Part shown: in pieces, positions 1 through 64,000 of the stretch
Position numbering within the stretch: position 1 is the stretch's first letter
Layout: each line of letters opens with the position of its first letter
From: Rhodobiaceae bacterium
GTDB lineage: Bacteria > Pseudomonadota > Alphaproteobacteria > Parvibaculales > Parvibaculaceae
Direction of reading: 5' to 3'
Length of the DNA stretch: 64,000 nt
Assembly: GCA_003330885.1 (NCBI GenBank)
Contig: CP030277.1
Span: 744,001-808,000 of the forward strand
Translations under genes and position numbers: made by a program
Notes under the pieces: model-generated
Told to the model about the DNA's origin: nothing
Seen by the model: only the letters and a program-made list of their open reading frames with translations
The model's database searches: none

Positions 1-617
1 CCCGATACGTCTGAACCTATCGAATAGAAATCACCTGGTTGACCAGTGAGTGCCGCTGCGAGATGGGTTTTATAATCCTCACGCGGAATTTCTATCGCGC
101 CAAATTGCGAGAGGTGGGACGTAACGAATTGCGTGTCCAGCAACACATAACCACCCTGGATTAGTCGCGCGGCCAGGTACACAAGCGCCACTTTGCTTGC
201 GTCTCGCACATGGCTGAACATACTTTCCCCGAAAAACGCGCGACCGAGCGAAACGCCATATAGGCCCCCCACAAGCTGATCGCCTTGCCAGCATTCCACG
301 GAATGCGTGTGTCCCTGTTCGTGAAGCTCGGTATAGGATTTGAGGATTGCGGCATTGATCCAGGTGCCGCCCCGTCCCGGCATATCTTCCGCACATGCTT
401 CCATAACCGCGCGAAAAGCAGTGTCGACCTTCACGGTGAACGGTTCAGCTTTGATGGTGCGCGCGAGGCGCCGTGGCACATGGAATGTGTCGAGGGGCAG
501 GATGCCGCGAAGCTCTGGATCAACCCAATAGAGAATGTCAGATCCGCGGGCTTCCCCCATAGGAAAAACACCATACGCATAGGCGCGGAGCAAAGTCTCT
601 GGATTGATCTCATCCAT
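1..617 (-). CDS. aat: leucyl/phenylalanyl-tRNA--protein transferase (3' end cut by window)
   Basis: Transfers Leu or Phe from aminoacyl-tRNA to N-terminal Arg/Lys of proteins, marking them for ClpAP through the cytoplasmic N-degron pathway. The translation carries the Aat signatures YGVFPM (about residues 15-20), [17 protein letters not shown] and [18 protein letters not shown] in family order. The ATG lies 17 nt after the accC stop, and the preceding in-frame sequence belongs to the end of accC, so this start is natural. About 205 codons are present and no stop is reached before base 1. The family is about 210-250 residues, so only a short C-terminal end is missing. Same strand and close spacing suggest co-transcription with accC. 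Family assignment is firm. Confidence 0.93.
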
Positions 618-634
618 CGAACTGTTTCGGTGCC

Positions 635-1975
635 TCACGAGCGGTCGAGAAACTCTTCAAGCCAGTGAATATGATAGTCGCCATTCATGATGTCAGGCTC
701 ATTCACGAGTTCCTGAAAGAGGGGAATGGTTGTATCCACGCCTTCGATCACAAACTCATTCAAAGTCCGCCGCAGCCGCATCAGGCATTCATTGCGGTTG
801 CGTCCATGAACGATCAGCTTGCCGATCAGGCTGTCATAATAGGGCGGGATCCGATATCCGGCATACACACCACTATCGACACGGACACCAAGCCCGCCAG
901 GTTGATGGAAGCCTCTGATGGTTCCAGGCGACGGCGTAAAGGTCTTGGGATGCTCTGCATTGATCCGGCACTCAATCGCGTGGCCAGAGAATTCAACATC
1001 TTCCTGGGTGAAGCTCATCTCAAGGCCCGCAGCGATGCGGATTTGCTCCCGCACCAGGTCAATGCCTGTAATGGCTTCAGTGACAGGATGCTCCACCTGC
1101 AGACGTGTGTTCATCTCAATGAAATAGAACTCACCATTCTCGTAGAGAAACTCAATGGTGCCGACACCCAGATAACCGAGATTGCCGATGGCGTTCCGAA
1201 CGATCTCACCAATCTTGGCGCGCGCAGCCTCATTGAGGGCAGGCGAGGGTGCTTCTTCCAACACCTTCTGATGGCGGCGCTGGAGGGAGCAATCGCGCTC
1301 ACCTAAATGCGCCACATTCCCATGGGAGTCGGCAATCACCTGAACTTCGATGTGGCGCGGCTCACCGAGATATTTCTCGATATACATGGCATCATCGCCA
1401 AAAGCCGCTTTCGCTTCTGAGCGGGCCGTATGAAGCGCTTCAAGAAGATCATCTTCTGTGGGTGCTACCTTCATGCCACGACCACCACCACCTGCGGCAG
1501 CTTTCACAAGAACCGGAAACCCGATCTCTTTCGAGACGCGCATGGCCTCTTCATCGGTGGTCACGCCGCCATCCGAACCAGGAACGACTGGAATGCCCAG
1601 ATCTTTGACTGTCGTTTTTGCTGCGATCTTGTCGCCCATCAGATTGATGTGATCGGCAGTTGGTCCAATGAACGTAATGTCGTGTGCTGCCAGAATTTCA
1701 GCGAAGCGAGCATTCTCAGACAGGAACCCGTAGCCGGGATGCACCGCATCCGCGCCAGTGATTTCGCAGGCAGATATGATAGCTGGTATGTTCAGATAGC
1801 TATCAGTCGCAGAAGGAGGGCCGATACAAACACTTTCGTCTGCCAGGCGCACATGCATGGCATTCTCGTCAGCCGTGGAATGCACAGCGACGGTGGAAAT
1901 GCCCATCTCTTTGCAGGCCCGATGGACGCGAAGCGCGATTTCGCCGCGATTGGCGATGAGAACTTTCTCGATCAT
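635..1975 (-). CDS. accC: acetyl-CoA carboxylase, biotin carboxylase subunit
   Basis: Catalyses ATP-dependent carboxylation of the biotin on AccB, the first half-reaction of malonyl-CoA formation for fatty acid synthesis. The 446-residue length is usual for AccC. It starts [16 protein letters not shown], has the ATP-grasp glycine loop [11 protein letters not shown] near residues 160-170, [13 protein letters not shown], and the catalytic stretch [16 protein letters not shown] with the conserved Glu and Arg. It follows accB by 19 nt on the same strand, the standard accB-accC pair. aroQ lies upstream and aat downstream. Start ATG agrees with the conserved N-terminus. Confidence 0.98.
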
Positions 1976-1994
1976 TGGGGCGCGGGCTCCGGCT

Positions 1995-2456
1995 TTATTC
2001 GATGATGAGGAGAGGTTCGCCGAATTCTACCGGCTGTCCGTCTTCCACAAGGATTTCCTTCACCGTGCCGGATTTCGGCGCTGGGATCTGGTTCATGGTC
2101 TTCATGGCTTCAACAATGAGCACTGTCTGCCCCTGCGTGACCTGGCTGCCAACGCTGACGAATGCGGCGGCTCCTGGTTCCGCGGCGACATAGACCGTGC
2201 CGACCATGGGAGAAGGAACGGCACCTGGATGGGCGGCTTTGCTGCTGCCCTCAGCAGCGACAGCAGCTGACGCTGCGGCGGCAGGTGCGGGAGCCGGTGC
2301 TGCAGCGACCGGGGCCGCAACGTTCACAACCTGTGATTGGCGCGCGACACGCACTTTCAAATCTTCCGTTTCAACCTCAATCTCGCTGAGATCTGTTTCC
2401 GTCAGAATATCTGCGAGTTGCCGGATCAAGTCCTGATCAACGCCTTTTGTGCTCAT
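1995..2456 (-). CDS. accB: acetyl-CoA carboxylase biotin carboxyl carrier protein
   Basis: Carries the biotin that AccC carboxylates and that the carboxyltransferase discharges. With the ATG at 2456 the protein is 153 residues: an N-terminal helical segment (1-40), an Ala/Pro-rich flexible linker (about 46-75) and a C-terminal lipoyl/biotinyl domain with the site VEAMKTMNQ, biotin-accepting Lys119. An upstream in-frame start is possible but would add a tail not typical of AccB, while [15 protein letters not shown] matches the usual beginning. The biotin motif reads AMKT rather than the common AMKM, a conservative variant. It sits 25 nt after aroQ and 19 nt before accC, so aroQ-accB-accC form an operon. 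Confidence 0.97.
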
Positions 2457-2481
2457 GTGGCTCTGTGCCCTCTTTTGTATT

Positions 2482-2922
2482 TTAGCTGCCCAGATGTGTT
2501 GCGAGAGCTTCGACAGCCAATACATAGCCGATCGGACCAAGCCCGCAAATCACACCGAGAGAAACCGGTGAAACGAATGAATGGTGGCGGAATTCTTCCC
2601 GCTTAAAAATGTTCGAGATGTGAACTTCCACGACGGGAAGCTCAGATGCAGAGATCGCATCCATCAGGGCAACAGATGTGTGAGTATAGGCAGCACCATT
2701 CAGGATGATGCCGCAAGCTTGTTCACGCGCTTCCAGGACCCAATCAACCAATTGACCTTCGGAGTTAGACTGACGGAAGTCGATGCTGTGCCCGAGGGCT
2801 GTCGCCCGCTCAGCCGTCATCGTCTCGACGTCGGCGAGTGTCCGCGTCCCATAGATTTCAGGCTCACGCGTGCCAAGCATGTTCAAGGTCGGCCCGTTCA
2901 GCACATAGATTGGCTTAGCCAT
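2482..2922 (-). CDS. aroQ: type II 3-dehydroquinate dehydratase
   Basis: Dehydrates 3-dehydroquinate to 3-dehydroshikimate in the shikimate pathway; type II enzymes are small dodecameric cytoplasmic proteins. At 146 residues the size is normal. Visible motifs are [10 protein letters not shown] near the N-terminus, REPEIYG with the catalytic Tyr, [11 protein letters not shown], and [18 protein letters not shown] with the catalytic His and substrate-binding residues. The usual LNGPNLN reads LNGPTLN here. aroQ-accB-accC is a common order in Proteobacteria and supports the call. Two hairpins lie in its 5' leader. Confidence 0.96.
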
Positions 2923-2955
2923 GCCCCGTATCCATCATCTCTTTCAGCCCACAAA

Positions 2956-2995
2956 CGGCAGAAAACTGCCGAAAATCGAAATGCCCATCGGGCAT
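2956..2995. promoter_or_regulatory. two adjacent hairpins in the aroQ leader
   Basis: Within the 259-bp gap between the alcohol dehydrogenase stop and the aroQ start there are two perfect short inverted repeats: CGGCAG-AAAA-CTGCCG (2956-2971) and ATGCCC-ATC-GGGCAT (2981-2995). Read on the minus strand, the first is followed by TTTG and could be a weak terminator for the dehydrogenase or a leader structure for aroQ-accBC. GGGTTAAC also occurs twice (3074-3081, 3093-3100) in the same gap. Function is not shown. Confidence 0.3.
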
Positions 2996-3181
2996 GCTTA
3001 TCTAGAAGTCGAAAAGGGCGAAAATGTGGTCCGCCCCCCAACATCTGAACCCTACGCGCATTCCAGCCCAGGTGGGTTAACACGCGGGCGCTGGGTTAAC
3101 GCGAGTCGTCCCAACGATATGCGTTGTATACGCGCTGGAAGCCCTGAATTCCATCAGTTAAGCGCCAAATACCTGAGTAGA

Positions 3182-4219
3182 TCAGGCGGATAAGACCATC
3201 TTAAGCGCGCCATCTTCCTTGGTATCGAACAGACGATAGGCTTCCGCACCCTCTGAGAGACCCATCCGATGCGTGATCACCATTTCCGGATGCAGCCGTC
3301 CGCCACGAATGAGCGAAATCAGCTCATCCCAATGGCATTGTACCGAGCAGGCACTGATCCGGAAGGTGAGGCCCTTGATAAAGGCAAGGCCCATAGGGAA
3401 TTTAAAATCCATGCTCTGATTGACGCCAATGACGGAGACGGTTCCTTGGGCACCGACCAGATCAATAGCGGTGCGAATGGTGATGTCGGAGCCAACAGCT
3501 TCTACCGCACAATCGAGCATTCGGCCTTTGGTTTCCTCCATCAGCCTCTCTTTGGCATTTGTAGGATCAACCGGGATGGCGCCAAGCTTTTCAGCCCGGG
3601 CACGCCGCTCTGGCACCAGGTCCAGCGCATAGACTTTTGAGGCGCCGAGCACGAAGGCAATCTCGACAGCCATCAGGCCAATGGGCCCAAGCCCCACCAC
3701 TGCCACTGTCTTGCCGGGGCCAATATCCGCATTGAGGCATCCGAGGTAAGCCGTCGGCAGGTTGTCGGTGAGCATCAACGCCTGATCTTCGGAGATACCC
3801 TCTGGGATTGCCCGCAGATTGAAATCCGCCATCGGCACGCGAATGCCTTCCGCCTGACAGCCTTCAAGATTGTGACCGAGGCCATAGCAGCCCATCTGAT
3901 TGTTGGCGCATTGGTTGATATGACCAGAGAGACAGGGGCCGCACGACCCGCAGCCGACCGCGGCGGAGAGCATGACCTGATCACCCGCTTTGAAACGCGT
4001 CACGCCGCGGCCGACTTCTGCCACTTCGCCGGTCGCTTCATGACCGACACAGAAACCCGTATCGCCGGTGAATTGGGCTCCGTGATAGATGTGCAGGTCA
4101 GAGCCGCAAATGCCGCACGTGTTCATTTTCACAATGACGTCGGTTTCCGCGTTGCATTCCGGGTCTTTGTAGGACTCGTAGCGAATGTCGCCGGCCCCAT
4201 GGCTCGTAAGCGCTTTCAT
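3182..4219 (-). CDS. zinc-dependent alcohol dehydrogenase (MDR family)
   Basis: Medium-chain NAD(P)-dependent dehydrogenase of alcohols, 345 residues. The catalytic zinc ligands are visible as Cys38 (GICGSDLH), His60 and Glu61 (GHEATGEV). The structural zinc lobe has four Cys at about 90, 93, 96 and 104 (CGSCGPCLSGHINQC). The Rossmann motif VGLGPIGLMA follows near 175. Substrate cannot be told; the family includes threonine, sorbitol and aryl-alcohol dehydrogenases. The SDR gene upstream ends 12 nt before this start, so the two oxidoreductases probably form a two-gene unit acting on related substrates. Confidence 0.9.
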   Translation of the reverse strand: MKALTSHGAGDIRYESYKDPECNAETDVIVKMNTCGICGSDLHIYHGAQFTGDTGFCVGHEATGEVAEVGRGVTRFKAGDQVMLSAAVGCGSCGPCLSGHINQCANNQMGCYGLGHNLEGCQAEGIRVPMADFNLRAIPEGISEDQALMLTDNLPTAYLGCLNADIGPGKTVAVVGLGPIGLMAVEIAFVLGASKVYALDLVPERRARAEKLGAIPVDPTNAKERLMEETKGRMLDCAVEAVGSDITIRTAIDLVGAQGTVSVIGVNQSMDFKFPMGLAFIKGLTFRISACSVQCHWDELISLIRGGRLHPEMVITHRMGLSEGAEAYRLFDTKEDGALKMVLSA

Positions 4220-4231
4220 TTGGTGTTTCCC

Positions 4232-4972
4232 TTAAGAAAGAATAAGGCCGCCATCGACCGGAATGGTTTGACCCACCACATAGGCCGACAAAGGTGACGC
4301 AAGGAAGAGGGCAACACCCGCCATATCTTCCGGTGTGCCCAAACGGTGCATTGGAATGTTGCGGAGCGTGCCTTCCAGGCGCTTCGGGTTTTCCGTCGTG
4401 ACCTTGGTGAGTTTTGTGTCCACCAGTCCCGGCGCAATGCCGTTCACCCGAATGCCATCGCTCGCCCAGGCTTCACCGAGTGTTTTGGTGAGGCCGATCG
4501 CGCCGGTCTTCGACGCGCTATACGCCGGGTTGCCTCGTGTGGCGTGATAGCCCGCCGTTGATGAGATTGTGATGAGGGAACCTTTGGACGCCGCCAGCAT
4601 GTCATGGAACTTTTCAGAGCAGGCCATCAGGCTGCCAATATTCACATCCATGACCTTCTGCCAGCCTGGCATTTTAAACTCTTGTCGTTTGTAGAGCACC
4701 GTTCCTTGGCTCAGCACCAAAACGTCAAGGCTATCGAAAGGTGGGGCATAGGCCTCAATCGCGTCAAAGTCGCTCACATCCATCTGGGCATAGTGAATGC
4801 CGGTGAGATCGGAACCGTCATCGCCCGAATAATCAGCGGCGTTTGCCCGCGTGCCCCAGACATGTGCTTCTGCGCCAGCATCCAGAAAGGCCCGTGCGAT
4901 CCCGTTGCCAATCCCGCTTGAGCCCCCAACAACAAGCACCCGCTTGCCGGTAAAATCCAACACATCTTTCAT
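4232..4972 (-). CDS. short-chain dehydrogenase/reductase
   Basis: Classical NAD(P)(H)-dependent SDR oxidoreductase of 246 residues. The cofactor loop is VVGGSSGIGNGIA (residues 14-26), the helix-4 Asn is Asn111, and the catalytic triad is Ser138, Tyr151 and Lys155 in YSASK. The usual NNAG motif is replaced by LSQG near 87-90, a departure from the typical family. The end is VVGQTIPVDGGLILS, normal for fabG-like SDRs. It precedes the zinc alcohol dehydrogenase by 12 nt. A ribosome site GGGAGGAAG precedes the ATG. Substrate unknown. Confidence 0.9.
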   Translation of the reverse strand: MKDVLDFTGKRVLVVGGSSGIGNGIARAFLDAGAEAHVWGTRANAADYSGDDGSDLTGIHYAQMDVSDFDAIEAYAPPFDSLDVLVLSQGTVLYKRQEFKMPGWQKVMDVNIGSLMACSEKFHDMLAASKGSLITISSTAGYHATRGNPAYSASKTGAIGLTKTLGEAWASDGIRVNGIAPGLVDTKLTKVTTENPKRLEGTLRNIPMHRLGTPEDMAGVALFLASPLSAYVVGQTIPVDGGLILS

Positions 4973-5210
4973 CGGCTTCTTCCTCCCAAATTAGCGTTGG
5001 GACCATGGATAGCGCGGCAAATCGCGGGCGTCGAGGGGCGCACTGGAAACCTCTGATTCCGCGAGGGAAGGGCTGCGCACCTGGGCGAAAAGCAATCGCA
5101 TGGTTCAAGGAGTCTATCTCCAAATAGGTGCCCGGCAGATCCTCAACCTTTCGGATTTGGCTGATTTCGGGCATGTTTGATCAATAGGCCAGTCTCAAAG
5201 GACCGTCTCA

Positions 5211-5696
5211 ATGGATGCCGATGCGTTTTCAACGATCACAGAATTTGCCGTCGCACTTGCTGGCTTCTCCGGCATCGTTGTCGCCATCGCACATAGAGGG
5301 GACACGTTTCCATCTATCGATCGCTACCGAACCTTGACCCTCCTGGCCTATTCATTGAGCGCTGCTTTCGGATCACTCCTGCCCATGGCAGTTGAAAGTC
5401 TTGGGTTCAGCGGCGATGAGGTGTGGCGCATTGCTGGAGCGGTCCTTGCCGTTGTTCTCGCCGCGTCGATCGTCATCTCCTTCCTAGGTACGCGTCGACT
5501 GGACGAGGACGACAGGGCAGGCCTCTCGGTGGCCGTGGGCACGCTGACAGCTGGCGGGAATGGCTTGCTTATCGTCTGGCTCGTGGTGAATTCGCTGACG
5601 CTTGCCTCCCCGAGCCCGCTGGTCTTTGCATTGATATGGCAGCTGGGCCTGTCCTCACTGCAATTTGTCCGGCTTGTGCTTGCGCGCCGCGGGTGA
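5211..5696 (+). CDS. small integral membrane protein of unknown function
   Basis: I do not recognise a characterised family. The 161 residues begin MDADAFSTITEFAVALAGFSGIVVAIAH and contain about four or five hydrophobic segments (roughly 8-27, 40-62, 72-93, 105-128 and 136-155) separated by short charged loops such as TRRLDEDDRAG, so it is very likely an inner-membrane protein. AAGGA stands just upstream of the ATG. It is alone on the plus strand, facing away from the SDR gene and 74 nt ahead of thiS, with no evident functional link to thiamine synthesis. Confidence 0.65.
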   Translation: MDADAFSTITEFAVALAGFSGIVVAIAHRGDTFPSIDRYRTLTLLAYSLSAAFGSLLPMAVESLGFSGDEVWRIAGAVLAVVLAASIVISFLGTRRLDEDDRAGLSVAVGTLTAGGNGLLIVWLVVNSLTLASPSPLVFALIWQLGLSSLQFVRLVLARRG

Positions 5697-5770
5697 TGGA
5701 GGCAGGTACCGCTTGAATTGGTGCGCGTGTCCTCTCATTATCCGGCCCAGACCGACAATCGAGAATCCCT

Positions 5771-5971
5771 ATGATCCTGACCATCAATGGAGAGCGACAT
5801 GACTTCGAAGGACCGCTGACCGTAGCGAGCCTTCTGGTCAAACTCGGCTTCGACCCGCAAAAGCTGGCGGTTGAGCATAATCTCGAAATTGTGCGGCGAT
5901 CCGCCTATGATGCAACGGAAGTACAAGACGGTGACACGCTGGAACTGGTCCAGTTTGTCGGCGGCGGGTAA
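5771..5971 (+). CDS. thiS: thiamine biosynthesis sulfur carrier protein ThiS
   Basis: Ubiquitin-fold sulfur carrier whose C-terminal Gly is adenylated and converted to a thiocarboxylate that donates sulfur to the thiazole ring. The 66-residue protein begins MILTINGE and ends [10 protein letters not shown], the required terminal Gly-Gly. thiG starts 11 nt after its stop, the usual pairing. No TPP riboswitch signature is visible upstream, and thiO, thiE and thiC are not in this window. Confidence 0.93.
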
Positions 5972-5982
5972 GGAGAGTTTGG

Positions 5983-6789
5983 ATGGCTGAGGCAGCAGTG
6001 AAAACAGAAGAGACAGGCGCCCGCGACAGCTGGTCCATCGCCGGCGAAAGCTATTCGTCACGGCTCATTGTCGGTACCGGCAAGTACAAGGACTTTGAGG
6101 AGACGGCCCGCGCCATCGATGCTTCAGGTGCTGAAATCGTGACCGTCGCCGTCCGCCGGGTGAACGTCACCAATCCGAACGAGCCCATGCTGGTCGATTA
6201 TGTCGATCCAAAAAAATACACCTACCTGCCCAATACGGCCGGATGCTTCACCGGCGATGAGGCTGTCCGAACCTTGCGTCTTGCGCGCGAAGCGGGTGGG
6301 TGGGACCTCGTAAAGCTTGAGGTGCTGGGCGACCGCAAAACCCTTTATCCCGACATGATTGAGACCTTGAGCGCAGCAGAGCTCCTCATCAAAGAGGGCT
6401 TTAAGGTCATGGTCTATTGCTCAGACGATGTGCTGCTCGCCAAGCGCCTGGAAGAGATGGGCTGCGTTGCCATCATGCCGCTAGGCGCGCCAATTGGCTC
6501 TGGTCTTGGTATTCAAACACCGATCAACATTCGCCTTATCGTTGAGCAGTCAAACGTACCGGTGCTTGTGGACGCGGGTGTTGGCACAGCATCGGATGCA
6601 GCCGTCGCCATGGAACTCGGTTGCGATGGTGTTTTGATGAATACCGCTATTGCAGAAGCGAAAGAGCCAATCCTCATGGCCGAAGCCATGAAGAAGGCAG
6701 TGGAAGCTGGGCGTCTTGCTTATCTTGCTGGGCGGATGCCGCGCAAACGCTATGCAGACCCAAGCTCACCCGTTGCAGGGCTCATCTAG
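5983..6789 (+). CDS. thiG: thiazole synthase ThiG
   Basis: TIM-barrel enzyme forming the thiazole phosphate moiety of thiamine from 1-deoxyxylulose 5-phosphate, dehydroglycine and ThiS thiocarboxylate. The Schiff-base lysine is Lys111 in [11 protein letters not shown]. Phosphate-binding loops [11 protein letters not shown] (about 197-207) and [11 protein letters not shown] (about 219-229) are intact, and the early VGTGKYKD motif is present. At 268 residues it has a modest N-terminal extension of about 20 residues over the shortest family members. It is partnered with thiS only. A hairpin repeat follows the stop. Confidence 0.96.
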
Positions 6790-6804
6790 ACTGACGATTG
6801 GTTG

Positions 6805-6865
6805 GAGCATTTCCAGGTGAAGTGCCAAATCAGACTTGGCGGTTCACCGTCCGGAAATGTGGCAA
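6805..6865. repeat. intergenic hairpin repeat, copy 1
   Basis: Imperfect palindrome between the convergent thiG and dsbA-like genes. Nested stems: GCATTTCC (6807-6814) with GGAAATGT (6853-6860), GGTGAA (6816-6821) with TTCACC (6843-6848), and GCCAA (6824-6828) with TTGGC (6836-6840). A related copy lies at 48981-49030 after anmK and shares GAGCATTTCCAG.TGAAGTG and CGGTTCA.CGTCCG. The inner stem differs by a compensatory change. It resembles the short palindromic intergenic repeats common in Alphaproteobacteria and may act as a bidirectional terminator. Confidence 0.65.
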
Positions 6866-6871
6866 AAATCT

Positions 6872-7663
6872 TTAGCAGCTGACGCAGGCAGTCCGTTCCT
6901 GCTCGACGACTTCCAACAGCCGTGCCTTGCCCACTGCGCCAGGAACCATTTGGCTGCCAATGACGAAGGCTGGTGTGCCTTCAATGCCAATCTCCCGAGC
7001 GATCTGATGGTTGCGATCGATCGCGGCCTGAATACCAGGGTCCTTCATGTCTTGCTTCAGACGGTCTGTATCGAGCCCTGCATCATCGGCAATACGCATG
7101 ATACGATCTTCATCTAGATCTCCGCTGGTGGCCATCAGAGCCAGGTGCATCTCCATATATTTATTCTGAGAGATGGCGGCCATCGCGGCGCGTGCGGCTA
7201 CTTCAGATTGTTCAGAGAGGATGGGGAACTCTTTGTAGACGAGACGGATATTGCCATCCTCTTCCACGGCCGCAATCACATCTTTGACGGCGCGTTTGCA
7301 ATATCCGCACTTATAATCAAAGAATTCAACGACCGTGACGTCGCCGTCAGGATTGCCATACACATAGGAATAGTCATCGTTGAAAAGCCCGTCGCTATTG
7401 CTGGCAATTGCCGCCTCAGCGGCTTGCTTTTCTGCAGCGGCCTGTTGCTCTTCCAGCTTGTCAAACACCTCGATCATGACTTGAGGATTCTCAAGCAGAT
7501 ATTCTCGAACAATCTGGCCGATGGCTTCTGTCTGATTTGCATTGAACTCAGATTGAGCGCTTTCTGCTGTAACTGCCGTGCTCCCAAATGCCAGCGTTGC
7601 GGCAATAGTCGCCGTACCCATAAGTCTGGCAATCATATGAGGCAAACGAGGCCCGTACTTCAT
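6872..7663 (-). CDS. DsbA-family thiol:disulfide oxidoreductase
   Basis: Exported thioredoxin-fold protein, 263 residues from the ATG at 7663. The N-terminus (about 1-33) is a signal peptide ending TAVTAES. A helical region follows, then the thioredoxin domain with active site CGYC (Cys119, Cys122) and the cis-Pro loop GTPAFVIG (Pro231). This resembles Com1/DsbA or DsbG-like proteins of Alphaproteobacteria. A second Cys pair, Cys260 and Cys263, forms the extreme C-terminus ACVSC, which is unusual. The gene begins 2 nt before the end of the M48 protease stop, so translation is coupled. Both products are periplasmic, suggesting envelope protein quality control. Confidence 0.88.
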   Translation of the reverse strand: MKYGPRLPHMIARLMGTATIAATLAFGSTAVTAESAQSEFNANQTEAIGQIVREYLLENPQVMIEVFDKLEEQQAAAEKQAAEAAIASNSDGLFNDDYSYVYGNPDGDVTVVEFFDYKCGYCKRAVKDVIAAVEEDGNIRLVYKEFPILSEQSEVAARAAMAAISQNKYMEMHLALMATSGDLDEDRIMRIADDAGLDTDRLKQDMKDPGIQAAIDRNHQIAREIGIEGTPAFVIGSQMVPGAVGKARLLEVVEQERTACVSC

Positions 7664-7664
7664 C

Positions 7665-9017
7665 TCAGCTTCCTTGTGGTTTCTCTTGCAAAATATCTTC
7701 AGCCCGCAGCCAGCCAGGTGTTCCTTCGTCCATCTCAACTTGTGCACGGGCAGCATGCTGTTTAGCGCGCGGCAGCTGTCCGAGAACATAGAAGCGCTCT
7801 GCGGTAGACAGCTCAGCATTGCCATAGTCGCCAAGGCGCGCATAGGCGATTGAGGCTTGATGGTAGGCGCGGGAGTTCTCTTTGTCGGTCCGGTGTGCAA
7901 CTTCTAGATGTTGAAGCCCTTCAATGGTTTCTTCGCGTCGCTCGAGGCTAATCAGGGACTGAGCGAGGCCGACATGCAGGAGCGGGGAGCCAGGAGCAAG
8001 TTCAACAGACCGGCGATAGGGGGCAACTGATTCTTCCACTTTGCCGCTTTCAAAGAGGACCTGACCTTTTAGTTCCCAAATGAATGGATTGTTGGGCATG
8101 GCGGCGAGCAGTGGTTCGATTTCGTTCAACGCCCGCGCAAGATCACCCAGTTTGTGAAAGGCAACCGCGCGCGCATATCGCGCTGGGATGCTGGTGTCCG
8201 ACGCTGGATAGCGGCGGATGGTGACAGCGGGCCTGTCAATAAAGCCGTGCAGCTTGGCTTTTATCATTTCGAAGGCGGATATCCACTCCGGAGGGTCCTG
8301 CACATCAACAAACGGTGAGTTCAGCACTCGGTCCTCCAGGGCGCTAAGGCGCTGCGTGGAGAGCGGGTGAGACCGCAGATATGGGTCTTGCTGGCGGTCG
8401 CTTAGGACTTCTTGACCGCGGAAGAGATAGAATGTGTCCATCATCCCTCGGCCCGACCAGCCCACCTGATCCAGATAGGTGACCGCGGCCTGGTCGGCAG
8501 ATGCTTCCTGGATACGGCTGTAGGAGAGAAAATCTCGCTGAGCAAGCGTCTGGCCACCGGTGATGAGGGCAAACCCCGCATCACCCGCACCCGCGACAAT
8601 GGCCCCGATGCCGAGCAGGGTAGACACAATCACCGGCACAGCAGCTGATTTCAACGCTTGCTGAGTGCGTGACAGATGGCCACCAGCCATATGTCCGGTT
8701 TCGTGCGCGATAACGCCGATCAACATATTGGGCCGGTCTGATTGCTGGATGAGGCCGGTATGCAGGAACATGCGTTGGCCGCCAGCGACGAAGGCATTTA
8801 GTGAACCGTCATTGACGAGATGTATTCTGACGGCATTTGGATCAAGACCAGCGGCTCGAAAGATGGGATCCGAGAAAGCTCGCATCAGATATTCGGTCTC
8901 TGCATCCCGAATAAGACCCATGGCCTGCGCAGACATCGGCAAGGCGATAAGCATGGCCATGAACATGGCAACGGTAGATGAGAGCATACGAAGTCGGCGA
9001 GCTTTCAAAGTAAACAT
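7665..9017 (-). CDS. periplasmic M48 metalloprotease with TPR repeats (BepA-like)
   Basis: Zinc protease and chaperone of the outer-membrane assembly quality-control type. From ATG 9017 the protein is 450 residues: signal peptide to about residue 32 (ending MSAQA), zinc motif HETGH (His105, Glu106, His109), the third ligand Glu in QEASADQAAV, then C-terminal tetratricopeptide repeats. The domain order matches BepA/YfgC. In-frame ATGs at 9029, 9077 and 9113 would extend the N-terminus; 9017 gives the cleanest signal peptide, but its ribosome site is weak. The gene overlaps the DsbA-like gene start, an operon. Confidence 0.88.
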   Translation of the reverse strand: MFTLKARRLRMLSSTVAMFMAMLIALPMSAQAMGLIRDAETEYLMRAFSDPIFRAAGLDPNAVRIHLVNDGSLNAFVAGGQRMFLHTGLIQQSDRPNMLIGVIAHETGHMAGGHLSRTQQALKSAAVPVIVSTLLGIGAIVAGAGDAGFALITGGQTLAQRDFLSYSRIQEASADQAAVTYLDQVGWSGRGMMDTFYLFRGQEVLSDRQQDPYLRSHPLSTQRLSALEDRVLNSPFVDVQDPPEWISAFEMIKAKLHGFIDRPAVTIRRYPASDTSIPARYARAVAFHKLGDLARALNEIEPLLAAMPNNPFIWELKGQVLFESGKVEESVAPYRRSVELAPGSPLLHVGLAQSLISLERREETIEGLQHLEVAHRTDKENSRAYHQASIAYARLGDYGNAELSTAERFYVLGQLPRAKQHAARAQVEMDEGTPGWLRAEDILQEKPQGS

Positions 9018-9425
9018 CGTAACGTCCATTTCCAGATCGACTTCGCAAGCATCATGCTTGCCGGATCGATACTTCATTTTACTCAGCCGACAGCTCGCAA
9101 GTCCGTGCGGCAAATCAAGTGCACCCCAACGCCAAGACCGTAGGAGAGCAGCTGCACAGGGTCAATAACAGACCAGATATATCGCGCACATGTGACCCAT
9201 ACAGCTTGTGGCAGCTATCCCAGACTATACGTGTAACAGAGGGGAGTGCTTTTACAGCCCGTCTTGGTTAATCTGTTGCGACAAATGGGACTAGCCAAGG
9301 TTAAGCACTGTTGTTTCCAGGACCATTTCTTGAAGACAGAGGGCATGAGGTGCTAGACCGGAAGTTAGCAGGTGGCCAGCCTGTCAGAGAAATCCATTCT
9401 GCGACCTAGGGAAAATGAAGATCTA
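9018..9425. promoter_or_regulatory. divergent promoter region of the M48 protease and GGT-like genes
   Basis: A roughly 400-bp interval between two divergent start codons must hold both promoters. The clearest element is the perfect palindrome at 9045-9061, annotated separately. No second gene is supported here. Possible alternative in-frame starts for both flanking genes lie inside it, and the short ORF beginning at ATG 9415 (3 codons) sits just before the GGT-like start. No promoter hexamers are clear enough to place. Confidence 0.35.
9045..9061. promoter_or_regulatory. 17-bp perfect palindrome upstream of the M48 protease
   Basis: GCAAGCAT-C-ATGCTTGC reads identically on both strands around one central base. 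It lies 28 bp upstream of the preferred protease start and would be a plausible dimer-binding operator in its leader or promoter. If translation begins at 9077 or 9113 it would be inside the coding sequence and probably meaningless. Binding partner unknown. Confidence 0.35.
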
Positions 9426-10919
9426 ATGAGGCCAAAATTTGATCGCGCTGGCGATAATCGTCGGAATTCGCCGCCTTCCACTCTTAAAGTCGCGACAGCC
9501 TTAGGCTTGGCGATTGGGCTTGCATCATGTGGCAGTCTGCTGGGCTCAAGTGAGCCGGACACAAGCGCATCGCTCGGCAGTGTAATAACGGCAGACCGCA
9601 GCAGTAGGGGGTTGACCGGTGTTGGTCGGGCATCGGCGGAGGACAATACTGCAGGCGGGATCGGCGGTTTTGTTGTTGCGGACGAGCCGCAGGCTGTGCT
9701 GATTGCCCGAGATGTCCTTGAAAAAGGCGGAACGGTGGTCGACGCAGCAGTATCGCTCTACTTCACGTTGGCTGTCACGCAACCGCAGGCGGCCAGCTTG
9801 GGCGGCGGTGGCATATGTCTCGTACATGACAGGTCCGCGCGAACGACTGAGAGCATTGAGTTTCTGCCCCGGCGCGCGAGCGCGGGTGGGCCCGTCGCTA
9901 TTCCTGGCAACGTCCGCGGATTTGCGTTGATGCATGCCCGTTTTGGCCAAACGTCCTGGTCCAATCTCTTAGCCCCGGCAGAACGGCTAGCAGCGACCGG
10001 CACACCCGTTTCACGAGCAATGGCGCGTTCTATCCAGCGTAACGCAGTTACGATCCGGGGCGACCAGGCACTCGCCCGCGGCTTGCTTGCGCCGTCGGGG
10101 TTGCCACTAAAAGAGCTTGAGGAGGCGACGCAGATTGAGTTGGCGTCGACCATGGGCCTCATTCGATCCCGTGGCGTGTCTGCCCTTTACACAGGTGATG
10201 CTGCGAGAGTTTTTGCAACTGCGATCAAGGATTCAGGAGGCAATGTCTCCGCTGATGATCTGCGAAACTACCGTCCGCTTGTGAACGATGCTGGCAGTGT
10301 TTCTGCAGGCGCTGTGACTCTACGCATCCCCTCAGCAACGGTAGGTGCGGGGGTATTTGCAGAAAACCTCTGGACGGGCCTTCAAGACATTGCACCAAGC
10401 GATGGTGCTGGTGCCGCTCGAGCGGCAGATGCGGTAGCGCTTCAACTGGGTGCGCAGGGGAAATTGCCTGATGACCTTGGATCAACAGGCTTTGCCGTAT
10501 CCGGCGCAAACGGCGATGCGGTTGCCTGCGCAGTTACGAGCAATGGGTCGTTTGGTACAGGCCGCACTGCAGGCGGGACGGGTGTGGTTATGGCGCGGTC
10601 ACCAGATGAGCCAACAAGCGGCCTGGCTCCAGCTTTCTTAGCACCTGTCATTGCAATAGCGCCCGACAAAGCGACTGTGGCGTATGTTGGGGCCTCCGGG
10701 GGCGGCCCGGCAGCGGTCGCTGGCGTTCAACAAGTTGCGCGTCAGTTACTGACAGGCGATGGAACTGGACTGGTTGACGCAATCAGGGCCGCCACGCCGG
10801 GGCCGGCACCACTTGTAAACGCAATTAGTTGTCCCTTGAGCCCGGCTGGCACTACCGCCTGTGAAGTTGGCGTTGATCCTAACGGAGCGGGGCTTGGTGC
10901 GGAAGCCGTCGGTGGATAG
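9426..10919 (+). CDS. gamma-glutamyltransferase-like lipoprotein
   Basis: Ntn-hydrolase fold related to gamma-glutamyltranspeptidase, 497 residues from ATG 9426 (an upstream GTG at 9372 is possible). A lipobox LASC places the lipidated Cys at residue 35, so it is probably membrane-anchored in the periplasm. GGT features include VVDAAVSLYFTLAVTQPQ, LGGGG and a GASGGG oxyanion-type loop. At the autoprocessing site where E. coli GGT has TTHYSVVD, this protein has STGFAVSG, giving Ser353 for the nucleophilic Thr. The second conserved Thr and the following Asn are kept. The small-subunit part is about 145 residues, shorter than usual. It may be altered in substrate or inactive. The aminotransferase follows by 26 nt. 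Confidence 0.8.
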   Translation: MRPKFDRAGDNRRNSPPSTLKVATALGLAIGLASCGSLLGSSEPDTSASLGSVITADRSSRGLTGVGRASAEDNTAGGIGGFVVADEPQAVLIARDVLEKGGTVVDAAVSLYFTLAVTQPQAASLGGGGICLVHDRSARTTESIEFLPRRASAGGPVAIPGNVRGFALMHARFGQTSWSNLLAPAERLAATGTPVSRAMARSIQRNAVTIRGDQALARGLLAPSGLPLKELEEATQIELASTMGLIRSRGVSALYTGDAARVFATAIKDSGGNVSADDLRNYRPLVNDAGSVSAGAVTLRIPSATVGAGVFAENLWTGLQDIAPSDGAGAARAADAVALQLGAQGKLPDDLGSTGFAVSGANGDAVACAVTSNGSFGTGRTAGGTGVVMARSPDEPTSGLAPAFLAPVIAIAPDKATVAYVGASGGGPAAVAGVQQVARQLLTGDGTGLVDAIRAATPGPAPLVNAISCPLSPAGTTACEVGVDPNGAGLGAEAVGG

Positions 10920-10945
10920 CATCGAAATTCAACTAACAGCAATTC

Positions 10946-12115
10946 ATGTCCGCTGATCAACCCAATCCGTCTGCCCGGAGCGACGTTGACCCATTCGTCG
11001 TGATGGATGTCATGCGTGAAGCAAACCGGCTTGAAGCTGCGGGCCGCTCGATCATGCATTTGGAAGTGGGGCAGCCAGGTGCTGCCACGCCGGACACTGT
11101 TCGATCGATCGCAACCGAAACCCTGAATGCGGGACCGCTCGCCTATACTGATGCTCTGGGCCTGCCCTCGTTGCGTGCGCGCGTCGCCAGATATTATGCC
11201 GAGCATCACTCTGTAACGGTTGATCCGGAACGGGTGGTTGTGACCGCTGGCTCCTCTGCCGCTTTCATCCTCACCTTTCTGGCATGTTTTGAATCAGGAG
11301 ACCGGGTGGGCGTGCCGGAACCTGGATATCCAGCCTATCGCAACACCCTTCGCGCTCTGGGGTGCGAGCCTGTCTCCATTCCGGTTGGCCCTGAAACAGA
11401 CTGGGTCCTGACCCCGAACCTGATAGATGAGGCAGAAGCAAAGTATGGAAGATTGAAGGGCGTATTGGTCGCAAGTCCCTCCAATCCAACAGGGGCGATG
11501 CTCACCGGCCCACAGATGGCTGCCCTAGTGAAACACAATGAAGCGGCAGACCGATGGTTCCTCTCCGACGAGATCTACCACCGTATCACCTATGGGCGGT
11601 CGGACGTGTCTGCTCTTGAAGCAGGCGCCGAAGCCATCGTCATCAACAGTTTCTCCAAATATTACTGCATGACAGGCTGGAGACTGGGGTGGGCTGTCGT
11701 GCCCGAGCGCCTGGTTAGGCCAATTGAACGTCTTGCACAGAACTTGTTTATCTCACCGCCGACGCTCTCGCAGATAGCAGCTGAGCGAGCTTTTGATGAG
11801 ACAACCTGCCTTGATGAGAATGTCGCGATCTACGCGGAAAACAGACGGCTCTTGTTGCGGGAACTACCAAAGGCAGGCATCACATCTTTCGCGCCTGCAG
11901 ACGGAGCGTTTTACCTCTATGCAGATGTGTCTCATCTGACTGACGACAGTGCCGCCTTTTGTTCAGCCATGCTTGAGGAAGCAGGAGTGGCTGCAACACC
12001 TGGCGCAGACTTTGATCCAACCCACGGATATCAATATGTGCGTTTTTCCTTTGCGGGAAAGACCGCGGATATGGCAGAAGCCGCTCGCCGTCTTCAAGAG
12101 TGGCTGGGCGCATAG
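10946..12115 (+). CDS. class I/II pyridoxal-phosphate aminotransferase
   Basis: PLP-dependent aminotransferase of the aspartate/aromatic fold type I group, 389 residues. Landmarks are Asn180 in SNPTG, Asp208 and Tyr211 in SDEIYHRITY, the PLP-binding Lys238 in SFSKYYCMTGWRLGW with Arg246, and the substrate-carboxylate Arg in YVRFSFAG near the C-terminus. Specific amino donor not determinable. It shares an operon with the GGT-like gene (26 nt apart), so a role in amino-acid or gamma-glutamyl compound turnover is a reasonable inference. A weak hairpin terminator overlaps the stop. Confidence 0.92.
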   Translation: MSADQPNPSARSDVDPFVVMDVMREANRLEAAGRSIMHLEVGQPGAATPDTVRSIATETLNAGPLAYTDALGLPSLRARVARYYAEHHSVTVDPERVVVTAGSSAAFILTFLACFESGDRVGVPEPGYPAYRNTLRALGCEPVSIPVGPETDWVLTPNLIDEAEAKYGRLKGVLVASPSNPTGAMLTGPQMAALVKHNEAADRWFLSDEIYHRITYGRSDVSALEAGAEAIVINSFSKYYCMTGWRLGWAVVPERLVRPIERLAQNLFISPPTLSQIAAERAFDETTCLDENVAIYAENRRLLLRELPKAGITSFAPADGAFYLYADVSHLTDDSAAFCSAMLEEAGVAATPGADFDPTHGYQYVRFSFAGKTADMAEAARRLQEWLGA

Positions 12116-12138
12116 AGTCACGCAAAGTGACGCTCTTT
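12114..12138 (+). terminator. weak terminator after the aminotransferase
   Basis: AGAG-TCAC (12114-12121), loop GCAAA, then GTGA (12127-12130), a two-base bulge and CTCT (12133-12136), followed by a short T stretch. It begins at the stop codon. The U run is short, so efficiency is doubtful. Confidence 0.4.
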
Positions 12139-12310
12139 ATGAGGACAGGCCAGCGCCCAATCAGTCCCAAAATATGGCAGATTTGCCCTAGTCATTTTTG
12201 AATGGTCTGTTCACGGTACACATGCTGGAAAAAGCACGGTGCTTGTGGTTACTAATGGCAAGGAGCGGGTGGAGTTGACCCTGCGGGACCGCCAATCAGG
12301 AGTAAGCCAC

Positions 12311-13801
12311 ATGTACAGAATTCTATCCTTGGTTTGTCTTGTGATCTCAACATCTGCGTGGGCGACAGAGGACGTTGTAGACAACATCGTGCCTGAGGCG
12401 CCGCCACTCCCAAACATCATCGTGATTGTCGCAGATGACCTGGGCTGGAAAGACCTGGGCTACCAGGGAAGCGAGATCCGCACACCCCGCATTGACGCCT
12501 TGGCGAATGACGGGCTGACGCTCGATCGTTTTTATGCGCAGCCTATGTGCAGCCCGACCCGAGCGTCCTTGCTCACGGGTAACTCGACCGCACGTCTCGG
12601 GATTACACGGGCTTTGTCGAAACTGGTGCCGACGGGCCTTCCTTTAGACCAGACAATTTTGCCTCAATACCTCAAAGATATGGGCTACCAGACATCCCTG
12701 GTTGGCAAATGGCATTTAGGCTTTCGTCAGCGTGAATATCTGCCCACGTCGAGGGGGTTTGACTCCTTCTATGGACACCTGACCGGCGGCATTGGCTATT
12801 GGGATCATGTCCATGGCGGTGGCTATGACTGGGCGCGCAACGAAGAGGTTCTGCGAGAAGAAGGCTATGCGACCCATTTGATGGCCAACGAAGCCGTCCG
12901 CATCATCAAAGACCGCAACCCTGATGAACCGCTCTTTTTGTATGCAGCCTTTAGCGCGCCACACCTGCCTAATGAGGCGCCTGAAGAAACGATTGCGACC
13001 TATGCTGACATAGAAGACCCCAATCGCCGCGTTCATGCGGCCATGGTAACGGAACTGGATACAGGCATCGGCCAGATCGTTGATGCCTTGGAAGAGCAGG
13101 GGATGCTCGACAATACACTGATCTGGTTCATGAGTGACAATGGTGGCCTTAATCCCTCTGCGGCGCCCCCAGCTGCTCTAAGTGCTTTCACAACCCTTGA
13201 TGAATGGTTCGGTGATTGGGAATTGCCGTTGACGATCCTGGAATTTGCGCGTGTGAACTTTCTCGAGGGGGGAAGCGACAACGGCATTTTGCGGAGCGGC
13301 AAAGGCACCCTTTACGAGGGTGGTGTCCGCGTTCCTTCATTCCTTTATTGGCGCGGCAAGCTGCAATCGCGGCAGGTGGGAGACATGGTCACGGTGCAGG
13401 ACGTCCTCCCATCAATCCTGTCTTTGCTGCAAAGCGATGCGGGTAATCGGGAGTTTGACGGCATCGACCGATGGTCCGTGTTGCAAGATGGGCAGTCAGG
13501 GGAGGTTCGGGACTATATGACAGTGGCGCTCGATGGAGAGGCATTGTTCCAATATCCCTGGAAACTCATTCGGTTCGGAGAGGATGATATGGAGCTCTAC
13601 AATGTGGAGGATGATCCTTCGGAACAGAATGATCTCGCAGCAGTCGAGGAGCATGCACAACGCCGCGATGAGATGATCGCAGCCCTCGACGCTAAGCCAC
13701 GTGGCGAAGCAGTGGGGGTCTCTCTCTGGAGAGTGTTCTGGGATCCTGATTTTTTCGGTGGCGAAGAAAATCGACAGCCTTGGATGGAAATCGTTCAATA
13801 G
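12311..13801 (+). CDS. secreted sulfatase (arylsulfatase family)
   Basis: Hydrolyses sulfate esters outside the cytoplasm. From ATG 12311 the protein is 496 residues with a signal peptide ending at about WA-18. The sulfatase signature is C80-S-P-T-R84 followed by ASLLTG, where Cys80 would be converted to formylglycine by a sulfatase-maturing enzyme. Metal-site DD at 42-43, GKWHLGF and MSDNGG are present. An in-frame start at 12239 would precede the signal peptide and is unlikely. Substrate unknown. The SnoaL-like gene follows after 9 nt, so the two exported products are probably made together. No sulfatase-maturing enzyme is in this window. Confidence 0.92.
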   Translation: MYRILSLVCLVISTSAWATEDVVDNIVPEAPPLPNIIVIVADDLGWKDLGYQGSEIRTPRIDALANDGLTLDRFYAQPMCSPTRASLLTGNSTARLGITRALSKLVPTGLPLDQTILPQYLKDMGYQTSLVGKWHLGFRQREYLPTSRGFDSFYGHLTGGIGYWDHVHGGGYDWARNEEVLREEGYATHLMANEAVRIIKDRNPDEPLFLYAAFSAPHLPNEAPEETIATYADIEDPNRRVHAAMVTELDTGIGQIVDALEEQGMLDNTLIWFMSDNGGLNPSAAPPAALSAFTTLDEWFGDWELPLTILEFARVNFLEGGSDNGILRSGKGTLYEGGVRVPSFLYWRGKLQSRQVGDMVTVQDVLPSILSLLQSDAGNREFDGIDRWSVLQDGQSGEVRDYMTVALDGEALFQYPWKLIRFGEDDMELYNVEDDPSEQNDLAAVEEHAQRRDEMIAALDAKPRGEAVGVSLWRVFWDPDFFGGEENRQPWMEIVQ

Positions 13802-13810
13802 GGGTGCCAA

Positions 13811-14479
13811 ATGAAAAATCTTTTGTCATCGCTCTTGTTGGCGACCCTGTTGGTTGGTGGGAACGCTATGGCCGATGAAATGCGTCAGACCGTCTATCAA
13901 GATCGGTCTGACGTAAGTCAGCTTATGTACAAGTGGGCCTTCTATAGGGACCATGGCATGTGGGATGAGTTGCGTACGACGTTCCACGCAGAAGGAACGA
14001 TCCAGGTCACATGGTTCACCGGAGAATTTTCTGAATTTGTGGATGCCTCCATAAAAATGGCAGAAGGCGGAGCTGTATCTGTCCACCAGATCAAGCCTTC
14101 AATTGTTGATGTGGTAGGCGACCGGGCCATTGCCATTACGCCGGCGTCCATCACAGCGAGAGCCAACCCCGGTGTGGAGTTAGACCTCTCGTCGGAAGCC
14201 TATTTCTTTGATTTTGTGGAACGAAGAGAGGGGGAGTGGAAGATCTTGCGTAGGATCTGCGTCTATCAGAAAGACCGTATGGATAGCGTGCTGCCGTCGC
14301 TCCGCTTCTGGCTCATGTCCTGGTTCGTTGACACGGAGACCTATGATCCAGCCTACAAGTTTCTTGGGGGTGCTCTTGCGATGCAGGGATATGCGATAGG
14401 ACCGCAGATTGTGGATAATACAAACGAGTCCCGCGCGCTTTATGCTGAAGGCCAAGCCTGGCTTACAGAAGAGAGATAG
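13811..14479 (+). CDS. secreted SnoaL/NTF2-like protein
   Basis: The 222 residues start with a signal peptide (MKNLLSSLLLATLLVGGNAMA). The middle shows the cone-shaped NTF2/SnoaL pattern seen in ring-hydroxylating dioxygenase small subunits, polyketide cyclases and dehydratases: DVSQLMYKWAFYRDHGMWDELRTTF, VSVHQI, and ITARANPG through GEWKILRRICVYQKDR. Members can be enzymes or simply bind hydrophobic ligands. It has an extra C-terminal segment of about 60 residues beyond the fold. Nine nt separate it from the sulfatase, so it may act on the desulfated product or stabilise it; this is inference. Confidence 0.78.
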   Translation: MKNLLSSLLLATLLVGGNAMADEMRQTVYQDRSDVSQLMYKWAFYRDHGMWDELRTTFHAEGTIQVTWFTGEFSEFVDASIKMAEGGAVSVHQIKPSIVDVVGDRAIAITPASITARANPGVELDLSSEAYFFDFVERREGEWKILRRICVYQKDRMDSVLPSLRFWLMSWFVDTETYDPAYKFLGGALAMQGYAIGPQIVDNTNESRALYAEGQAWLTEER

Positions 14480-14514
14480 AGCCGTTCTGAGTTAGTGGCT
14501 GTTCTGAAATGAAT

Positions 14515-14558
14515 AAGGGCGCGATGGTCATATGACCGCCGCGCCCTTGAGTGTTTTT
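14515..14558. terminator. strong terminator between the SnoaL-like gene and rne
   Basis: AAGGGCGCG (14515-14523) pairs with CGCGCCCTT (14540-14548), with an inner palindrome GGTCATATGACC and a T-rich tail at 14553-14557. It serves the plus-strand sulfatase operon and, as a symmetric stem between convergent genes, may also stop rne transcription. Confidence 0.85.
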
Positions 14559-14578
14559 CTGATGTCTCTGAAGAAGAC

Positions 14579-17038
14579 CTAGTCAGCGGACGTGCGACGG
14601 CGCCACCATCCACTCTTAGCGGGACCGGCAGGCTTCTCTTCTTTTGGCTCTGGCTCAGGTGCCACAGCTTCGGCTTCAACCACTTCAGGTTCTGGGGTCT
14701 CTGCTTCTACTGTTTCGGGGTCTGGATCAGCCGCTGGCGCCTCAGCAACAGCTTCATCGGAAGCGTCTGTCTTCGGCGTTTCTGGTTCAGCGTCTGGTTC
14801 GCGAGAATAGGCAACCAGAACTGGGGCTTCTTCAGGCTCGCCAGCATCGGCTTCAGCATCATCACTGCTGTCGCTTACATTGCTTGCATCGTCCGATGCC
14901 GTTTCGTCATCTGAAGTGGTGTTTTCGCCATCTGCATCAGTAGTCTTGCGATTGCGACGTCCGCCCCGGCGACCCCGGCGACGACGGCGCTTCGGTTTGT
15001 CTTCTTCTGACCCGTCTTCGTCGCTATTGCCTTCAGATGCTTCTGCGCTGTCTTCGGCGTCAGCCTCACTATTGGCGTCGGCAGTTTCCTCAGCTGACTT
15101 TGTTTCCGCGTCTGCGTCTGCTTCTGTCCCGTTTTCATCCTCAGATTTGCGGCCACCGCGCCGACGCCGTCTCCGACGCTTGCGTTTAGGCTGCTCCTCT
15201 TCATCATCATTGTCGGCGCGGGTCTCAGACTCTTCGTCTGCCACCTCGTCGGCCACGTCAGTTCCCGTCACAGGAGGGCGTACCTGAACGGTACCTCGCG
15301 AAGCGGCGGGCTCGACCTTGTGGTCGGAGCCATGCACGTCGCGGTCTGTTTCGATATAGACAGACACACCGTAAGTGGCCTCGATGTCCAACAGGTGGGA
15401 GCGCTTCTGATTGAGAATGTAAATCGCAACTTCAGGCGACACTGTGACCGTGAAGGCCGGGCTCTTGCCTTTGACAGCTTCTGCTTCAACAGCACGCAAG
15501 ACGTGGAGGGCGGTTGACTCAACAGAACGCACAAAGCCCGAACCGCTACAGGCCGGACAGACCACTGTAGAGCCTTCAATAATCCCAGCCCGCATACGCT
15601 GGCGCGACATTTCAAGAAGACCGAAATGGCTGATGCGACCGACCTGGATACGAGCGCGATCTGATTTCAGCGCTTCTTTCAGTTTTTTCTCAACGGACCG
15701 ATTGTTCCGGTTCTCGTCCATATCGATAAAGTCGATGACGATCAGGCCTGCAAGGTCCCGAAGGCGGAATTGACGGGCAGCTTCTGCCGCAGCTTCAAGG
15801 TTCGTCTTAAGTGCCGTCGCTTCAATATTGCGCTCTTTGGTGGCCCGACCGGAGTTCACATCAATGGCAACCAGCGCTTCTGTCTGGTTGATGACGAGAT
15901 AGCCACCTGATTTGAGCGTAACCGTCTCAGAGAACATGGCATCAAGCTGAGTGTCGATGCTGTGTTTCTGGAAGATCGGCTCGCGATCCTTATAAGGCTG
16001 CACATTCTTTGCGTGGCTCGGCATGAGCATCCGCATGAAGTCTTTTGCCTCACGGTACGCACCATCGCCTTCGATCAGTACCTGATCGATATCTTTGGAA
16101 TAGAGATCCCGAATGGACCGCTTGATGAGGCTGCCTTCTTCATAAACGAGGGCAGGGGCCATGGACTCCAAGGTGAGATCCCGGACCCGCTCCCACAGAC
16201 GGAGTAGATATTCAAAGTCGCGCTTGATTTCGGTTTTCGTGCGCTTCGCCCCAGCAGTACGAACGATGAGCCCCATGCCTTCCGGCACATCAAGGCCTTC
16301 CGCAACCGCTTTCAGCTTCTTGCGATCGCCGCCATTTGTAATCTTGCGGGAAATGCCGCCGCCACGAGCCGTGTTCGGCATCAGCACGCAATAGCGACCG
16401 GCGAGAGAGAGGTAGGTGGTGAGCGCAGCGCCCTTATTGCCGCGTTCTTCCTTGACTACTTGGATCAGGATCACCTGACGGCGCTTGATCACTTCCTGAA
16501 TTTTATAGGACCGAAGCTGCCGGCGCTGTTTCTTAGGCTGTGCCTCTTCTATGGCATCTTCATTGCCCATGGCTTCGACTGTCTCGTCGGATGCGACATC
16601 TGCCGCTTCTTCCTCGTCACCCTCGCTCTCCGCCACATCGGCATCTTCTGCAGCAGCGTCCAGCTCAGTATCTGCATCGCTGTCAGCATCTGACTCAATG
16701 TCTGCGCTGGCGTCGTCAGATTCGTCTTCGTCGTCATCCTGAGCGCGGGTTTCCGCAGCCCATTCCTTCAGAAGCTCTTCGCGGTCCGCGACGGGGATCT
16801 GGTAATAGTCCGGGTGAATTTCATTGAAGGCAAGGAAGCCGTGGCGATTGCCGCCATATTCAACAAAGGCCGCCTGTAGCGAGGGTTCAACCCGCGTTAC
16901 CTTGGCGAGATAGATATTCCCGCGCAGCTGCTTTTTGTTTTCGGATTCAAAGTCAAATTCTTCAACTCGATTTCCGTGTACCACCACAACCCGGGTTTCT
17001 TCCGGGTGGGCGGCATCGATGAGCATTTTGTTTCCCAT
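14579..17038 (-). CDS. rne: ribonuclease E/G family endoribonuclease
   Basis: Central mRNA-decay and rRNA-processing endonuclease, 819 residues. The N-terminus MGNKMLIDAAHPEETRVVV is typical of alphaproteobacterial RNase E. The S1 domain (about 36-215) is interrupted by an acidic insert at roughly 100-167, rich in Asp, Glu, Ala and Ser. The catalytic region holds Asp393 in AIDVNSGRAT, DFIDMDENRNN near 436, and the zinc-link CPAC at 494-497. The C-terminal part is low-complexity, with acidic stretches alternating with two Arg/Lys-rich patches (RRRRRRGGRK and RRRRRGRRGGRRNRK) likely to bind RNA and degradosome partners. Upstream is an unusually long non-coding region, consistent with autoregulated RNase E leaders known elsewhere. 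Confidence 0.96.
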   Translation of the reverse strand: MGNKMLIDAAHPEETRVVVVHGNRVEEFDFESENKKQLRGNIYLAKVTRVEPSLQAAFVEYGGNRHGFLAFNEIHPDYYQIPVADREELLKEWAAETRAQDDDEDESDDASADIESDADSDADTELDAAAEDADVAESEGDEEEAADVASDETVEAMGNEDAIEEAQPKKQRRQLRSYKIQEVIKRRQVILIQVVKEERGNKGAALTTYLSLAGRYCVLMPNTARGGGISRKITNGGDRKKLKAVAEGLDVPEGMGLIVRTAGAKRTKTEIKRDFEYLLRLWERVRDLTLESMAPALVYEEGSLIKRSIRDLYSKDIDQVLIEGDGAYREAKDFMRMLMPSHAKNVQPYKDREPIFQKHSIDTQLDAMFSETVTLKSGGYLVINQTEALVAIDVNSGRATKERNIEATALKTNLEAAAEAARQFRLRDLAGLIVIDFIDMDENRNNRSVEKKLKEALKSDRARIQVGRISHFGLLEMSRQRMRAGIIEGSTVVCPACSGSGFVRSVESTALHVLRAVEAEAVKGKSPAFTVTVSPEVAIYILNQKRSHLLDIEATYGVSVYIETDRDVHGSDHKVEPAASRGTVQVRPPVTGTDVADEVADEESETRADNDDEEEQPKRKRRRRRRRGGRKSEDENGTEADADAETKSAEETADANSEADAEDSAEASEGNSDEDGSEEDKPKRRRRRGRRGGRRNRKTTDADGENTTSDDETASDDASNVSDSSDDAEADAGEPEEAPVLVAYSREPDAEPETPKTDASDEAVAEAPAADPDPETVEAETPEPEVVEAEAVAPEPEPKEEKPAGPAKSGWWRRRTSAD

Positions 17039-17909
17039 GAGTGGGTTCTCCGAGACGCCGTATCACGCCATTGCGGGGGCAGGGCTCGGTTAAGAGGCCT
17101 GGCAGCAATGGGGCGGCGTTTGTTTGATAGCCATGCCGGTTCAGGCTCTGGCGCAGGGCCGAAGCGGAAGAGACATGGTCTGATGAAAGGTATGGGGGCA
17201 AACGGAACGCGCGGACGCTGAAGCGGCGCATGAGGGGGTCGATTGGGACCATCCTGTTCGCTTCGCTTGTCGTCATGAACTGCGGTGTTTGCATCGTTTC
17301 TCTGTGTGCCCTTGCTTTGGTTGGTTGCTGGGCACCTGCAACCGATAAAGACGAGTATTCGTCCAGATGTGGTTTGTTTGGCGAAAGCCGGATGGCAAAG
17401 GTCAATCAAACCGAGGCGATACATCTCCGGGCTGGTGGGATGAGCTTTTTTCGAATATCGCCCGATTTCCGGGCTATTTCTTCGAATAAGCGGGCAGTTT
17501 TCCTCCGAAAACCGCCTCCTCCCGCCCGTCTGTCGGCCCATCTTTTGATATGGCCCGACTCAATTGACGTATCGTCGAATTAGGTGAGTGTCTTGTACCG
17601 TTTTGGATTCAGGCTTGGCAAGCAATGCTTTGCGCCATCATCTATTCCGGTGTGAAAGCATTAACCATTTTAACCGTTGATATTGCGTTAAAATCCCGCA
17701 AAGTAACGCAATATCAAGCGAAACACGTCAATTTGGCACCGAAACGGAAAATGGGAAATTCATTCCATTCTGTTTTTGGCGTCCTGACCGGTCAGAGGCC
17801 AAACGACCAGTGAGGTGATGCCGAAGAGGCGGGGTACGTTGATTGTGTGATTTCGCGCGGAGACGCGGAGAATCATCGTTGAAGCGGTGGCGACAGGACC
17901 AGGTAGCGT
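17039..17909. promoter_or_regulatory. long non-coding interval between rne and the amidase gene
   Basis: About 870 bp without a supportable gene. It must contain the promoters and leaders of rne (minus) and the amidase (plus). Open frames on both strands here lack ribosome sites and recognisable protein character. Notable elements are the direct repeat TTAACC-ATT-TTAACC (17661-17675), whose TTAACCAT matches the conserved half of CtrA sites in Alphaproteobacteria, and the 14-bp inverted repeat described separately. A long rne leader would fit feedback control by RNase E. Confidence 0.4.
17677..17717. repeat. 14-bp perfect inverted repeat with 13-nt loop
   Basis: TTGATATTGCGTTA (17677-17690) and TAACGCAATATCAA (17704-17717) are exact reverse complements. 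There is no T run after either arm, so it is not a standard terminator. It could be an operator or a stable RNA hairpin in the rne or amidase leader. The TTAACC direct repeat adjoins it on the left. Confidence 0.6.
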
Positions 17910-19199
17910 ATGCGTAGAGACCCATTCATCAAGATTGATCAGCTGATCGCTCGCTGGGCGAGAGGCCTGGCAGCGCCTGTATTGGCGTGCCTTCTCGTTG
18001 TGAGTGGCTTGGGGCTGGCAGGGCCCGCAGTAGCTGAAGGGCCGGCAGTGACGAGCGCCAAAGCGCTTGTCTCAAACCTGCGCCTTGGTGAGCAGGGCGA
18101 TGTGACCCGGCTCGTTATCGATTTTGGCCAGGGCACAAGTGTTCCCCAGAACGTTTTCACCCTGGCAGATCCCTACCGCGTGGTAATCGATCTGCAGGAT
18201 GTCAATTTTCAGTTGCCCGCGGAAGCAGGCAAGACCGGACGAGGACTGGTTACCGGTTTTCGGTACGGACAGTTTCAAGAGGGCCTCTCCCGCATCGTGG
18301 TCGATGCAACAGGGCCAGTAAAAATCTCCCGTCATTTTGCCTTGCCGGCTCAAAGCGGCTTTGGGCATCGCGTCGTTGTGGACTTGCAGGCAGCCACGCC
18401 AGCGGAGTTTGCGCAGAGCGTGGGCCTTGGCCGTCCGATCGCCGCGCCAACGGCCGCCGCGCCACCTGTGTCGACACCCAGAGAGCCAACAGCAGACATT
18501 GACCGGAAACGGGTCATCGTCGTTGATGCGGGCCATGGTGGTGTTGACCCGGGGACCCATGGTCAGTCTGGGGCGCTTGAAAAAGACGTCGTTCTGGCAT
18601 TTGCCAAAGAGTTTGGCGCGCAGCTGCGGGCAACCGGCCGCTACGAAGTTCATCTCACCCGCGACACAGACCGCTTCATCCCGTTGCGCGAACGGGTAAA
18701 CATCGCGCGTCGACAGAACGCTGACCTGTTCCTCTCCATTCACGCGGACGCCATTGACCGCCGGGGTGTGAGCGGCATGTCGATTTACACCCTGTCTGAA
18801 AACGCATCTGATAAAGAAGCTGCCGCGCTGGCTGCCAAGGAAAACAGGTCTGACGTCATTGCTGGGGTGGACCTGCACGGCGAGTCCTCAGAAGTCACAG
18901 ATATTCTCATCGACCTGGCGCAGCGCGAAACGAAAAACTTCTCCGTGCGCTTTGCCCGCACCGTTGTGCGCAATGCGGAAGGGGTGACACCGCTCCTTCA
19001 ACGTACGCATCGGTTTGCGGGCTTCCGCGTCCTAAAGGCGCCGGACGTTCCCTCAGTTCTTGTAGAACTGGGCTTCCTCACCAACCGATCTGATGAACGT
19101 AATCTCACAACCACCAGCTGGCGCCGACGCGTGGCGGGGGCGCTTGTGAAATCAGTCGACAGCTATTTTGGCGAGCGACTGGCTGAAGGCACGTACTAA
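17910..19199 (+). CDS. N-acetylmuramoyl-L-alanine amidase (AMIN + Amidase_3)
   Basis: Periplasmic zinc amidase that cleaves stem peptides from peptidoglycan during cell separation. The 429 residues comprise an export signal with a long n-region (to about 43), an AMIN peptidoglycan- or envelope-targeting domain (about 50-160), an Ala/Pro linker, and an Amidase_3 domain (about 200-425). Zinc ligands appear as His209 (VVDAGHGG), Glu224 (LEKDVVLA) and His278 (SIHAD), with the catalytic Glu in VLVELGFLTN. The layout matches AmiC-type enzymes. It ends directly against the convergent tetR gene with no gap. PBP1A is encoded 10 kb downstream rather than adjacent. Confidence 0.95.
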   Translation: MRRDPFIKIDQLIARWARGLAAPVLACLLVVSGLGLAGPAVAEGPAVTSAKALVSNLRLGEQGDVTRLVIDFGQGTSVPQNVFTLADPYRVVIDLQDVNFQLPAEAGKTGRGLVTGFRYGQFQEGLSRIVVDATGPVKISRHFALPAQSGFGHRVVVDLQAATPAEFAQSVGLGRPIAAPTAAAPPVSTPREPTADIDRKRVIVVDAGHGGVDPGTHGQSGALEKDVVLAFAKEFGAQLRATGRYEVHLTRDTDRFIPLRERVNIARRQNADLFLSIHADAIDRRGVSGMSIYTLSENASDKEAAALAAKENRSDVIAGVDLHGESSEVTDILIDLAQRETKNFSVRFARTVVRNAEGVTPLLQRTHRFAGFRVLKAPDVPSVLVELGFLTNRSDERNLTTTSWRRRVAGALVKSVDSYFGERLAEGTY

Positions 19200-19802
19200 C
19201 TAGGCACGCGCAATCGCGATGGCGGCGGCTTTTAGTTGTTCTGTGACTGCCTTCCGGCTCTTAGCCTGTGGGCGTCCGGGTGCTACGAACAAACCGACAC
19301 CTTCAAACATAGATGTGATGACGGTTGCTTTTGTTTCCAATTGTGATTTGGAATCATTTGGCGAAATCTGACCGATGATCTTGCGGACAATGCGTCGTTC
19401 GCTTTCATGCGCCTTGTTGACGGTGTCTGCGACATAGGCATTTCGCCCGGTGAATGCCCATAGCTCCCAGATGAGGATTGAACCTTCATCTGTCTGATAG
19501 TCGTCGGAAATATACTGAGCGAACGCCCCGAGTTGCTCTTCGGGCGTCTGACCGGGTTCCACCCTCTCATCAAGCCCGGCGACATAATCCTCATACTGTG
19601 CGTCGACGAGCGCGTTGATCAATGTCTCTTTGGTCGTGAAATAGTGCTGTAGATTACTCAGGCTCATGTCGAGTTTGGCGGCGACACGGCGCATTGTTAG
19701 CGCCTCAGCACCTTCATGGATCAACATCTCTCTGGTCGCCGACAGAATCTCCTCTGTGCGGCGAACGCCTTTGGCATAGGGCTGTCGTACGGCGGTGTTC
19801 AT
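19200..19802 (-). CDS. TetR-family transcriptional regulator
   Basis: The 200 residues have an N-terminal helix-turn-helix (about 12-58: ILSATREMLIHEGAEALTMRRVAAKLDMSLSNLQHYFTTKETL in pattern) and a divergent helical ligand domain. HYF in the recognition helix is typical. It is divergent from the Rieske oxygenase gene at 19938, with two direct-repeat motifs and a perfect inverted repeat between them, the common arrangement for a repressor of the neighbouring catabolic gene. Ribosome site is weak. Ligand unknown. Confidence 0.93.
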   Translation of the reverse strand: MNTAVRQPYAKGVRRTEEILSATREMLIHEGAEALTMRRVAAKLDMSLSNLQHYFTTKETLINALVDAQYEDYVAGLDERVEPGQTPEEQLGAFAQYISDDYQTDEGSILIWELWAFTGRNAYVADTVNKAHESERRIVRKIIGQISPNDSKSQLETKATVITSMFEGVGLFVAPGRPQAKSRKAVTEQLKAAAIAIARA

Positions 19803-19830
19803 GTCATTGGTCTATCTCTGGAAAATGGGT

Positions 19831-19880
19831 CGGTCAACCTAAATTGATTGACAAAAAGGTCATTTGACCTAAATTGAGGT
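19831..19880 (+). promoter_or_regulatory. promoter and candidate TetR operator for the Rieske gene
   Basis: ACCTAAATTGA occurs at 19837-19847 and again at 19867-19877, exactly 30 bp apart. Between and overlapping them is AGGTCA-TT-TGACCT (19857-19870), an inverted repeat. A plausible promoter is TTGACA (19848-19853) and TAAATT (19870-19875) with a 16-bp spacer, so a bound repressor would cover it. A related AATTGACA motif is found before the GST gene at 22028-22060. Confidence 0.55.
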
Positions 19881-19937
19881 TCTTGAGGTGTTGTCGCTGT
19901 GCCAAACAGTGAGACCTAGATACAAGGAGAGCACATT

Positions 19938-20999
19938 ATGTTTGTTCACCGCACATGGTACTGGGCCGGCTGGTCACATGACCTGAAGTCAAAACCAGTA
20001 CGCAAAAAGATCTTGGGGCGGCAGGTTTTGCTCTTCCGCGACTCGACGGGTCTCGTGCGAGCAATGGATGCAATGTGTCCGCACCGCGGGGCAGACCTGT
20101 CAAAAGGCAAAATCATTGATGACTGCGTGCAGTGCCCATTCCACGGAATGAAGTTCAACGTATCGGGCAAGTGTATCGAAATCCCTTCCCAGCCGGCTGA
20201 TGAGCGGATTCCTGCAAGCGCCCGGGTTGACGTTTTCCCAATCCGTGAACGTGACGGGATTGTTTGGATCTGGATGGATCATCAGGCTGTGCCTAGCCAT
20301 GAACCACCGGCTTGTGAGGTTTTTTCACCGGCAAAGAAAACGCATGCTCATCGCTATTGGACACGGCATCAGGAGGGCGATTTTGTGCTCACCGTAGAGA
20401 CGGCGCTGGAAGACAGTCACGTACCGTTCCTTCACAAGGCAACATTCGCTTTTCCCAAGGTTCGGGTGCCACCTTACAAGTTTGAACACCATGCCAATGG
20501 TCGCGGTTTCACCGCTCGATATGACAAAGCTGCGGGATGGTGGATCGACACGGGGCTACCGACCACCAGGAAACTGCAAAAGCATGTCGAGGCGATTGGC
20601 GGTAATCAAAAAGCAGAGTGGTTCATGGGAGGGCATGTGCGGCAGCATTTTGGTGGCGGCACCGTCGCCGGGATTTTTGTGACGCCAAGCGATGAACGCC
20701 ACGTCTGGTTCGCGATTGCTTCTGCCGCAGCAAACAATACGTTCGCTAAGAAGGTGGTCAACGCCATGGGTCTTTCCGGACTCGGCTTGATCGCCAACAA
20801 GGTCTTTGACGAAGATGAGGATGCGATCCGGGATCTCATATTGACAGACCGACCGGGCGGCCTGGAGCGGCCTGTCTTCCAGATCTCAGATGCGATCTGC
20901 TCGGAGTTTCGAAAAATGTATCGGCACTATTTGCGCCAAGAGGGGCGTGAATGGGCTGTCTCGGATACTCTCCATGAGCGGATAAATCAGGCTCAGTAA
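19938..20999 (+). CDS. Rieske [2Fe-2S] oxygenase, alpha-subunit type
   Basis: Non-heme iron oxygenase component of 353 residues. The Rieske cluster ligands are Cys47 and His49 (CPHRGADLSKG) and Cys66 and His69 (CPFHG). The mononuclear iron site shows LEDSHVPFLH with His161 and His166. The domain size is that of the vanillate/chlorobenzoate/steroid monooxygenase-like branch rather than naphthalene-type enzymes. AAGGAGA precedes the ATG. No ferredoxin reductase or beta subunit is adjacent, so electrons must come from a reductase encoded elsewhere. It is controlled, by inference, by the divergent TetR. Confidence 0.93.
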   Translation: MFVHRTWYWAGWSHDLKSKPVRKKILGRQVLLFRDSTGLVRAMDAMCPHRGADLSKGKIIDDCVQCPFHGMKFNVSGKCIEIPSQPADERIPASARVDVFPIRERDGIVWIWMDHQAVPSHEPPACEVFSPAKKTHAHRYWTRHQEGDFVLTVETALEDSHVPFLHKATFAFPKVRVPPYKFEHHANGRGFTARYDKAAGWWIDTGLPTTRKLQKHVEAIGGNQKAEWFMGGHVRQHFGGGTVAGIFVTPSDERHVWFAIASAAANNTFAKKVVNAMGLSGLGLIANKVFDEDEDAIRDLILTDRPGGLERPVFQISDAICSEFRKMYRHYLRQEGREWAVSDTLHERINQAQ

Positions 21000-21122
21000 G
21001 GATTGGTCCTAGACTTTGATGCTCTTCATCAGAAACACGATTATGTCGGCACCCATGTGCCTCGGCGAGCGGTACGCCGAAGGCACCTGCTAGGCGCGCC
21101 TCCGACCGACTTAGTTGCTCCG

Positions 21123-21974
21123 CTACCGTTGTGCTTCGGCTGCTAACACCATCATTTTGTACGCTGTCTCGTGTGCTGAATTCTGATTTTGTCCTGTAAC
21201 AAACCGGCGCTCCTCGTCGATCACTACATGGGTCGCAAAGAAGTCGAGAAAAGCCGATCGGCTTTCATAAACGGCACCAGCATTCCTGAGTTCTGTTTCA
21301 GGGTGCATCGGGGTCATCTTAATTCCCAGCTCTTCAAGCTGCTTGTTGGTCACGCCTGCAATCCGCCGTCCTGCAATCAGCGGCGCACCTTCTGTGTCGC
21401 GAGCATTGATCAATCCCAAAGCCCCGTGACACACAGACCCGATGATCGGTGTCTGGGCAGCATAAGCATCGCTGATTTTGTCCCCAAGCACTTGCGAGTA
21501 GCCGAGGTCATAAGCGGCGCCCCAACCGCCAGACATGAAGATGATGTCGTACCCGGCAAAATCGAGATCATCGATGCGTTTTGAATTGGTGACTTTCGCC
21601 TGGAGGTCAGGGTCATCCAGAAAACGATTATCCTCCGGGGTTTTGATCATGAACAACAAGGTTTGAGGGTCTATAGGAATCTCACCGCCTTTGACGCTGG
21701 CAACATCCACATCCATTCCTGCATCCAGAAACTTGTAGTAGGCGATGGTCAACTCGGATGCCATCACACCAGTTGGATCCCCTGTGGTTTCACCAGGCGC
21801 ATTCAGCACCCCATGGTTGGTGGCGATGACCAGAGCCCGCTTGCCGGAGAGATCAATCGCCTCACCGGGATAGGTGGGGTGAAGGCCTGCGGTATGGAGG
21901 AGCGTTGGCAGAGCAACCAGAAAGAGACCGACTAAAACAGCCAGGCAACCTGCGATAAGTCCGAGTTTTTTCAT
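21123..21974 (-). CDS. membrane-anchored DJ-1/PfpI (class I glutamine amidotransferase-like) protein
   Basis: The 283 residues begin with an uncleaved-looking hydrophobic segment (about 5-28), then a DJ-1/PfpI fold. The nucleophile elbow GSVCHGALGL gives Cys182 and His183, and Glu74 in MASELTIAYY is placed like the acidic residue of Hsp31/DJ-1 proteins. This suggests a chaperone, deglycase or hydrolase acting outside or at the membrane. It is convergent with the Rieske gene and divergent from the GST gene, sharing with the latter an intergenic region holding inverted repeats. Substrate not known. Confidence 0.85.
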   Translation of the reverse strand: MKKLGLIAGCLAVLVGLFLVALPTLLHTAGLHPTYPGEAIDLSGKRALVIATNHGVLNAPGETTGDPTGVMASELTIAYYKFLDAGMDVDVASVKGGEIPIDPQTLLFMIKTPEDNRFLDDPDLQAKVTNSKRIDDLDFAGYDIIFMSGGWGAAYDLGYSQVLGDKISDAYAAQTPIIGSVCHGALGLINARDTEGAPLIAGRRIAGVTNKQLEELGIKMTPMHPETELRNAGAVYESRSAFLDFFATHVVIDEERRFVTGQNQNSAHETAYKMMVLAAEAQR

Positions 21975-22027
21975 GGCGATATGCTCCGGTCAGGGGGTGT
22001 TCAGCAAAAATCTCCAGACATCTAGAC

Positions 22028-22060
22028 AATTGACATTTGCTATGTCAATTTAAATTGACA
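22028..22060. promoter_or_regulatory. operator-like inverted repeat between the DJ-1-like and GST genes
   Basis: AATTGACAT (22028-22036) and ATGTCAATT (22042-22050) are exact reverse complements around TTGCT, and a third half, AATTGACA, follows at 22053-22060. The position between divergent starts suggests one regulator serving both. The half-site resembles the AATTGA core in front of the Rieske gene. Confidence 0.5.
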
Positions 22061-22100
22061 CTAAGAGCGTCATTTGTTTTGCAGGTGAGGAAACCAATCT

Positions 22101-23258
22101 ATGTCTGAAGCCCCCTACACCCTCTATGGAATTTCTGGTTCGCTTTATACCGGGAAGGTGCGGGCTTATTTGCGCCATCACGGCCTGGCGTTTGAAGAAC
22201 GCGGCGCAGGGCATCCCGATTTTGCAGCTGAGATTGTCCCGAAAGTTGGGCGCATGATCATGCCTGTTGTCGTCGCAGCGGATGGTTCAATCCTTCAGGA
22301 TGGAACGGACATTCTTGACTATTTCGAACAACGAAATCTCGGCAAGCATTCGATCGTGCCGGAGAACGCTGTTTTGCGTGTTGTTACTCATCTGTTCGAA
22401 CTGTTTGGTGGCGAGGGCTTGTTGCGGCCTGCCATGCATTACCGCTGGAACTTCGACGAACATAATCTGCCCTTCATCAAAAATTTTTTCGCTGAGGCGA
22501 TGCCTGGATCTCTGAATGAGAAAGAGGCAGGCGACATGTTTGATTTCGCCAGCGGCCGTATGCGCAATGCCGCCGTCGTATTTGGCGTTGTGCCCGAGAC
22601 GATGAAAACCATCGAGGCGGCCTATCAGGATTTTCTAAAACGGTTTGATGCTCATCTGGCAGTGTCCGCGTTCCTCCTTGGTGGCCAGGCGACTATTGGC
22701 GACTATGGCCTGTTCAATCCGCTTTTCGCCCATCTCGGTCGGGACCCCTATCCGGCCGCGATGATGAAGCGAGTTGCACCGCGTGTTTTCAGATGGACCG
22801 AGCTTATGAATGGGCCGGAAACTTATGTGGACCATAGACGCGCGCAAGCCAATCAGGATCTGTTCAGTTCAGATGCGATGCCTGAAACGTTGAAAGACTT
22901 GATGCGGTATGTCGCTGAAGAATATCTCAGTGAAATTACAGCCCATGTGGTTTACGCCAACAACTGGCTGGCCGAGGGTCCCGACATTGAACCCGGCACC
23001 AATGGGTTGGACGACCCGGCTCAACGCGGCATCGGCATGGCTGAGTTCAATTGGCGCGGACATGAGATCAAGACTGCCGTGATGCCGTATCGTTTCTATC
23101 TGCTGCAGCGGTTGACGGATTGTTTTGCCCAAGCAGGCGAGGCAGATCAAAAAGCAATTCGCGAATTGTTTGCGGAGACTGGACTGGAAACCATGCTGGA
23201 CCTTCGCACGACGCGGCGTGTGGAACGGGCGAACCACCTGGAAGTGTGGGGGGAATAA
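22101..23258 (+). CDS. glutathione S-transferase family protein
   Basis: 385 residues. The N-terminal 80 or so form a thioredoxin-like GST domain: TLYGISGSLYTGKVRAYLRHHGLAFEE in pattern, then VPVVVAADGSILQDGTDILDYFE, the glutathione-binding region. The rest is an extended helical C-terminal domain with TIGDYGLFNPLFAHL, longer than the usual GST length of 200-230. GAGG precedes the ATG. It is followed 3 nt later by the dehalogenase-like hydrolase, so the two are co-translated in effect. In this context a detoxification or glutathione-dependent catabolic step is plausible. Confidence 0.85.
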   Translation: MSEAPYTLYGISGSLYTGKVRAYLRHHGLAFEERGAGHPDFAAEIVPKVGRMIMPVVVAADGSILQDGTDILDYFEQRNLGKHSIVPENAVLRVVTHLFELFGGEGLLRPAMHYRWNFDEHNLPFIKNFFAEAMPGSLNEKEAGDMFDFASGRMRNAAVVFGVVPETMKTIEAAYQDFLKRFDAHLAVSAFLLGGQATIGDYGLFNPLFAHLGRDPYPAAMMKRVAPRVFRWTELMNGPETYVDHRRAQANQDLFSSDAMPETLKDLMRYVAEEYLSEITAHVVYANNWLAEGPDIEPGTNGLDDPAQRGIGMAEFNWRGHEIKTAVMPYRFYLLQRLTDCFAQAGEADQKAIRELFAETGLETMLDLRTTRRVERANHLEVWGE

Positions 23259-23261
23259 GCA

Positions 23262-24212
23262 ATGGAGTTTCGTCGAACACCAGATGAATGTTTTGAGAAC
23301 CTAGCGGGCTATCCTTTTTCGCCAAACTATGTCGAGGTGTCTGACTTCGAGGGCGGCACCTTGCGCATGAACTATGTGGATGAGGGCCCGCGTGATGGGG
23401 AGCCGGTTGTCATGATCCATGGCAACCCCACCTGGTCCTACATGTGGCGCAAACTGATCCCGGTCCTCGCAGAGGCAGGTTACCGCGCAATCGCGATTGA
23501 CATGATCGGGATGGGGCGCTCTGACAAGCCCACAAAGATGAGCGACTACACCATAGACCGCCATGAAAAGTGGGTTGCGGAAGCGCTGTTCGAGAAGCTC
23601 GACCTCACCAATGCCCACTTCATTCTGCACGATTGGGGTGGGATCATCGGTCTGCGTGCGATTGCCGATCATCAGGACCGGGTGAACAGCATCATCATGT
23701 CCAACACGGGGATACCTGTCCTCGACCCAAGTGCGCCAATCAAAAAGATGGCACGGCCAGGGGCGGGCATGCTACGGGCATTTCAACTCTACGTGCGCTA
23801 CAAAAAGAACTGGCAGCATTGGAAGATGCTTTCAAAGATTGTGAAGTCCGACATGCCTGCTGAAGACGTTGCGGGGTTTGCCGCTCCTTATCCGGACAAG
23901 GCATACCTGACAGGCAATCGCCAGTTCACGCAGATGCTGCCCACGCGGAATGACAACCCAATCCTGGTCGAAAACTGGCACGCGCTGGAAAAGCTGAAGG
24001 CTTTTGAAAAACCCTTCCTCAACCTCTTTTCGGACAAGGACCAGATTGCGCCCAAAGGACACAATACCGTGCGCCCAGCTATTCCCGGAGCGCAATCGAT
24101 CGAGCCCATCATTTTAAAGGGCGGCAGCCATTTTTTGCTGGAAGATATTCCGGAAGCTTATGCACACGAGGTCATCCAATTTCTTAAGTCACAGCGGGGA
24201 ACCAAGGCATGA
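23262..24212 (+). CDS. haloalkane dehalogenase-like alpha/beta hydrolase
   Basis: 316-residue alpha/beta hydrolase. The features of haloalkane dehalogenases are present: HGNPTWSY (53-60) with the halide-binding Asn, the nucleophile Asp124 followed by Trp125 in LHDWGG, a catalytic acid Asp260 in FSDKDQIAP, and His290 in GGSHFLLEDIPE. The acid after the later strand resembles the HLD-I subgroup. Related Asp-nucleophile hydrolases include fluoroacetate dehalogenases and epoxide hydrolases, so dehalogenation is likely but not proven. The start has a GGGGG ribosome site. It overlaps the next gene by four bases. Confidence 0.87.
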   Translation: MEFRRTPDECFENLAGYPFSPNYVEVSDFEGGTLRMNYVDEGPRDGEPVVMIHGNPTWSYMWRKLIPVLAEAGYRAIAIDMIGMGRSDKPTKMSDYTIDRHEKWVAEALFEKLDLTNAHFILHDWGGIIGLRAIADHQDRVNSIIMSNTGIPVLDPSAPIKKMARPGAGMLRAFQLYVRYKKNWQHWKMLSKIVKSDMPAEDVAGFAAPYPDKAYLTGNRQFTQMLPTRNDNPILVENWHALEKLKAFEKPFLNLFSDKDQIAPKGHNTVRPAIPGAQSIEPIILKGGSHFLLEDIPEAYAHEVIQFLKSQRGTKA

Positions 24213-24826
24213 CGACGACCCAAGAACGCTCACTCGAAGGTTTGATGCAGGCTGCGCTTCCAGAAGGCGGGTTTTTCGCGCCAGTCTCCGACAATTATTA
24301 TATGGAAGTCACGGACCGTAGCACCGGGTTGGTTTGGATGAGCAGTATGCCCGTAACCGCTCAACAATATGAAGAAATGGAAGTCGAAGCCCCTTTGACG
24401 AAGACCTTGTTTGCACGAGGCTCCATGGACGCCTTTGCCTTTTTCCATTCGCCGGGCCTGCCTGAGCATCCGCTACGAGAGAGGGTGATTGCGGGGCTCC
24501 GCTGTATCAATGTTGCAGCAATGGGAAAAGTTACACCACCGACAGACCCACGCGGGCCGCTGGTGGCAATGGTTGAAAAAGCCCACAGGCTGGGTTTTGA
24601 AGCAGGGCGTACATTGACCATTCTGTCTCTTCCCGACGGCGACTATGTCGGAACGCTCGGTGAGCCTGATGCCGATGACAACATCGTGCTGCCGGATGGG
24701 GGCGCCCTAAAGAAAGTGTCGTTGACCTCTCCGCAAATTGTTGAATTGCCAAACCCGACGCGCTGCTTTTTCTGGGGCCTGGGCGATGGAGACCTGCGAA
24801 GCTTTCAGGGTCCGGTCACTTTGTAG
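24209..24826 (+). CDS. conserved hypothetical protein coupled to the dehalogenase-like gene
   Basis: I do not recognise the family. The 205 residues are soluble, with no signal peptide or membrane segment, and contain few cysteines. Its ATG overlaps the hydrolase stop (ATGA), indicating tight translational coupling and probably a shared process. Possible roles include a small accessory or binding protein for the substrate handled by the GST and the hydrolase. It ends 95 nt before the next gene. Confidence 0.7.
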   Translation: MTTTQERSLEGLMQAALPEGGFFAPVSDNYYMEVTDRSTGLVWMSSMPVTAQQYEEMEVEAPLTKTLFARGSMDAFAFFHSPGLPEHPLRERVIAGLRCINVAAMGKVTPPTDPRGPLVAMVEKAHRLGFEAGRTLTILSLPDGDYVGTLGEPDADDNIVLPDGGALKKVSLTSPQIVELPNPTRCFFWGLGDGDLRSFQGPVTL

Positions 24827-24921
24827 GGGTACCAAGTACCTTGCTGTTGGGCCTGGCTACTCTGACGCAGAATTTAATCTGGATTTTCGACTAAGAGCCC
24901 GCGCCCGGGCAGGAGTGCATG

Positions 24922-26004
24922 ATGGATATCACTGAAATTTGGATCGATCGAAAAGACTTTCGTAAGACGAAGATCGTGACCGGGCAATCAGAGTCCCTTG
25001 CCGACGGCGACGTTCTCGTCCGGATCGACAAGTTTGCGCTCACGTCCAACAATGTGGGCTATGCGCTCTCTGGCGATTTCATCGGCTATTGGGGCTATTA
25101 TCCAACTGGAGAGGACGGTTGGGGCAAGCTCACGGTCTGGGGTATCGCTGAAGTTGTTGAGTCACGCTCGCCGGAGATTAAGGTGGGCGAACGCCTCTAT
25201 GGCTTCTTCCCCATGGCCAGCCATGTTGTTTTGAAAGCGGGCAACATTAGTGACGCTGGGTTTACCGATGTGGCCGCGCATCGGAAGGACTTGCCAGACC
25301 TCTATAACCAATATCAGCGAACGGCAGGGGGACCAGCCTACCTTTTGGCACTTGAGGATGAGCGTTGCCTTCTGTTTCCGCTCTTCATGACAGCTTTTGT
25401 TCTGGCTGACTATCTCAACGACAACCAGTATTTCGATGCTCAACAGATATTGATTGGTTCTGTTTCCTCGAAGACAGGCTTTGCCCTGGCGCATTTCCTG
25501 GCAAACGACCCTGCGTTTGAAGGTAAGGTCATTGGCCTCACCTCTCCCTCAAATGCAGGCTTTGTGGAGCGCTTGGGAAATTGCGACCAGGTTGTTGTTT
25601 ATGGCCAGGAAGAAGCTTCCATTGCCAATGCACCCTCTGTCTTCGTGGACATGTCCGGCGATGGACCGCTGAAGAAAAAACTTCATGAGTTCCTCACCGA
25701 CGATATGCAAAAGAGCGTGAGTGTAGGCGGAACTCATTGGGACGCTGAGCGGGTCACCGATGAACTCCCAGGCTCACAGCCTGAATTTTTCTTTACACCA
25801 GCTCATATCGCCAAACGTGATGCTGACTGGGGAGCGGGTGTCCTGTTTGAACGGGCAAACCAGGCAGGGGCAGATCTGGGTGAGATTGTGAAGAAGGATA
25901 TTGATGTGGAGGTCATCAAGGGCGCTGAGGCAGCGCAGCAGATCTGGCTCGATATGCTCGACAATAAGGTCACAGCCAACCGGGGCATCATGGTGTCGAT
26001 CTGA
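24922..26004 (+). CDS. DUF2855 family protein (MDR-like fold)
   Basis: 360 residues matching the DUF2855 family: an N-terminal part resembling medium-chain dehydrogenases (ALTSNNVGYALSGDFIGYWGYYP in pattern, and KVGERLYGFFPMASHVVL), then a Rossmann-like half with IGSVSSKTGFALAHFL. It lacks the zinc ligands of alcohol dehydrogenases. The family has no assigned reaction. ATG 24922 is preferred over 24919 because AGGAG is then better spaced. It follows the hydrolase-hypothetical pair on the same strand and may be part of the same transcript. Confidence 0.85.
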   Translation: MDITEIWIDRKDFRKTKIVTGQSESLADGDVLVRIDKFALTSNNVGYALSGDFIGYWGYYPTGEDGWGKLTVWGIAEVVESRSPEIKVGERLYGFFPMASHVVLKAGNISDAGFTDVAAHRKDLPDLYNQYQRTAGGPAYLLALEDERCLLFPLFMTAFVLADYLNDNQYFDAQQILIGSVSSKTGFALAHFLANDPAFEGKVIGLTSPSNAGFVERLGNCDQVVVYGQEEASIANAPSVFVDMSGDGPLKKKLHEFLTDDMQKSVSVGGTHWDAERVTDELPGSQPEFFFTPAHIAKRDADWGAGVLFERANQAGADLGEIVKKDIDVEVIKGAEAAQQIWLDMLDNKVTANRGIMVSI

Positions 26005-26195
26005 CCCTGACCTGACCTTGATAATCCCAAACAGGATTAAGCCTTAGAGGCATCCATAGGTGAGGGAGACGCCTTCTGAATCTTCATTGCACACGAAGAT
26101 AAGCCCGACAATTCGGTTGTACGCGCTATACTCGGCACCATCGATAATTTCGGTTCTTTGGGAATTTCAATCAGCATTTTGGGGGAGCAAGCACG

Positions 26196-27413
26196 ATGGG
26201 ATTTGAGCAAACACCACGAGTCATTGAGTTGAATACGCGCCTGGAAGATTTCATGAGGGAGCATATTTACCCAAGAGAGCATGACTACGAAGAGTTTACA
26301 CTCGACCCGGCCAATCTCTGGCAAACGCCCGATTGGTTTGATGAGCTTCGGAGTAAGGCCAAGGAAGCTGGATTGTGGAACCTGTTTCTGCCGGAAGAAT
26401 ATGAACCCTGGAGTCCGGGCCTGACCAATCTTGAGATTGCGACGCTTTTTGAGACGATGAGCAAAGTCATCTGGGCCCAACCAATCTTTAATTGCAGCGC
26501 GCCGGACCGCGGCAACATGGAGGTGCTGGCGAAGTACGGCACGCCGGCGCAGCAGGAAGAATGGCTGACACCGCTCCTGGAAGGTGACATCCGGTCTGCT
26601 TACGCCATGACCGAGCCCCAGGTTGCCTCCAGCGATGCCACCAATATGGAATTGGAAATCAAGCGGGACGGCGACGAGTATGTGTTGAACGGTCGTAAAT
26701 GGTGGACGACGGGCGCGGTTGGGCCGCGCTGCAAGCTCATGTTGGTTATGGGGCTGACAGACGCCAACGCATCCCGGCACCGCCGGCATTCGACGATTTT
26801 GGTGCCGCGCGACACGCCTGGAGTTGAACTTGTCCGGCCCCTGCGGGCTTTCGACAATCTTCACTCACCAGGAGGCGAGGCTGAACTCTTGTTCAAAGAT
26901 GTCCGCGTTCCTGTGACCAACATGATCAAGGGGGAAGGCTGCGGCTTCGAGATTGCGCAAGGGCGATTGGGCCCTGGCAGATTCCAATATGCCATGGGCT
27001 TTGTCGGTCTTGCTCAGCGTTGCCTTGAGCTCATGTGTGAGCGCGCGGAAGAGCGCGTTGCTTTTGGAGAGAAGCTCAGTAAAAAAACCAGCGTGCAGCA
27101 CGAGATTGCGCGCAGTCGGTGTGACATTGAGCAATGTCGTTTGCTGACATTGCAGGCTGCAGATGTCATGGACAAAGAAGGGCTTGATGCGGCTCGGCCT
27201 TATATCTCGATGGTGAAAATTGTTGCGCCGAGAATGGCGCAGGATGTCGCCGACCGCGCCATGCAGGTGTTTGGCGGGAAGGGCGTCTGTCAGGACACGC
27301 TGATCCCGGCCGTGTTTACCCGTGCAAGGTTTTGTCGGATTGCTGATGGTCCCGATGAAGTGCACATGTCGCAGCTGGGCAAAATGACAATGCGAGATCT
27401 GGTGGCAAGTTGA
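26196..27413 (+). CDS. acyl-CoA dehydrogenase (ACAD10/11-like)
   Basis: FAD-dependent dehydrogenase of acyl-CoA, 405 residues. The FAD-binding stretch YAMTEPQVASSDATNMEL is characteristic of the ACAD10/11 group, and QVFGGKGVCQDTLIP lies near the C-terminus. AGRFQYAMG and the ARFCRIADGPDEVHM pattern are also typical. GGGGGAG precedes the ATG. Within an otherwise xenobiotic-looking region this suggests that a side chain or a carboxylated product is degraded by beta-oxidation-like steps. Upstream 190 bp contain no gene. Confidence 0.93.
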   Translation: MGFEQTPRVIELNTRLEDFMREHIYPREHDYEEFTLDPANLWQTPDWFDELRSKAKEAGLWNLFLPEEYEPWSPGLTNLEIATLFETMSKVIWAQPIFNCSAPDRGNMEVLAKYGTPAQQEEWLTPLLEGDIRSAYAMTEPQVASSDATNMELEIKRDGDEYVLNGRKWWTTGAVGPRCKLMLVMGLTDANASRHRRHSTILVPRDTPGVELVRPLRAFDNLHSPGGEAELLFKDVRVPVTNMIKGEGCGFEIAQGRLGPGRFQYAMGFVGLAQRCLELMCERAEERVAFGEKLSKKTSVQHEIARSRCDIEQCRLLTLQAADVMDKEGLDAARPYISMVKIVAPRMAQDVADRAMQVFGGKGVCQDTLIPAVFTRARFCRIADGPDEVHMSQLGKMTMRDLVAS

Positions 27414-27465
27414 TGGGTAAGGCTTAGTGAGGGAGCATCTGAAAGCGCGCCCCAGCCTTGCTGGG

Positions 27466-28068
27466 TTAGGCTTTGATGCTCCCCATGAGCGTGGCGATCA
27501 TATCCTTGACCAGCTGTTGGGGGGAGCCGAAGTCGAGGCTCTCGATATTGATGGGGAGCGCCAGCGCGCCATGAATGCCTGCCCAAAGTTGGTGGGCGAT
27601 CCGGTCTGCTGAACCTTGTTTAATCTGGCCGTTCTTTTGTCCAGCAATCACAGCGTCGCAGAGCATCTGTTTAAACTCAACGGGCGCCGGGGCAGGGCCT
27701 AGTCCCGTTTCCTGTTCTTGCCCGACAAACAAAAACGCACCTCGGAGGATATCGGGATTGGCCAAGGCGAAATCTGCATAGCCTTTCAACAAAGCCTCAA
27801 CTGCGTCTGCCGGATCTGCAGTCGCCTTGACCATAGCCTGCAGCCGCACCATCTCTTCCGCGACAGGTTCTGCCCAGAGGGAGCGCATCAATTCTGGTAG
27901 GTTGGCGTAGTAGCTGTAGAGCGTTCCCACTGACACGCCAGCCTTCACGGCGATGGCGCGGGCAGATGTTCCAGCGACGCCCTTTTCTGCATACACGGCA
28001 GCGGCTGCAGAGCGGATTTTATCCCGTATCTGCGCCCGCTGTTCTGGTGTTGCGGCTGTTCTTGCCAT
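27466..28068 (-). CDS. TetR-family transcriptional regulator
   Basis: 200 residues with the HTH in the first 60 (IRSAAAAVYAEKGVAGTSARAIAVKAG, then VGTLYSYYANLPELM in pattern). A ribosome site AAGGAAAGG lies before the ATG. It starts 30 nt after the COQ4-like gene on the same strand, so both are read from the promoter at 28837-28865, where a palindrome overlaps the -35. That arrangement predicts autoregulation. It is convergent with the acyl-CoA dehydrogenase gene, which it might also control. Confidence 0.93.
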   Translation of the reverse strand: MARTAATPEQRAQIRDKIRSAAAAVYAEKGVAGTSARAIAVKAGVSVGTLYSYYANLPELMRSLWAEPVAEEMVRLQAMVKATADPADAVEALLKGYADFALANPDILRGAFLFVGQEQETGLGPAPAPVEFKQMLCDAVIAGQKNGQIKQGSADRIAHQLWAGIHGALALPINIESLDFGSPQQLVKDMIATLMGSIKA

Positions 28069-28098
28069 CTTACCTTTCCTTGAACCTTGGCTTGGTGC

Positions 28099-28800
28099 TT
28101 ACGCCGCCAATGCCTCTGTGTTCAAGTTCCATTTCCGGCGCAGGTCGACAAGCGGTGTGTCAATCTCGTCTTCCCACCGCTCGAACTGAATGTTGGGAGA
28201 CGTGCGGCCAAACTGCCATCCGTCGCAAATGGCATCCATACCCCAGGTGATGATTTTCGGGTCGAGATAAGCCATGTGTGCGGTCGTTACCGCCATGCGC
28301 ATCGCGTGATAGGGGAATTGAAGCTGAGCAAGATAGAAGGCGGCAACGGCCAGTTCTCCCGCATAGGTTGCTTCATATCCCGTCAGCACATGCATGATGT
28401 CATGGACCTGGAAGCCACGAACCATAAAGAAGCTGAGCTCATCTGGCAGGCGATCCAGCTTTCCTGAGCTCGTCAGTTCTTCATTGAATTTCTTGTAGTT
28501 CCGGCCAAGGTTCGCCTCGAGCTTATTGTCGACAATGAACTTGTGATAACCGTGGCCGAGCGTGCCCGGCGCACATCTCGCCAGACGCTCTAGCGGGATG
28601 GGGTCGGCGAGAAAGCGTTCATCCAAAAACTTTTTCGTCTCAGGCAACTCGTTCAATAGCTCCAAATATGAGTCGATGGCCGACTGCGGTGCTTCCGCCC
28701 ACCAATCATGAAAGAGAAAGTAGACGCCATACTCGAGCGGTCTGTTGACTGAGTGGATGAACTTGTCGGCGAAATCTTTGTCAATTGAAGGGGCGGTCAT
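28099..28800 (-). CDS. COQ4-like protein
   Basis: 233 residues of the COQ4 family, which supports the ubiquinone-synthesis complex in eukaryotes and, recently, C1 decarboxylation/hydroxylation of the ring. The metal-binding signature His133-Asp134-x-x-His137 followed by Glu149 (VHDIMHVLTGY, AGE) is complete. Bacterial homologues near TetR genes are often uncharacterised paralogues, not the ubiquinone enzyme itself. GAGGAAA precedes the ATG. The gene is regulated with the adjacent tetR, which would be odd for a housekeeping ubiquinone gene, so a dedicated role in degradation or membrane adaptation is possible. Confidence 0.87.
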   Translation of the reverse strand: MTAPSIDKDFADKFIHSVNRPLEYGVYFLFHDWWAEAPQSAIDSYLELLNELPETKKFLDERFLADPIPLERLARCAPGTLGHGYHKFIVDNKLEANLGRNYKKFNEELTSSGKLDRLPDELSFFMVRGFQVHDIMHVLTGYEATYAGELAVAAFYLAQLQFPYHAMRMAVTTAHMAYLDPKIITWGMDAICDGWQFGRTSPNIQFERWEDEIDTPLVDLRRKWNLNTEALAA

Positions 28801-28836
28801 CAGCGGTTTCCTCAGGTTGTCATCGGCATCGAGATC

Positions 28837-28865
28837 TATATAGGCTATTAAATGAACATGTTCAA
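28837..28865 (-). promoter_or_regulatory. promoter with palindromic operator for the COQ4-like/tetR operon
   Basis: On the minus strand TTGAAC (28865-28860) is followed after exactly 17 bases by TATATA (28842-28837), close to consensus for a housekeeping promoter. The palindrome TGAACATGTTCA (28853-28864) overlaps the -35 element, a typical TetR-family repression geometry. Confidence 0.65.
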
Positions 28866-29008
28866 TTAATAAACCCTACTTTCCTGAATCACTAAGCCAG
28901 ATACCGGACCTCGGACTTATCCCCGAGGGGTCAAATGACCGCCATAATTGATGAGTAGAACCTGAAAACCGATGGTTTCCCCCGTTTTATTAACCATAGC
29001 GCATCAAA

Positions 29009-31639
29009 TTGGCCCTATTTTCACAAGACTACATCTCGCGGTTGCGCACAGCCGTGGTAAACCTATGGTCTGGCATCGTGTCGCGACGCCGGATGAATGG
29101 GGCTGAGCCGGTGGCATCACCGGCACCGAATGCGGCGAAAGGGGCCAATCGAAGCATGTTGCGTGTGTTTGCCACTCTATTTGCGGGTCTGGTTGTGCTG
29201 GGCTTGGGCGCAGCGCTGGCTGGATTCTACATGCTATGGCGTCTTTCCAACGACCTACCGTCTTACGATCATCTGGCAGACTATGCGCCGCCCATCATGA
29301 CCCGCGTCCACGCAGGCGATGGAAGCCTGATTGCGGAATATGCGCGCGAGCGGCGCATCTTTGTGCCCATCGAAACGATCCCCGAACATGTGGTGCAGGC
29401 ATTCCTCGCCGCTGAGGACAAGAATTTCTACACCCACTCTGGCGTCGACTCCCGCGGCATCATGCGCGCGGTTGTGACGAATGTCTGGAATGTGATGAAT
29501 GATCGGCGCCTTGTGGGCGCATCGACCATCACACAGCAGGTGGCCAAAAACTTCCTTCTGACCAGCGACGTCACTTTCCAGCGCAAAGTGACGGAGGCCT
29601 TGCTCGCGTTAAAGCTTGAGCGGGCCTTCACCAAGGATCAGATTCTGGAGCTCTATCTCAATGAGATTTATTTGGGGCTTGGCTCTCACGGTGTGGCGGC
29701 TGCAGCACTCAACTATTTCGATAAGAGCCTGACCGAACTCAGCCTGGCGGACGCGGCCTATCTTGCAGCGCTGCCTAAGGCGCCAAACAATTACCATCCA
29801 TTCCGCCGTCGCGAAAAAGCGATCGGCCGCCGAAACTGGGTGATCGGGCGGATGCTCGATAATGGCTTTATCTCCACCTATCAGGCATCGGTCGCCCGCG
29901 CAGAAGATCTTGTGGTGACGCCTCGGGCGTTTGGGGCCCAGCTTGTTGAAGCAAACTATTTCGTGGAGCAGGTCCGCCGCGATCTGTATGAGCGCTACGG
30001 CGAAGAAAAGCTCTATGAAAGCGGCCTGTCAGTCAGAACGACCCTCGACACTAAAATGCAGGGCCAGGCACGTGATGCGTTGCGCCAGGGTCTGGTTGCC
30101 TATGACCAGCGCCATGGTTGGCGCGGGCCGGTTGACACGCTGGCACCGAACACCACCTGGACAACCGCGCTCGCTGAGATTGATATGGCGACGGATCTCG
30201 CCCCCTGGACACTCGCGACTGTGATCGGCCTGTCAGAAGACTATGCCAAAATTGGCTTGAGACCGACCCGGGAAGTTTCTGGTTCATTCCGCGATGAGAT
30301 TGTGACATCCACCATCCCGCTCGAGGACATGACCTGGGCGCGGAAATACATTGATGACAAGCGCGTCGGCGCTGAAGTGAAACGCCCACATGACGTGGTC
30401 TCTATTGGTGACATCGTCTATGTCGAGCCTGTCCTCGGTGAGGATGGCAAACCCACGCATTACGCACTGCGACAACTTCCGCAGGTGAATGGCGCCATTG
30501 TGGCGTTGGATGTTCACACCGGTCGTGTGCTAGCACTGCAAGGTGGGTTCTCCTACGAACTGTCTGAATTCAATCGGGCGGTACAAGCGACGCGGCAGCC
30601 GGGCTCTGCCTTCAAGCCCTTTGTCTATGCAGCAGCACTTGATCGCGGCTTTACGCCATCCAGCATGGTGCTTGACGCGCCCTTCGTGATGGACCAGGGA
30701 CCGGGGCTCGCGCTCTGGAAGCCGGAGAACTACGGGAACCGGTTCTACGGACCCTCCACATTGCGTCTGGGGATTGAGAAATCCCGAAACGTCATGACTG
30801 TGCGTCTGGCTCAAAACATTGGTATGGGAACGGTACGAGACTATGCCCGCCGCTTCGGGATCACTGACAATATGCCTCGCGTTCTTTCGATGGCGTTGGG
30901 AGCCGGCGAGACGACACTCCTGCGCATGACAAGTGCCTATGCCATGCTGGTAAATGGTGGCCGTCAGGTGACCCCAACGCTGATTGACCGAATTCAGGAC
31001 CGTCGAGGAACAACCGTGTTCCGTCACGACCAGCGGGCCTGTGACGGATGCGTCGCGGATGTATGGGAAAACCAGGAAACACCTGAGCTGCCCGATACCC
31101 GCGCTCAAGTGCTAAGTCCCCAAACCTCCTATCAGGTTGTCTCCATGCTAGAGGGGGTGGTTGAGCGCGGAACAGCCACATCCGTTCGTGCTGTTGGGCA
31201 TCCGCTAGCTGGCAAGACAGGGACAACCAACGATGAACGCGACGCATGGTTTGTTGGCTTTTCCTCTGACCTGGTGGTCGGCGTCTTTGTTGGCTTTGAC
31301 AGCCCCCGCCCTATGGGTCGTGGGGAAACCGGCGGCAAGGTCGCTGCGCCTATATTTAGAGACTTCATGACGGCTGCGCTCGCTGATACAGCGCCAGTTC
31401 CGTTCCGTATCCCAGCGGGCATCAACCTTGTCCGGGTGAATGCGAAAACAGGTCTGCTGGCGGGGCCAGGCGAAAGCAATGTCATCCTCGAAGCGTTCAA
31501 AGAGGGAACTGAGCCCCGGGCGGCAGAGCCGGTGAACAGTGGTGTGCCTGATCTGGGTGACATTGTCGGGCCAGATGGGCAACCGGTGACCTCAAGGACA
31601 TCGACGCCACTTGGCAATGGAACCGGCGGCCTTTACTGA
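29009..31639 (+). CDS. mrcA: penicillin-binding protein 1A (bifunctional peptidoglycan synthase)
   Basis: Class A PBP of 876 residues, inner-membrane anchored. After a cytoplasmic stretch and a transmembrane segment (about 53-77), the glycosyltransferase 51 domain shows the catalytic Glu136 in AAEDKNFYTHSG. An OB-like insertion follows, and the transpeptidase domain has SxxK at Ser533 (GSAFKPF), a KSRN motif and KTGTT at 736. The tail is Pro/Gly-rich. The start is uncertain: TTG at 29009 lacks a ribosome site, and ATGs at 29093 and 29156 would shorten only the cytoplasmic tail. A TTAACCAT motif (28990-28997) precedes it. Confidence 0.94.
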   Translation: MALFSQDYISRLRTAVVNLWSGIVSRRRMNGAEPVASPAPNAAKGANRSMLRVFATLFAGLVVLGLGAALAGFYMLWRLSNDLPSYDHLADYAPPIMTRVHAGDGSLIAEYARERRIFVPIETIPEHVVQAFLAAEDKNFYTHSGVDSRGIMRAVVTNVWNVMNDRRLVGASTITQQVAKNFLLTSDVTFQRKVTEALLALKLERAFTKDQILELYLNEIYLGLGSHGVAAAALNYFDKSLTELSLADAAYLAALPKAPNNYHPFRRREKAIGRRNWVIGRMLDNGFISTYQASVARAEDLVVTPRAFGAQLVEANYFVEQVRRDLYERYGEEKLYESGLSVRTTLDTKMQGQARDALRQGLVAYDQRHGWRGPVDTLAPNTTWTTALAEIDMATDLAPWTLATVIGLSEDYAKIGLRPTREVSGSFRDEIVTSTIPLEDMTWARKYIDDKRVGAEVKRPHDVVSIGDIVYVEPVLGEDGKPTHYALRQLPQVNGAIVALDVHTGRVLALQGGFSYELSEFNRAVQATRQPGSAFKPFVYAAALDRGFTPSSMVLDAPFVMDQGPGLALWKPENYGNRFYGPSTLRLGIEKSRNVMTVRLAQNIGMGTVRDYARRFGITDNMPRVLSMALGAGETTLLRMTSAYAMLVNGGRQVTPTLIDRIQDRRGTTVFRHDQRACDGCVADVWENQETPELPDTRAQVLSPQTSYQVVSMLEGVVERGTATSVRAVGHPLAGKTGTTNDERDAWFVGFSSDLVVGVFVGFDSPRPMGRGETGGKVAAPIFRDFMTAALADTAPVPFRIPAGINLVRVNAKTGLLAGPGESNVILEAFKEGTEPRAAEPVNSGVPDLGDIVGPDGQPVTSRTSTPLGNGTGGLY

Positions 31640-31724
31640 CGCCGGACTACCCGACTGTTCAATCTCACTAGTCAAATCAGCAATGCGCCGGTATGGTCGC
31701 GCCGCAGATAAAGAGGACTTACCT

Positions 31725-32853
31725 ATGCGCGCAGAAACGATAGCGATCGCGGACGAGATTAGAGACTCGTTGGCTTTGCTGAGGAGGCATCTTTGACTGG
31801 GATACCGCCCAGAAAAGGATGGACGAACTAAACGCGCGGTCTGAAGATCCAAGCCTGTGGGACAATCCCCAACAGGCTCAAGCGCTTATGCGTGAACGCA
31901 CAAAGCTTGAAGACAGCATCAAAACCTATCAAAGCCTCGAGGCGGAGCTGAACGACAATCTTGAGCTGATCGAGATGGGGGAAGCCGAGGGTGATGAGGA
32001 CGTCATCAAGGAGGCTGAGACAGCGCTCGAAGCCGCCCGCGATATCGCAGCGCGCCAACGTGTCCTGACACTCCTGTCTGGTGAGGCCGACGGCCTGGAC
32101 TCGTATGTGGAAATCCATTCCGGCGCAGGCGGTACGGAAAGCCAGGATTGGGCCTCCATGATGCTGCGCATGTACACAAGATGGGCTGAAGCCAAGGGGC
32201 ACAAGGTCGAGCTGATCGAACGCCATGACGGGGAAGAAGCGGGCATCAAGTCAGCGACCATCCTTGTTAAAGGTGAGGACGCCTATGGCTGGCTGAAAAC
32301 CGAAAGCGGCGTGCATCGGCTCGTGCGCATTTCGCCCTACGATTCTAATGCACGCCGCCACACAAGTTTCGCGTCTGTCTGGGTTTACCCGGCCATTGAT
32401 GACACGATTGAGATCGAAGTAAACGAAAGCGACTGTCGCATTGATACATACCGGGCGAGCGGCGCGGGCGGGCAGCATGTGAACACGACCGACAGTGCTG
32501 TGCGCATCACCCACGAACCGACAGGTATCGTGGTGCAATGTCAGAACGAACGCTCTCAGCACAAAAACCGGGCAACCGCCTGGGACATGTTGCGCGCCCG
32601 TCTTTATGAGGCCGAGCTGCAGCGCCGCGAAGAAGAAGCCAACGCGGAAGCCGCTTCAAAAACAGAAATCGGATGGGGCCACCAGATCCGCTCATACGTC
32701 CTGCAGCCCTATCAGATGGTCAAGGATTTGCGGACCGGCGTGGAAACAGGCAACCCGGATGGTGTACTTGATGGCGACCTCGATCCTTTCATGGCCGCAG
32801 CTCTCGCGGCTCGTGTGGACGGCACGACTGCCGAAGTCGCCGATTTGGATTAA
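31725..32853 (+). CDS. prfB: peptide chain release factor 2, expressed by +1 programmed frameshift
   Basis: RF2, which reads UAA and UGA. The first 23 codons ([20 protein letters not shown] and two more residues) end at CTT-TGA. A +1 shift at CTT (31791-31793) skips T31794 and continues with GAC TGG, giving [15 protein letters not shown] and 352 further residues, total 375. The GGQ catalytic motif is in [18 protein letters not shown]. The stop-codon recognition tripeptide reads SPY (RISPYDSN) where E. coli has SPF. AGAGGA precedes the ATG. This is autoregulation: low RF2 favours the shift. Its stop shares the bases TTAA with the convergent Rieske stop. Confidence 0.95.
31781..31797 (+). promoter_or_regulatory. 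prfB programmed +1 frameshift site
   Basis: GAGGAGGCATCTTTGAC: an internal Shine-Dalgarno-like GAGGAGG, a short spacer, then the slippery CTT followed by in-frame TGA and C. The E. coli prfB signal is AGGGGGTATCTTTGAC, so spacing and slip codon are conserved. Confidence 0.95.
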
Positions 32854-34010
32854 TCAGCTGCCTTCATCCATCTCTCAATGACTGTTTGGTAATCACGGAC
32901 CGGCTTTTCGCCTGTGTCAGCTGATGCACCGACAGCAAAGAAGGGGGATGAAAGTGCGGCCTGTTGTTGTTCGCAGGCGAAAACGTCTTCAGCCATGAAA
33001 TTGCCACTGGACATGGGGTCGGTCTCGGGGTTGCCCGCATATTTCCCGCGTACTTTGTTGCGCCAGAAGCCATAGGATTTTCGTTCGGCCTTGGCGTACT
33101 TAGACTGCGGGACGTTGGGAAACTTGGTTCTTGTGCGCACAATGGTGAGGTCGGGGCGGACTGGTGTTACATGAAAAGTCGACCATGCGATCTCTGTCTC
33201 GCTTAAGCCGATATTTGGGAACAACATCGGCGCATAAACCCCCATCCGTCCTGTCCCAAAATCGACGAGCGGGCTGGGCGCATTTTTCTCAATGTCCTCT
33301 GCGTATTCTGGAGCCAGTGGTTCGTAGAATGCAAAATGGTCTCCAAAAAGGCCGGTCTCCGCATTTGCATGGTCGTACATGGAGAGTGTGCCTGAATGCA
33401 GGTGTGCCAGATGGTAGGCATCCAGGAAGTTCTCTACGACGAATTTCCAGTTTGCTTTGATCTCGGTCTCCGTAGCCATTTCTGCAACTTCAACCATCGT
33501 CTCAGGCCTGTGAGGCCCGAGATGTTTTTCGATCGGCCCAAACCAGTCTTCAATGCTCGGCGGTTCCGCTTCCGGATGGACGAAGATCATTCCACGCCAC
33601 AAGGCGACGGACGCCTTGTGCAGACCAAAACAGGTCATATCGATGTCTGGGAATTCTTTTTCCTTGTCGGGAATGCCTTTGAGATTGCCCTTAAAATCAT
33701 ACGTCCAGTCATGGTAGGGGCAGGTGATGGCGCTTGCCGATTTGCCGTGAGGCCGCAACATGCGCGCGCCGCGATGTCGGCAGATATTGTGAAACGCTCT
33801 CAGAGTGCCGTCATCGCCCCGAATAACAATGAGGCAGTAGAGGCCAGCTTGGACCGTTACATGGTCACCCGTATCAGGAAGGTCTTCTGGGAAACCAACA
33901 AAAGTCCAGGCTTTGGAAAAAATGGCGGACTGTTCTTGGTCGAACCACGCTTGGGATGTATAGGCCTCGACAGGCAAAACAGGCATGAGACCGGGTTTTT
34001 CATTGATCAT
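32850..34010 (-). CDS. Rieske [2Fe-2S] aromatic-ring-hydroxylating oxygenase, alpha subunit
   Basis: 386 residues. The Rieske cluster is bound by Cys77 and His79 (CRHRGARML) and Cys97 and His100 (CPYHDWTYD). The mononuclear iron site shows [12 protein letters not shown]. Size and motifs are those of the full-length alpha-subunit family (carnitine, choline and phenylpropionate-type oxygenases included). No beta subunit or reductase is adjacent. Its start overlaps the end of the upstream tetR by 11 bases, so the pair is co-transcribed and probably autoregulated. The stop shares TTAA with prfB. Confidence 0.93.
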
Positions 34011-34599
34011 GAGATTGCTCCAATGAGGCGATCAGCAGCTCTGCGCTGGTGCGGGCGTGTTGCCACCAGGGTTCTGGTGGGTTGAGCCCGGAACAGCTGT
34101 CTATGCTGAAATAGAGGTGGGTGACGCTAAACGCGACTGCATGGTAGCGAGCGTCATCTAGTGCATTTGGGTGTGCGAGACGAAGTTCGTTTTCGACGGC
34201 CGCAACCAGCCGATCCATAGATTGAAGGATTGTCCTTCGCACCTTTGGATATTTGTCGGCTGCCGCTGACAGCGCCTGAATGGCAGCTACCTGATTGGTA
34301 TCTGACGCGCCAAAATGTCCGTACAAAATGTCGAGCAGCGGCGGTATGCGGTTGGTTTCTGGCAGCACCTCAATCAAAAGTGCCGTCCCTGCATCGAACT
34401 TATCGATGACGTGATCTATCAGCGCATCGATCATGTCGTCTCGGTTGCCAAGATAGTGGCGCAGCAATGTGCGCTTCACGCCTGCTTCTTCTGCGATGCG
34501 TTCTTGGGTTGCCCCCTCCAATCCATACCGAGCCACACAGGCCTCGTAGGCTTGGAGAATTTCCTGGGTACGGACAGCTTTAAGACTTGGGCGTGGCAT
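34000..34599 (-). CDS. TetR-family transcriptional regulator
   Basis: From ATG 34599 the protein is 199 residues (MPRPSLKAVRTQEILQAYE), with AGGAG six bases upstream; in-frame starts at 34617 and 34650 lack this. The HTH region reads TQERIAEEAGVKRTLLRHYLGNRDDM. It overlaps the following Rieske oxygenase gene. A 34-bp palindrome just upstream is the likely self-operator, so the operon is probably derepressed by the oxygenase substrate. Confidence 0.92.
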   Translation of the reverse strand: MPRPSLKAVRTQEILQAYEACVARYGLEGATQERIAEEAGVKRTLLRHYLGNRDDMIDALIDHVIDKFDAGTALLIEVLPETNRIPPLLDILYGHFGASDTNQVAAIQALSAAADKYPKVRRTILQSMDRLVAAVENELRLAHPNALDDARYHAVAFSVTHLYFSIDSCSGLNPPEPWWQHARTSAELLIASLEQSHDQ

Positions 34600-34634
34600 G
34601 GCAGCTCCTGAATTCATGAGAACCGTATGCGCGT

Positions 34635-34668
34635 TTTTATAGATCGTCAATTATGACAATCTATAAAA
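34635..34668 (-). promoter_or_regulatory. large palindromic operator upstream of the tetR-Rieske operon
   Basis: TTTTATAGAT (34635-34644) and ATCTATAAAA (34659-34668) are exact reverse complements, and inside them GTCA-ATTA-TGAC continues the dyad. The element spans 34 bp and includes TATAAA-like hexamers on the minus strand, so it covers the promoter as well. This is one of the clearest regulatory sites in the window. Confidence 0.75.
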
Positions 34669-34682
34669 TTGACCCGCCATAG

Positions 34683-34711
34683 AAAAAGCCCCGAAGCCGA
34701 GGCTCCGGGGC
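34683..34711 (-). terminator. minus-strand terminator without an obvious upstream gene
   Basis: GCCCCG (34688-34693) pairs with CGGGGC (34706-34711) with an inner AGCC/GGCT. On the minus strand it is followed by a T run (34687-34683). No minus-strand gene lies immediately upstream: the next genes are plus-strand orphans. The sequence resembles the bactofilin terminator at 36022-36051, including flanking bases. Confidence 0.75.
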
Positions 34712-34845
34712 AGTTACTACCAGCTATCCCAATAATCCTCCACTATAGGGAAGGCCATCATACAAAGGGTAGTTTCAGAGAGCTGGATACCAATAAGATG
34801 CTAAGTCGCGATGTGCGTTGATTAACACTACGAGGATTGAGAAAC

Positions 34846-35235
34846 ATGCAGATCCAAGCAAAGTCGATCATCGGTGCTCTATCGCTAGTGTTGATTTGGA
34901 ATGTGGAAAGCGCGATGGCTAATGAGAAGCAAGATCTAAGCATGTTCCTAAATGAGGTGGCTGGTATCGAACTGGCTACAGAGCCGATTGCGTTGGCGTT
35001 GGCGGAAATGCTGTTCAGACATGTTTATGGCGACGACGATTTTGAGACTCAGCTTCCGTTGAAGGTAACTGATCAAGGAGATCGTTGGCTTATTGTGGGG
35101 AGTAGAGACCCGGCGGCTTACCCGGTACACGAGTTAGAACCAGCGCCCGGAGAAGTCGAGATGGTGATTCTTAAGGCGAATTGCAAAGTGGTCCGGTTCA
35201 CACAGAAAGCTTATCTACCGCTTGTCGAGCAGTAA
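34846..35235 (+). CDS. secreted small protein, NTF2-fold immunity-like
   Basis: 129 residues from ATG 34846 (a TTG at 34837 is possible). A signal peptide (to about residue 25, AMA-NE) is followed by a domain with the pattern seen in NTF2-fold immunity proteins of polymorphic toxin systems: ALALAEMLFRHVYGDDDF, LPLKVTDQGDRWLIVGS and VEMVILKANCKVVRFTQ. That assignment rests on recognition of pattern only and should be treated as tentative. No toxin gene is next to it. The base composition looks lower in G+C than the flanking genes, suggesting acquisition. Confidence 0.6.
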   Translation: MQIQAKSIIGALSLVLIWNVESAMANEKQDLSMFLNEVAGIELATEPIALALAEMLFRHVYGDDDFETQLPLKVTDQGDRWLIVGSRDPAAYPVHELEPAPGEVEMVILKANCKVVRFTQKAYLPLVEQ

Positions 35236-35374
35236 AACATAGGGGCTACCTCATGCGCCGTCGAAGAGTGGCTCATCAGCGACGGTTTGTATTGAGGCCC
35301 GGCGGCTGGTTCGCGGTTTGAACAAGGCGGACTAGGTGTGGACTATAAGACTGTTTTGAAACGACAGGTGTAAT

Positions 35375-35782
35375 ATGGCGAATGGTGGTTGGCATGGAAC
35401 AAGAGAACAACTGGAACGTTTAGAGGCATCACTCAAGACTATGGACCCAGACTTTTGTTCGTTTGCTTCGAAGTACAATTTGGATCTCAAAAAAATCTCC
35501 AAAGATGGGCCGGTTCGTTTTTTGGAATGGGGAAAGGAAGTGCGTTGCCTGATTCAAGTATATTTGGCTGACGAAACTGATCTTACCTTGAACCTTTGGA
35601 TATGTGCCTTCCAGGACCGAGCAGGAAAACGATATTGGAAAAAAGAACTGATAAGGACGGAAGTTTCGGCGCGGCAGTTGGCGGAAGAATTGGCTGAACT
35701 ACTCGAAACAGGGAAACATAAACTGGATCAGTGGGCCTCTCGCCCCGAAGAATTGGAGTTTGCAACAGACCTGCAAATGTAA
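35375..35782 (+). CDS. small hypothetical protein
   Basis: 135 residues, soluble, not recognised. It begins MANGGWHGTREQLERLEASL and has a strand-rich centre (VRFLEWGKEVRCLIQVYLA and LTLNLWICAF) followed by a long amphipathic helix with SARQLAEELAELLETG. Codon use and composition are unlike most neighbours, similar to the preceding immunity-like gene. It may be a second immunity protein or another orphan effector-related gene, but nothing in the sequence proves it. A short inverted repeat AGCAGG/CCTGCT follows the stop. Confidence 0.6.
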   Translation: MANGGWHGTREQLERLEASLKTMDPDFCSFASKYNLDLKKISKDGPVRFLEWGKEVRCLIQVYLADETDLTLNLWICAFQDRAGKRYWKKELIRTEVSARQLAEELAELLETGKHKLDQWASRPEELEFATDLQM

Positions 35783-35791
35783 ACAAGCAGG

Positions 35792-35938
35792 TTGACGATC
35801 TGCCTGCTCGCAATTTCTATTCTGATCTCTGCTGCATTTGTCTGCCTCATCGCGCTCAGCATCACCGACCTTCGTGAGGGGTGTTGGCCGAAGAACGGGT
35901 TGGTGGCTATTCTGGCAGTGCTCGGCGGGGCGCCCTAG
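35792..35938 (+). CDS. possible 48-residue membrane peptide or prepilin-peptidase remnant
   Basis: A TTG-initiated frame of 48 residues with a hydrophobic N-terminal segment and the sequence LSITDLREGCWPKN. The spacing of Asp, Arg and Pro matches the first catalytic motif of type IV prepilin peptidases (A24 family). No ATG, a poor ribosome site and the lack of the rest of the domain argue for a gene fragment, or for a non-coding stretch. Confidence 0.25.
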   Translation: MTICLLAISILISAAFVCLIALSITDLREGCWPKNGLVAILAVLGGAP

Positions 35939-36021
35939 CCTGACGGGGCCTGAGCCACGAACCGCAGAATAGCCGAATTAGGCCATCAACCATGACGACC
36001 TATAGTTCCAATGCGCCAAAG

Positions 36022-36051
36022 AAAAAAGCCCCGAAGCAGGCGCCGCGGGGC
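36022..36051 (-). terminator. terminator of the M23 peptidase-bactofilin operon
   Basis: GCCCCG (36028-36033) pairs with CGGGGC (36046-36051). On the minus strand it is followed by six T (36027-36022). It lies about 25 bp beyond the bactofilin stop and closely resembles the terminator at 34683-34711. Confidence 0.85.
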
Positions 36052-36076
36052 TTTTCAGATTCAATTGTCGCTGAAT

Positions 36077-36637
36077 TTATTCAGCTGCGGGGCGCTTTAC
36101 CACCACACCGCCATCTTTGACGACGACAGGGCTCTCAGCGGGTTTTGGCGCTGGGCTCCGATTGGACTTTGTCGCTGCTGCGGGAGCAGGGGCTGGCTGC
36201 GGCGTTGCCGCTGCGCGTGCAGGCTCACTTGCCTGAGCGTTTTCTGCCAGTGGGTCGTCCGAGTGACGGCAATTGCCTTCGAAGAACGCGCCCGTTTCAA
36301 CAGCAAGGGCTTCGTGAAGAATGTCGCCTTCGACATGACACGTAGAGCAAAGCTGTACGCGGCGACCACGGATGCCACCAACAACGCGGCCGCGAATAAC
36401 AATGTCGTCCGCCACAACTTCGCCGCTGATGGACGCCTGTTCGCCGATTGTGATGGAAGCGGAGCGGATATCGCCTTCAACCGTTCCGTCAATCTGAATA
36501 TCGCCACCGGCAATCAGATTGCCTTGAACGACAAGGTCATTGGAGATAATTGACGGTGCCGTCCGTGAGTTGGGACGCCGCTGTGGTGCTGGCTGAGCGC
36601 TCACTGGCTTCTCATTATCCTTCGTGCGTGAAAACAT
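36077..36637 (-). CDS. bactofilin family cytoskeletal protein
   Basis: 186 residues from ATG 36637. The short basic N-terminus is followed by the beta-helical bactofilin (DUF583) core, about residues 30-130, with repeated hydrophobic turns (SIISNDLVVQGNLIAGGDIQIDG in pattern). A Pro/Ala-rich tail then runs to KDGGVVVKRPAAE. Bactofilins polymerise at the membrane and recruit peptidoglycan enzymes. Its start lies inside the M23 peptidase gene (23-bp overlap), the classical M23-bactofilin pair affecting cell shape or stalk and septum morphology. Confidence 0.92.
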   Translation of the reverse strand: MFSRTKDNEKPVSAQPAPQRRPNSRTAPSIISNDLVVQGNLIAGGDIQIDGTVEGDIRSASITIGEQASISGEVVADDIVIRGRVVGGIRGRRVQLCSTCHVEGDILHEALAVETGAFFEGNCRHSDDPLAENAQASEPARAAATPQPAPAPAAATKSNRSPAPKPAESPVVVKDGGVVVKRPAAE

Positions 36638-37994
36638 ACCTACCTGCCTCAATGAACTTTGATGGATCTCTGATCTGGTCGTCGAACCACACTTCGTAAT
36701 GAAGGTGTGGACCGCTTGATCGACCAGAAGATCCAACTTTCCCGATCAAATCCTGAAAACCCACTTCTTGACCGGCGGTTACGCTGATCTTGTTGAGGTG
36801 AGCGTAGCGAGTGCGGAACCCATTTCCATGGTCGATTTCGACCATGCGACCATAGGGACCGCGCCTTTCTGCATAGGTGACCACACCGGGGGCAGGTGCG
36901 TAAACAAGTGTGTTGTAGGGCGCCGCCATGTCATATCCGGAATGGAATGCCATACGACGCTTGAACGGGTCCATCCGTGGCCCGAAGTCACTTGTAATGC
37001 GATAGTTTTCAAGGGGAGAGGCCAGGGGAAGAAGACCTACCGTGAAATTTAATGCAGCGAGGTGGTCAAGGTTCTGCGCGATGCGCTGTACCTGACGATT
37101 GAACGAGGTCGCGGTGCCGCCACCTGCAAGCCCATCGCTGCCAACGAGATCAATGTAAGGACCGCCGCTGGCGATACCCTCTGCATCAACCCGCTCCATG
37201 AATTCTTCCGGAGATGTAACACCGGTCATGGCAATCACATGCTCAAGCTCGCGAATTTCCTTGTCCGTCGCTTCTTCCATAGAATTGATCAGACTTTGCT
37301 GTGCCTGATCGAGGCTGGAAAGACGGGTGTCCAGATCGAAACTTGGGTCGCTGCCAAAAACCGATCCTCTCAGAAGTCCGCCAAACATGAGCGGTGTGTC
37401 GCCTGAAAGAATATTGAAAAGGCTGGATGACTGGCCAGCAGTGCCTAAGGTCGTGACAGTTTCAGAGCGGGAGACGCGCGGTGCGCCGGGTGCCTCGGCG
37501 AGCGACATCATCACTTTGTTGCTTCGGCTGCCACCTGATCCATTTGATTGTGTTTCAGCAATGCGTGTGCGCAGCGAATTAAGCGACTGAACCGCAGCTT
37601 CGCGATGGTTCAGAACCTCCGCAATCTGGTCATGCTTTGCTTCCAGTTCCTGGGTCGTCGCAATGAAGCGTTCTTGCGCCAGAATCAGCTGACCGTTGAG
37701 GTCGTCATAAGAAGCCTGCATTTGCGCAATGCGTTCTTCATACGCTGCCTGGACTTTTACAAACTGCCGGTCTTTCGACGCGATAATCTGTTCTTTGAAA
37801 ACAACATTCACAGACGTGAATGCAACCCACGACAGAAAGCCCACAGCGATAGCGGCCATGCCAATCTGTGTCAGTGGTGACAGTGAGATAAACTGCACAT
37901 GTCCATGACTTCGCAGATAAATCTGACGCTCTGCATACAGGTGGGCGACCACTACGCGCGCCCTATCCATCAATCTTGAGATGGTTTCAATCAT
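36615..37994 (-). CDS. M23 family peptidoglycan metalloendopeptidase
   Basis: 459 residues from ATG 37994, which has GAGG just upstream. A cytoplasmic N-terminus, one transmembrane helix (about 43-62), a coiled coil (about 80-145), a Ser/Gly-rich region, then a LytM domain with His351 and Asp355 (FHSGYD) and HLHYE (His430, His432). All zinc-ligand positions are present, so it is probably an active DD-endopeptidase or LytM enzyme. A TTG at 38006 is an alternative start. It overlaps and is co-transcribed with the bactofilin, which may localise it. Upstream bases contain TTAACC-type motifs. Confidence 0.93.
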   Translation of the reverse strand: MIETISRLMDRARVVVAHLYAERQIYLRSHGHVQFISLSPLTQIGMAAIAVGFLSWVAFTSVNVVFKEQIIASKDRQFVKVQAAYEERIAQMQASYDDLNGQLILAQERFIATTQELEAKHDQIAEVLNHREAAVQSLNSLRTRIAETQSNGSGGSRSNKVMMSLAEAPGAPRVSRSETVTTLGTAGQSSSLFNILSGDTPLMFGGLLRGSVFGSDPSFDLDTRLSSLDQAQQSLINSMEEATDKEIRELEHVIAMTGVTSPEEFMERVDAEGIASGGPYIDLVGSDGLAGGGTATSFNRQVQRIAQNLDHLAALNFTVGLLPLASPLENYRITSDFGPRMDPFKRRMAFHSGYDMAAPYNTLVYAPAPGVVTYAERRGPYGRMVEIDHGNGFRTRYAHLNKISVTAGQEVGFQDLIGKVGSSGRSSGPHLHYEVWFDDQIRDPSKFIEAGRYVFTHEG

Positions 37995-38214
37995 GCCCCT
38001 CGACAACCCCTTGTAACCCCACAGGCAAACTAGGACGCAATTCCATCCTATATTGACAAAGATTTCAACAGATGGACCTTAACATATCGTATTAACCTTA
38101 AAGCTCACGCGACAAAAATGAGTTTTCCACACCCAAATCTCTACCTGAAATTTGGAATCTCTGAATCTCGCGGAGATGAGGCCAGTTGCAATGAGCGTGG
38201 TAAGGAATTCAGGA

Positions 38215-39042
38215 CTATTTGGGGGGCTTGGCAAGCGGCTCGTAAAGGCCGGCAGTCAGGCCTGCCGCTGCTCTTGCGGCGTCGTTGAACGGGCGCTTCA
38301 GGTCACCCTTGAAATAGCGCCGGACCAGATCGTGGAAGGTGGCTTCCGCATCAAGCTTCTGAGTGGCGATTTCTGAGGCAAACCAACGGCTTCCCGCTGC
38401 CACATGGCCCTTTTCATCCTCGTAGATGATGCGGAGTATCTCGGCACTCGCCTGGTCGCCAGCACGGATGAGCTTGTCGATCATCGGCGGTGTAACATCC
38501 AGGCCACGTGCTTCCAGCACCATCGGCACCACAGCCAATCGGGCCAGAAGGTCATGCCGCGTGGCGAAAGCGGCATCCCAAAGCCCGTCATGGGCAGGCA
38601 GGTCCCCATAAGTGCCCGATAGCGCTTTAAGCCGATCGTTTAAGAGGTTGAAATGCTTACCTTCTTCGCTTCCGACATTGATCCAGTCAGAGGTAAAGTC
38701 TCGGGGCTGGCACCGCCCAAAGCGGGCCACCATATCGAAGGCCAGATCGATCGCATTCAGCTCAATATGGGCGAGTGAATGTAAGAGGGCGAAGCGACCT
38801 TTTTCACCACCTGCGCGTCTGCGGGGCATATCCCGTGGCAGGCGAAGTTCAGGTCGTGCTGGACGCGCAGGCCGGTCCAATGGCGATGCATGGCCAAAAG
38901 CGAAGCTTAGCGATCCTGCAGCCCATGCAGCCCCAACTTTTTGTGCCAGATCAGCCTTCGCATCAGCATTGGCTGTCTGAAGTACCGATAGAGCTGCCTC
39001 GCTGACTGTGGCGAACGGCAATGTGTCTCGTGTGGGCGGCAT
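38215..39042 (-). CDS. DUF455 ferritin-like protein
   Basis: 275 residues of the DUF455 family, with ferritin-like helices carrying likely metal ligands: LLHSLAHIELNAIDLAFDM, GSEEGKHFNLL, VVPMVLEARGLDVTP and IYEDEKGHVAAGSRWF (E-x-x-H repeats). Function in bacteria is uncharacterised; a di-iron redox role is inferred from fold. Its ATG abuts the bcp stop with no gap, so both are co-transcribed, and iron and peroxide handling would fit together. The next gene downstream (M23) is separated by about 220 bp. Confidence 0.87.
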   Translation of the reverse strand: MPPTRDTLPFATVSEAALSVLQTANADAKADLAQKVGAAWAAGSLSFAFGHASPLDRPARPARPELRLPRDMPRRRAGGEKGRFALLHSLAHIELNAIDLAFDMVARFGRCQPRDFTSDWINVGSEEGKHFNLLNDRLKALSGTYGDLPAHDGLWDAAFATRHDLLARLAVVPMVLEARGLDVTPPMIDKLIRAGDQASAEILRIIYEDEKGHVAAGSRWFASEIATQKLDAEATFHDLVRRYFKGDLKRPFNDAARAAAGLTAGLYEPLAKPPK

Positions 39043-39513
39043 CTAGAGCGCCTTCGCAGCCTCTAGAACGTCGTCTGCATGCCCTTTCACCCGAACTTTT
39101 GGCCAGATTTTCGCGATTTTTCCCTCAGCATTGATCAGGATGGTTGATCTCACGATCCCCATAAAGACTTTGCCGTAGAGCTTCTTTTCTTGCCAGACGC
39201 CGTATTTTTCCAGCATCGCACCGCTTTCGTCAGAAGCGAGGGTTACGGTCAAATCGTGTTTTGCTTTGAACTTGTCATGTCGCTCAACACTGTCTTTGGA
39301 AACACCAATCACCACTGTATTTGCCTTCTTGAAGGCCGCGCCGTGTGCTGAAAAATCGATGGCTTCCGTTGTGCAGCCAGGGGTCATGTCTTTTGGATAG
39401 AAATAGACCACAACATTCTGGCCCTTGAGGTCTGCCAGGCGGATTTTGCCGCCGCCATCGGTCGGGAGGGAAAAGGCGGGGGCTTTCAAGCCCTCTTTAA
39501 GCTCTTTGGCCAT
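39043..39513 (-). CDS. bcp: thioredoxin-dependent peroxiredoxin (Bcp/PrxQ type)
   Basis: 156 residues. The peroxidatic Cys47 sits in DMTPGCTTEAIDFS. In many Bcp proteins a resolving Cys follows five residues later, but here that position is Ile52, so this is a 1-Cys type that needs an external thiol for recycling. It has the usual VVYFYPKD lead-in and the TILINAEGKI strand. It is followed without a gap by the DUF455 gene on the same strand. Cytoplasmic. Confidence 0.94.
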   Translation of the reverse strand: MAKELKEGLKAPAFSLPTDGGGKIRLADLKGQNVVVYFYPKDMTPGCTTEAIDFSAHGAAFKKANTVVIGVSKDSVERHDKFKAKHDLTVTLASDESGAMLEKYGVWQEKKLYGKVFMGIVRSTILINAEGKIAKIWPKVRVKGHADDVLEAAKAL

Positions 39514-39603
39514 ATTTTCAGGTCTCTTTCATGAGAAGCGTCAGCAAATGGGGACTGCCGCGAATAGGGAGGCTCAATTCTTCGTCAATTTCATCGGCAG
39601 AAA

Positions 39604-39729
39604 CTAGCGGAGTTTGAGATATTTCAACACCTTGGTGCCATATTTATGAGACATCAAAGGAAAGAGTCGATAGGCACCTTGATGGTGAAGGCCATAGGCG
39701 TCTTTGACGGGATGATTGGGCGCTCTGAG
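39604..39729 (-). pseudogene. possible 3' gene remnant
   Basis: On the minus strand a 41-residue frame ends in TAG and reads like a protein C-terminus: APNHPVKDAYGLHHQGAY, then RLFPLMSHKYGTKVLKYLKL. The amino acid pattern is unlike random translation, but there is no start codon or upstream domain before the antisense of the next gene. It may be the broken end of a gene lost between bcp and the DUF3971 protein. Family not recognised. Confidence 0.3.
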
Positions 39730-39785
39730 GCTGCCGGCTGATCTACCCAGCGAGACTAAGCAGCGAGAATGAGGCGGTATTAGAT

Positions 39786-42700
39786 TTGATCCGGCCAGCG
39801 GTCAAATATGGACTGGAAGCGCTCGGCGTCCTTGTGACGGCGACGACGGTCCTGCTCGCTTTGCTTGTCTGGCGTTTGGCCGCTGGGCCAGTTCCGCTCA
39901 GTTTCCTCAATGAGACAATCCTGGAACAGGCCAACGCGGAGCTGCAGCAGGGAAGGCTGACGCTGCAAGACACGATGCTGCTTTGGGTTCCTGAGGACCG
40001 ACAGCTGGTGATCAGCCTTTTAGGCGCTGAACTTCATGACGCAGCAGACGAACCGGTGGTCACGGTCCCTGAAATCCGAATTGACCTGAGAGCTCGATCA
40101 CTGCTCCGCGGAAATGTAGCGTTGCAAAGTGTGGAACTGGTTGGCGTCAGCGCAGCGATTGTGCGCAGACCAGACACCGGTGTCCAACTGTCGCTTACTG
40201 ACGACCCTGATCAGGCGGACGCTGAAGCGTTGATCAGTCTTGAAGACGTGATGACGCAACTGGCAGCACCTCCAAGCGAGGAAGGACTTCTGGGCGAGCT
40301 GCAGTCCTTTGGTATTCGCAGCGGTTCCTTGCGCTTCATCGACAAAGTGAACCAGGTGGAGTGGAAAACAGATGATGCAACCCTTGAGCTGAGCAGAAGC
40401 CTTGACGGTGTAACGGCCTACCTTGATGCAGAGCTCTTTGCTGGTGAAGCACGGCTAGATCTGGAAATGTTGGGGAGTGCACCGGCCGGTGCCGATAGGG
40501 TGCGGTTTGACGTGAAGGGAAGCGGGTTTGTGCCAGCGGCCCTTGCGCGCAACGCTCCCATATTTTCTGACCTTGCATTCCTGGATGCACCAGTTGCTGG
40601 AGATGGCACGGTCACAATTGGGAAGAACGGTGTCTGGTTAGGCGCTGAATTGGATCTCACGATCGATGCTGGAACAGCTCGCTTGCCCGATCGGTCAGAG
40701 CCTTTCGCAATTGATGGGGCGACCGCAGAACTGACGCTTGATCCAGCTGAAAATATCCTGCTGCTCAAACGCTTGGATTTTGAAGCAGGGAACAATAAGG
40801 GCACCCTGAGCGGCAACGCTGTGTACGACCAGCCGGAAGGGTTTCATATATCCGGCGCGACCGTAGCACTGAACGCAAAAGACCTCTTCCTCGACATAGA
40901 GGGCTTCACAGAGGGTGTCGCCGATATTGACGCTATTTCATTTACGGGCCGGTTGGACTTCGACAATCTCGCCGCAGATATCAGCGCACTTTCCATCCGA
41001 GTTGGTGAGGGTATGCTCGCGTTGTCTGGGAGGATAGCCGATCATCCAGAGTCGCCTGCAATCACTGCCCAAGGCGAAGCCTCTAACATTTTGACTGATC
41101 GTCTGAGAGATATCTGGCCGGTGCCGTTGGCAAAGGGCGCACGTGAATGGTTTTCCGAAAATGTGAGCGGCGGAAGCATCACAAGTGCGCGGATTAATAT
41201 CGATCTTGCAGGTGGCATGATTGCGGCAGCGGACCGACAGGAAAAGCTGCCGGATCAGGCGCTTGATCTTGAATTCGCAATGTCAGGTGCCACTGTGAAG
41301 TATTTGGGTGAGCTGCCGCCCTTGCGGCGTGTAGGCGGGCGGGGACACCTGAAGGGTGACCGGTTCGACGCCTGGGTGGACCGAGCCTATATCGACATTG
41401 CAGGTGACCGGCTACAGATCAACTCTGGACACTTTGCGGCCACAGCACTGCATATTAGAGGTGGTCCCGGCGAAATCGAAATGAATGTCGCCGGCGCGAC
41501 AGCGACCGTACTCGCACTGCTGGATCATAAGCCGCTCGGATTTATTTCGCGTTTCGGAATGGACCCGGCAATTGTTGGCGGATATGGCGAAGTTCAGGCG
41601 TCTCTGACACTTCCACTCGCCAAAGATGTAACGATGGACGATGTCGGGTTCTCAGGGCGCGCTGTCGCCCGTGATGTCGGTCTGCCGGATGTTATCAAGG
41701 GGGTTTCCATTGACGGTGGCGAACTTGTCATCCAGGTCGAACGTCAGGGGTTGAACGCAGAGGGCCCAATCACATTGAACGGTGTGCCTGTCCATCTGGC
41801 GTGGCAGGAAACCTTCGAGAGCGGTAACGAACCTTCAAGTATTTTCCGTCTGCGGAGCACAACCAATGACAAACAGCGCGATGCACTGGGTCTTCGCGTT
41901 GCGACTATCGTCAATGGCCCAATCACATCCGATGTGACGGTGCGTGGATCCGGTCCTGACCTTGTCGATGGAACTGTAACGATGATGTTGACCGACGCCG
42001 TTCTCAAAGAGGAGACCATATTGTGGTCGAAGCCGGCTGGATCGCCCGCTCAAGGGCGCTTCAACCTCCTTTTTGAAGATGAAGGAAAGGTAAGGCTCAA
42101 CGCGATCGCGATCGCTGGCGCGGAGATCGATCTCTCCGGCTCAGTCTTGCTGGCAGGCAATGGCGATGTTCTGGAGATCGTGTTGCCTCATGCGCGTCTC
42201 GGTTCGGAAACAGAAGCAAGTTTCCGTGCGGCGCGTCTTGAGAACGGCGTGTTGGAGATGCATGCCGAAGGCCCCCGGTTCGACGCTCGAGGTGTGCTCA
42301 CCAATCTTTTCTCTGGCAGCACCGCCCCTGTTTCAGCCGCTGAAACTTCGACACCGGACCCGGTTGCGGTGGCGGATGTAGCAGGCGAGATTGAAGTGGC
42401 ACCTCTTCCTGAGATTTCACCAGAGGAGGAGACAAACATCTCCTTGACGGCCCGGTTCCCGACCACATTGGCGCATGGGGGTGTGCGGGCGCAAAACGTT
42501 GACGTTGATCTCCTAGTCTTGAAAGGCGAAACACAACGCCTTGTGGTCTCGGGAGATGTCGGCGAGACCGCTAAGTTTCGTGCGACCATATCGCCGACGT
42601 CAGATGGCAGGCGCGTGGTGGCAGCACAGTCTGATGCTGCGGGCAGCGTGCTCAGAGGCATCGACTTCTACCAAAGCATGAGCGGCGGTCAACTGGATCT

Positions 42701-43271
42701 GACCGGCACCTTTGATGATATGGTTCCTGGGGCTCCACTTGATGGAAAGATTGTGGTCGACAATTTCCGCATTGTGAATGCGCCGTTGCTCGCTAACTTG
42801 CTGACGGTCGGTTCGCTCACTGGCATTGGCGACACCCTTCAGGGCGAAGGCATTCGGTTCGTGAAACTTGATATGCCGTTCCAGATGACGACGGAACGGT
42901 TCCACGTGCTTGACGCCCGCATGAGCGGTCCAGCGATTGGTCTCACCATCAAAGGCCAGGTCGGGCGCGCAGAAGGCATATTTGATCTGAACGGGACCAT
43001 TGTTCCAGCCTATACGCTGAACTCTGCGCTTGGTGCTGTGCCAATTCTTGGCGACATTCTGGTCGGTCGGGATGGCGAAGGCATTTTCGCGGCGACCTAC
43101 GCCATGCGGGGAACAACCGAGCAGCCAGTCATCACCGTGAATCCGCTGGCAGCGCTTGCACCCGGCTTCTTGCGCCGAATCTTTGAGTTTGGCGAAGTCA
43201 TGGAGCCCGAAGCGCCAACAACCGCAGAAAATGGGGCCTCGCCGGCTCCGCCACCTACGCCCCAACCCTAA
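39786..43271 (+). CDS. large DUF3971/AsmA-like envelope protein
   Basis: 1161 residues with an N-terminal transmembrane helix (about 12-34) and a very long beta-rich periplasmic body of the DUF3971/AsmA type, ending in an AsmA-like C-terminal domain and a Pro-rich tail. Members of the AsmA/TamB/YhdP group are thought to carry lipid between the membranes. The start is TTG at 39786, chosen because the hydrophobic N-terminus begins there and no ATG precedes it in the open frame; GAGG lies about 12 bp upstream. It is the only gene of its transcript until 43364. No functional evidence beyond family. Confidence 0.83.
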   Translation: MIRPAVKYGLEALGVLVTATTVLLALLVWRLAAGPVPLSFLNETILEQANAELQQGRLTLQDTMLLWVPEDRQLVISLLGAELHDAADEPVVTVPEIRIDLRARSLLRGNVALQSVELVGVSAAIVRRPDTGVQLSLTDDPDQADAEALISLEDVMTQLAAPPSEEGLLGELQSFGIRSGSLRFIDKVNQVEWKTDDATLELSRSLDGVTAYLDAELFAGEARLDLEMLGSAPAGADRVRFDVKGSGFVPAALARNAPIFSDLAFLDAPVAGDGTVTIGKNGVWLGAELDLTIDAGTARLPDRSEPFAIDGATAELTLDPAENILLLKRLDFEAGNNKGTLSGNAVYDQPEGFHISGATVALNAKDLFLDIEGFTEGVADIDAISFTGRLDFDNLAADISALSIRVGEGMLALSGRIADHPESPAITAQGEASNILTDRLRDIWPVPLAKGAREWFSENVSGGSITSARINIDLAGGMIAAADRQEKLPDQALDLEFAMSGATVKYLGELPPLRRVGGRGHLKGDRFDAWVDRAYIDIAGDRLQINSGHFAATALHIRGGPGEIEMNVAGATATVLALLDHKPLGFISRFGMDPAIVGGYGEVQASLTLPLAKDVTMDDVGFSGRAVARDVGLPDVIKGVSIDGGELVIQVERQGLNAEGPITLNGVPVHLAWQETFESGNEPSSIFRLRSTTNDKQRDALGLRVATIVNGPITSDVTVRGSGPDLVDGTVTMMLTDAVLKEETILWSKPAGSPAQGRFNLLFEDEGKVRLNAIAIAGAEIDLSGSVLLAGNGDVLEIVLPHARLGSETEASFRAARLENGVLEMHAEGPRFDARGVLTNLFSGSTAPVSAAETSTPDPVAVADVAGEIEVAPLPEISPEEETNISLTARFPTTLAHGGVRAQNVDVDLLVLKGETQRLVVSGDVGETAKFRATISPTSDGRRVVAAQSDAAGSVLRGIDFYQSMSGGQLDLTGTFDDMVPGAPLDGKIVVDNFRIVNAPLLANLLTVGSLTGIGDTLQGEGIRFVKLDMPFQMTTERFHVLDARMSGPAIGLTIKGQVGRAEGIFDLNGTIVPAYTLNSALGAVPILGDILVGRDGEGIFAATYAMRGTTEQPVITVNPLAALAPGFLRRIFEFGEVMEPEAPTTAENGASPAPPPTPQP

Positions 43272-43363
43272 TGCCTACCCGACATTTGGCTAAAAGAAGA
43301 TTTCAGGATTAAAGTGACGGGGACGTCATTTCGACTGAAGACCTTGGAGGAGGGCCCCAGTTA

Positions 43364-44500
43364 ATGTCTGACAATCAAAAAAACATGACCATCGACCCGG
43401 CTTACGACGCAGTCGCGCCGGATGACTTTCCTGCCATGATGGAAGTTGACCGCTATGGCAGCCGGTCAACCGCGTTCGACAAAATCATTTCCGCCACACA
43501 CGATCACTTCTGGGACCCGCTCGATACAAAATATATCGACTTCTCGACCCCATGGGACCTTGAGCGGGACATGCTCATTTCGGAAGACATGAACCTGGAA
43601 CTGCGCACGGCAGTGTCGGACAAGCTCAACCAGGATCAGAAAGTCTTCCTGGTGAATGAGAGTGTGCGCTGGACCATGTCGTCCATCCTTCATGGGGAGC
43701 AGGGTGCGCTCAATCTCTCCGCCTCGCTCTGCCACATTATGCGCGATCCTGGCGCTCAGGAATATGCGGCGAACCAGACTCGCGAAGAGGCACGCCACGT
43801 CACCGGATTTTCGCAATATATAAGAGCGCGATGGGGTAGCCCTACACCTTGCGGGCAGGTGCTGGAAAAGCTTTTGGTGGAACTGGTGGGAACACCTGTC
43901 GTCTGGAAAAAGCTTGTAGGCATGCAGATGGTGCTCGAGGGGCTCGCCATGGGTACCTTCGCAAGCTTCTATTCCAACGCAAAAGACCCAGTGCTCACCC
44001 GGCTGATGCAGCTTGTGATGACCGATGAAGCATTCCATCACAAATTCGGAAAGATCTGGGCCGACCGCACCGTACCAAACCTGCCGGAAGCAGAGCGCGA
44101 CCAGATCGAAGATTGGGCGCTGGAAGTCTTTATGATGCTTTTCCGCAATTCGAGCGGGCCCGAGCAGAAGAAGGACATGTACGCCAAAATCGGTCTTGAT
44201 TGGCAATGGGTGCAATCAGCGCTTATGGAGGCGATGGGTGACAAGGAAGCCCGCCGCCAGATGCGTAAGTCCACCAGCATCTTCCGTACTCTCATCAAGA
44301 CACTCCTGAAAGCGGGCATCATCACCGAACGCACCGCACCGCATTATGCAGCCTATGTCGACATGCAGGAACTTTATGCGGAAGGCGACCGCATGGTGGG
44401 CGATGATATTGCCGAAGAAGGCATCAAATATCTCAAAGAGATCAATGGTGGGGACGGCAAGGACGCCATCTTCGCACTGTCGGGAACGGCTGCTGAATAA
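43364..44500 (+). CDS. ferritin-like di-iron protein
   Basis: 378 residues. The residues expected of a carboxylate-bridged di-iron centre are visible: Glu112, Glu142-x-x-His145 (EEARH), Glu192, and Glu222-x-x-His225 (DEAFHH). Overall it resembles a ribonucleotide reductase R2-like or AurF-like oxygenase family, but the substrate is unknown. GGAGGAGG precedes the ATG. A strong terminator follows, so the gene is probably monocistronic or the last gene of the unit begun by the DUF3971 gene. Confidence 0.85.
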   Translation: MSDNQKNMTIDPAYDAVAPDDFPAMMEVDRYGSRSTAFDKIISATHDHFWDPLDTKYIDFSTPWDLERDMLISEDMNLELRTAVSDKLNQDQKVFLVNESVRWTMSSILHGEQGALNLSASLCHIMRDPGAQEYAANQTREEARHVTGFSQYIRARWGSPTPCGQVLEKLLVELVGTPVVWKKLVGMQMVLEGLAMGTFASFYSNAKDPVLTRLMQLVMTDEAFHHKFGKIWADRTVPNLPEAERDQIEDWALEVFMMLFRNSSGPEQKKDMYAKIGLDWQWVQSALMEAMGDKEARRQMRKSTSIFRTLIKTLLKAGIITERTAPHYAAYVDMQELYAEGDRMVGDDIAEEGIKYLKEINGGDGKDAIFALSGTAAE

Positions 44501-44893
44501 GCAGTACAGAAGCAAGCTGACGTTCAAGCCCGGCAACGTGACTTGCCGGGCTTTTGCGTCGCAATTCGCGCCTGACAAGAAACACAAAGCGCAGTATATT
44601 CAACAGGAATTGTTGGCATGCTTGCCAAGCGAGCGATGAGTAAGCCGAAAAGGCGGAAGGGATTTTTATGATTGTCAGTGTCTCCCAGACCGTTGGTGCG
44701 AACCAATAGTGGAGCATTGAGTGAACGTGTCTCAAACCAGGGTCTCACCGATGCAGGCCCTTGATACGCTTCCTCGCAGTTTCAGTTTCGCGCCAGCTCC
44801 AAATCCGATGGCTTGGGGTTCTTATCGACCAGGTCGTCGGCATGTTTCTCTCTGTCCGGCACTGTGTGCATGGACAGATGCTGGTGAACCAAA
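44501..44893. other. non-coding interval before rsgA
   Basis: About 390 bp between the di-iron protein and rsgA. It contains the terminator at 44526-44555 and a small hairpin TTGGCA-TGCT-TGCCAA (44613-44628). No gene can be supported; short open frames on either strand have no ribosome site. The rsgA promoter must lie in the right half. Confidence 0.5.
44526..44555 (+). terminator. strong terminator after the di-iron protein gene
   Basis: AAGCCCGGCAA (44526-44536) pairs perfectly with TTGCCGGGCTT (44543-44553), followed by T residues to 44555. Eleven base pairs with a six-base loop is an effective intrinsic terminator. Confidence 0.9.
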
Positions 44894-45952
44894 ATGACAA
44901 TTCAAATCTCTGAACTGGCCGATTATGGCTGGAGCAATTTTTTCACAAGTCAGTTAGACGCAGATGATCTAGAGAACGGCATCCCGGCGCGGGTGAAGTC
45001 TGTCCATCGCAATCAGATCCATGTGATCGGCGTGGATCTGGATCGAACAACCATGCCCTATATCTCCAAGGATGGAGAAGGCACGCAGGCGACGGTGGGA
45101 GATTGGCTTCTCCTTGAGCCGGAGACCTTTCGTCCCAAAAGGCTGCTGGACCGCAAGAGCATTTTCAAACGAAAGGCTGTGGGGTCACATCGCGGCGAAC
45201 AGCTGATCGCGGCGAATGTGGATACGCTCTTTATCGTGGCGTCGTGCAATTTTGACTTTAATCTCGCGCGCCTGGAGCGGTACCTGTCGCTCGCACATGA
45301 GGCACAGGTGACACCGGTCATCATTCTGACAAAGGCTGATCTCGTTGACGATCCAGATGAGTTTACCAAGGCTGTGTCGGCCCTGCATCCCAGCCTGATT
45401 GTTGAAACCATTGATGCGAGGGATGCAGCAGCTGCCAAACGTTTGGAGCCCTGGTGTGGGCTTGGTCAGACGGTGGCTTTTGTCGGGTCGTCCGGTGTGG
45501 GAAAGTCCACGCTTATCAACACGCTGATCGGCACCGACGATATCGAGACCCGCGACGTGCGGGTTGACGATTCCAAGGGACGCCATACGACCACCGGTCG
45601 CACGCTTCACCGCCTGCCGGAGGGTGGCTGGCTCATTGATACGCCCGGCATGCGTGAAATTCAGCTGACGGATGTCGAAGAAGGCATCAAAGAAGTCTTC
45701 TCCGACATTCTGGAAATGGCAGCGTCCTGCAAGTTCAACAATTGCGGCCACAATCAGGAGCCCGGTTGCGCCGTTCGCGTGGCCATTGAAGACGGCAGCC
45801 TGGATGCGGAGCGGTTAAAGCGATGGCAGAAGCTTGCGGCAGAGGAAACCCGCAATACGGAGACGCTCGCCCAGCGTCACAATCGCGACCGCGGCTTCGG
45901 CAAAATGGTCAAACGCGCCAAGCAGGAAAAAGATCGCAGACGCGGCGATTGA
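44894..45952 (+). CDS. rsgA: ribosome small subunit-dependent GTPase A
   Basis: Circularly permuted GTPase that checks 30S maturation and helps release RbfA. 352 residues: an OB domain (about 35-80), then the permuted GTPase domain with G4 motif TKAD (146-149), P-loop GSSGVGKST (198-206) and G3 DTPG, and a C-terminal zinc domain CKFNNCGHNQEPGC, typical Cys/His ligands near 280-293. The tail is Lys/Arg-rich (RAKQEKDRRRGD) and likely contacts rRNA. It is convergent with a VOC protein, with a hairpin at the junction. Confidence 0.95.
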   Translation: MTIQISELADYGWSNFFTSQLDADDLENGIPARVKSVHRNQIHVIGVDLDRTTMPYISKDGEGTQATVGDWLLLEPETFRPKRLLDRKSIFKRKAVGSHRGEQLIAANVDTLFIVASCNFDFNLARLERYLSLAHEAQVTPVIILTKADLVDDPDEFTKAVSALHPSLIVETIDARDAAAAKRLEPWCGLGQTVAFVGSSGVGKSTLINTLIGTDDIETRDVRVDDSKGRHTTTGRTLHRLPEGGWLIDTPGMREIQLTDVEEGIKEVFSDILEMAASCKFNNCGHNQEPGCAVRVAIEDGSLDAERLKRWQKLAAEETRNTETLAQRHNRDRGFGKMVKRAKQEKDRRRGD

Positions 45953-45961
45953 AGCAGAGGT

Positions 45962-45980
45962 GGGCTGACTTTGTCAGCCC
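45962..45980. terminator. hairpin between convergent rsgA and the VOC gene
   Basis: GGGCTGAC (45962-45969), loop TTT, GTCAGCCC (45973-45980). The stem contains the VOC stop codon (TGA on the minus strand). There is no T run on either side, so it is a compact stem that may slow polymerase or stabilise both 3' ends. Confidence 0.5.
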
Positions 45981-46378
45981 GCACTCTCATCCCAATGCAT
46001 CGCCTCAATCTTGTGACCGTCCAGGTCATAGACGAAGCAGCCATAATATCCCGCGCCATAGTCGCTACGGGGGCCGGCTGCCCCATCGTCTTTTGCGCCA
46101 GCGTCGAGAGCGGCTTTGTAGAAAGCATCTACCTGTTCTTTGGAAGTGGCGAAAAAGCTGAAATGCACGCCATTGGCTGTTTCGGCTGTGCCCCCATCAT
46201 GGGGCGTTTGCACCCAGAATTCAGGGAACAGTTTGCCATAAGCGACAGCGCCTGGATGTTCCATGATGCGTTTGGCACCAATCGTCGCCACCACCTTGTC
46301 ATAGAAGGCCGTTGCCTCATCGAACTTGTTGGTGCCGATAGACACGTGAGAGATGATGCTGGGGTTTTCGTCGGTCAT
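45974..46378 (-). CDS. VOC family (glyoxalase/bleomycin-resistance-like) protein
   Basis: 134 residues from ATG 46378; an in-frame upstream start lacks family sequence. The vicinal oxygen chelate pattern is clear: ISHVSIGTNKFDEATAFYDKV at the start, HFSFFATSKEQVDAFYKAAL in the middle, and FVYDLDGHKIEAMHW at the end. Metal ligands of the glyoxalase type are His17, then the Glu in KIEAMHW. Substrate unknown. The last codons form a stem with the rsgA side. Confidence 0.88.
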   Translation of the reverse strand: MTDENPSIISHVSIGTNKFDEATAFYDKVVATIGAKRIMEHPGAVAYGKLFPEFWVQTPHDGGTAETANGVHFSFFATSKEQVDAFYKAALDAGAKDDGAAGPRSDYGAGYYGCFVYDLDGHKIEAMHWDESAG

Positions 46379-46503
46379 GATCCCTGTCCTTTTGTCTGAA
46401 CGGCAACGCTGTCTGCTGCCCGTGACGCAAGGATAGGTGATTTTTACGACGGTCACACGACCCTAAATGTAGAGTCCTGACAGCTAGTGTCAGCAGGCTG
46501 GTC

Positions 46504-47757
46504 TCAAACCGGCTTAAGAAGCACGTGCTTCTTTTTGCCGATGGAGAGTTTGATCACTCCTTCAGCTGTCACGTCATCCTTGGTGAGGGATCCACGTTCG
46601 TCCTGAACGCCCTTGTCATTCACTTTTGCGCCGCCGCCTTTGATCTGACGTCGTGCATCGCCATTCGACCCGCAAAGCCCTGCTGTGACGAAAGCAGATA
46701 AGACACCCAGTCCGGCATCAAGATCCGCTGATGCGATTTCGACTGTTGGCAGATCAGTGGCAACGGCACCCGTCTCGAACGCCACTCGCGCGGTTTCCGC
46801 CGCTTTGTCCGCGTCTGCACGGCCGTGCGCCATGGCGGTCGCTTCGGTCGCGAGCACCTTTTTGGCGTCATTCAGCTCAGCGCCTTCCAGCGCTTCAAGG
46901 CGGGCAACTTCATCCAGCGGCAGCTCCGTGAAGAGCCGCAGGAATTTGCCCACATCTGCATCTTCCGTGTTCCGCCAGTATTGCCAGTAATCGTAGGGCG
47001 AGAGCATGTCCGCATTCACCCAGACAGCCCCATCTGCCGTCTTGCCCATCTTGCCACCACTTGATGTGGTGAGCAGATTGGTGGTGAGTCCCACAAGAGA
47101 CGCCCCGTCCGCGCGTCGTCCAAGTTCAATCCCGTTGACGATATTGCCCCATTGGTCGGAGCCGCCCATTTGCAGGTCACATCCAAAGCGCTTGTTCAAC
47201 TCTGCAAAATCGTAGGCCTGCAGGATCATGTAGTTGAACTCAAGGAAGGAGAGAGACTGCTCCCGATCCAGGCGAAGTTTCACGCTATCAAAGCTCAACA
47301 TACGGTTGACGGAAAAATGACGGCCATAGTCGCGCAGGAAATCAATGTACTGAAGCTCGTCCAGCCAGTCCCGATTGTTGACCATGATGCCATCCGTTGG
47401 GCCATCACCGAAGGTCAGGAACTTGTCAAAGACGCTTTTGATACCAGCGAGATTTTGGTCGATCAGATCATCGGTCAGCAGTGGGCGCGCTTCATCCTTG
47501 AACGAAGGGTCGCCAATTCGGGTCGTCCCGCCACCCATCAATGCGATCGGCTTGTGCCCGGTCTGCTGCAGCCAGCGCAACATCATGATCTGAATGAGGC
47601 TGCCCGCATGAAGGCTAGGTGCCGTGCAGTCAAAGCCGATATAGCCCGTGACAATACCTGAAGACAGCCGCTCGTCGAGCAGGTCAAAGTCAGAGCACTG
47701 GGCGATAAAGCCGCGCTCTTCCATTACATTCAGGAAATCAGATTTGTAACTGCTCAT
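46504..47757 (-). CDS. tyrS: tyrosyl-tRNA synthetase
   Basis: Class I aminoacyl-tRNA synthetase that charges tRNA-Tyr. 417 residues from ATG 47757. The HIGH-type motif is HAGS (50-53), and the KMSKS-type loop is KMGKT (236-240), typical of Tyr[11 protein letters not shown] and [14 protein letters not shown] form the tyrosine-binding core. A C-terminal S4 RNA-binding region begins near 350. An in-frame upstream start at 47832 has no conserved sequence. It is divergent from anmK by 98 bp. Confidence 0.97.
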
Positions 47758-47855
47758 GGGATCAGGCCACTTATTAAATAACGCTGCCGCTTGGGTGCGG
47801 CGTCCGGCTGGTGTATCACGGATTACGGCCAAAATGGCAAGGGGGGAGCTCAGTT

Positions 47856-48980
47856 ATGACAAAGACCTATATCGCAATCGGACTGATGAGCGGGACCTCT
47901 ATGGACGGGATCGATATTGCAGGGCTGGAAACGGACGGCGAAACCTTCCTGAACCCGGGCCCCGCCGGAGCCCTTATCTATTCAGATGAGGAGCGTGCTT
48001 ACCTGCGTCAGGCCGTGGAGGCGGCTGCGCACTGGAAAGCAGGAGATCCCGTCCCTGAAGCTGTTGCCACGGCAGAGAAGAATTTGACGGCGGCACATGC
48101 AGAAGCCGTTGCGACGTTTTTGAATGAAAACGGTCTCAAGCCGGAAGAAATCGACGTGATTGGCTTTCATGGTCAGACCGTCCTTCATGCGCCCGATCAA
48201 CAATGGACGGTCCAGATCGGGCGGGGCGACCAGCTGGCCGCCACGCTGGGCATCGACGTGGTGAATGACTTCCGCAGCGCCGATGTGGCTGCGGGCGGAG
48301 AGGGCGCACCCTTTGCGCCGCTGTATCACAAAGCCCTGGCTGCAAATCTCGAAGGTCCGCGCCCCATTGCTGTTCTGAATTTGGGGGGCGTTGCCAATGT
48401 CACCTGGCTGGGCGACGGTCCCGACGACATTCTGGCCTTTGACACTGGGCCCGCGAGCGGCGCGCTAGATGATTGGGTGCAGTCGCATGGTGCTGGTCGG
48501 ATGGATGTGGACGGTCAGTTGGCCAAAGCGGGCAAGGTCGATGAAGCGATCTTGAGCGGAATGCTCGACAATCCGTTTTTTGATGTAAAACCGCCCAAGT
48601 CCCTCGACCGACTGGATTTCCCCATGGACCCGGTAGCGGGCCTGAGCCTGGAGGATGGGGCGGCAACGCTAACCGCCTTTACAGCGGCCTGTATTGAGCG
48701 GGCGACGGAGCATCTGCCAACCAAGCCGCACATTTGGATTGTGTGTGGTGGTGGGCGCTACAATCCAGCCATTCTGGATGAGTTGCGCACACGGCTGGGT
48801 GTGCCTGTAGAGCCGGCAGAAAGCGTCGGGTGGCGTGGCGATGATGTTGAGGCAGAGGCGTTCGCCTACCTGGCAGTCCGCTCGCTCCGCGGCCTGCCGC
48901 TCAGCGTTCCAGGAACGACGAAAGTGCCCAAACCGCAAACCGGTGGCGTGCTTCACCGAGCCGAGAAGATGCCGGCCTAG
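47856..48980 (+). CDS. anmK: anhydro-N-acetylmuramic acid kinase
   Basis: Recycles the peptidoglycan turnover product anhMurNAc to MurNAc 6-phosphate with ATP. 374 residues from ATG 47856, preceded by GGGGGGAG. It begins with the ASKHA/AnmK signature GLMSGTSMDGID (9-20), and has GFHGQTVLHAP, LNLGGVANVTWL and VCGGGRYNP. Length and motifs match AnmK. Followed by a hairpin repeat and a convergent hydrolase gene. It complements the wall-turnover genes elsewhere in the window. Confidence 0.96.
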   Translation: MTKTYIAIGLMSGTSMDGIDIAGLETDGETFLNPGPAGALIYSDEERAYLRQAVEAAAHWKAGDPVPEAVATAEKNLTAAHAEAVATFLNENGLKPEEIDVIGFHGQTVLHAPDQQWTVQIGRGDQLAATLGIDVVNDFRSADVAAGGEGAPFAPLYHKALAANLEGPRPIAVLNLGGVANVTWLGDGPDDILAFDTGPASGALDDWVQSHGAGRMDVDGQLAKAGKVDEAILSGMLDNPFFDVKPPKSLDRLDFPMDPVAGLSLEDGAATLTAFTAACIERATEHLPTKPHIWIVCGGGRYNPAILDELRTRLGVPVEPAESVGWRGDDVEAEAFAYLAVRSLRGLPLSVPGTTKVPKPQTGGVLHRAEKMPA

Positions 48981-49030
48981 AGCATTTCCAGCTGAAGTGG
49001 ATGCCGGTTCAGCGTCCGAAAATGCGACAA
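48981..49030. repeat. intergenic hairpin repeat, copy 2
   Basis: Starts immediately after the anmK stop. Stems: GCATTT (48982-48987) with AAATGC (49020-49025), and GCTGAA (48991-48996) with TTCAGC (49008-49013). It shares GAGCATTTCCAG.TGAAGTG and CGGTTCA.CGTCCG with copy 1 at 6805-6865. In both cases the element sits between convergent genes. Confidence 0.65.
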
Positions 49031-49038
49031 ACCAACTA

Positions 49039-49710
49039 CTAGCTGGCTTCTTCTTCCTCGGCCTCAGGTGCAGGGGCAAGGCGCTTGTCGAGATAGCCTC
49101 CGACAACACCCAGCATGTCATCCATATGGTCATCGTAGAAATGGTTGGCCCCAGCGATGGACTGATGCTCAATCACGATGCCCTTTTGGGTTTTGAGACG
49201 CTCAACCAGCCGCAGCACATCTGCTTCCGGTGCCACCTGGTCAACGCTACCTGACGTGATGAGGCCGGATGATGGGCAGGGTGCAAGGAACGAGAAGTCA
49301 TACATGTTCGCTGGTGGCGCGACGGAGATGAAACCATCAATCTCAGGACGGCGCATCAGAACCTGCATTCCAATCCAGGCACCAAAGGAAAAGCCGGCAA
49401 TCCAGCATTGAGGGGCCTCAGCATGCTGCGCTTGCAGCCAGTCAAGGGCGGTCGCCGCATCCGACAATTCGCCAATACCGCCGTCAAAAACACCCTGGCT
49501 GCGGCCAACACCGCGGAAATTGAACCGCAGGACGTTGAAGCCACGTTCAACGAAGGTCTGATAGAGCGAATAGGCCACCGGATTGTTCATGGTCCCGCCA
49601 AACTGAGGGTGCGGGTGCAGCACCAGCGCCAACGGAGAATTTGGCTTTCCACTAATGTGGTAGCGGCCTTCGATCCGTCCCGCAGGACCATTGAAAATAA
49701 CTTCCGGCAT
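49039..49710 (-). CDS. alpha/beta hydrolase (DUF-type esterase)
   Basis: 223 residues from ATG 49710. The family motif GFSFGAW holds the nucleophilic Ser, LVLHPHPQFGGTMNNPV is near the N-terminus, and IAGANHFYDDHM carries the catalytic His. The C-terminus is acidic (APEAEEEEAS). The protein is close to a conserved bacterial group of small esterase-like hydrolases of unknown substrate. It is convergent with anmK and divergent from iscR. Confidence 0.88.
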   Translation of the reverse strand: MPEVIFNGPAGRIEGRYHISGKPNSPLALVLHPHPQFGGTMNNPVAYSLYQTFVERGFNVLRFNFRGVGRSQGVFDGGIGELSDAATALDWLQAQHAEAPQCWIAGFSFGAWIGMQVLMRRPEIDGFISVAPPANMYDFSFLAPCPSSGLITSGSVDQVAPEADVLRLVERLKTQKGIVIEHQSIAGANHFYDDHMDDMLGVVGGYLDKRLAPAPEAEEEEAS

Positions 49711-50070
49711 ATCTTTTCGTTCCTTGAACACGCAAAAGAATGGCTGATTTCTGCCATTTCTCCGCAATCCTCTATTCCCGACTAAAATAATCAGCTATTA
49801 AAGCTGGAAGTTCGGGGATAAAGTTCTAAATACTTGACTACCAGGGTGGGTAAAAGGACGGTTCGCCCGCTTCTTACCCTAGCTGATTGTCTGAGATGCC
49901 ATAAAAGGCGCCGTTTCTTAACACAGGCAGCGGCCCAATGCGCAACTAAATGCTGAGGTGCGCGATATTGGACTGGTCATGGTCTCGAAAACCCGTACGT
50001 GGGGATCACGGGACAATGTGGGTGGGAAGAGGCGGCATGGCGCCGCGCTCAATGCCAAAGGAGAGTAGTT
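49711..50070 (+). promoter_or_regulatory. iscR-suf promoter and leader region
   Basis: 360 bp between the divergent hydrolase and iscR. It holds the IscR-like box at 49830-49854 and the TTG start region AAAGGAGAG. The rest has no supportable gene. Position and content indicate that the whole suf operon is driven from here and that the mRNA leader is about 200 bases if the box overlaps the promoter. Confidence 0.55.
49830..49854 (+). promoter_or_regulatory. candidate IscR-binding site
   Basis: ATACTTGACTA (49830-49840) matches the left half of the type 1 IscR site known from E. coli (ATASYYGACTR). The right half, GGGTGGGTAAA, fits poorly. TTGACT within it could be the -35 box. Given the iscR gene downstream, autoregulation of the suf operon by Fe-S status is likely; the match itself is moderate. 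Confidence 0.45.
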
Positions 50071-50565
50071 TTGAAACTGACCACAAAAGGCCGTTATGCC
50101 GTTATGGCGATGACCGACCTGGCGAAACATAGCGAGGGACGCCCGGTGTCATTGGCAGATATTGCATCTCGCCAGGAAATCTCGCTTTCGTATCTAGAGC
50201 AATTGTTTGCCCGGCTGCGCCGCGGCGGATTGGTGCGCTCTGTGAGGGGCCCAGGCGGCGGATATCTGCTGGCACGCACCATGGCAGAAACGCGTATCTC
50301 GGATGTCATCCTGTCTGTTGACGAACCCATGTCGGCAACAAGATGCAAGTCCAATTCATCAACCGGGTGCCTCTCGGACGGGTCTCGCTGTCTGACACAT
50401 GATCTATGGGACGAATTGGGACATCAGATTCATCTCTATCTGGACAGTGTGTCGCTGGAAGATGTTATGAACCGTCAGGTTCGTCGATCAGCACATCAAC
50501 AAGATGCCACACCAGCCACGACAACCCCCGAAACCCGGGAGTTTTCATTAGATGTGGCAGGTTGA
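50071..50565 (+). CDS. iscR: Rrf2-family Fe-S regulator IscR
   Basis: 164 residues, starting at TTG 50071 with AAAGGAGAG just upstream (MKLTTKGRYAVMAMTDLAKH, the conserved IscR start). A winged helix occupies the first 80 residues, and three Cys for the [2Fe-2S] cluster are Cys92, Cys100 and Cys107, with His110 nearby. Spacing is C-x7-C-x6-C, looser than E. coli C-x5-C-x5-C. Holo- and apo-IscR would balance suf expression to cluster demand. First gene of the operon. Confidence 0.93.
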   Translation: MKLTTKGRYAVMAMTDLAKHSEGRPVSLADIASRQEISLSYLEQLFARLRRGGLVRSVRGPGGGYLLARTMAETRISDVILSVDEPMSATRCKSNSSTGCLSDGSRCLTHDLWDELGHQIHLYLDSVSLEDVMNRQVRRSAHQQDATPATTTPETREFSLDVAG

Positions 50566-50646
50566 CACCTAGCTTCGAACTGTGGCCCTGACATAGAAAC
50601 AAGACTTAGATCTTGGCCGCAAAACAGGAAATGACTGCACCAGCCG

Positions 50647-51822
50647 ATGACAGGTGAGCGTACATATCTCGACTACAATGCGACCGCGCCTTTGCGCCCG
50701 GAAGTATGTGAGGCCGTGTGCGCGGCAATGGACGGCATCGGCAACGCGTCCTCAGTTCACAAAGAAGGACGAGACGCACGCGCGCTCGTTGAAACTGCAC
50801 GACAGTCCGTGGCAAGCCTCGTTGGCGTTGAGCCCGATTGCGTGACTTTCACCAGCGGTGGAACCGAAGCCAACCATTTGGCGTTCAGGCAGGCGGCAGA
50901 ACGCGGTGCGACAGAAATCTTTTATTCAGCTGTTGAACACCCTTCAGTCGCGGAAGCCGCAAAGCTTGCCAGCGCAGAAGCAAATGTTCCGGCTACAGAA
51001 GTTCCCGTAGACGATCAGGGGCGTGTATCGCTCGCTGCCCTAGAGGGTTTACTTGTCGGTGCCGGCGACCATCCATTTGTGTCCGTCATGGCAGCCAACA
51101 ATGAGACCGGTGTCTTGCAGCCTCTCAAGGAAATCGCTGACTTGGTGCATGGGCACGGCGGTTTCCTGCATACAGATGCAGTTCAGATTGCGGGCAAAGC
51201 GACCTTCGAGATGAAAATGACCGGCGCTGATATGGCGACGCTGTCTGCGCACAAGATCGGTGGCCCATTGGGCGTGGGTGCATTTGTGCTGGCAAAGGAT
51301 GCGCATGTTGCTGCGCGCCAGACGGGCGGCGGCCAGGAACGCGGGCGTCGGTCCGGCACAGAAAATGTGAGCGGCATTGCAGGTTTTGGTGTTGCGGCTT
51401 CATTGGCCGCAAACATGAATGATGCAGAAAAGATGCGGACCCTAAGAGACCGGTTGGAGACAAGCCTGAAGGCATCTGTGCCTGATGTTGAGTTCTTCAG
51501 CGGCTCTGTTGATCGGCTGCCAAATACAAGCTGTCTCGCGGCACCTGGCCTTAAGGCTGAAACATTGCTGATGCAGCTTGATCTTGCAGGACTTGCGGTT
51601 AGTGCCGGATCTGCCTGTTCATCAGGTAAGGTCGCCCGCTCACACGTATTGGACGCGATGGGTGTGGATGATGAGCTTGCAGGCGGTGCCGTGCGGGTAA
51701 GCCTCGGATGGAAGACAACAGAAAAAGATATAGAAAAGTTTTGTACCGCTTGGATCAAAGCAGTGCAGATGAGTAAGCGGACCAGCGGTTCAGGCCCCCG
51801 CCTGGCTGCAGCGGAAGGGTAA
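50647..51822 (+). CDS. iscS: cysteine desulfurase, class I (IscS/NifS type)
   Basis: PLP enzyme that mobilises sulfur from cysteine as a persulfide. 391 residues. PLP is bound at Lys203 in [11 protein letters not shown], and the persulfide Cys324 lies in [10 protein letters not shown]. The motif and loop make it class I (IscS/NifS), while SufS later in the operon is class II. The ATG at 50647 lacks a good ribosome site, and a nine-codon frame (50631-50657) overlaps it. It lies between iscR and sufB. Confidence 0.94.
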
Positions 51823-51827
51823 GCGAT

Positions 51828-53282
51828 ATGGTTGCCACACGAGAAACAGTTGAAGCCGTTGATGAGGCTGTCGGGAAGTACAAATATGGCTTCTCCACAG
51901 ACATCGAGTCGGAGAAAGCCCCGAAGGGCCTGAACGAAGACACGGTGCGTTTCATCTCAGCCAAGAAAAACGAGCCTGAATGGATGCTCGAATGGCGCCT
52001 TGATGCGTTCCGCCGGTGGCAGACCATGGAAGAGCCTGATTGGGCCAAGGTCAATTACCCGAAGATTGACTATCAGGATGCCTACTATTACTCGGCGCCG
52101 AAGAGCGACGATGACCGTCCAAAAAGCCTGGATGAGGTCGACCCAAAGCTTCTCGAGACATACGAGAAACTGGGCATACCTCTGGTTGAGCAGATGGCAC
52201 TTGCAGGCGTGGCCGTCGACGCCGTGTTTGACAGTGTGTCGGTTGCGACCACGTTTAAAGAACGGCTTGCAGAAGCCGGTGTGATCTTCTGTTCCTTTTC
52301 CGAGGCGGTGCAGGACCACCCGGAGCTGGTGCGGCAATATCTGGGTACAGTGGTTCCCGTCACGGACAACTACTTTGCGACGCTGAACTCTGCGGTATTT
52401 TCAGATGGGTCATTCGTCTTTGTTCCAAAAGGCGTGCGTTGCCCGATGGAGCTGTCCACCTATTTCCGCATCAATGAAGCGGATACGGGGCAGTTTGAGC
52501 GCACGTTGATCATCGTCGAAGACGGTGCCTATGTGAGCTATCTCGAAGGCTGTACGGCACCTATGCGCGATGAGCATCAGCTGCACGCAGCGGTGGTTGA
52601 GCTCGTCTGTCTGGAAGATGCGGAGATCAAATATTCCACAGTTCAGAACTGGTATCCAGGCGATGAAGATGGCAAAGGCGGCATCTACAACTTCGTGACC
52701 AAACGGGGCGACTGCCGTGGCGACAATTCGAAAATCTCCTGGACACAAGTTGAGACGGGCTCAGCAGTAACCTGGAAATACCCGAGCTGTATATTGCGCG
52801 GTGACAATTCCGTAGGCGAATTCTACTCCATCGCGATTTCGAACAATCTGCAGCAGGTCGATAGTGGCACCAAGATGATCCATCTCGGCAAGAACACATC
52901 GAGCCGGATTATTTCCAAAGGCATTTCTGCGGGGCGTTCATCGAGCACCTATCGCGGCCTTGTGTCGGTCCACAAGAAAGCGGAAGACGCACGGAACTTT
53001 ACCCAATGCGACAGTCTGCTGATCGGTGATCGCTGTTCTGCGCACACGGTGCCTTATATTGAGAGTAAGAACCCGAGTGCGGTGCTAGAGCATGAGGCAA
53101 CTACGTCAAAGCTCAGCGAAGACCAGCTCTTCTATTGTCGCCAACGTGGATTGGACGAAGAAGAAGCCGTGGCGCTGCTCGTTAATGGCTTCTGCCGCGA
53201 CGTGCTGCAGCAATTGCCTATGGAATTTGCGGTTGAAGCTCAGAAGCTGGTGGGCATCAGCCTGGAAGGCAGTGTTGGGTAG
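51828..53282 (+). CDS. sufB: Fe-S cluster scaffold protein SufB
   Basis: Scaffold subunit of SufBCD, which builds Fe-S clusters using SufC ATPase. 484 residues. Conserved SufB regions include [36 protein letters not shown] and the long segment with [11 protein letters not shown]. The overall size is that of alphaproteobacterial and cyanobacterial SufB. GGAAGGG precedes the ATG, six bases after the iscS stop. Cytoplasmic. Confidence 0.97.
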
Positions 53283-53288
53283 GTTTTG

Positions 53289-53648
53289 ATGAGCGATATT
53301 GTGACGCTTTATAGGCCAGTCGGTCCAAATGAACTGCAATTGATCGAGGAGGCTGGCTTCCGCGCCTTTCCACCTCGTTTGCCGGAACAGCCGATTTTTT
53401 ATCCGGTGACGAACGAAGAGTACGCCGCGAAGATCGCGCGTGATTGGAATGCAAAAGGGGAGGGAGAGCGAGGCTTTGTCACCCGGTTTGATGTTCAGGG
53501 CGACTATCTGGCTCGGTTCGAAAAGAAAATAGTAGGTGGTCGGGTCCATGAGGAATACTGGATTCCCGCCGAAGACCTGGATGAATTCAATGCGAACATC
53601 GTTGGCAAAATCGAAGTCATCGCCGAGTTCGTTGGGCCTAATGGCTAA
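53289..53648 (+). CDS. small conserved protein between sufB and sufC
   Basis: 119 residues from ATG 53289 (a TTG is 3 bases upstream). It has the conserved pattern of proteins annotated as ADP-ribosylation/crystallin J1-like: LYRPVGPNELQLIEEAG, FPPRLPEQPIFYPV, EEYAAKIARDWN and EYWIPAEDLDEFNANIVG. No enzymatic motif of ADP-ribosyl hydrolases is visible in this short version, so the name is only a label. Its presence inside the suf operon is unexplained. It begins six bases after sufB and ends 18 before sufC. Confidence 0.75.
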   Translation: MSDIVTLYRPVGPNELQLIEEAGFRAFPPRLPEQPIFYPVTNEEYAAKIARDWNAKGEGERGFVTRFDVQGDYLARFEKKIVGGRVHEEYWIPAEDLDEFNANIVGKIEVIAEFVGPNG

Positions 53649-53666
53649 GAGTAAGGATGAAGCTTA

Positions 53667-54416
53667 ATGCTTGAGATTAAAGACCTTCATGCAAGTGTAG
53701 ACGGGACCCCCATCCTGAAAGGCATTTCGCTCACCATTGGTGACGGCGAAGTCCACGCGATCATGGGCCCCAACGGATCGGGTAAGAGCACCTTGTCAAA
53801 CGTGTTGGCCGGTCGTGAGGACTATACGATCACCAAAGGGTCTATCACCTATAAGGGCAAGGACCTGACAGAGCTGTCGATTGAAGAACGCGCGTCTGCG
53901 GGCATCTTTCTGGCGTTCCAATACCCGACAGAGATTCCTGGTGTCACCACCATGACATTTCTCAAAACTGCCGTGAATGCGCAGCTGAAAGCCCGCGGCG
54001 AAGATGAGCTAGATGCTGTGAAGTTTCTAAAGCTCGTCCGTGAAAAAGCCAAAGAGCTAAAAGTCGAAGAAGACATGTTGAAGCGCCCGCTGAATGTCGG
54101 TTTCTCCGGCGGTGAGAAGAAGCGGGCAGAGACTTTGCAGATGTCGCTGCTTCAACCTTCGCTGGCGGTGCTGGATGAAACGGATTCAGGGCTCGACATT
54201 GATGCCCTCAAAATCGTCGCTGATGGGGTGAATCGCATGCGCGCTCCCGATCGTTCGATGATTGTGATTACTCATTATCAGCGTTTGTTGGATTATATCG
54301 TGCCTGATCATGTGCACGTATTGGCGAAGGGCAGGATCATCCGTTCTGGTGGCAAAGAGCTTGCCGCTGAGCTGGAAGCATCCGGCTATACCGACATGAC
54401 AGAGAGTGCAGCATGA
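53667..54416 (+). CDS. sufC: Fe-S assembly ATPase SufC
   Basis: ABC-type ATPase of SufBCD. 249 residues with Walker A GPNGSGKST (34-42), the signature FSGGEKKRAE, Walker B LAVLDETDSGLDID, and the typical H-loop in VITHYQRLLDYI. GAGTAAGGATGAA gives a ribosome site. Its stop overlaps the sufD start by four bases (ATGA). Cytoplasmic; drives conformational changes in SufB and SufD. Confidence 0.97.
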   Translation: MLEIKDLHASVDGTPILKGISLTIGDGEVHAIMGPNGSGKSTLSNVLAGREDYTITKGSITYKGKDLTELSIEERASAGIFLAFQYPTEIPGVTTMTFLKTAVNAQLKARGEDELDAVKFLKLVREKAKELKVEEDMLKRPLNVGFSGGEKKRAETLQMSLLQPSLAVLDETDSGLDIDALKIVADGVNRMRAPDRSMIVITHYQRLLDYIVPDHVHVLAKGRIIRSGGKELAAELEASGYTDMTESAA

Positions 54417-55720
54417 GCGATCAGGCTCTCACATATTTGGACGCAAACAGCGTTGCCGCTGAAGGACCTGCCTGGCTTGACGTACGACGCAAAGCTGCGC
54501 GGGCAAGTTTCGCAGACGCTGGCTTTCCCCATCGTCGTGTAGAGGCCTGGCGGTATACCGACCTGTCGCGTCTTGTGGCCAAGACAGATTGGCATCCGGC
54601 CGTGCCTCATGACGGCGCGGTGCTGGTTCCGGAAGGTCGGAGCAATCCATTCGCAGGCATTGCATCTCACAAGCTGGTCTTTGTGAACGGATTCTTTCGC
54701 AAAGATCTGTCAGAACTGGATGGCCTGCCCGAGGGTGTCGAAGTTCTGCCACTAGAGGCAGCGTTGGAGCGGGGTACCAAATTCGAAAGCGCTTTCGATG
54801 CCAATGGCCCGGAAGCGATGGCTCCCATTGCCGCTTTGAATACAGCCTGCGCTAGAGACGGTGCCGTTATTCGGTTGAGTGATGGTGTTCAGCTGGAGCA
54901 GCCGGTACAGCTTATCCATTATACGCCGGATGGTGGGGCGACTGTCGCTCATACGCGCAATGTCATTGAGCTGGGGGCTGGTGCGTCCTTGACGCTGTTT
55001 GAAGCCCAGATCGGCTGGGGCGGCGCCTACCTTGTGGATCGCGTCACGAACCTCAACCTGGGAGAGCGTGCCTCGCTTACCCATGTTCGATTGGAAGATG
55101 AAGATACAGAAGCGGTCCACTTGTCGACTGTGTTGGGCGATGTCGCATCAAACGCATCCTACATTGCAAACACACTCGCTCTCGGCGGGCGTGCTGGCCG
55201 TCTACAATCGGCGCTGCATTTCTCTGGTGAAGACGCGCACGCAGAAAGCAACACGGCATATTTGCTTCGGGAAACGCAACATCTCGACTCAACCATTGTG
55301 GTTGATCACGCGGTGCCCGGCTGCACCAGTGGAGCCCTTGCAAAAGGCGTGCTCGACGATGAGGCAACAGGTGTGTTTCAGGGCAAGGTGATTGTTGCAC
55401 CCCATGCACAAAAGAGCGATGCAAAGCAGATGAGCAATGCGCTGCTTCTCTCAAGAGACGCGGCCATGAATGCGAAGCCCGAGCTTGAAATCTATGCCGA
55501 TGATGTGCAGTGCGCCCACGGCAGCACAATTGGTGAACTTGACGGTGATGCACTTTTCTATCTTCGCTCAAGAGGCATTGAAGAGCAGACAGCGCGTCAA
55601 ATGCTGATTTCTGCTTTTCTGGGAGATGTGCTGGAGCAGATTTCCCATGAGGTTGCTCGTGATGCCTTGACCGAGCGGGCAACACAATGGTTTGAAGTGA
55701 AATCAGAGGGGGAGGCGTAG
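54413..55720 (+). CDS. sufD: Fe-S assembly protein SufD
   Basis: SufB paralogue and partner within the SufBCD complex. 435 residues with the SufD pattern RVEAWRYTDLSRL, FVNGFF, VAPHAQKSDAKQMSNALLLS and CAHGSTIGELDGDALFYLRSRG. The C-terminal half aligns with SufB in outline. It overlaps sufC by four bases and ends three bases before sufS. Cytoplasmic. Confidence 0.96.
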   Translation: MSDQALTYLDANSVAAEGPAWLDVRRKAARASFADAGFPHRRVEAWRYTDLSRLVAKTDWHPAVPHDGAVLVPEGRSNPFAGIASHKLVFVNGFFRKDLSELDGLPEGVEVLPLEAALERGTKFESAFDANGPEAMAPIAALNTACARDGAVIRLSDGVQLEQPVQLIHYTPDGGATVAHTRNVIELGAGASLTLFEAQIGWGGAYLVDRVTNLNLGERASLTHVRLEDEDTEAVHLSTVLGDVASNASYIANTLALGGRAGRLQSALHFSGEDAHAESNTAYLLRETQHLDSTIVVDHAVPGCTSGALAKGVLDDEATGVFQGKVIVAPHAQKSDAKQMSNALLLSRDAAMNAKPELEIYADDVQCAHGSTIGELDGDALFYLRSRGIEEQTARQMLISAFLGDVLEQISHEVARDALTERATQWFEVKSEGEA

Positions 55721-55723
55721 GAT

Positions 55724-56974
55724 ATGAACATGATCGACAGCAACACTCCCCTGGCAGCAGACTTTGACGTTGAAGCCATCCGCCGCGATTTCCCCATTCT
55801 CTCACGGGAGGTTTATGGCAAGCCGCTTGTCTATTTGGACAACGCCGCATCGGCCCAGAAGCCAAAAGCCGTTATTGATGCGACGCGCAGCGCCTATGAG
55901 AACGAGTATGCGAATGTGCACCGCGGGCTTCACTATCTCTCAAACGAAGCGACACAAAAATTCGAAGATGCGCGAGACAAGATCGCTGCCTTTTTGAACG
56001 CAGCTTCGTCAGATGAAATTATCTTCACCAGCGGTGCAACCGACTCAATCAATCTTGTCGCAGACAGCCTTGGATCTGAATTGGAAGAAGGGGATGAAAT
56101 CATCCTCTCCGTCCTGGAACATCATTCCAACATTGTGCCCTGGCATTTTCTTCGGGAGCGCAAAGGTGTTGTGCTCAAGTGGGTGCCAGTGAGCGATGAC
56201 GGTGAGCTGCTGATTGAAGAATATCAAAAGCTCTTCTCATCGCGCACGAAGCTGGTTGCGGTAACGGGTATGTCCAATGCGCTCGGCACAATTGCGCCGA
56301 CAAAAGACATGGTGCGCATCGCTCATGACCACGACGTTCCGATCCTCATTGATGCAAGCCAGCGCGTTGTCCACATGGTCACCGATGTGCGTGACCTCGA
56401 CTGTGACTTCCTGGCATTGACCGGCCACAAGCTCTACGGCCCCAGTGGTATTGGGGTCCTTTACGGCAAGCGCGATAAGCTCGCGACCATGCGCCCGTAT
56501 CGGGGCGGTGGCGAGATGATCCGCGAAGTGAAAATGGAAACGGTGACCTATGGGGAGCCGCCGCACCGCTTTGAGGCAGGAACACCACCGATCGTGCAAG
56601 CCATTGGGCTGGGCGCTGCGGTCGACTATGTCTCTTCAATCGGGCTCGATGTCATTTATGCTCATGAAAAAGAGCTCCTTGCCTATGCGACCGAGCGTCT
56701 GTCCGAGATCAATTCCTTGAAGGTATTGGGGACGACGCCTCAAAAAGGCGCGATCATGTCTTTTATTGTCGAGGGAGCGCACCCACATGACGTCTCGACT
56801 GTGATTGACAGGGCCGGAGTTGCTGTGAGAGCAGGGCATCACTGCGCACAACCGCTCATGGACCGTTTTGATGTAACAGGCACGTGTCGCGCGTCATTTG
56901 CGATGTATAATACGAAGGCTGAAGTTGATGCCCTGGCAGATGCGATTACAGGCGCAATCAAGTTCTTTAGCTAA
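55724..56974 (+). CDS. sufS: cysteine desulfurase, class II (SufS)
   Basis: PLP-dependent desulfurase that passes sulfur to the SufBCD system. 416 residues. PLP Lys236 is in LTGHKLYGPSG, and catalytic Cys374 is in RAGHHCAQP. DNAASAQKP near the N-terminus is typical. The PLP loop reads LIDASQ in place of the more common DGAQ. The operon thus has two desulfurases of different class; SufE is not adjacent, so SufS may use another acceptor. GGGGAGG precedes the ATG. Confidence 0.96.
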   Translation: MNMIDSNTPLAADFDVEAIRRDFPILSREVYGKPLVYLDNAASAQKPKAVIDATRSAYENEYANVHRGLHYLSNEATQKFEDARDKIAAFLNAASSDEIIFTSGATDSINLVADSLGSELEEGDEIILSVLEHHSNIVPWHFLRERKGVVLKWVPVSDDGELLIEEYQKLFSSRTKLVAVTGMSNALGTIAPTKDMVRIAHDHDVPILIDASQRVVHMVTDVRDLDCDFLALTGHKLYGPSGIGVLYGKRDKLATMRPYRGGGEMIREVKMETVTYGEPPHRFEAGTPPIVQAIGLGAAVDYVSSIGLDVIYAHEKELLAYATERLSEINSLKVLGTTPQKGAIMSFIVEGAHPHDVSTVIDRAGVAVRAGHHCAQPLMDRFDVTGTCRASFAMYNTKAEVDALADAITGAIKFFS

Positions 56975-56989
56975 GCAACGAAAGAATAA

Positions 56990-57400
56990 GTGGATCAGGA
57001 TATGAGTGAAGATCTGCCACAAGAGGCCATATCAGAGGCAACACCGGAGACCACCGGTGAAGCTGCTTCACAGTCGGCGATTCCAGCCGATGAATTAGCA
57101 CGCCTGACCGATGATCTGATCGGGGCGATCAAAACGGTCTACGACCCGGAAATCCCGGTCGATATCTATGAACTGGGCCTGATCTATAAAATCGACGTGT
57201 CTGATGACCGCGATGTGGTTGTGGATATGACTTTGACGGCGCCAGGCTGTCCTGTCGCCGGTGAAATGCCGGGCTGGGTCGCCGATGCGATCCGCTCAGT
57301 TGACGGAATTTGCGATGTGGATGTTAATCTGGTGTTTGATCCTCCATGGGATCCTGGCCGGATGAGCGATGAAGCGCGTGTCGCGCTGAATATGTATTAA
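56990..57400 (+). CDS. sufT: SufT/DUF59 Fe-S maturation protein
   Basis: MIP18-family protein involved in Fe-S cluster carriage to target enzymes. 136 residues from GTG 56990 (an internal ATG at 57002 is equally possible). An acidic N-terminal tail is followed by the DUF59 domain: YDPEIPVDIYELGLIYKID and TAPGCPVAGEMPGW with Cys87. The C-terminal stretch FDPPWDPGRMSDEARVAL is typical of the group. It lies between sufS and sufA, a standard place. Confidence 0.92.
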   Translation: MDQDMSEDLPQEAISEATPETTGEAASQSAIPADELARLTDDLIGAIKTVYDPEIPVDIYELGLIYKIDVSDDRDVVVDMTLTAPGCPVAGEMPGWVADAIRSVDGICDVDVNLVFDPPWDPGRMSDEARVALNMY

Positions 57401-57409
57401 GCGTTTTCG

Positions 57410-57429
57410 GCAGAAGTTTTTGCTTCTGC
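57410..57429 (+). promoter_or_regulatory. hairpin between sufT and sufA
   Basis: GCAGAAG (57410-57416), loop TTTTTG, CTTCTGC (57423-57429). No T run follows, so it is not a full terminator. It may partially reduce or stabilise downstream transcript within the operon. Confidence 0.4.
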
Positions 57430-57474
57430 GGTTCGAAAGCGATACAGGAAATCAACCGGCTGATCGGAGTTGCT

Positions 57475-57846
57475 ATGACGACGGTGAGAGAACGACCAAA
57501 AGCTGTGACATTAACCGATCGCGCTGCGGATCGGGTCAAGGCCATCATGGCCAACGCCAAAGAAGACTTTGTCGGCGTGCGCATCGGCGTCGAAACCGGT
57601 GGCTGCGCGGGCATGGCCTATACGATGGATTACGCAGAGGACATCGCGCCTCTGGATGAAATCGTCGAAGACAAGGGCGTGCGTATTCTGATTGACCCCA
57701 AAGCGATCCTGTTCCTCATCGGTACAGAGATGGACTGGGAGCAGGACACGTTTACCAGTGGCTTCAAGTTTAACAACCCGAATGCCGTGGATGCCTGTGG
57801 CTGTGGCGAAAGCTTCACGATCACACCGGCAGCAGCGTCCAACTAA
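57475..57846 (+). CDS. sufA: A-type Fe-S carrier protein (SufA/IscA/HesB)
   Basis: Carries and transfers assembled clusters. 123 residues with the three conserved Cys: Cys44 in TGGCAGMAY, Cys108 and Cys110 in DACGCGESF. The family size is usual. GGAG precedes the ATG. It is last of the core suf genes; a TfoX-like gene follows 8 nt later. Confidence 0.94.
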   Translation: MTTVRERPKAVTLTDRAADRVKAIMANAKEDFVGVRIGVETGGCAGMAYTMDYAEDIAPLDEIVEDKGVRILIDPKAILFLIGTEMDWEQDTFTSGFKFNNPNAVDACGCGESFTITPAAASN

Positions 57847-57854
57847 GTCTGAAT

Positions 57855-58259
57855 ATGGCAGTCAGCTCGGAGTACAAAGCCTTCGTGCTGGAGGCGCTTG
57901 ACCCGCTCGGGGATATCCGCATCCGGAACATGTTTGGTGGCGCCGGGGTTTACTATCGCGACCTGATGTTTGGCCTCATTGCCAGCGAGACGCTTCACTT
58001 TAAAGCTGATGACATCAATAAGGGTGCCTTCGAAGACGAAGGCATGACGCAGTTCCTCTATGAAGCCCCACCCAAAGACGGCAAGGAGGGGCGCAAGATC
58101 TCTATGTCTTACTGGGAGATACCGGGCCGCCTGTATGATGAGCCGGAAGAACTGATCGAGTGGGCGAAGGCGGCGATTGAGGCCGCCACAAGGAACAAGA
58201 AGACCAAGCCCAAGCGGAAGAAAACGTCCAAGAAAAAATTAGCCGGTAGAAAGAAATAG
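57855..58259 (+). CDS. TfoX/Sxy N-terminal domain protein
   Basis: 134 residues. The TfoX N-terminal pattern is visible: VLEALDPLGDIRIRNMFGGAGVYYRDLMFGLI and KISMSYWEIPGRLYDEPEEL. TfoX proteins are linked to competence or to general nucleoid functions, but the role in Alphaproteobacteria is unclear. The tail is strongly basic (KKTKPKRKKTSKKKLAGRKK) and may contact DNA. It starts eight bases after sufA, so it rides on the suf transcript. A terminator begins at its stop. Confidence 0.85.
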   Translation: MAVSSEYKAFVLEALDPLGDIRIRNMFGGAGVYYRDLMFGLIASETLHFKADDINKGAFEDEGMTQFLYEAPPKDGKEGRKISMSYWEIPGRLYDEPEELIEWAKAAIEAATRNKKTKPKRKKTSKKKLAGRKK

Positions 58260-58290
58260 GGGCCGCCTCGGCAAGAAGCAGCCCCTTTTC
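58258..58290 (+). terminator. terminator of the iscR-suf-tfoX operon
   Basis: AGGGGC (58258-58263) pairs with GCCCCT (58281-58286), and TTTT follows. It starts inside the tfoX-like stop codon and marks the end of the operon. Confidence 0.75.
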
Positions 58291-58307
58291 TGTTCTCTCT
58301 TGCTGAG

Positions 58308-59099
58308 TTACTCGCCTTTGAACTCCGCAGGGCGTTTCTCAAGGAAAGCCTTCACGCCCTCTTTGAAGTCGCTACTGCGTCCAGCGCTCCGTTGAAGCTG
58401 CCGCTCCAGATTGAGCTGTTCTTCATAAGTATTGTCATCGCTTTCCCAGTAGAGCTGACGGATCAGACCAAGGGAGAAAGGACCGTCGGCCAATTGCCGG
58501 GCGATCTTGTCGGTTTCTTCTGGCAGCGCGTTGTCATCAAAAACGCGATTGATCAGACCCCACTGTAGAGCTGTCTCCGCGGGGAGTTTTTCGCCCATCA
58601 TGGAAAGTTCCATGGCGCGGGCACGACCCACAAGGCGTGGCAGCAGCCAGGTTGAGCCACCATCAGGCACAAGGCCAATGCGACGGAACGCCTGAAGGAA
58701 GTAGGAAGACCGAGCGCACAGGATCATGTCTCCCATGAGCGCGAAGCTCATGCCGACGCCAGCAGCTGGTCCATTCACTGATGTGACCAGGGGGACAGGC
58801 AGGTTGCGCAGACGGCGCAGGAAGGGGTGGTAGGCCTTCTCCAGCGCCGATCCCGCATCCGGGTTTTTGGGCTGAGGGCCTTCATTGCGCCCTTGCAGAT
58901 TGGCGCCCGTACAGAAACCACGGCCTTCGCCAGTCAGGACAAGACAGCGCACTTTACTGTCCGGATCTTCGACCACATCCATCGCCTCTTCAAGGCCCTG
59001 CAGCATCTCCATCGATACTGCATTCATCACTTCTGGATGGTTGAGCGTAAGCGTCGCAATTCCATCTTTGATCTCAAGTCTTACATGTTGAAAGTCCAT
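58308..59099 (-). CDS. enoyl-CoA hydratase/isomerase family protein
   Basis: Crotonase-fold enzyme, 263 residues. Oxyanion-hole segments are GRGFCTGANLQG and NGPAAGVGMSFALMGDM. The following GRARAMELSMMGEKLPAETALQWGLINRVF is typical. An acidic catalytic residue in the usual Glu positions is not clear from the motif alone, so isomerase versus hydratase cannot be decided. AGGGAGAAG precedes the ATG. Paralogue and partner of the next gene, 29 nt apart. Confidence 0.9.
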   Translation of the reverse strand: MDFQHVRLEIKDGIATLTLNHPEVMNAVSMEMLQGLEEAMDVVEDPDSKVRCLVLTGEGRGFCTGANLQGRNEGPQPKNPDAGSALEKAYHPFLRRLRNLPVPLVTSVNGPAAGVGMSFALMGDMILCARSSYFLQAFRRIGLVPDGGSTWLLPRLVGRARAMELSMMGEKLPAETALQWGLINRVFDDNALPEETDKIARQLADGPFSLGLIRQLYWESDDNTYEEQLNLERQLQRSAGRSSDFKEGVKAFLEKRPAEFKGE

Positions 59100-59128
59100 A
59101 GACTTCTCCCTGTTTGTTTTGTTGCATC

Positions 59129-59923
59129 TTACCCTGCAACGAATTCTGGTTCTTTCTTTTTGAGAAACGAAACGACGCCCTCGGCAAAATTCGGATGGTC
59201 ACCCAGCTTGCCCTGCGTATCGCGCTCATAGTCCAATTGTTGGGCGAGCGTATTGTGCTCAGCCATGTCCAGCGCCTTTTTGATTTCAGCAAACGCATTG
59301 GTCGGGCCTGCAGCGAGTTGTTTTGCGTATCCCATTGCTGTCTCGTTTAGCTTTTCATCATCCACACACTCATAGATCAAGCCCCACTCAGCAGCGGTTT
59401 CGGCCGGAAGCTTGTTGCCTAATAGGGCAAGCGCGCGCGCACGGGCACGACCGACAAGGTGAGGGGTGAACCAGGTGCATCCCATGTCAGGGATGAGGGC
59501 CAGACGAGGCCCGAAAACTTGAACAAATTTTGCTGACCGCGCAGCAATGACGATGTCGCCTGCCAGCGCCAGACCAACGCCGCCTCCTGCTGTCATGCCG
59601 TTGACGGCTGTCACAACTGGCTTGGGCACTTCTGATAGTTCACGGACCATCGGGTTAAACCCGATGTCCATCCCGTGAGCCACACGCTCGCCGCGAGACA
59701 TGTCCTCATCGCCAGCCACATTGGCGGATAGATCAGCCCCGGCGCAGAAACCTCGACCATTACCTGTCACCAACAGAGCGCGCGCATTGTCGTCAGCGGC
59801 GAAATCGGCAACCGCAGAGCGAAACTCGGCGATCATCTCCATGTTGATGCTATTTAAAACCTCGGGCCGATTGAGCGTCAGATGGCCAATGCCCTCAGAC
59901 ACTTCATATGTGATCGTTTCCAT
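59129..59923 (-). CDS. enoyl-CoA hydratase/isomerase family protein
   Basis: 264-residue crotonase-fold paralogue of the gene just downstream. Motifs are GRGFCAGADLSA, NGMTAGGGVGLALAGDI and GRARARALALLGNKLPAETAAEWGLIYE. Similar length and layout in both suggest a tandem duplication followed by divergence. GAGGA precedes the ATG. Probably read together with the following gene in a beta-oxidation-type or aromatic ring-cleavage pathway, substrate unknown. Confidence 0.9.
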   Translation of the reverse strand: METITYEVSEGIGHLTLNRPEVLNSINMEMIAEFRSAVADFAADDNARALLVTGNGRGFCAGADLSANVAGDEDMSRGERVAHGMDIGFNPMVRELSEVPKPVVTAVNGMTAGGGVGLALAGDIVIAARSAKFVQVFGPRLALIPDMGCTWFTPHLVGRARARALALLGNKLPAETAAEWGLIYECVDDEKLNETAMGYAKQLAAGPTNAFAEIKKALDMAEHNTLAQQLDYERDTQGKLGDHPNFAEGVVSFLKKKEPEFVAG

Positions 59924-60088
59924 AAGTCCTCGTCATAGTTGACGACATGCCCCAAATACGCAGCAGTGGACACGCCAAAATTGGCGCAAACCTTACCGGT
60001 ACGCGACGATGGACGAAAGTGTAATAGGGGATTCAGCGGTAAAGCCGGTCCGACGCTACGGAAAAACGAGCGATGGTGCCGTGCTGAT

Positions 60089-61153
60089 TCAGCTGGCAGC
60101 TTGAGCTGGCTCCGCTGCGGCTGCACTGTCGGCTGCGACCACGCGATTCCGGCCCTGTTCCTTTGCCTCATAGAGCGCGGCATCAGCGCGGGCAATCATG
60201 GTCTGGGGCGTGTCACCCATTCCAAATTGCGCAACGCCCAGGGACATTGTTACCCGACCTAGATTTTCACCAGTGGATTTTTTCACCAGCTCACGAGATT
60301 TGACGGTCTCACGAATGTGGTTCGCCAATTTGATCGCGTCATCCAATGCGGTGTTTGGAAGGATCATTGCGAACTCCTCGCCGCCATAGCGTGCGGGTGT
60401 GTCCTGACCCTTCACATTGTTACTTAAGCAACGGCCAACCAGGCGGAGAACCTGGTCACCGGCCTGATGACCAAATGTGTCATTGAATTTCTTGAAGAAA
60501 TCGATGTCTGCCATGGCAAGACACATTTCGGAGCCATTTTGCGATGCTTCTGCGATTGAACTCAGAAGAACTTCATCAAACGCTTTTCGGTTGGCGATGC
60601 CGGTCAGTTGATCGGTGAGCGCTTCGCTGCGTGCCTGAGCCAGATTGCTTCTAAGCTCTTCGACTTCGCTCTTGGACTCAGTGAGCTTCTCTTCAAGCTC
60701 CCGAGACCGTGTTTCCATTTGTTTAGTTGCTGCAACAATTGTTTCGACGACCTGTCCTAGGTCAGCAGCAGAAATCTCGCTGGTGAGCGCATCGCTCACA
60801 CCCTGCATCGATTTTCCAAATCGGTTGGTGTCGCCAGTAACGCTTGCGATCAGCTCGATGACATTGTCCATCTTGCCGCTCAGTTGCTCGCCAGCTTCAA
60901 TCGTTGAATCGGTCAGCTGCTCTTCCGGCGCGCTCAAAAGCGACTCGAGTTCATACATGAAGGGTGAGTCGAACGGCTTCGAGGCTTCAAAGCGATCATT
61001 GATCTTTGTATTTATTTCGGGGTTCTCGCCAGAGGCGTAGGCATACCAAACGCCGTACGCACCGGGGGTTGGCTCGATACTGTTGTCGCCCATCAGCTGC
61101 ATAGCTTTTGCGCCATATTCCAAAGCTGGTGAGGTGTTGGCTGTAGATGTCAC
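60089..61153 (-). CDS. GGDEF diguanylate cyclase
   Basis: 354 residues from GTG 61153, which has GGGGA upstream; a TTG at 61195 is less likely. A helical N-terminal region (1-140) of unknown type is followed by a coiled coil (about 140-175) and a GGDEF domain (about 178-345). The active-site signature is GGEEF (257-261), and Asp216 in MADIDFFKKFND is the metal ligand. The inhibitory site RxxD is replaced by KGQD (248-251), so product inhibition is likely weak or absent. No membrane segment is seen, so the protein is cytoplasmic. It makes c-di-GMP from two GTP. Confidence 0.93.
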   Translation of the reverse strand: MTSTANTSPALEYGAKAMQLMGDNSIEPTPGAYGVWYAYASGENPEINTKINDRFEASKPFDSPFMYELESLLSAPEEQLTDSTIEAGEQLSGKMDNVIELIASVTGDTNRFGKSMQGVSDALTSEISAADLGQVVETIVAATKQMETRSRELEEKLTESKSEVEELRSNLAQARSEALTDQLTGIANRKAFDEVLLSSIAEASQNGSEMCLAMADIDFFKKFNDTFGHQAGDQVLRLVGRCLSNNVKGQDTPARYGGEEFAMILPNTALDDAIKLANHIRETVKSRELVKKSTGENLGRVTMSLGVAQFGMGDTPQTMIARADAALYEAKEQGRNRVVAADSAAAAEPAQAAS

Positions 61154-61443
61154 GATGCTTCCCCGGATCAGATAGATTTTCCCTACGCCTATCAATCTAC
61201 GTGGGGATTATTACGTGTTCGTAAATTTTGGGACATCCATGGGGCATTTGGCTGGGAAAACCCGCTGTTTCGTGCGGTTTTGACCATGTAGCGCTATATG
61301 AAAGGCAATGTTAGTCTCAAACTCAGATGAGACGCCGGGGAGCAGAATTCCAGCCCCAGGAACTCAAATGGGTGTGAGCAGGCACAATCTTGTTCGCGCG
61401 GAGGCAATAATAGCGCGGCTGGGGCCGCCATTCGGAGGTACAA

Positions 61444-62904
61444 ATGAGCGTAGCTGAAGATACAAGAGGTTCCGAAGCGGACTCTGCTGGTGGCGCAATC
61501 AGAGAGATTGTAGACCGCCAAAAAGAAGCCCACATCAAAGAAGGAGCCCCCAGTCTGGAGCGGCGGATCGATTGGATTGACCGCGCCATCGCTCTTCTGG
61601 TGGACAATCAGAAGGAGTTGGCCGAAGCCATGGCTGCCGACTTCGGGCACCGCAGCATCGAACAATCACTTCTCACCGACATTATGAGCTCGATCGGCCC
61701 ACTGAAGCACTCAAAGAAACATCTCAAACAGTGGATGAAACCAGAGAAGCGGAAAGTCATGTTCCCGCTGGGTCTGCTAGGTGCCAAAGCGCGGATTGAG
61801 TATCAGCCAAAGGGTGTCGTCGGTGTCATTAGCCCGTGGAATTTCCCCGTCAATCTCACCTTTGTCCCACTGTCAGGCATCTTTGCTGCTGGCAATCGGA
61901 CGGTTATCAAGCCGTCGGAGTATACGCCCGTCACATCTGACGTAATGGCCCGCCTGTTCCGCGAAGCCTATGATGAGACAGAAGTAGCCGTGGTAACCGG
62001 TGGTCCTGCCGTTGGCGAAGCGTTTTCCCGGCAGCCTTTCGATCACCTGCTTTTCACCGGCGCGACTTCAATTGCGCACCATGTGATGCGGGCCGCCGCT
62101 GAAAATCTCGTGCCCTTGACGTTAGAATTGGGCGGCAAGTCACCTGTGATCGTTTCCAAGAGCGCAGATGTAGAAGATGCAGCTGCCAGGATAATGAATG
62201 GGAAAACGCTGAATGCGGGTCAGATTTGTCTGGCCCCAGATTACGTATTCGTTCCAGAAGGTAAGGTCGACGCATTTGTCGGCGCTGCTGAAAAATCTGT
62301 CGCGAAGATGTATCCGACTCTCAAAGACAATCCTGATTACACATCAATCGTTAATCAGCGGCATTTTGATCGCCTCAACAGCTATCTCGATGATGCTAAG
62401 GCGAAGGGCGCGAAAATTGTTGAGGTCAATCCGGCCAACGAGGACTTCTCTCAGCAGCAGACCCACAAAATTCCGCCCACCATCGTTCTCGATGCAACGG
62501 ACGATATGAAGATTATGCAGGAAGAGATTTTTGGTCCTCTGCTTCCGGTGAAAACTTACAAAGAGAGTGACGAGACCATTGATTACATCAACGAGAACGA
62601 TCGTCCGCTAGGCCTTTATTATTTCGGCGAGGACAAGGCCGAAGAGGACAAGGTGTTGAAAAACACCACTGCGGGTGGCGTGACCGTCAATGATGTTATC
62701 ATGCATATCTCCCAGGAAGATCTGCCGTTTGGTGGGATTGGCCCGTCGGGCATGGGGGCCTATCACGGTCTCGATGGCTTTAAAGAGTTTAGCCACGCCA
62801 AGTCAATCTACACACAATCAAAGTCTAAAATGGTCGCGGAGATGTTCCGTCCGCCCTACGGCGCGAAGACGCAGAAAAACCTGGCAAGCCAGATCAAGAA
62901 ATAG
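61444..62904 (+). CDS. aldehyde dehydrogenase, coniferyl-aldehyde type
   Basis: NAD(P)-dependent aldehyde oxidation to acid, 486 residues. Motifs: Asn133 in PWNFPVNL, catalytic Glu228 in LELGGKSPVIV and catalytic Cys262 in NAGQICLAPDYV. Sequence pattern and the N-terminal segment (KHSKKHLKQWMKPEKRKV) place it in the coniferyl aldehyde dehydrogenase/CALDH group, but other long-chain or aromatic aldehydes are possible. GGAGG precedes the ATG. A strong terminator follows, so it is monocistronic. Confidence 0.93.
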   Translation: MSVAEDTRGSEADSAGGAIREIVDRQKEAHIKEGAPSLERRIDWIDRAIALLVDNQKELAEAMAADFGHRSIEQSLLTDIMSSIGPLKHSKKHLKQWMKPEKRKVMFPLGLLGAKARIEYQPKGVVGVISPWNFPVNLTFVPLSGIFAAGNRTVIKPSEYTPVTSDVMARLFREAYDETEVAVVTGGPAVGEAFSRQPFDHLLFTGATSIAHHVMRAAAENLVPLTLELGGKSPVIVSKSADVEDAAARIMNGKTLNAGQICLAPDYVFVPEGKVDAFVGAAEKSVAKMYPTLKDNPDYTSIVNQRHFDRLNSYLDDAKAKGAKIVEVNPANEDFSQQQTHKIPPTIVLDATDDMKIMQEEIFGPLLPVKTYKESDETIDYINENDRPLGLYYFGEDKAEEDKVLKNTTAGGVTVNDVIMHISQEDLPFGGIGPSGMGAYHGLDGFKEFSHAKSIYTQSKSKMVAEMFRPPYGAKTQKNLASQIKK

Positions 62905-62927
62905 GTGTTACCACCTCAATGGAAATC

Positions 62928-62953
62928 GGGCGGCTTGCGAGCCGCCCTTTTTT
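62928..62953 (+). terminator. strong terminator after the aldehyde dehydrogenase
   Basis: GGGCGGCT (62928-62935), loop TGCG, AGCCGCCC (62940-62947), then six T (62948-62953). Perfect eight base-pair GC-rich stem with a U tract. Confidence 0.93.
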
Positions 62954-62968
62954 GTTGTCTTGCCGAAG

Positions 62969-64000
62969 TTAACGAACGCCCAGTCGTCTTATCGATGCCG
63001 GCGTGTAGCGATCCTCGCGAAGCTCTGTCGCAAAGAAATTCACTGCAGGTTCCTGATTGATCATACCACCCATCAGATAGCGCCCGTTTGTGAGGTCATA
63101 ATAGGCCATGCCGGCACCCGCGCAGAGTGGCACTTCGTAGGCGGTTTTCGGATAGCCCTCTTGAGTCCGCCAAAGCTCGCCCCGGGTGTCATAAAGTTCG
63201 GTCGCAATGACGCCCCAACTGTCTTCCTGCAGATACATGCGCCGACGCTGGTAAACGTGTCGAGTTGCTGGTTTGAGGTTTGCTTCAATGACCCACGCGC
63301 GCTGAAGTTCGTAACGCGTATGTTCCTGGTTAATATGGCGAGCCGCGATGATGTCGTCATATTGCAACTCTGCAGATCCCAACCGGTAGTTATTGTTCGG
63401 CAGGTAGTATTCGTTTTTGCCGATCACAGTCCAGTTGTAGCGGTTTGGTGAGCCATTGTAGCCGCCCAAGCTATCAACCGTGAACATGCCGTCTGAGTTC
63501 ACACCAGGATTGTCATAGGCAATATTTGGCGCCCGACGCACACGGCGTGTTCCGGGGCTATACTGCCAGGCAAGGCGAGGTTGCTGAGCCATATTGATAG
63601 TTTCATGGACGAGCGTGACGTTTCCCGCACGCCGTGCTGGTGCGACGGTATGAGCAATGTAAAGAGCCCAGATATTTTCCAGGTCTTCGGCCTTTTCTTT
63701 CGTCGGATCGTTCCACGCGACGATTGCCTCATCCTGAACCGTGTAAAGTGTATAGTCGCCACTTGCTGTTGGGATCGCCGCCGCATACTGGCGGGTTGCC
63801 TTATAGTTGATGAAGACCAGCATGTGGTTCCAGATAATCTCTAACGCATTGTTTGGGATTGGAAAGGGTTTGGACATGATAGCGCCGACCACGCCATTGC
63901 CACCTGCGGCAAGGTCGCCAACCAGAGCATTGTTCCGAGCAGCAGCAAACACATTGTCCGGGAACGTGCAGGTCCGACGGGTCTTGTAGACGGGCATAAA
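62969..64000 (-). CDS. DUF1329 family protein (5' end cut by window)
   Basis: At least 342 residues, open to the window edge, so the N-terminus with its expected signal peptide is missing. The sequence fits DUF1329: NNALEIIWNHMLVF, PRLAWQYSPGTRRVRRAP, SLGGYNGSPNRYNW, and ARHINQEHTRYELQRAWVIEA. DUF1329 proteins are outer-membrane or periplasmic and often lie beside DUF1302 proteins and RND transporters involved in hydrocarbon or lipid uptake. Those neighbours would be beyond base 64000. The gene is convergent with the aldehyde dehydrogenase. Confidence 0.88.
   Translation of the reverse strand, partial: FMPVYKTRRTCTFPDNVFAAARNNALVGDLAAGGNGVVGAIMSKPFPIPNNALEIIWNHMLVFINYKATRQYAAAIPTASGDYTLYTVQDEAIVAWNDPTKEKAEDLENIWALYIAHTVAPARRAGNVTLVHETINMAQQPRLAWQYSPGTRRVRRAPNIAYDNPGVNSDGMFTVDSLGGYNGSPNRYNWTVIGKNEYYLPNNNYRLGSAELQYDDIIAARHINQEHTRYELQRAWVIEANLKPATRHVYQRRRMYLQEDSWGVIATELYDTRGELWRTQEGYPKTAYEVPLCAGAGMAYYDLTNGRYLMGGMINQEPAVNFFATELREDRYTPASIRRLGVR

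Follow-up and report, generated by a model that had tools for sequence, protein, structure and literature searches.

A probable organohalide cassette among three gene units between amiC and mrcA in a Rhodobiaceae bacterium

The window, a 64,000-nucleotide stretch of contig CP030277.1, carries three adjoining gene units, not one, at a single chromosomal spot between amiC and mrcA. Running from amiC, these are tetR1/rieske1 (unit 1), the dj1/gst-to-acad cassette (unit 2) and coq4-tetR2 (unit 3). Unit 2 is probably, on balance, an accessory cassette that acts on a natural alkyl halide and reached this variable spot by horizontal exchange. The genome analysed (G000) is compared here mainly with a congener that has the cassette (G001), a second congener (G002) and a member of another family (G262).

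Organization of the cassette

The features of the spot are as follows.

17910..19199, + strand: amiC, N-acetylmuramoyl-L-alanine amidase (Pfam Amidase_3); flank, left edge of the variable spot
19200..19802, - strand: tetR1, TetR regulator (TetR_N) divergent from rieske1; unit 1
19838..19877: CCTAAATTGA, twice in direct orientation (start-to-start distance 30 bp) in the tetR1-rieske1 intergenic region; candidate TetR1 operator
19938..20999, + strand: rieske1, Rieske non-haem iron oxygenase (Rieske, E 3e-22); unit 1
21062..21093, + strand: residual second copy of the 3' end of amiC; scar separating rieske1 from dj1
21123..21974, - strand: dj1, DJ-1/PfpI protein with a hydrophobic segment at the N-terminus, divergent from gst; unit 2
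22030..22048: palindrome TTGACAT-N5-ATGTCAA, between dj1 and gst
22043..22060: palindrome TGTCAATTTAAATTGACA, between dj1 and gst, overlapping the preceding one
22101..23258, + strand: gst, 385-residue GST-like protein (GST385; GST_N_3, E 3e-9); unit 2
23262..24212, + strand: hld, haloalkane-dehalogenase family hydrolase, 3 bp after gst; unit 2
24209..24826, + strand: u205, orphan protein, 4-bp overlap with hld; unit 2
24829..24894, + strand: 22-codon tail of a lost Y208 gene (alignments to L004 and L128); scar
24919..26004, + strand: DUF2855 protein (PF11017, E 2e-92); unit 2
26196..27413, + strand: acad, acyl-CoA dehydrogenase of ACAD11 type that lacks the HCMR motif; unit 2
27466..28068, - strand: tetR2, TetR regulator, 30 bp downstream of coq4; unit 3
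28099..28800, - strand: coq4, COQ4-like protein (PF05019, E 2e-16); unit 3
28853..28864: palindrome TGAACATGTTCA, upstream of coq4; candidate TetR2 operator
29009..31639, + strand: mrcA, penicillin-binding protein 1A; flank, right edge of the variable spot

The open reading frames named in an earlier note on this DNA are all present at the places it gave, and its family assignments (two TetR, Rieske, DJ-1/PfpI, GST of 385 residues, haloalkane-dehalogenase-like, DUF2855, acyl-CoA dehydrogenase, COQ4-like) hold. The coupled unknown protein that it described is the orphan frame at 24209-24826, overlapping the hydrolase by 4 bp. The edges that it gave the region have to be moved, the real flanks being amiC and mrcA.

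In unit 2, dj1 lies on one strand and gst-hld-u205-DUF2855-acad on the other, in divergent arrangement. The gst, hld and u205 genes are tightly packed, with the 3-bp gap and the 4-bp overlap. The gaps of 92 bp before DUF2855 and 191 bp before acad make a single transcript less than certain. There is no regulator gene among the unit 2 genes. The two palindromes at 22030..22060 are a candidate operator of the divergent promoters. TTGACAT-N5-ATGTCAA has its sole exact copy in the genome here, with four other places at one mismatch, and its arms show 0-1 changes in G001, G002 and G262.

The hydrolase and its halide site

The hld product passes the NCBIfam haloalkane dehalogenase model (NF002043) with 322.3 bits over residues 1-311, the cut-off being 265. 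In haloalkane dehalogenases (HLDs), catalysis is carried by an Asp nucleophile, a Trp, an Asp acid and a His, and in subfamily I a Trp of the cap is the second halide-stabilising residue. Alignment to three solved enzymes gives D124 in DWGG as the nucleophile, W125, D260 as the acid and H290. The catalytic roles are also given in PMC10619424, which names Asn and Trp as the halide pair of HLD-II enzymes. The subfamily I signature, a cap Trp with the Glu of HGEP, is replaced by Phe174 and Asn55 in all five members of the hld clade, whose branch, measured from the midpoint root, has 1.95 changes per column. Asn55 and Trp125 may correspond to the Asn-Trp halide pair of subfamily II/III, but the nearest solved relatives of hld, 4mj3, 6f9o and 5esr, are presumably not of subfamily II.

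The two changed positions, common to the whole clade, and its long branch would also fit another alpha/beta hydrolase, such as an epoxide hydrolase or a lactonase for oxidised algal lipids, in a cassette degrading oxylipin-like compounds; the reductase and ACAD partners would suit lipid enones. The NCBIfam score above cut-off, the retained Asp acid and His, and the agreement of Asn and Trp with the HLD-II pair (PMC10619424) count against this reading, which is possible but doubtful. The role of unit 2 would most likely be to strip halide by hydrolysis from a naturally occurring organohalide.

The long GST and its gene neighbours

The gst product scores 37.4 bits against GST_N_3, above the Pfam cut-off of 22, and GST_C_2 stays under its own cut-off; Ser14 and Tyr16 are near-invariant in 18 aligned rows. 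All five genomes of the hld clade have a long GST nearby, one of them as a remnant. Of 16 dehalogenase places, 7 have a long GST no more than 4 kb away, with 0.12 expected under uniform placement, and since these seven represent about four lineages, the probabilities calculated for such associations overstate independence. The seven include the G262 remnant and three paralogues (in G129, G161 and G264), 25.7-27% identical, two of which lie more than 1 kb from the dehalogenase. The remaining 9 of the 16 places have no GST near. In this tally G010 and G282 have about 1.5 kb of flank per side, and one side is shortened in G285, G056, G376, G264 and G175. The alpha/beta hydrolase carried by L060, only distantly related (38% over 144 residues), is not counted as a dehalogenase, though it clusters with them.

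A long GST is also found within 3 kb of 4 of 48 DUF2855 places, G000 included (0.30 expected; one short gst remnant in G002 is left out of the GST list), and DUF2855 occurs in 14 of the 16 genomes whose GST385 matches at E<=1e-60 (1.6 expected). At 12 of 16 close GST385 loci, some on contigs that end nearby, no dehalogenase stands beside the GST, and in G056 and G285 the DUF2855 gene is on another contig than the GST-dehalogenase pair. A plasmid record with a 36% identical GST has no dehalogenase or DUF2855 among its annotated neighbours. Since long GST and dehalogenase adjoin each other more often than uniform placement would give, a shared role of the two on a halogenated compound is plausible.

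The Glu position of the halide site is an amide (Asn or Gln) in 11 of 20 non-reference HLDs. A long GST is near 9 of these 11, against none of the nine with Glu; G001, G005, the Chlorohelix plasmid and G129 contig 16, which enter this count, lie outside the 16 places. A PF00884-type sulfatase is present in 4 of 23 GST loci (three of the four scanned against Pfam). The amide-with-GST and sulfatase associations come from a sample of 385 genomes of the class. The sulfatase at 12239-13801 of the window was considered as a part of the module and rejected, being present in G001, G002 and G003 regardless of hld and sharing about 28% identity with the sulfatases linked to GSTs. The upstream gamma-glutamyltranspeptidase/aminotransferase pair (9372-12115) was likewise considered, as a mercapturate-like link, and set aside: one or both genes occur at the same place in 11 of 11 loci checked, mostly without the cassette, so the pair is ordinary there.

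Other cassette proteins

DUF2855 matches a medium-chain reductase set weakly by profile (HHalign probability 93%, E 3e-7), and this one match hints at a reductase link. It has no match among solved structures, its AlphaFold model (pLDDT 37) is too poor for a fold search, and no paper in the library searched names DUF2855. The u205 protein has three clear members among the genomes searched, in G000, G001 (82%) and G262 (60%); three weak, partial matches (E 0.001-0.007) were set aside as chance. Pfam and structure look-ups gave no lead for u205, there is no plasmid match, and its model (pLDDT 43) is also too poor for a fold search. The structure look-up for Y208 gave no lead.

Transfer, mosaic structure and decay

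G001 has all the unit 2 genes in the same order at 75-98% identity, and its cassette carries two further genes, a reductase and Y208. The scar at 24829..24894 marks the deletion of both. The G000 cassette thus already lacks two genes that G001 keeps. G002 retains dj1 and 59 gst codons, which run into the end of tetR2. G262 carries the cassette gene run outside the amiC-mrcA spot, with dj1 (95%), hld (93%) and u205 (60%) and with gst and DUF2855 broken to remnants of 69 and 39 aligned residues; its intact GST385 is about 1 Mb away from its hld. The identity of dj1 is likewise 95% in G001 and is 92% in G002. The intact genes are under selection, with dN/dS between G000 and G001 of 0.013-0.146 across six unit 2 genes.

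The junction left by the Y208-tail deletion is the same in G262 and G000. In the hld tree G000 groups with G262 (95/86) and G001 stands apart, and nucleotide identity to G000 is higher for G262 than for G001 in both hld (0.889 against 0.876) and dj1 (0.895 against 0.876). The shared scar, the broken genes and the closeness of hld and dj1 to those of G262 point to horizontal exchange together with decay. The cassette is moreover a mosaic, since gst at 75% identity beside neighbours at 94-95%, and u205 at 60% to G262 beside hld at 93%, are far more diverged than the genes around them.

The amiC-mrcA spot and its neighbouring units

A match to mrcA exists in 24 of 24 family relatives listed, and the amiC-mrcA interval was read in 20 of them (19 and G001; G010, G011, G013 and G021 were left out). 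The two genes adjoin in 16 of the 18 relatives with both edges read, the carrier G001 not counted. The unrelated cargo gathered at the spot includes tetR1-rieske1 in G000, coq4-tetR2 in G000-G004 and tetR-GRDB-TauD in G001 and G003, with an MFS gene added in G001.

Unit 1 was found in G000 alone. In a search of 41 genomes at E<=1e-30, rieske1 was matched nowhere but in G000, with G001 and G002 among the 40 genomes lacking it, and it was not found in the 20-kb stretch with the G262 cassette. The tetR1-rieske1 pair is missing from the spot in G001-G003, and tetR1 has no match in the loci read. The region around the leftover amiC end at 21062..21093 is 81.5% identical over 146 bp to the amiC-dj1 junction of G002, the match beginning within the amiC end; unit 1 was therefore inserted at the end of amiC. 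The CCTAAATTGA copies, a candidate TetR1 operator, are the only two on the + strand of the window. A role of rieske1 as a methylsterol oxygenase (SdmA, 4beta-methylsterol monooxygenase) was rejected: NF052579 gives 59.6 bits over residues 6-117, the cut-off being 600.

Unit 3 is common to G000-G004. It lies beside mrcA in G001-G004, and in G002, G003 and G004 without an intact cassette there; in G004, where tetR2-coq4-mrcA is present, the contig stops before amiC. It was not found in the G262 stretch read. TGAACATGTTCA, a putative TetR2 operator, is unchanged in four of the five genomes G000-G004 and differs by one base in the fifth.

That the units are three is indicated by their presence and absence, by the scar of the amiC end that parts unit 1 from dj1 and by the repeat or palindrome upstream of each. 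The tetR1-rieske1 and coq4-tetR2 pairs are neighbours of the cassette, not parts of it.

A spot that collects unrelated cargo (tetR-GRDB-TauD, tetR1-rieske1, coq4-tetR2) and readily loses it could have gathered detoxification and lipid genes with no common substrate. Such a chance heap is unlikely: the same gene run stands outside the spot in another family (G262), long GST adjoins both hld and DUF2855 elsewhere, and gst-hld-u205 are closely packed. The single TetR-controlled route with the Rieske oxygenase and the COQ4-like protein proposed in the earlier note, for which the adjacency of the genes in G000 speaks, is hardly credible, with rieske1 unmatched in the G001 and G002 genomes and around the G262 cassette, tetR1 unmatched in the loci read, coq4-tetR2 occurring without the cassette and absent from the G262 stretch, and the amiC-end scar parting rieske1 from dj1. 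The bracket of two TetR genes and a COQ4-like gene around one unit thus falls, rieske1 being matched in G000 alone among the 41 genomes searched and coq4-tetR2 persisting without an intact cassette. What survives of the proposed route and its synteny is the core: dj1, gst, hld, u205, DUF2855 and acad travel together, intact in G001, as remnants in G002 and partly broken in G262. Lack of conserved synteny, by which the note would have its own proposal fall, holds for tetR1-rieske1 and does not hold for this core.

Proposed function

For the preferred reading of unit 2 as an organohalide cassette, the gene anatomy, the joint transfer, the selection on intact genes, the scars of deletion and the catalytic residues are observed; halide release, substrate, regulator, co-transcription and order of steps are what we infer. 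The ancestor of the cassette also contained the reductase and Y208. A ligand-responsive repressor would let go of the palindromic operator between dj1 and gst. Asp124 of the hydrolase would attack the carbon-halogen bond while Trp125 and Asn55 hold the halide, and water, via His290 and Asp260, would free the alcohol. The GST is predicted to use glutathione chemistry on the compound or its reactive product. Reductase-type proteins, together with the acyl-CoA dehydrogenase, would move the carbon skeleton towards beta-oxidation, and DJ-1 would limit reactive carbonyl damage. Because two genes are lost, the G000 route may, tentatively, be a reduced detoxification version.

The amide and GST counts of the HLDs and the recurrence of the sulfatase in GST loci suggest a wider reading, which is a long shot: the long GST and the amide-site (Asn or Gln) dehalogenase could form the centre of a so far undescribed pathway, widely scattered among alphaproteobacteria, that handles natural organohalides of algae. 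As a sulfatase, DUF2855 or Y208 is found among the GST neighbours in several genomes, a halogenated, sulfated algal lipid, e.g. a chlorosulfolipid, could be the substrate. Among the papers that a literature search on chlorosulfolipid breakdown listed, none concerns breakdown by bacteria as judged from title and opening lines of the abstract, and another search found none joining a dehalogenase with a sulfatase, GST and Alphaproteobacteria. If the chlorosulfolipid-like reading is right, it would identify degraders of one class of algal lipids.

For many haloalkane dehalogenases it is not clear what the native substrate is. A dehalogenase-like clade with two halide-site positions changed together, beside a long GST, narrows the search for a natural substrate to a few genomes and supplies it with definite partner genes. 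The locus also displays, in a few related genomes, the arrival of a cassette, its crossing between families and its gene-by-gene dismantling with readable scars.

Comparison with known systems

The closest solved structures to acad are ACAD11 (E 2e-121), so the earlier label of ACAD10/11-like stands for overall similarity and fails for the 4-phosphoacyl motif. Like mammalian ACAD10/11 and bacterial LvaC, acad keeps the catalytic Asp (ADGPDEVH stretch) and the Arg upstream of the motif; the place of this Asp is an Asn in 8v3v. Unlike them, it reads YAMG in the alignment where they have HCMR, and there is no kinase among the genes of the G000 region. According to PMC12440821, HCMR lies near the flavin in the ACAD10/11-LvaC 4-phosphoacyl-CoA enzymes of 4-hydroxy acid catabolism. 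With this motif absent, acad was rejected as a 4-hydroxy acid enzyme of that type.

The hydrolase is similar over its full length (E 2e-73 to 5e-64) to 4mj3, 6f9o and 5esr, which we take to be DmrA, DpcA and DccA of subfamily I, and shares with them the Asp nucleophile in DWGG, the Asp acid and the His. It differs from them in having Asn55 for their Glu (HGEP) and Phe174 for the cap Trp, and it falls in a separate five-member clade with 100/100 support.

The GST-dehalogenase neighbours of G056, G285, G129, G161 and G264 resemble the cassette in that a long GST lies near an HLD whose Glu is replaced by Asn or Gln. They differ in that these genomes have no match to u205, in that GST identity is no more than 26-27% in G161, G264 and one G129 locus, and in that the pair of G056 and G285 is followed by a TetR gene and a sulfatase instead.

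Three units between amiC and mrcA

The variable spot between amiC (17910-19199) and mrcA (29009-31639) holds three separate units, a tetR1-rieske1 pair, a dehalogenase cassette and a coq4-tetR2 pair. All open reading frames named in the earlier note and their family calls were checked and upheld, with corrections; the single pathway that it proposed for the whole region finds no support. The find is real but modest: an accessory cassette that is mobile and decaying. Its dj1 gene diverges from gst (a GST-like protein of 385 residues, GST385 or long GST), hld (a hydrolase of the haloalkane dehalogenase family, HLD), u205, DUF2855 and acad (an acyl-CoA dehydrogenase), which are co-directional with successive spacings of 3, -4, 92 and 191 bp.

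The interval upstream of mrcA was read in 20 of 24 family relatives. In 16 of these (G005-G009, G012, G014-G020, G022-G024) amiC adjoins mrcA, the aligned ends lying 105-757 bp apart, and this interval has no match to any gene of the region. The congener G001 has the order tetR-GRDB-TauD-MFS, then dj1/gst-hld-u205-reductase-Y208-DUF2855-acad, then tetR2-coq4. The interval contains dj1, 59 gst codons, tetR2 and coq4 in G002, and tetR-GRDB-TauD, tetR2 and coq4 in G003, while in G004 tetR2 and coq4 adjoin mrcA, where the contig stops. The GRDB-like protein, TauD-type dioxygenase and TetR are a further cargo module at the spot (G001, L004 3365-5476; G003, L007 5661-7784; 79-89% identical).

The coq4-tetR2 pair is accompanied by a separate conserved palindrome and occurs without the cassette. 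None of the relatives read has an equivalent of the tetR1-rieske1 pair (19200-20999) here, and a search of 41 genomes at E<=1e-30 matched rieske1 in none of the 40 besides the window genome. A second Rieske oxygenase (Ring_hydroxyl_A) with an adjoining TetR lies beside prfB (window 32850-34650); its C-terminal end adjoins prfB in G001 and G002 too (67-68% over the part read).

Two remnants lie in the region:

21062-21093: leftover copy of the amiC 3' end, between rieske1 and dj1, continuing into the post-amiC spacer of G002
24829-24894: 22-codon tail of Y208, at the place of the G001 reductase and Y208

G001 has a similar amiC 3' end copy, there located between the MFS gene and dj1 (L004 about 6828-6880). 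Insertion of each upstream module at the amiC end is the simplest account, and insertions may recur at that end within the genus.

Exchange and decay of the cassette

In G001 a reductase (ADH_N_2) and Y208 stand between u205 and DUF2855, and the end of u205 in the window is unlike that of G001. G262, from another family, has the same junction at the Y208 tail as the window; its cassette retains dj1 (95%), hld (93%) and u205 (60%), with gst and DUF2855 broken, and its hld groups with that of the window, not of the congener (tree support 95/86; nucleotide identity agrees). Together these features point to a horizontal exchange after the deletion, followed by gene loss.

Between the window and G001, dS is 0.65-0.88 for dj1, hld, u205, DUF2855 and acad, and 1.0-1.3 for amiC, mrcA, coq4 and tetR2; the lower values of the five cassette genes fit a later exchange. 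The outlier among cassette genes is gst (dS 1.56), with u205 also an outlier towards G262, as would result from an exchange of alleles within the cassette. Both gst (22101-23258) and u205 (24209-24826) are far more diverged than the surrounding genes. The dN/dS of intact cassette genes towards G001 is 0.013-0.146, which argues that selection maintains them; the corresponding values towards G262 are 0.055 for dj1 and 0.078 for hld, that of u205 not being computable from the window because dS is saturated.

Gene associations across the class

A class sample of 385 genomes gives 16 dehalogenase places, of which 7 have a long GST within 4 kb where uniform placement predicts 0.12; all expectations given here ignore relatedness. 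One of the 7 is the G262 remnant and three involve distant GST paralogues (25.7-27%); the 7 represent about four lineages. Counting against the association, a dehalogenase is absent beside 12 of the 16 GST385 genes found at E<=1e-60. Of the 48 DUF2855 places, the window's included, 4 have a long GST within 3 kb (0.30 expected) and 8 have one within 10 kb (0.81 expected); DUF2855 (E<=1e-30) occurs in 14 of 16 genomes with GST385 at E<=1e-60, against 39 of 385 overall. Neighbours recurring in the 23 GST loci compared are a sulfatase, Y208 (once by tblastn only) and an unknown protein of a 227-residue type, each in four.

In other alphaproteobacteria GST385 and Y208, with sulfatase or DUF2855, stand in runs whose genes touch or overlap (L067 8587-13269; L071 8111-11531; L065 8063-9865). 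Elsewhere in the window a sulfatase and a SnoaL-like gene lie between an aminotransferase and rne (12239-14479). Both occur in G002 and G003, the latter with two sulfatase copies, and the sulfatase in G001 too; neither is in 8 more distant loci checked.

Cassette proteins and the dehalogenase active site

The genome is complete (3.86 Mb, 64 kb of it in the window). Relatives described in PMC10915500 come from dinoflagellate cultures and have a G+C of 55.4-56.9% and genomes of 3.8-3.9 Mb; that this strain has an algal setting is conjecture.

The cassette has no regulator gene of its own. The dj1-gst palindromes, the first of which is the sole exact copy in the genome, are a good candidate for an operator. 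The orphan u205 has three members among the genomes searched, and DUF2855 shows a weak profile match to a medium-chain reductase set (93%, E 3e-7). The acad product is closest to ACAD11 and retains the catalytic Asp, but it has YAMG where the HCMR motif, tied to 4-phosphoacyl-CoA in PMC12440821, would be expected.

The closest solved relatives of hld are 4mj3, 6f9o and 5esr. D124, W125, D260 and H290 are retained, while the Glu of HGEP is replaced by Asn55 and the cap Trp by Phe174. Both changes are common to all five members of the hld clade (G000, which is the window genome, G001, G262, G056 and G285), and Phe at the cap Trp position occurs in none of the 18 other alignment rows. At the HGEP Glu position, 20 non-reference HLD homologues have Asn or Gln in 11 and Glu in 9; a long GST is nearby for 9 of the 11 amide HLDs versus none of the 9 Glu HLDs (Fisher 3e-4, relatedness ignored). 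The cassette is probably for an organohalide, and its dehalogenase variant merits assay. By inference, the enzyme is likely to be active through a rearranged halide site, because in HLD-II enzymes, as PMC10619424 describes them, the halide pair is Asn and Trp.
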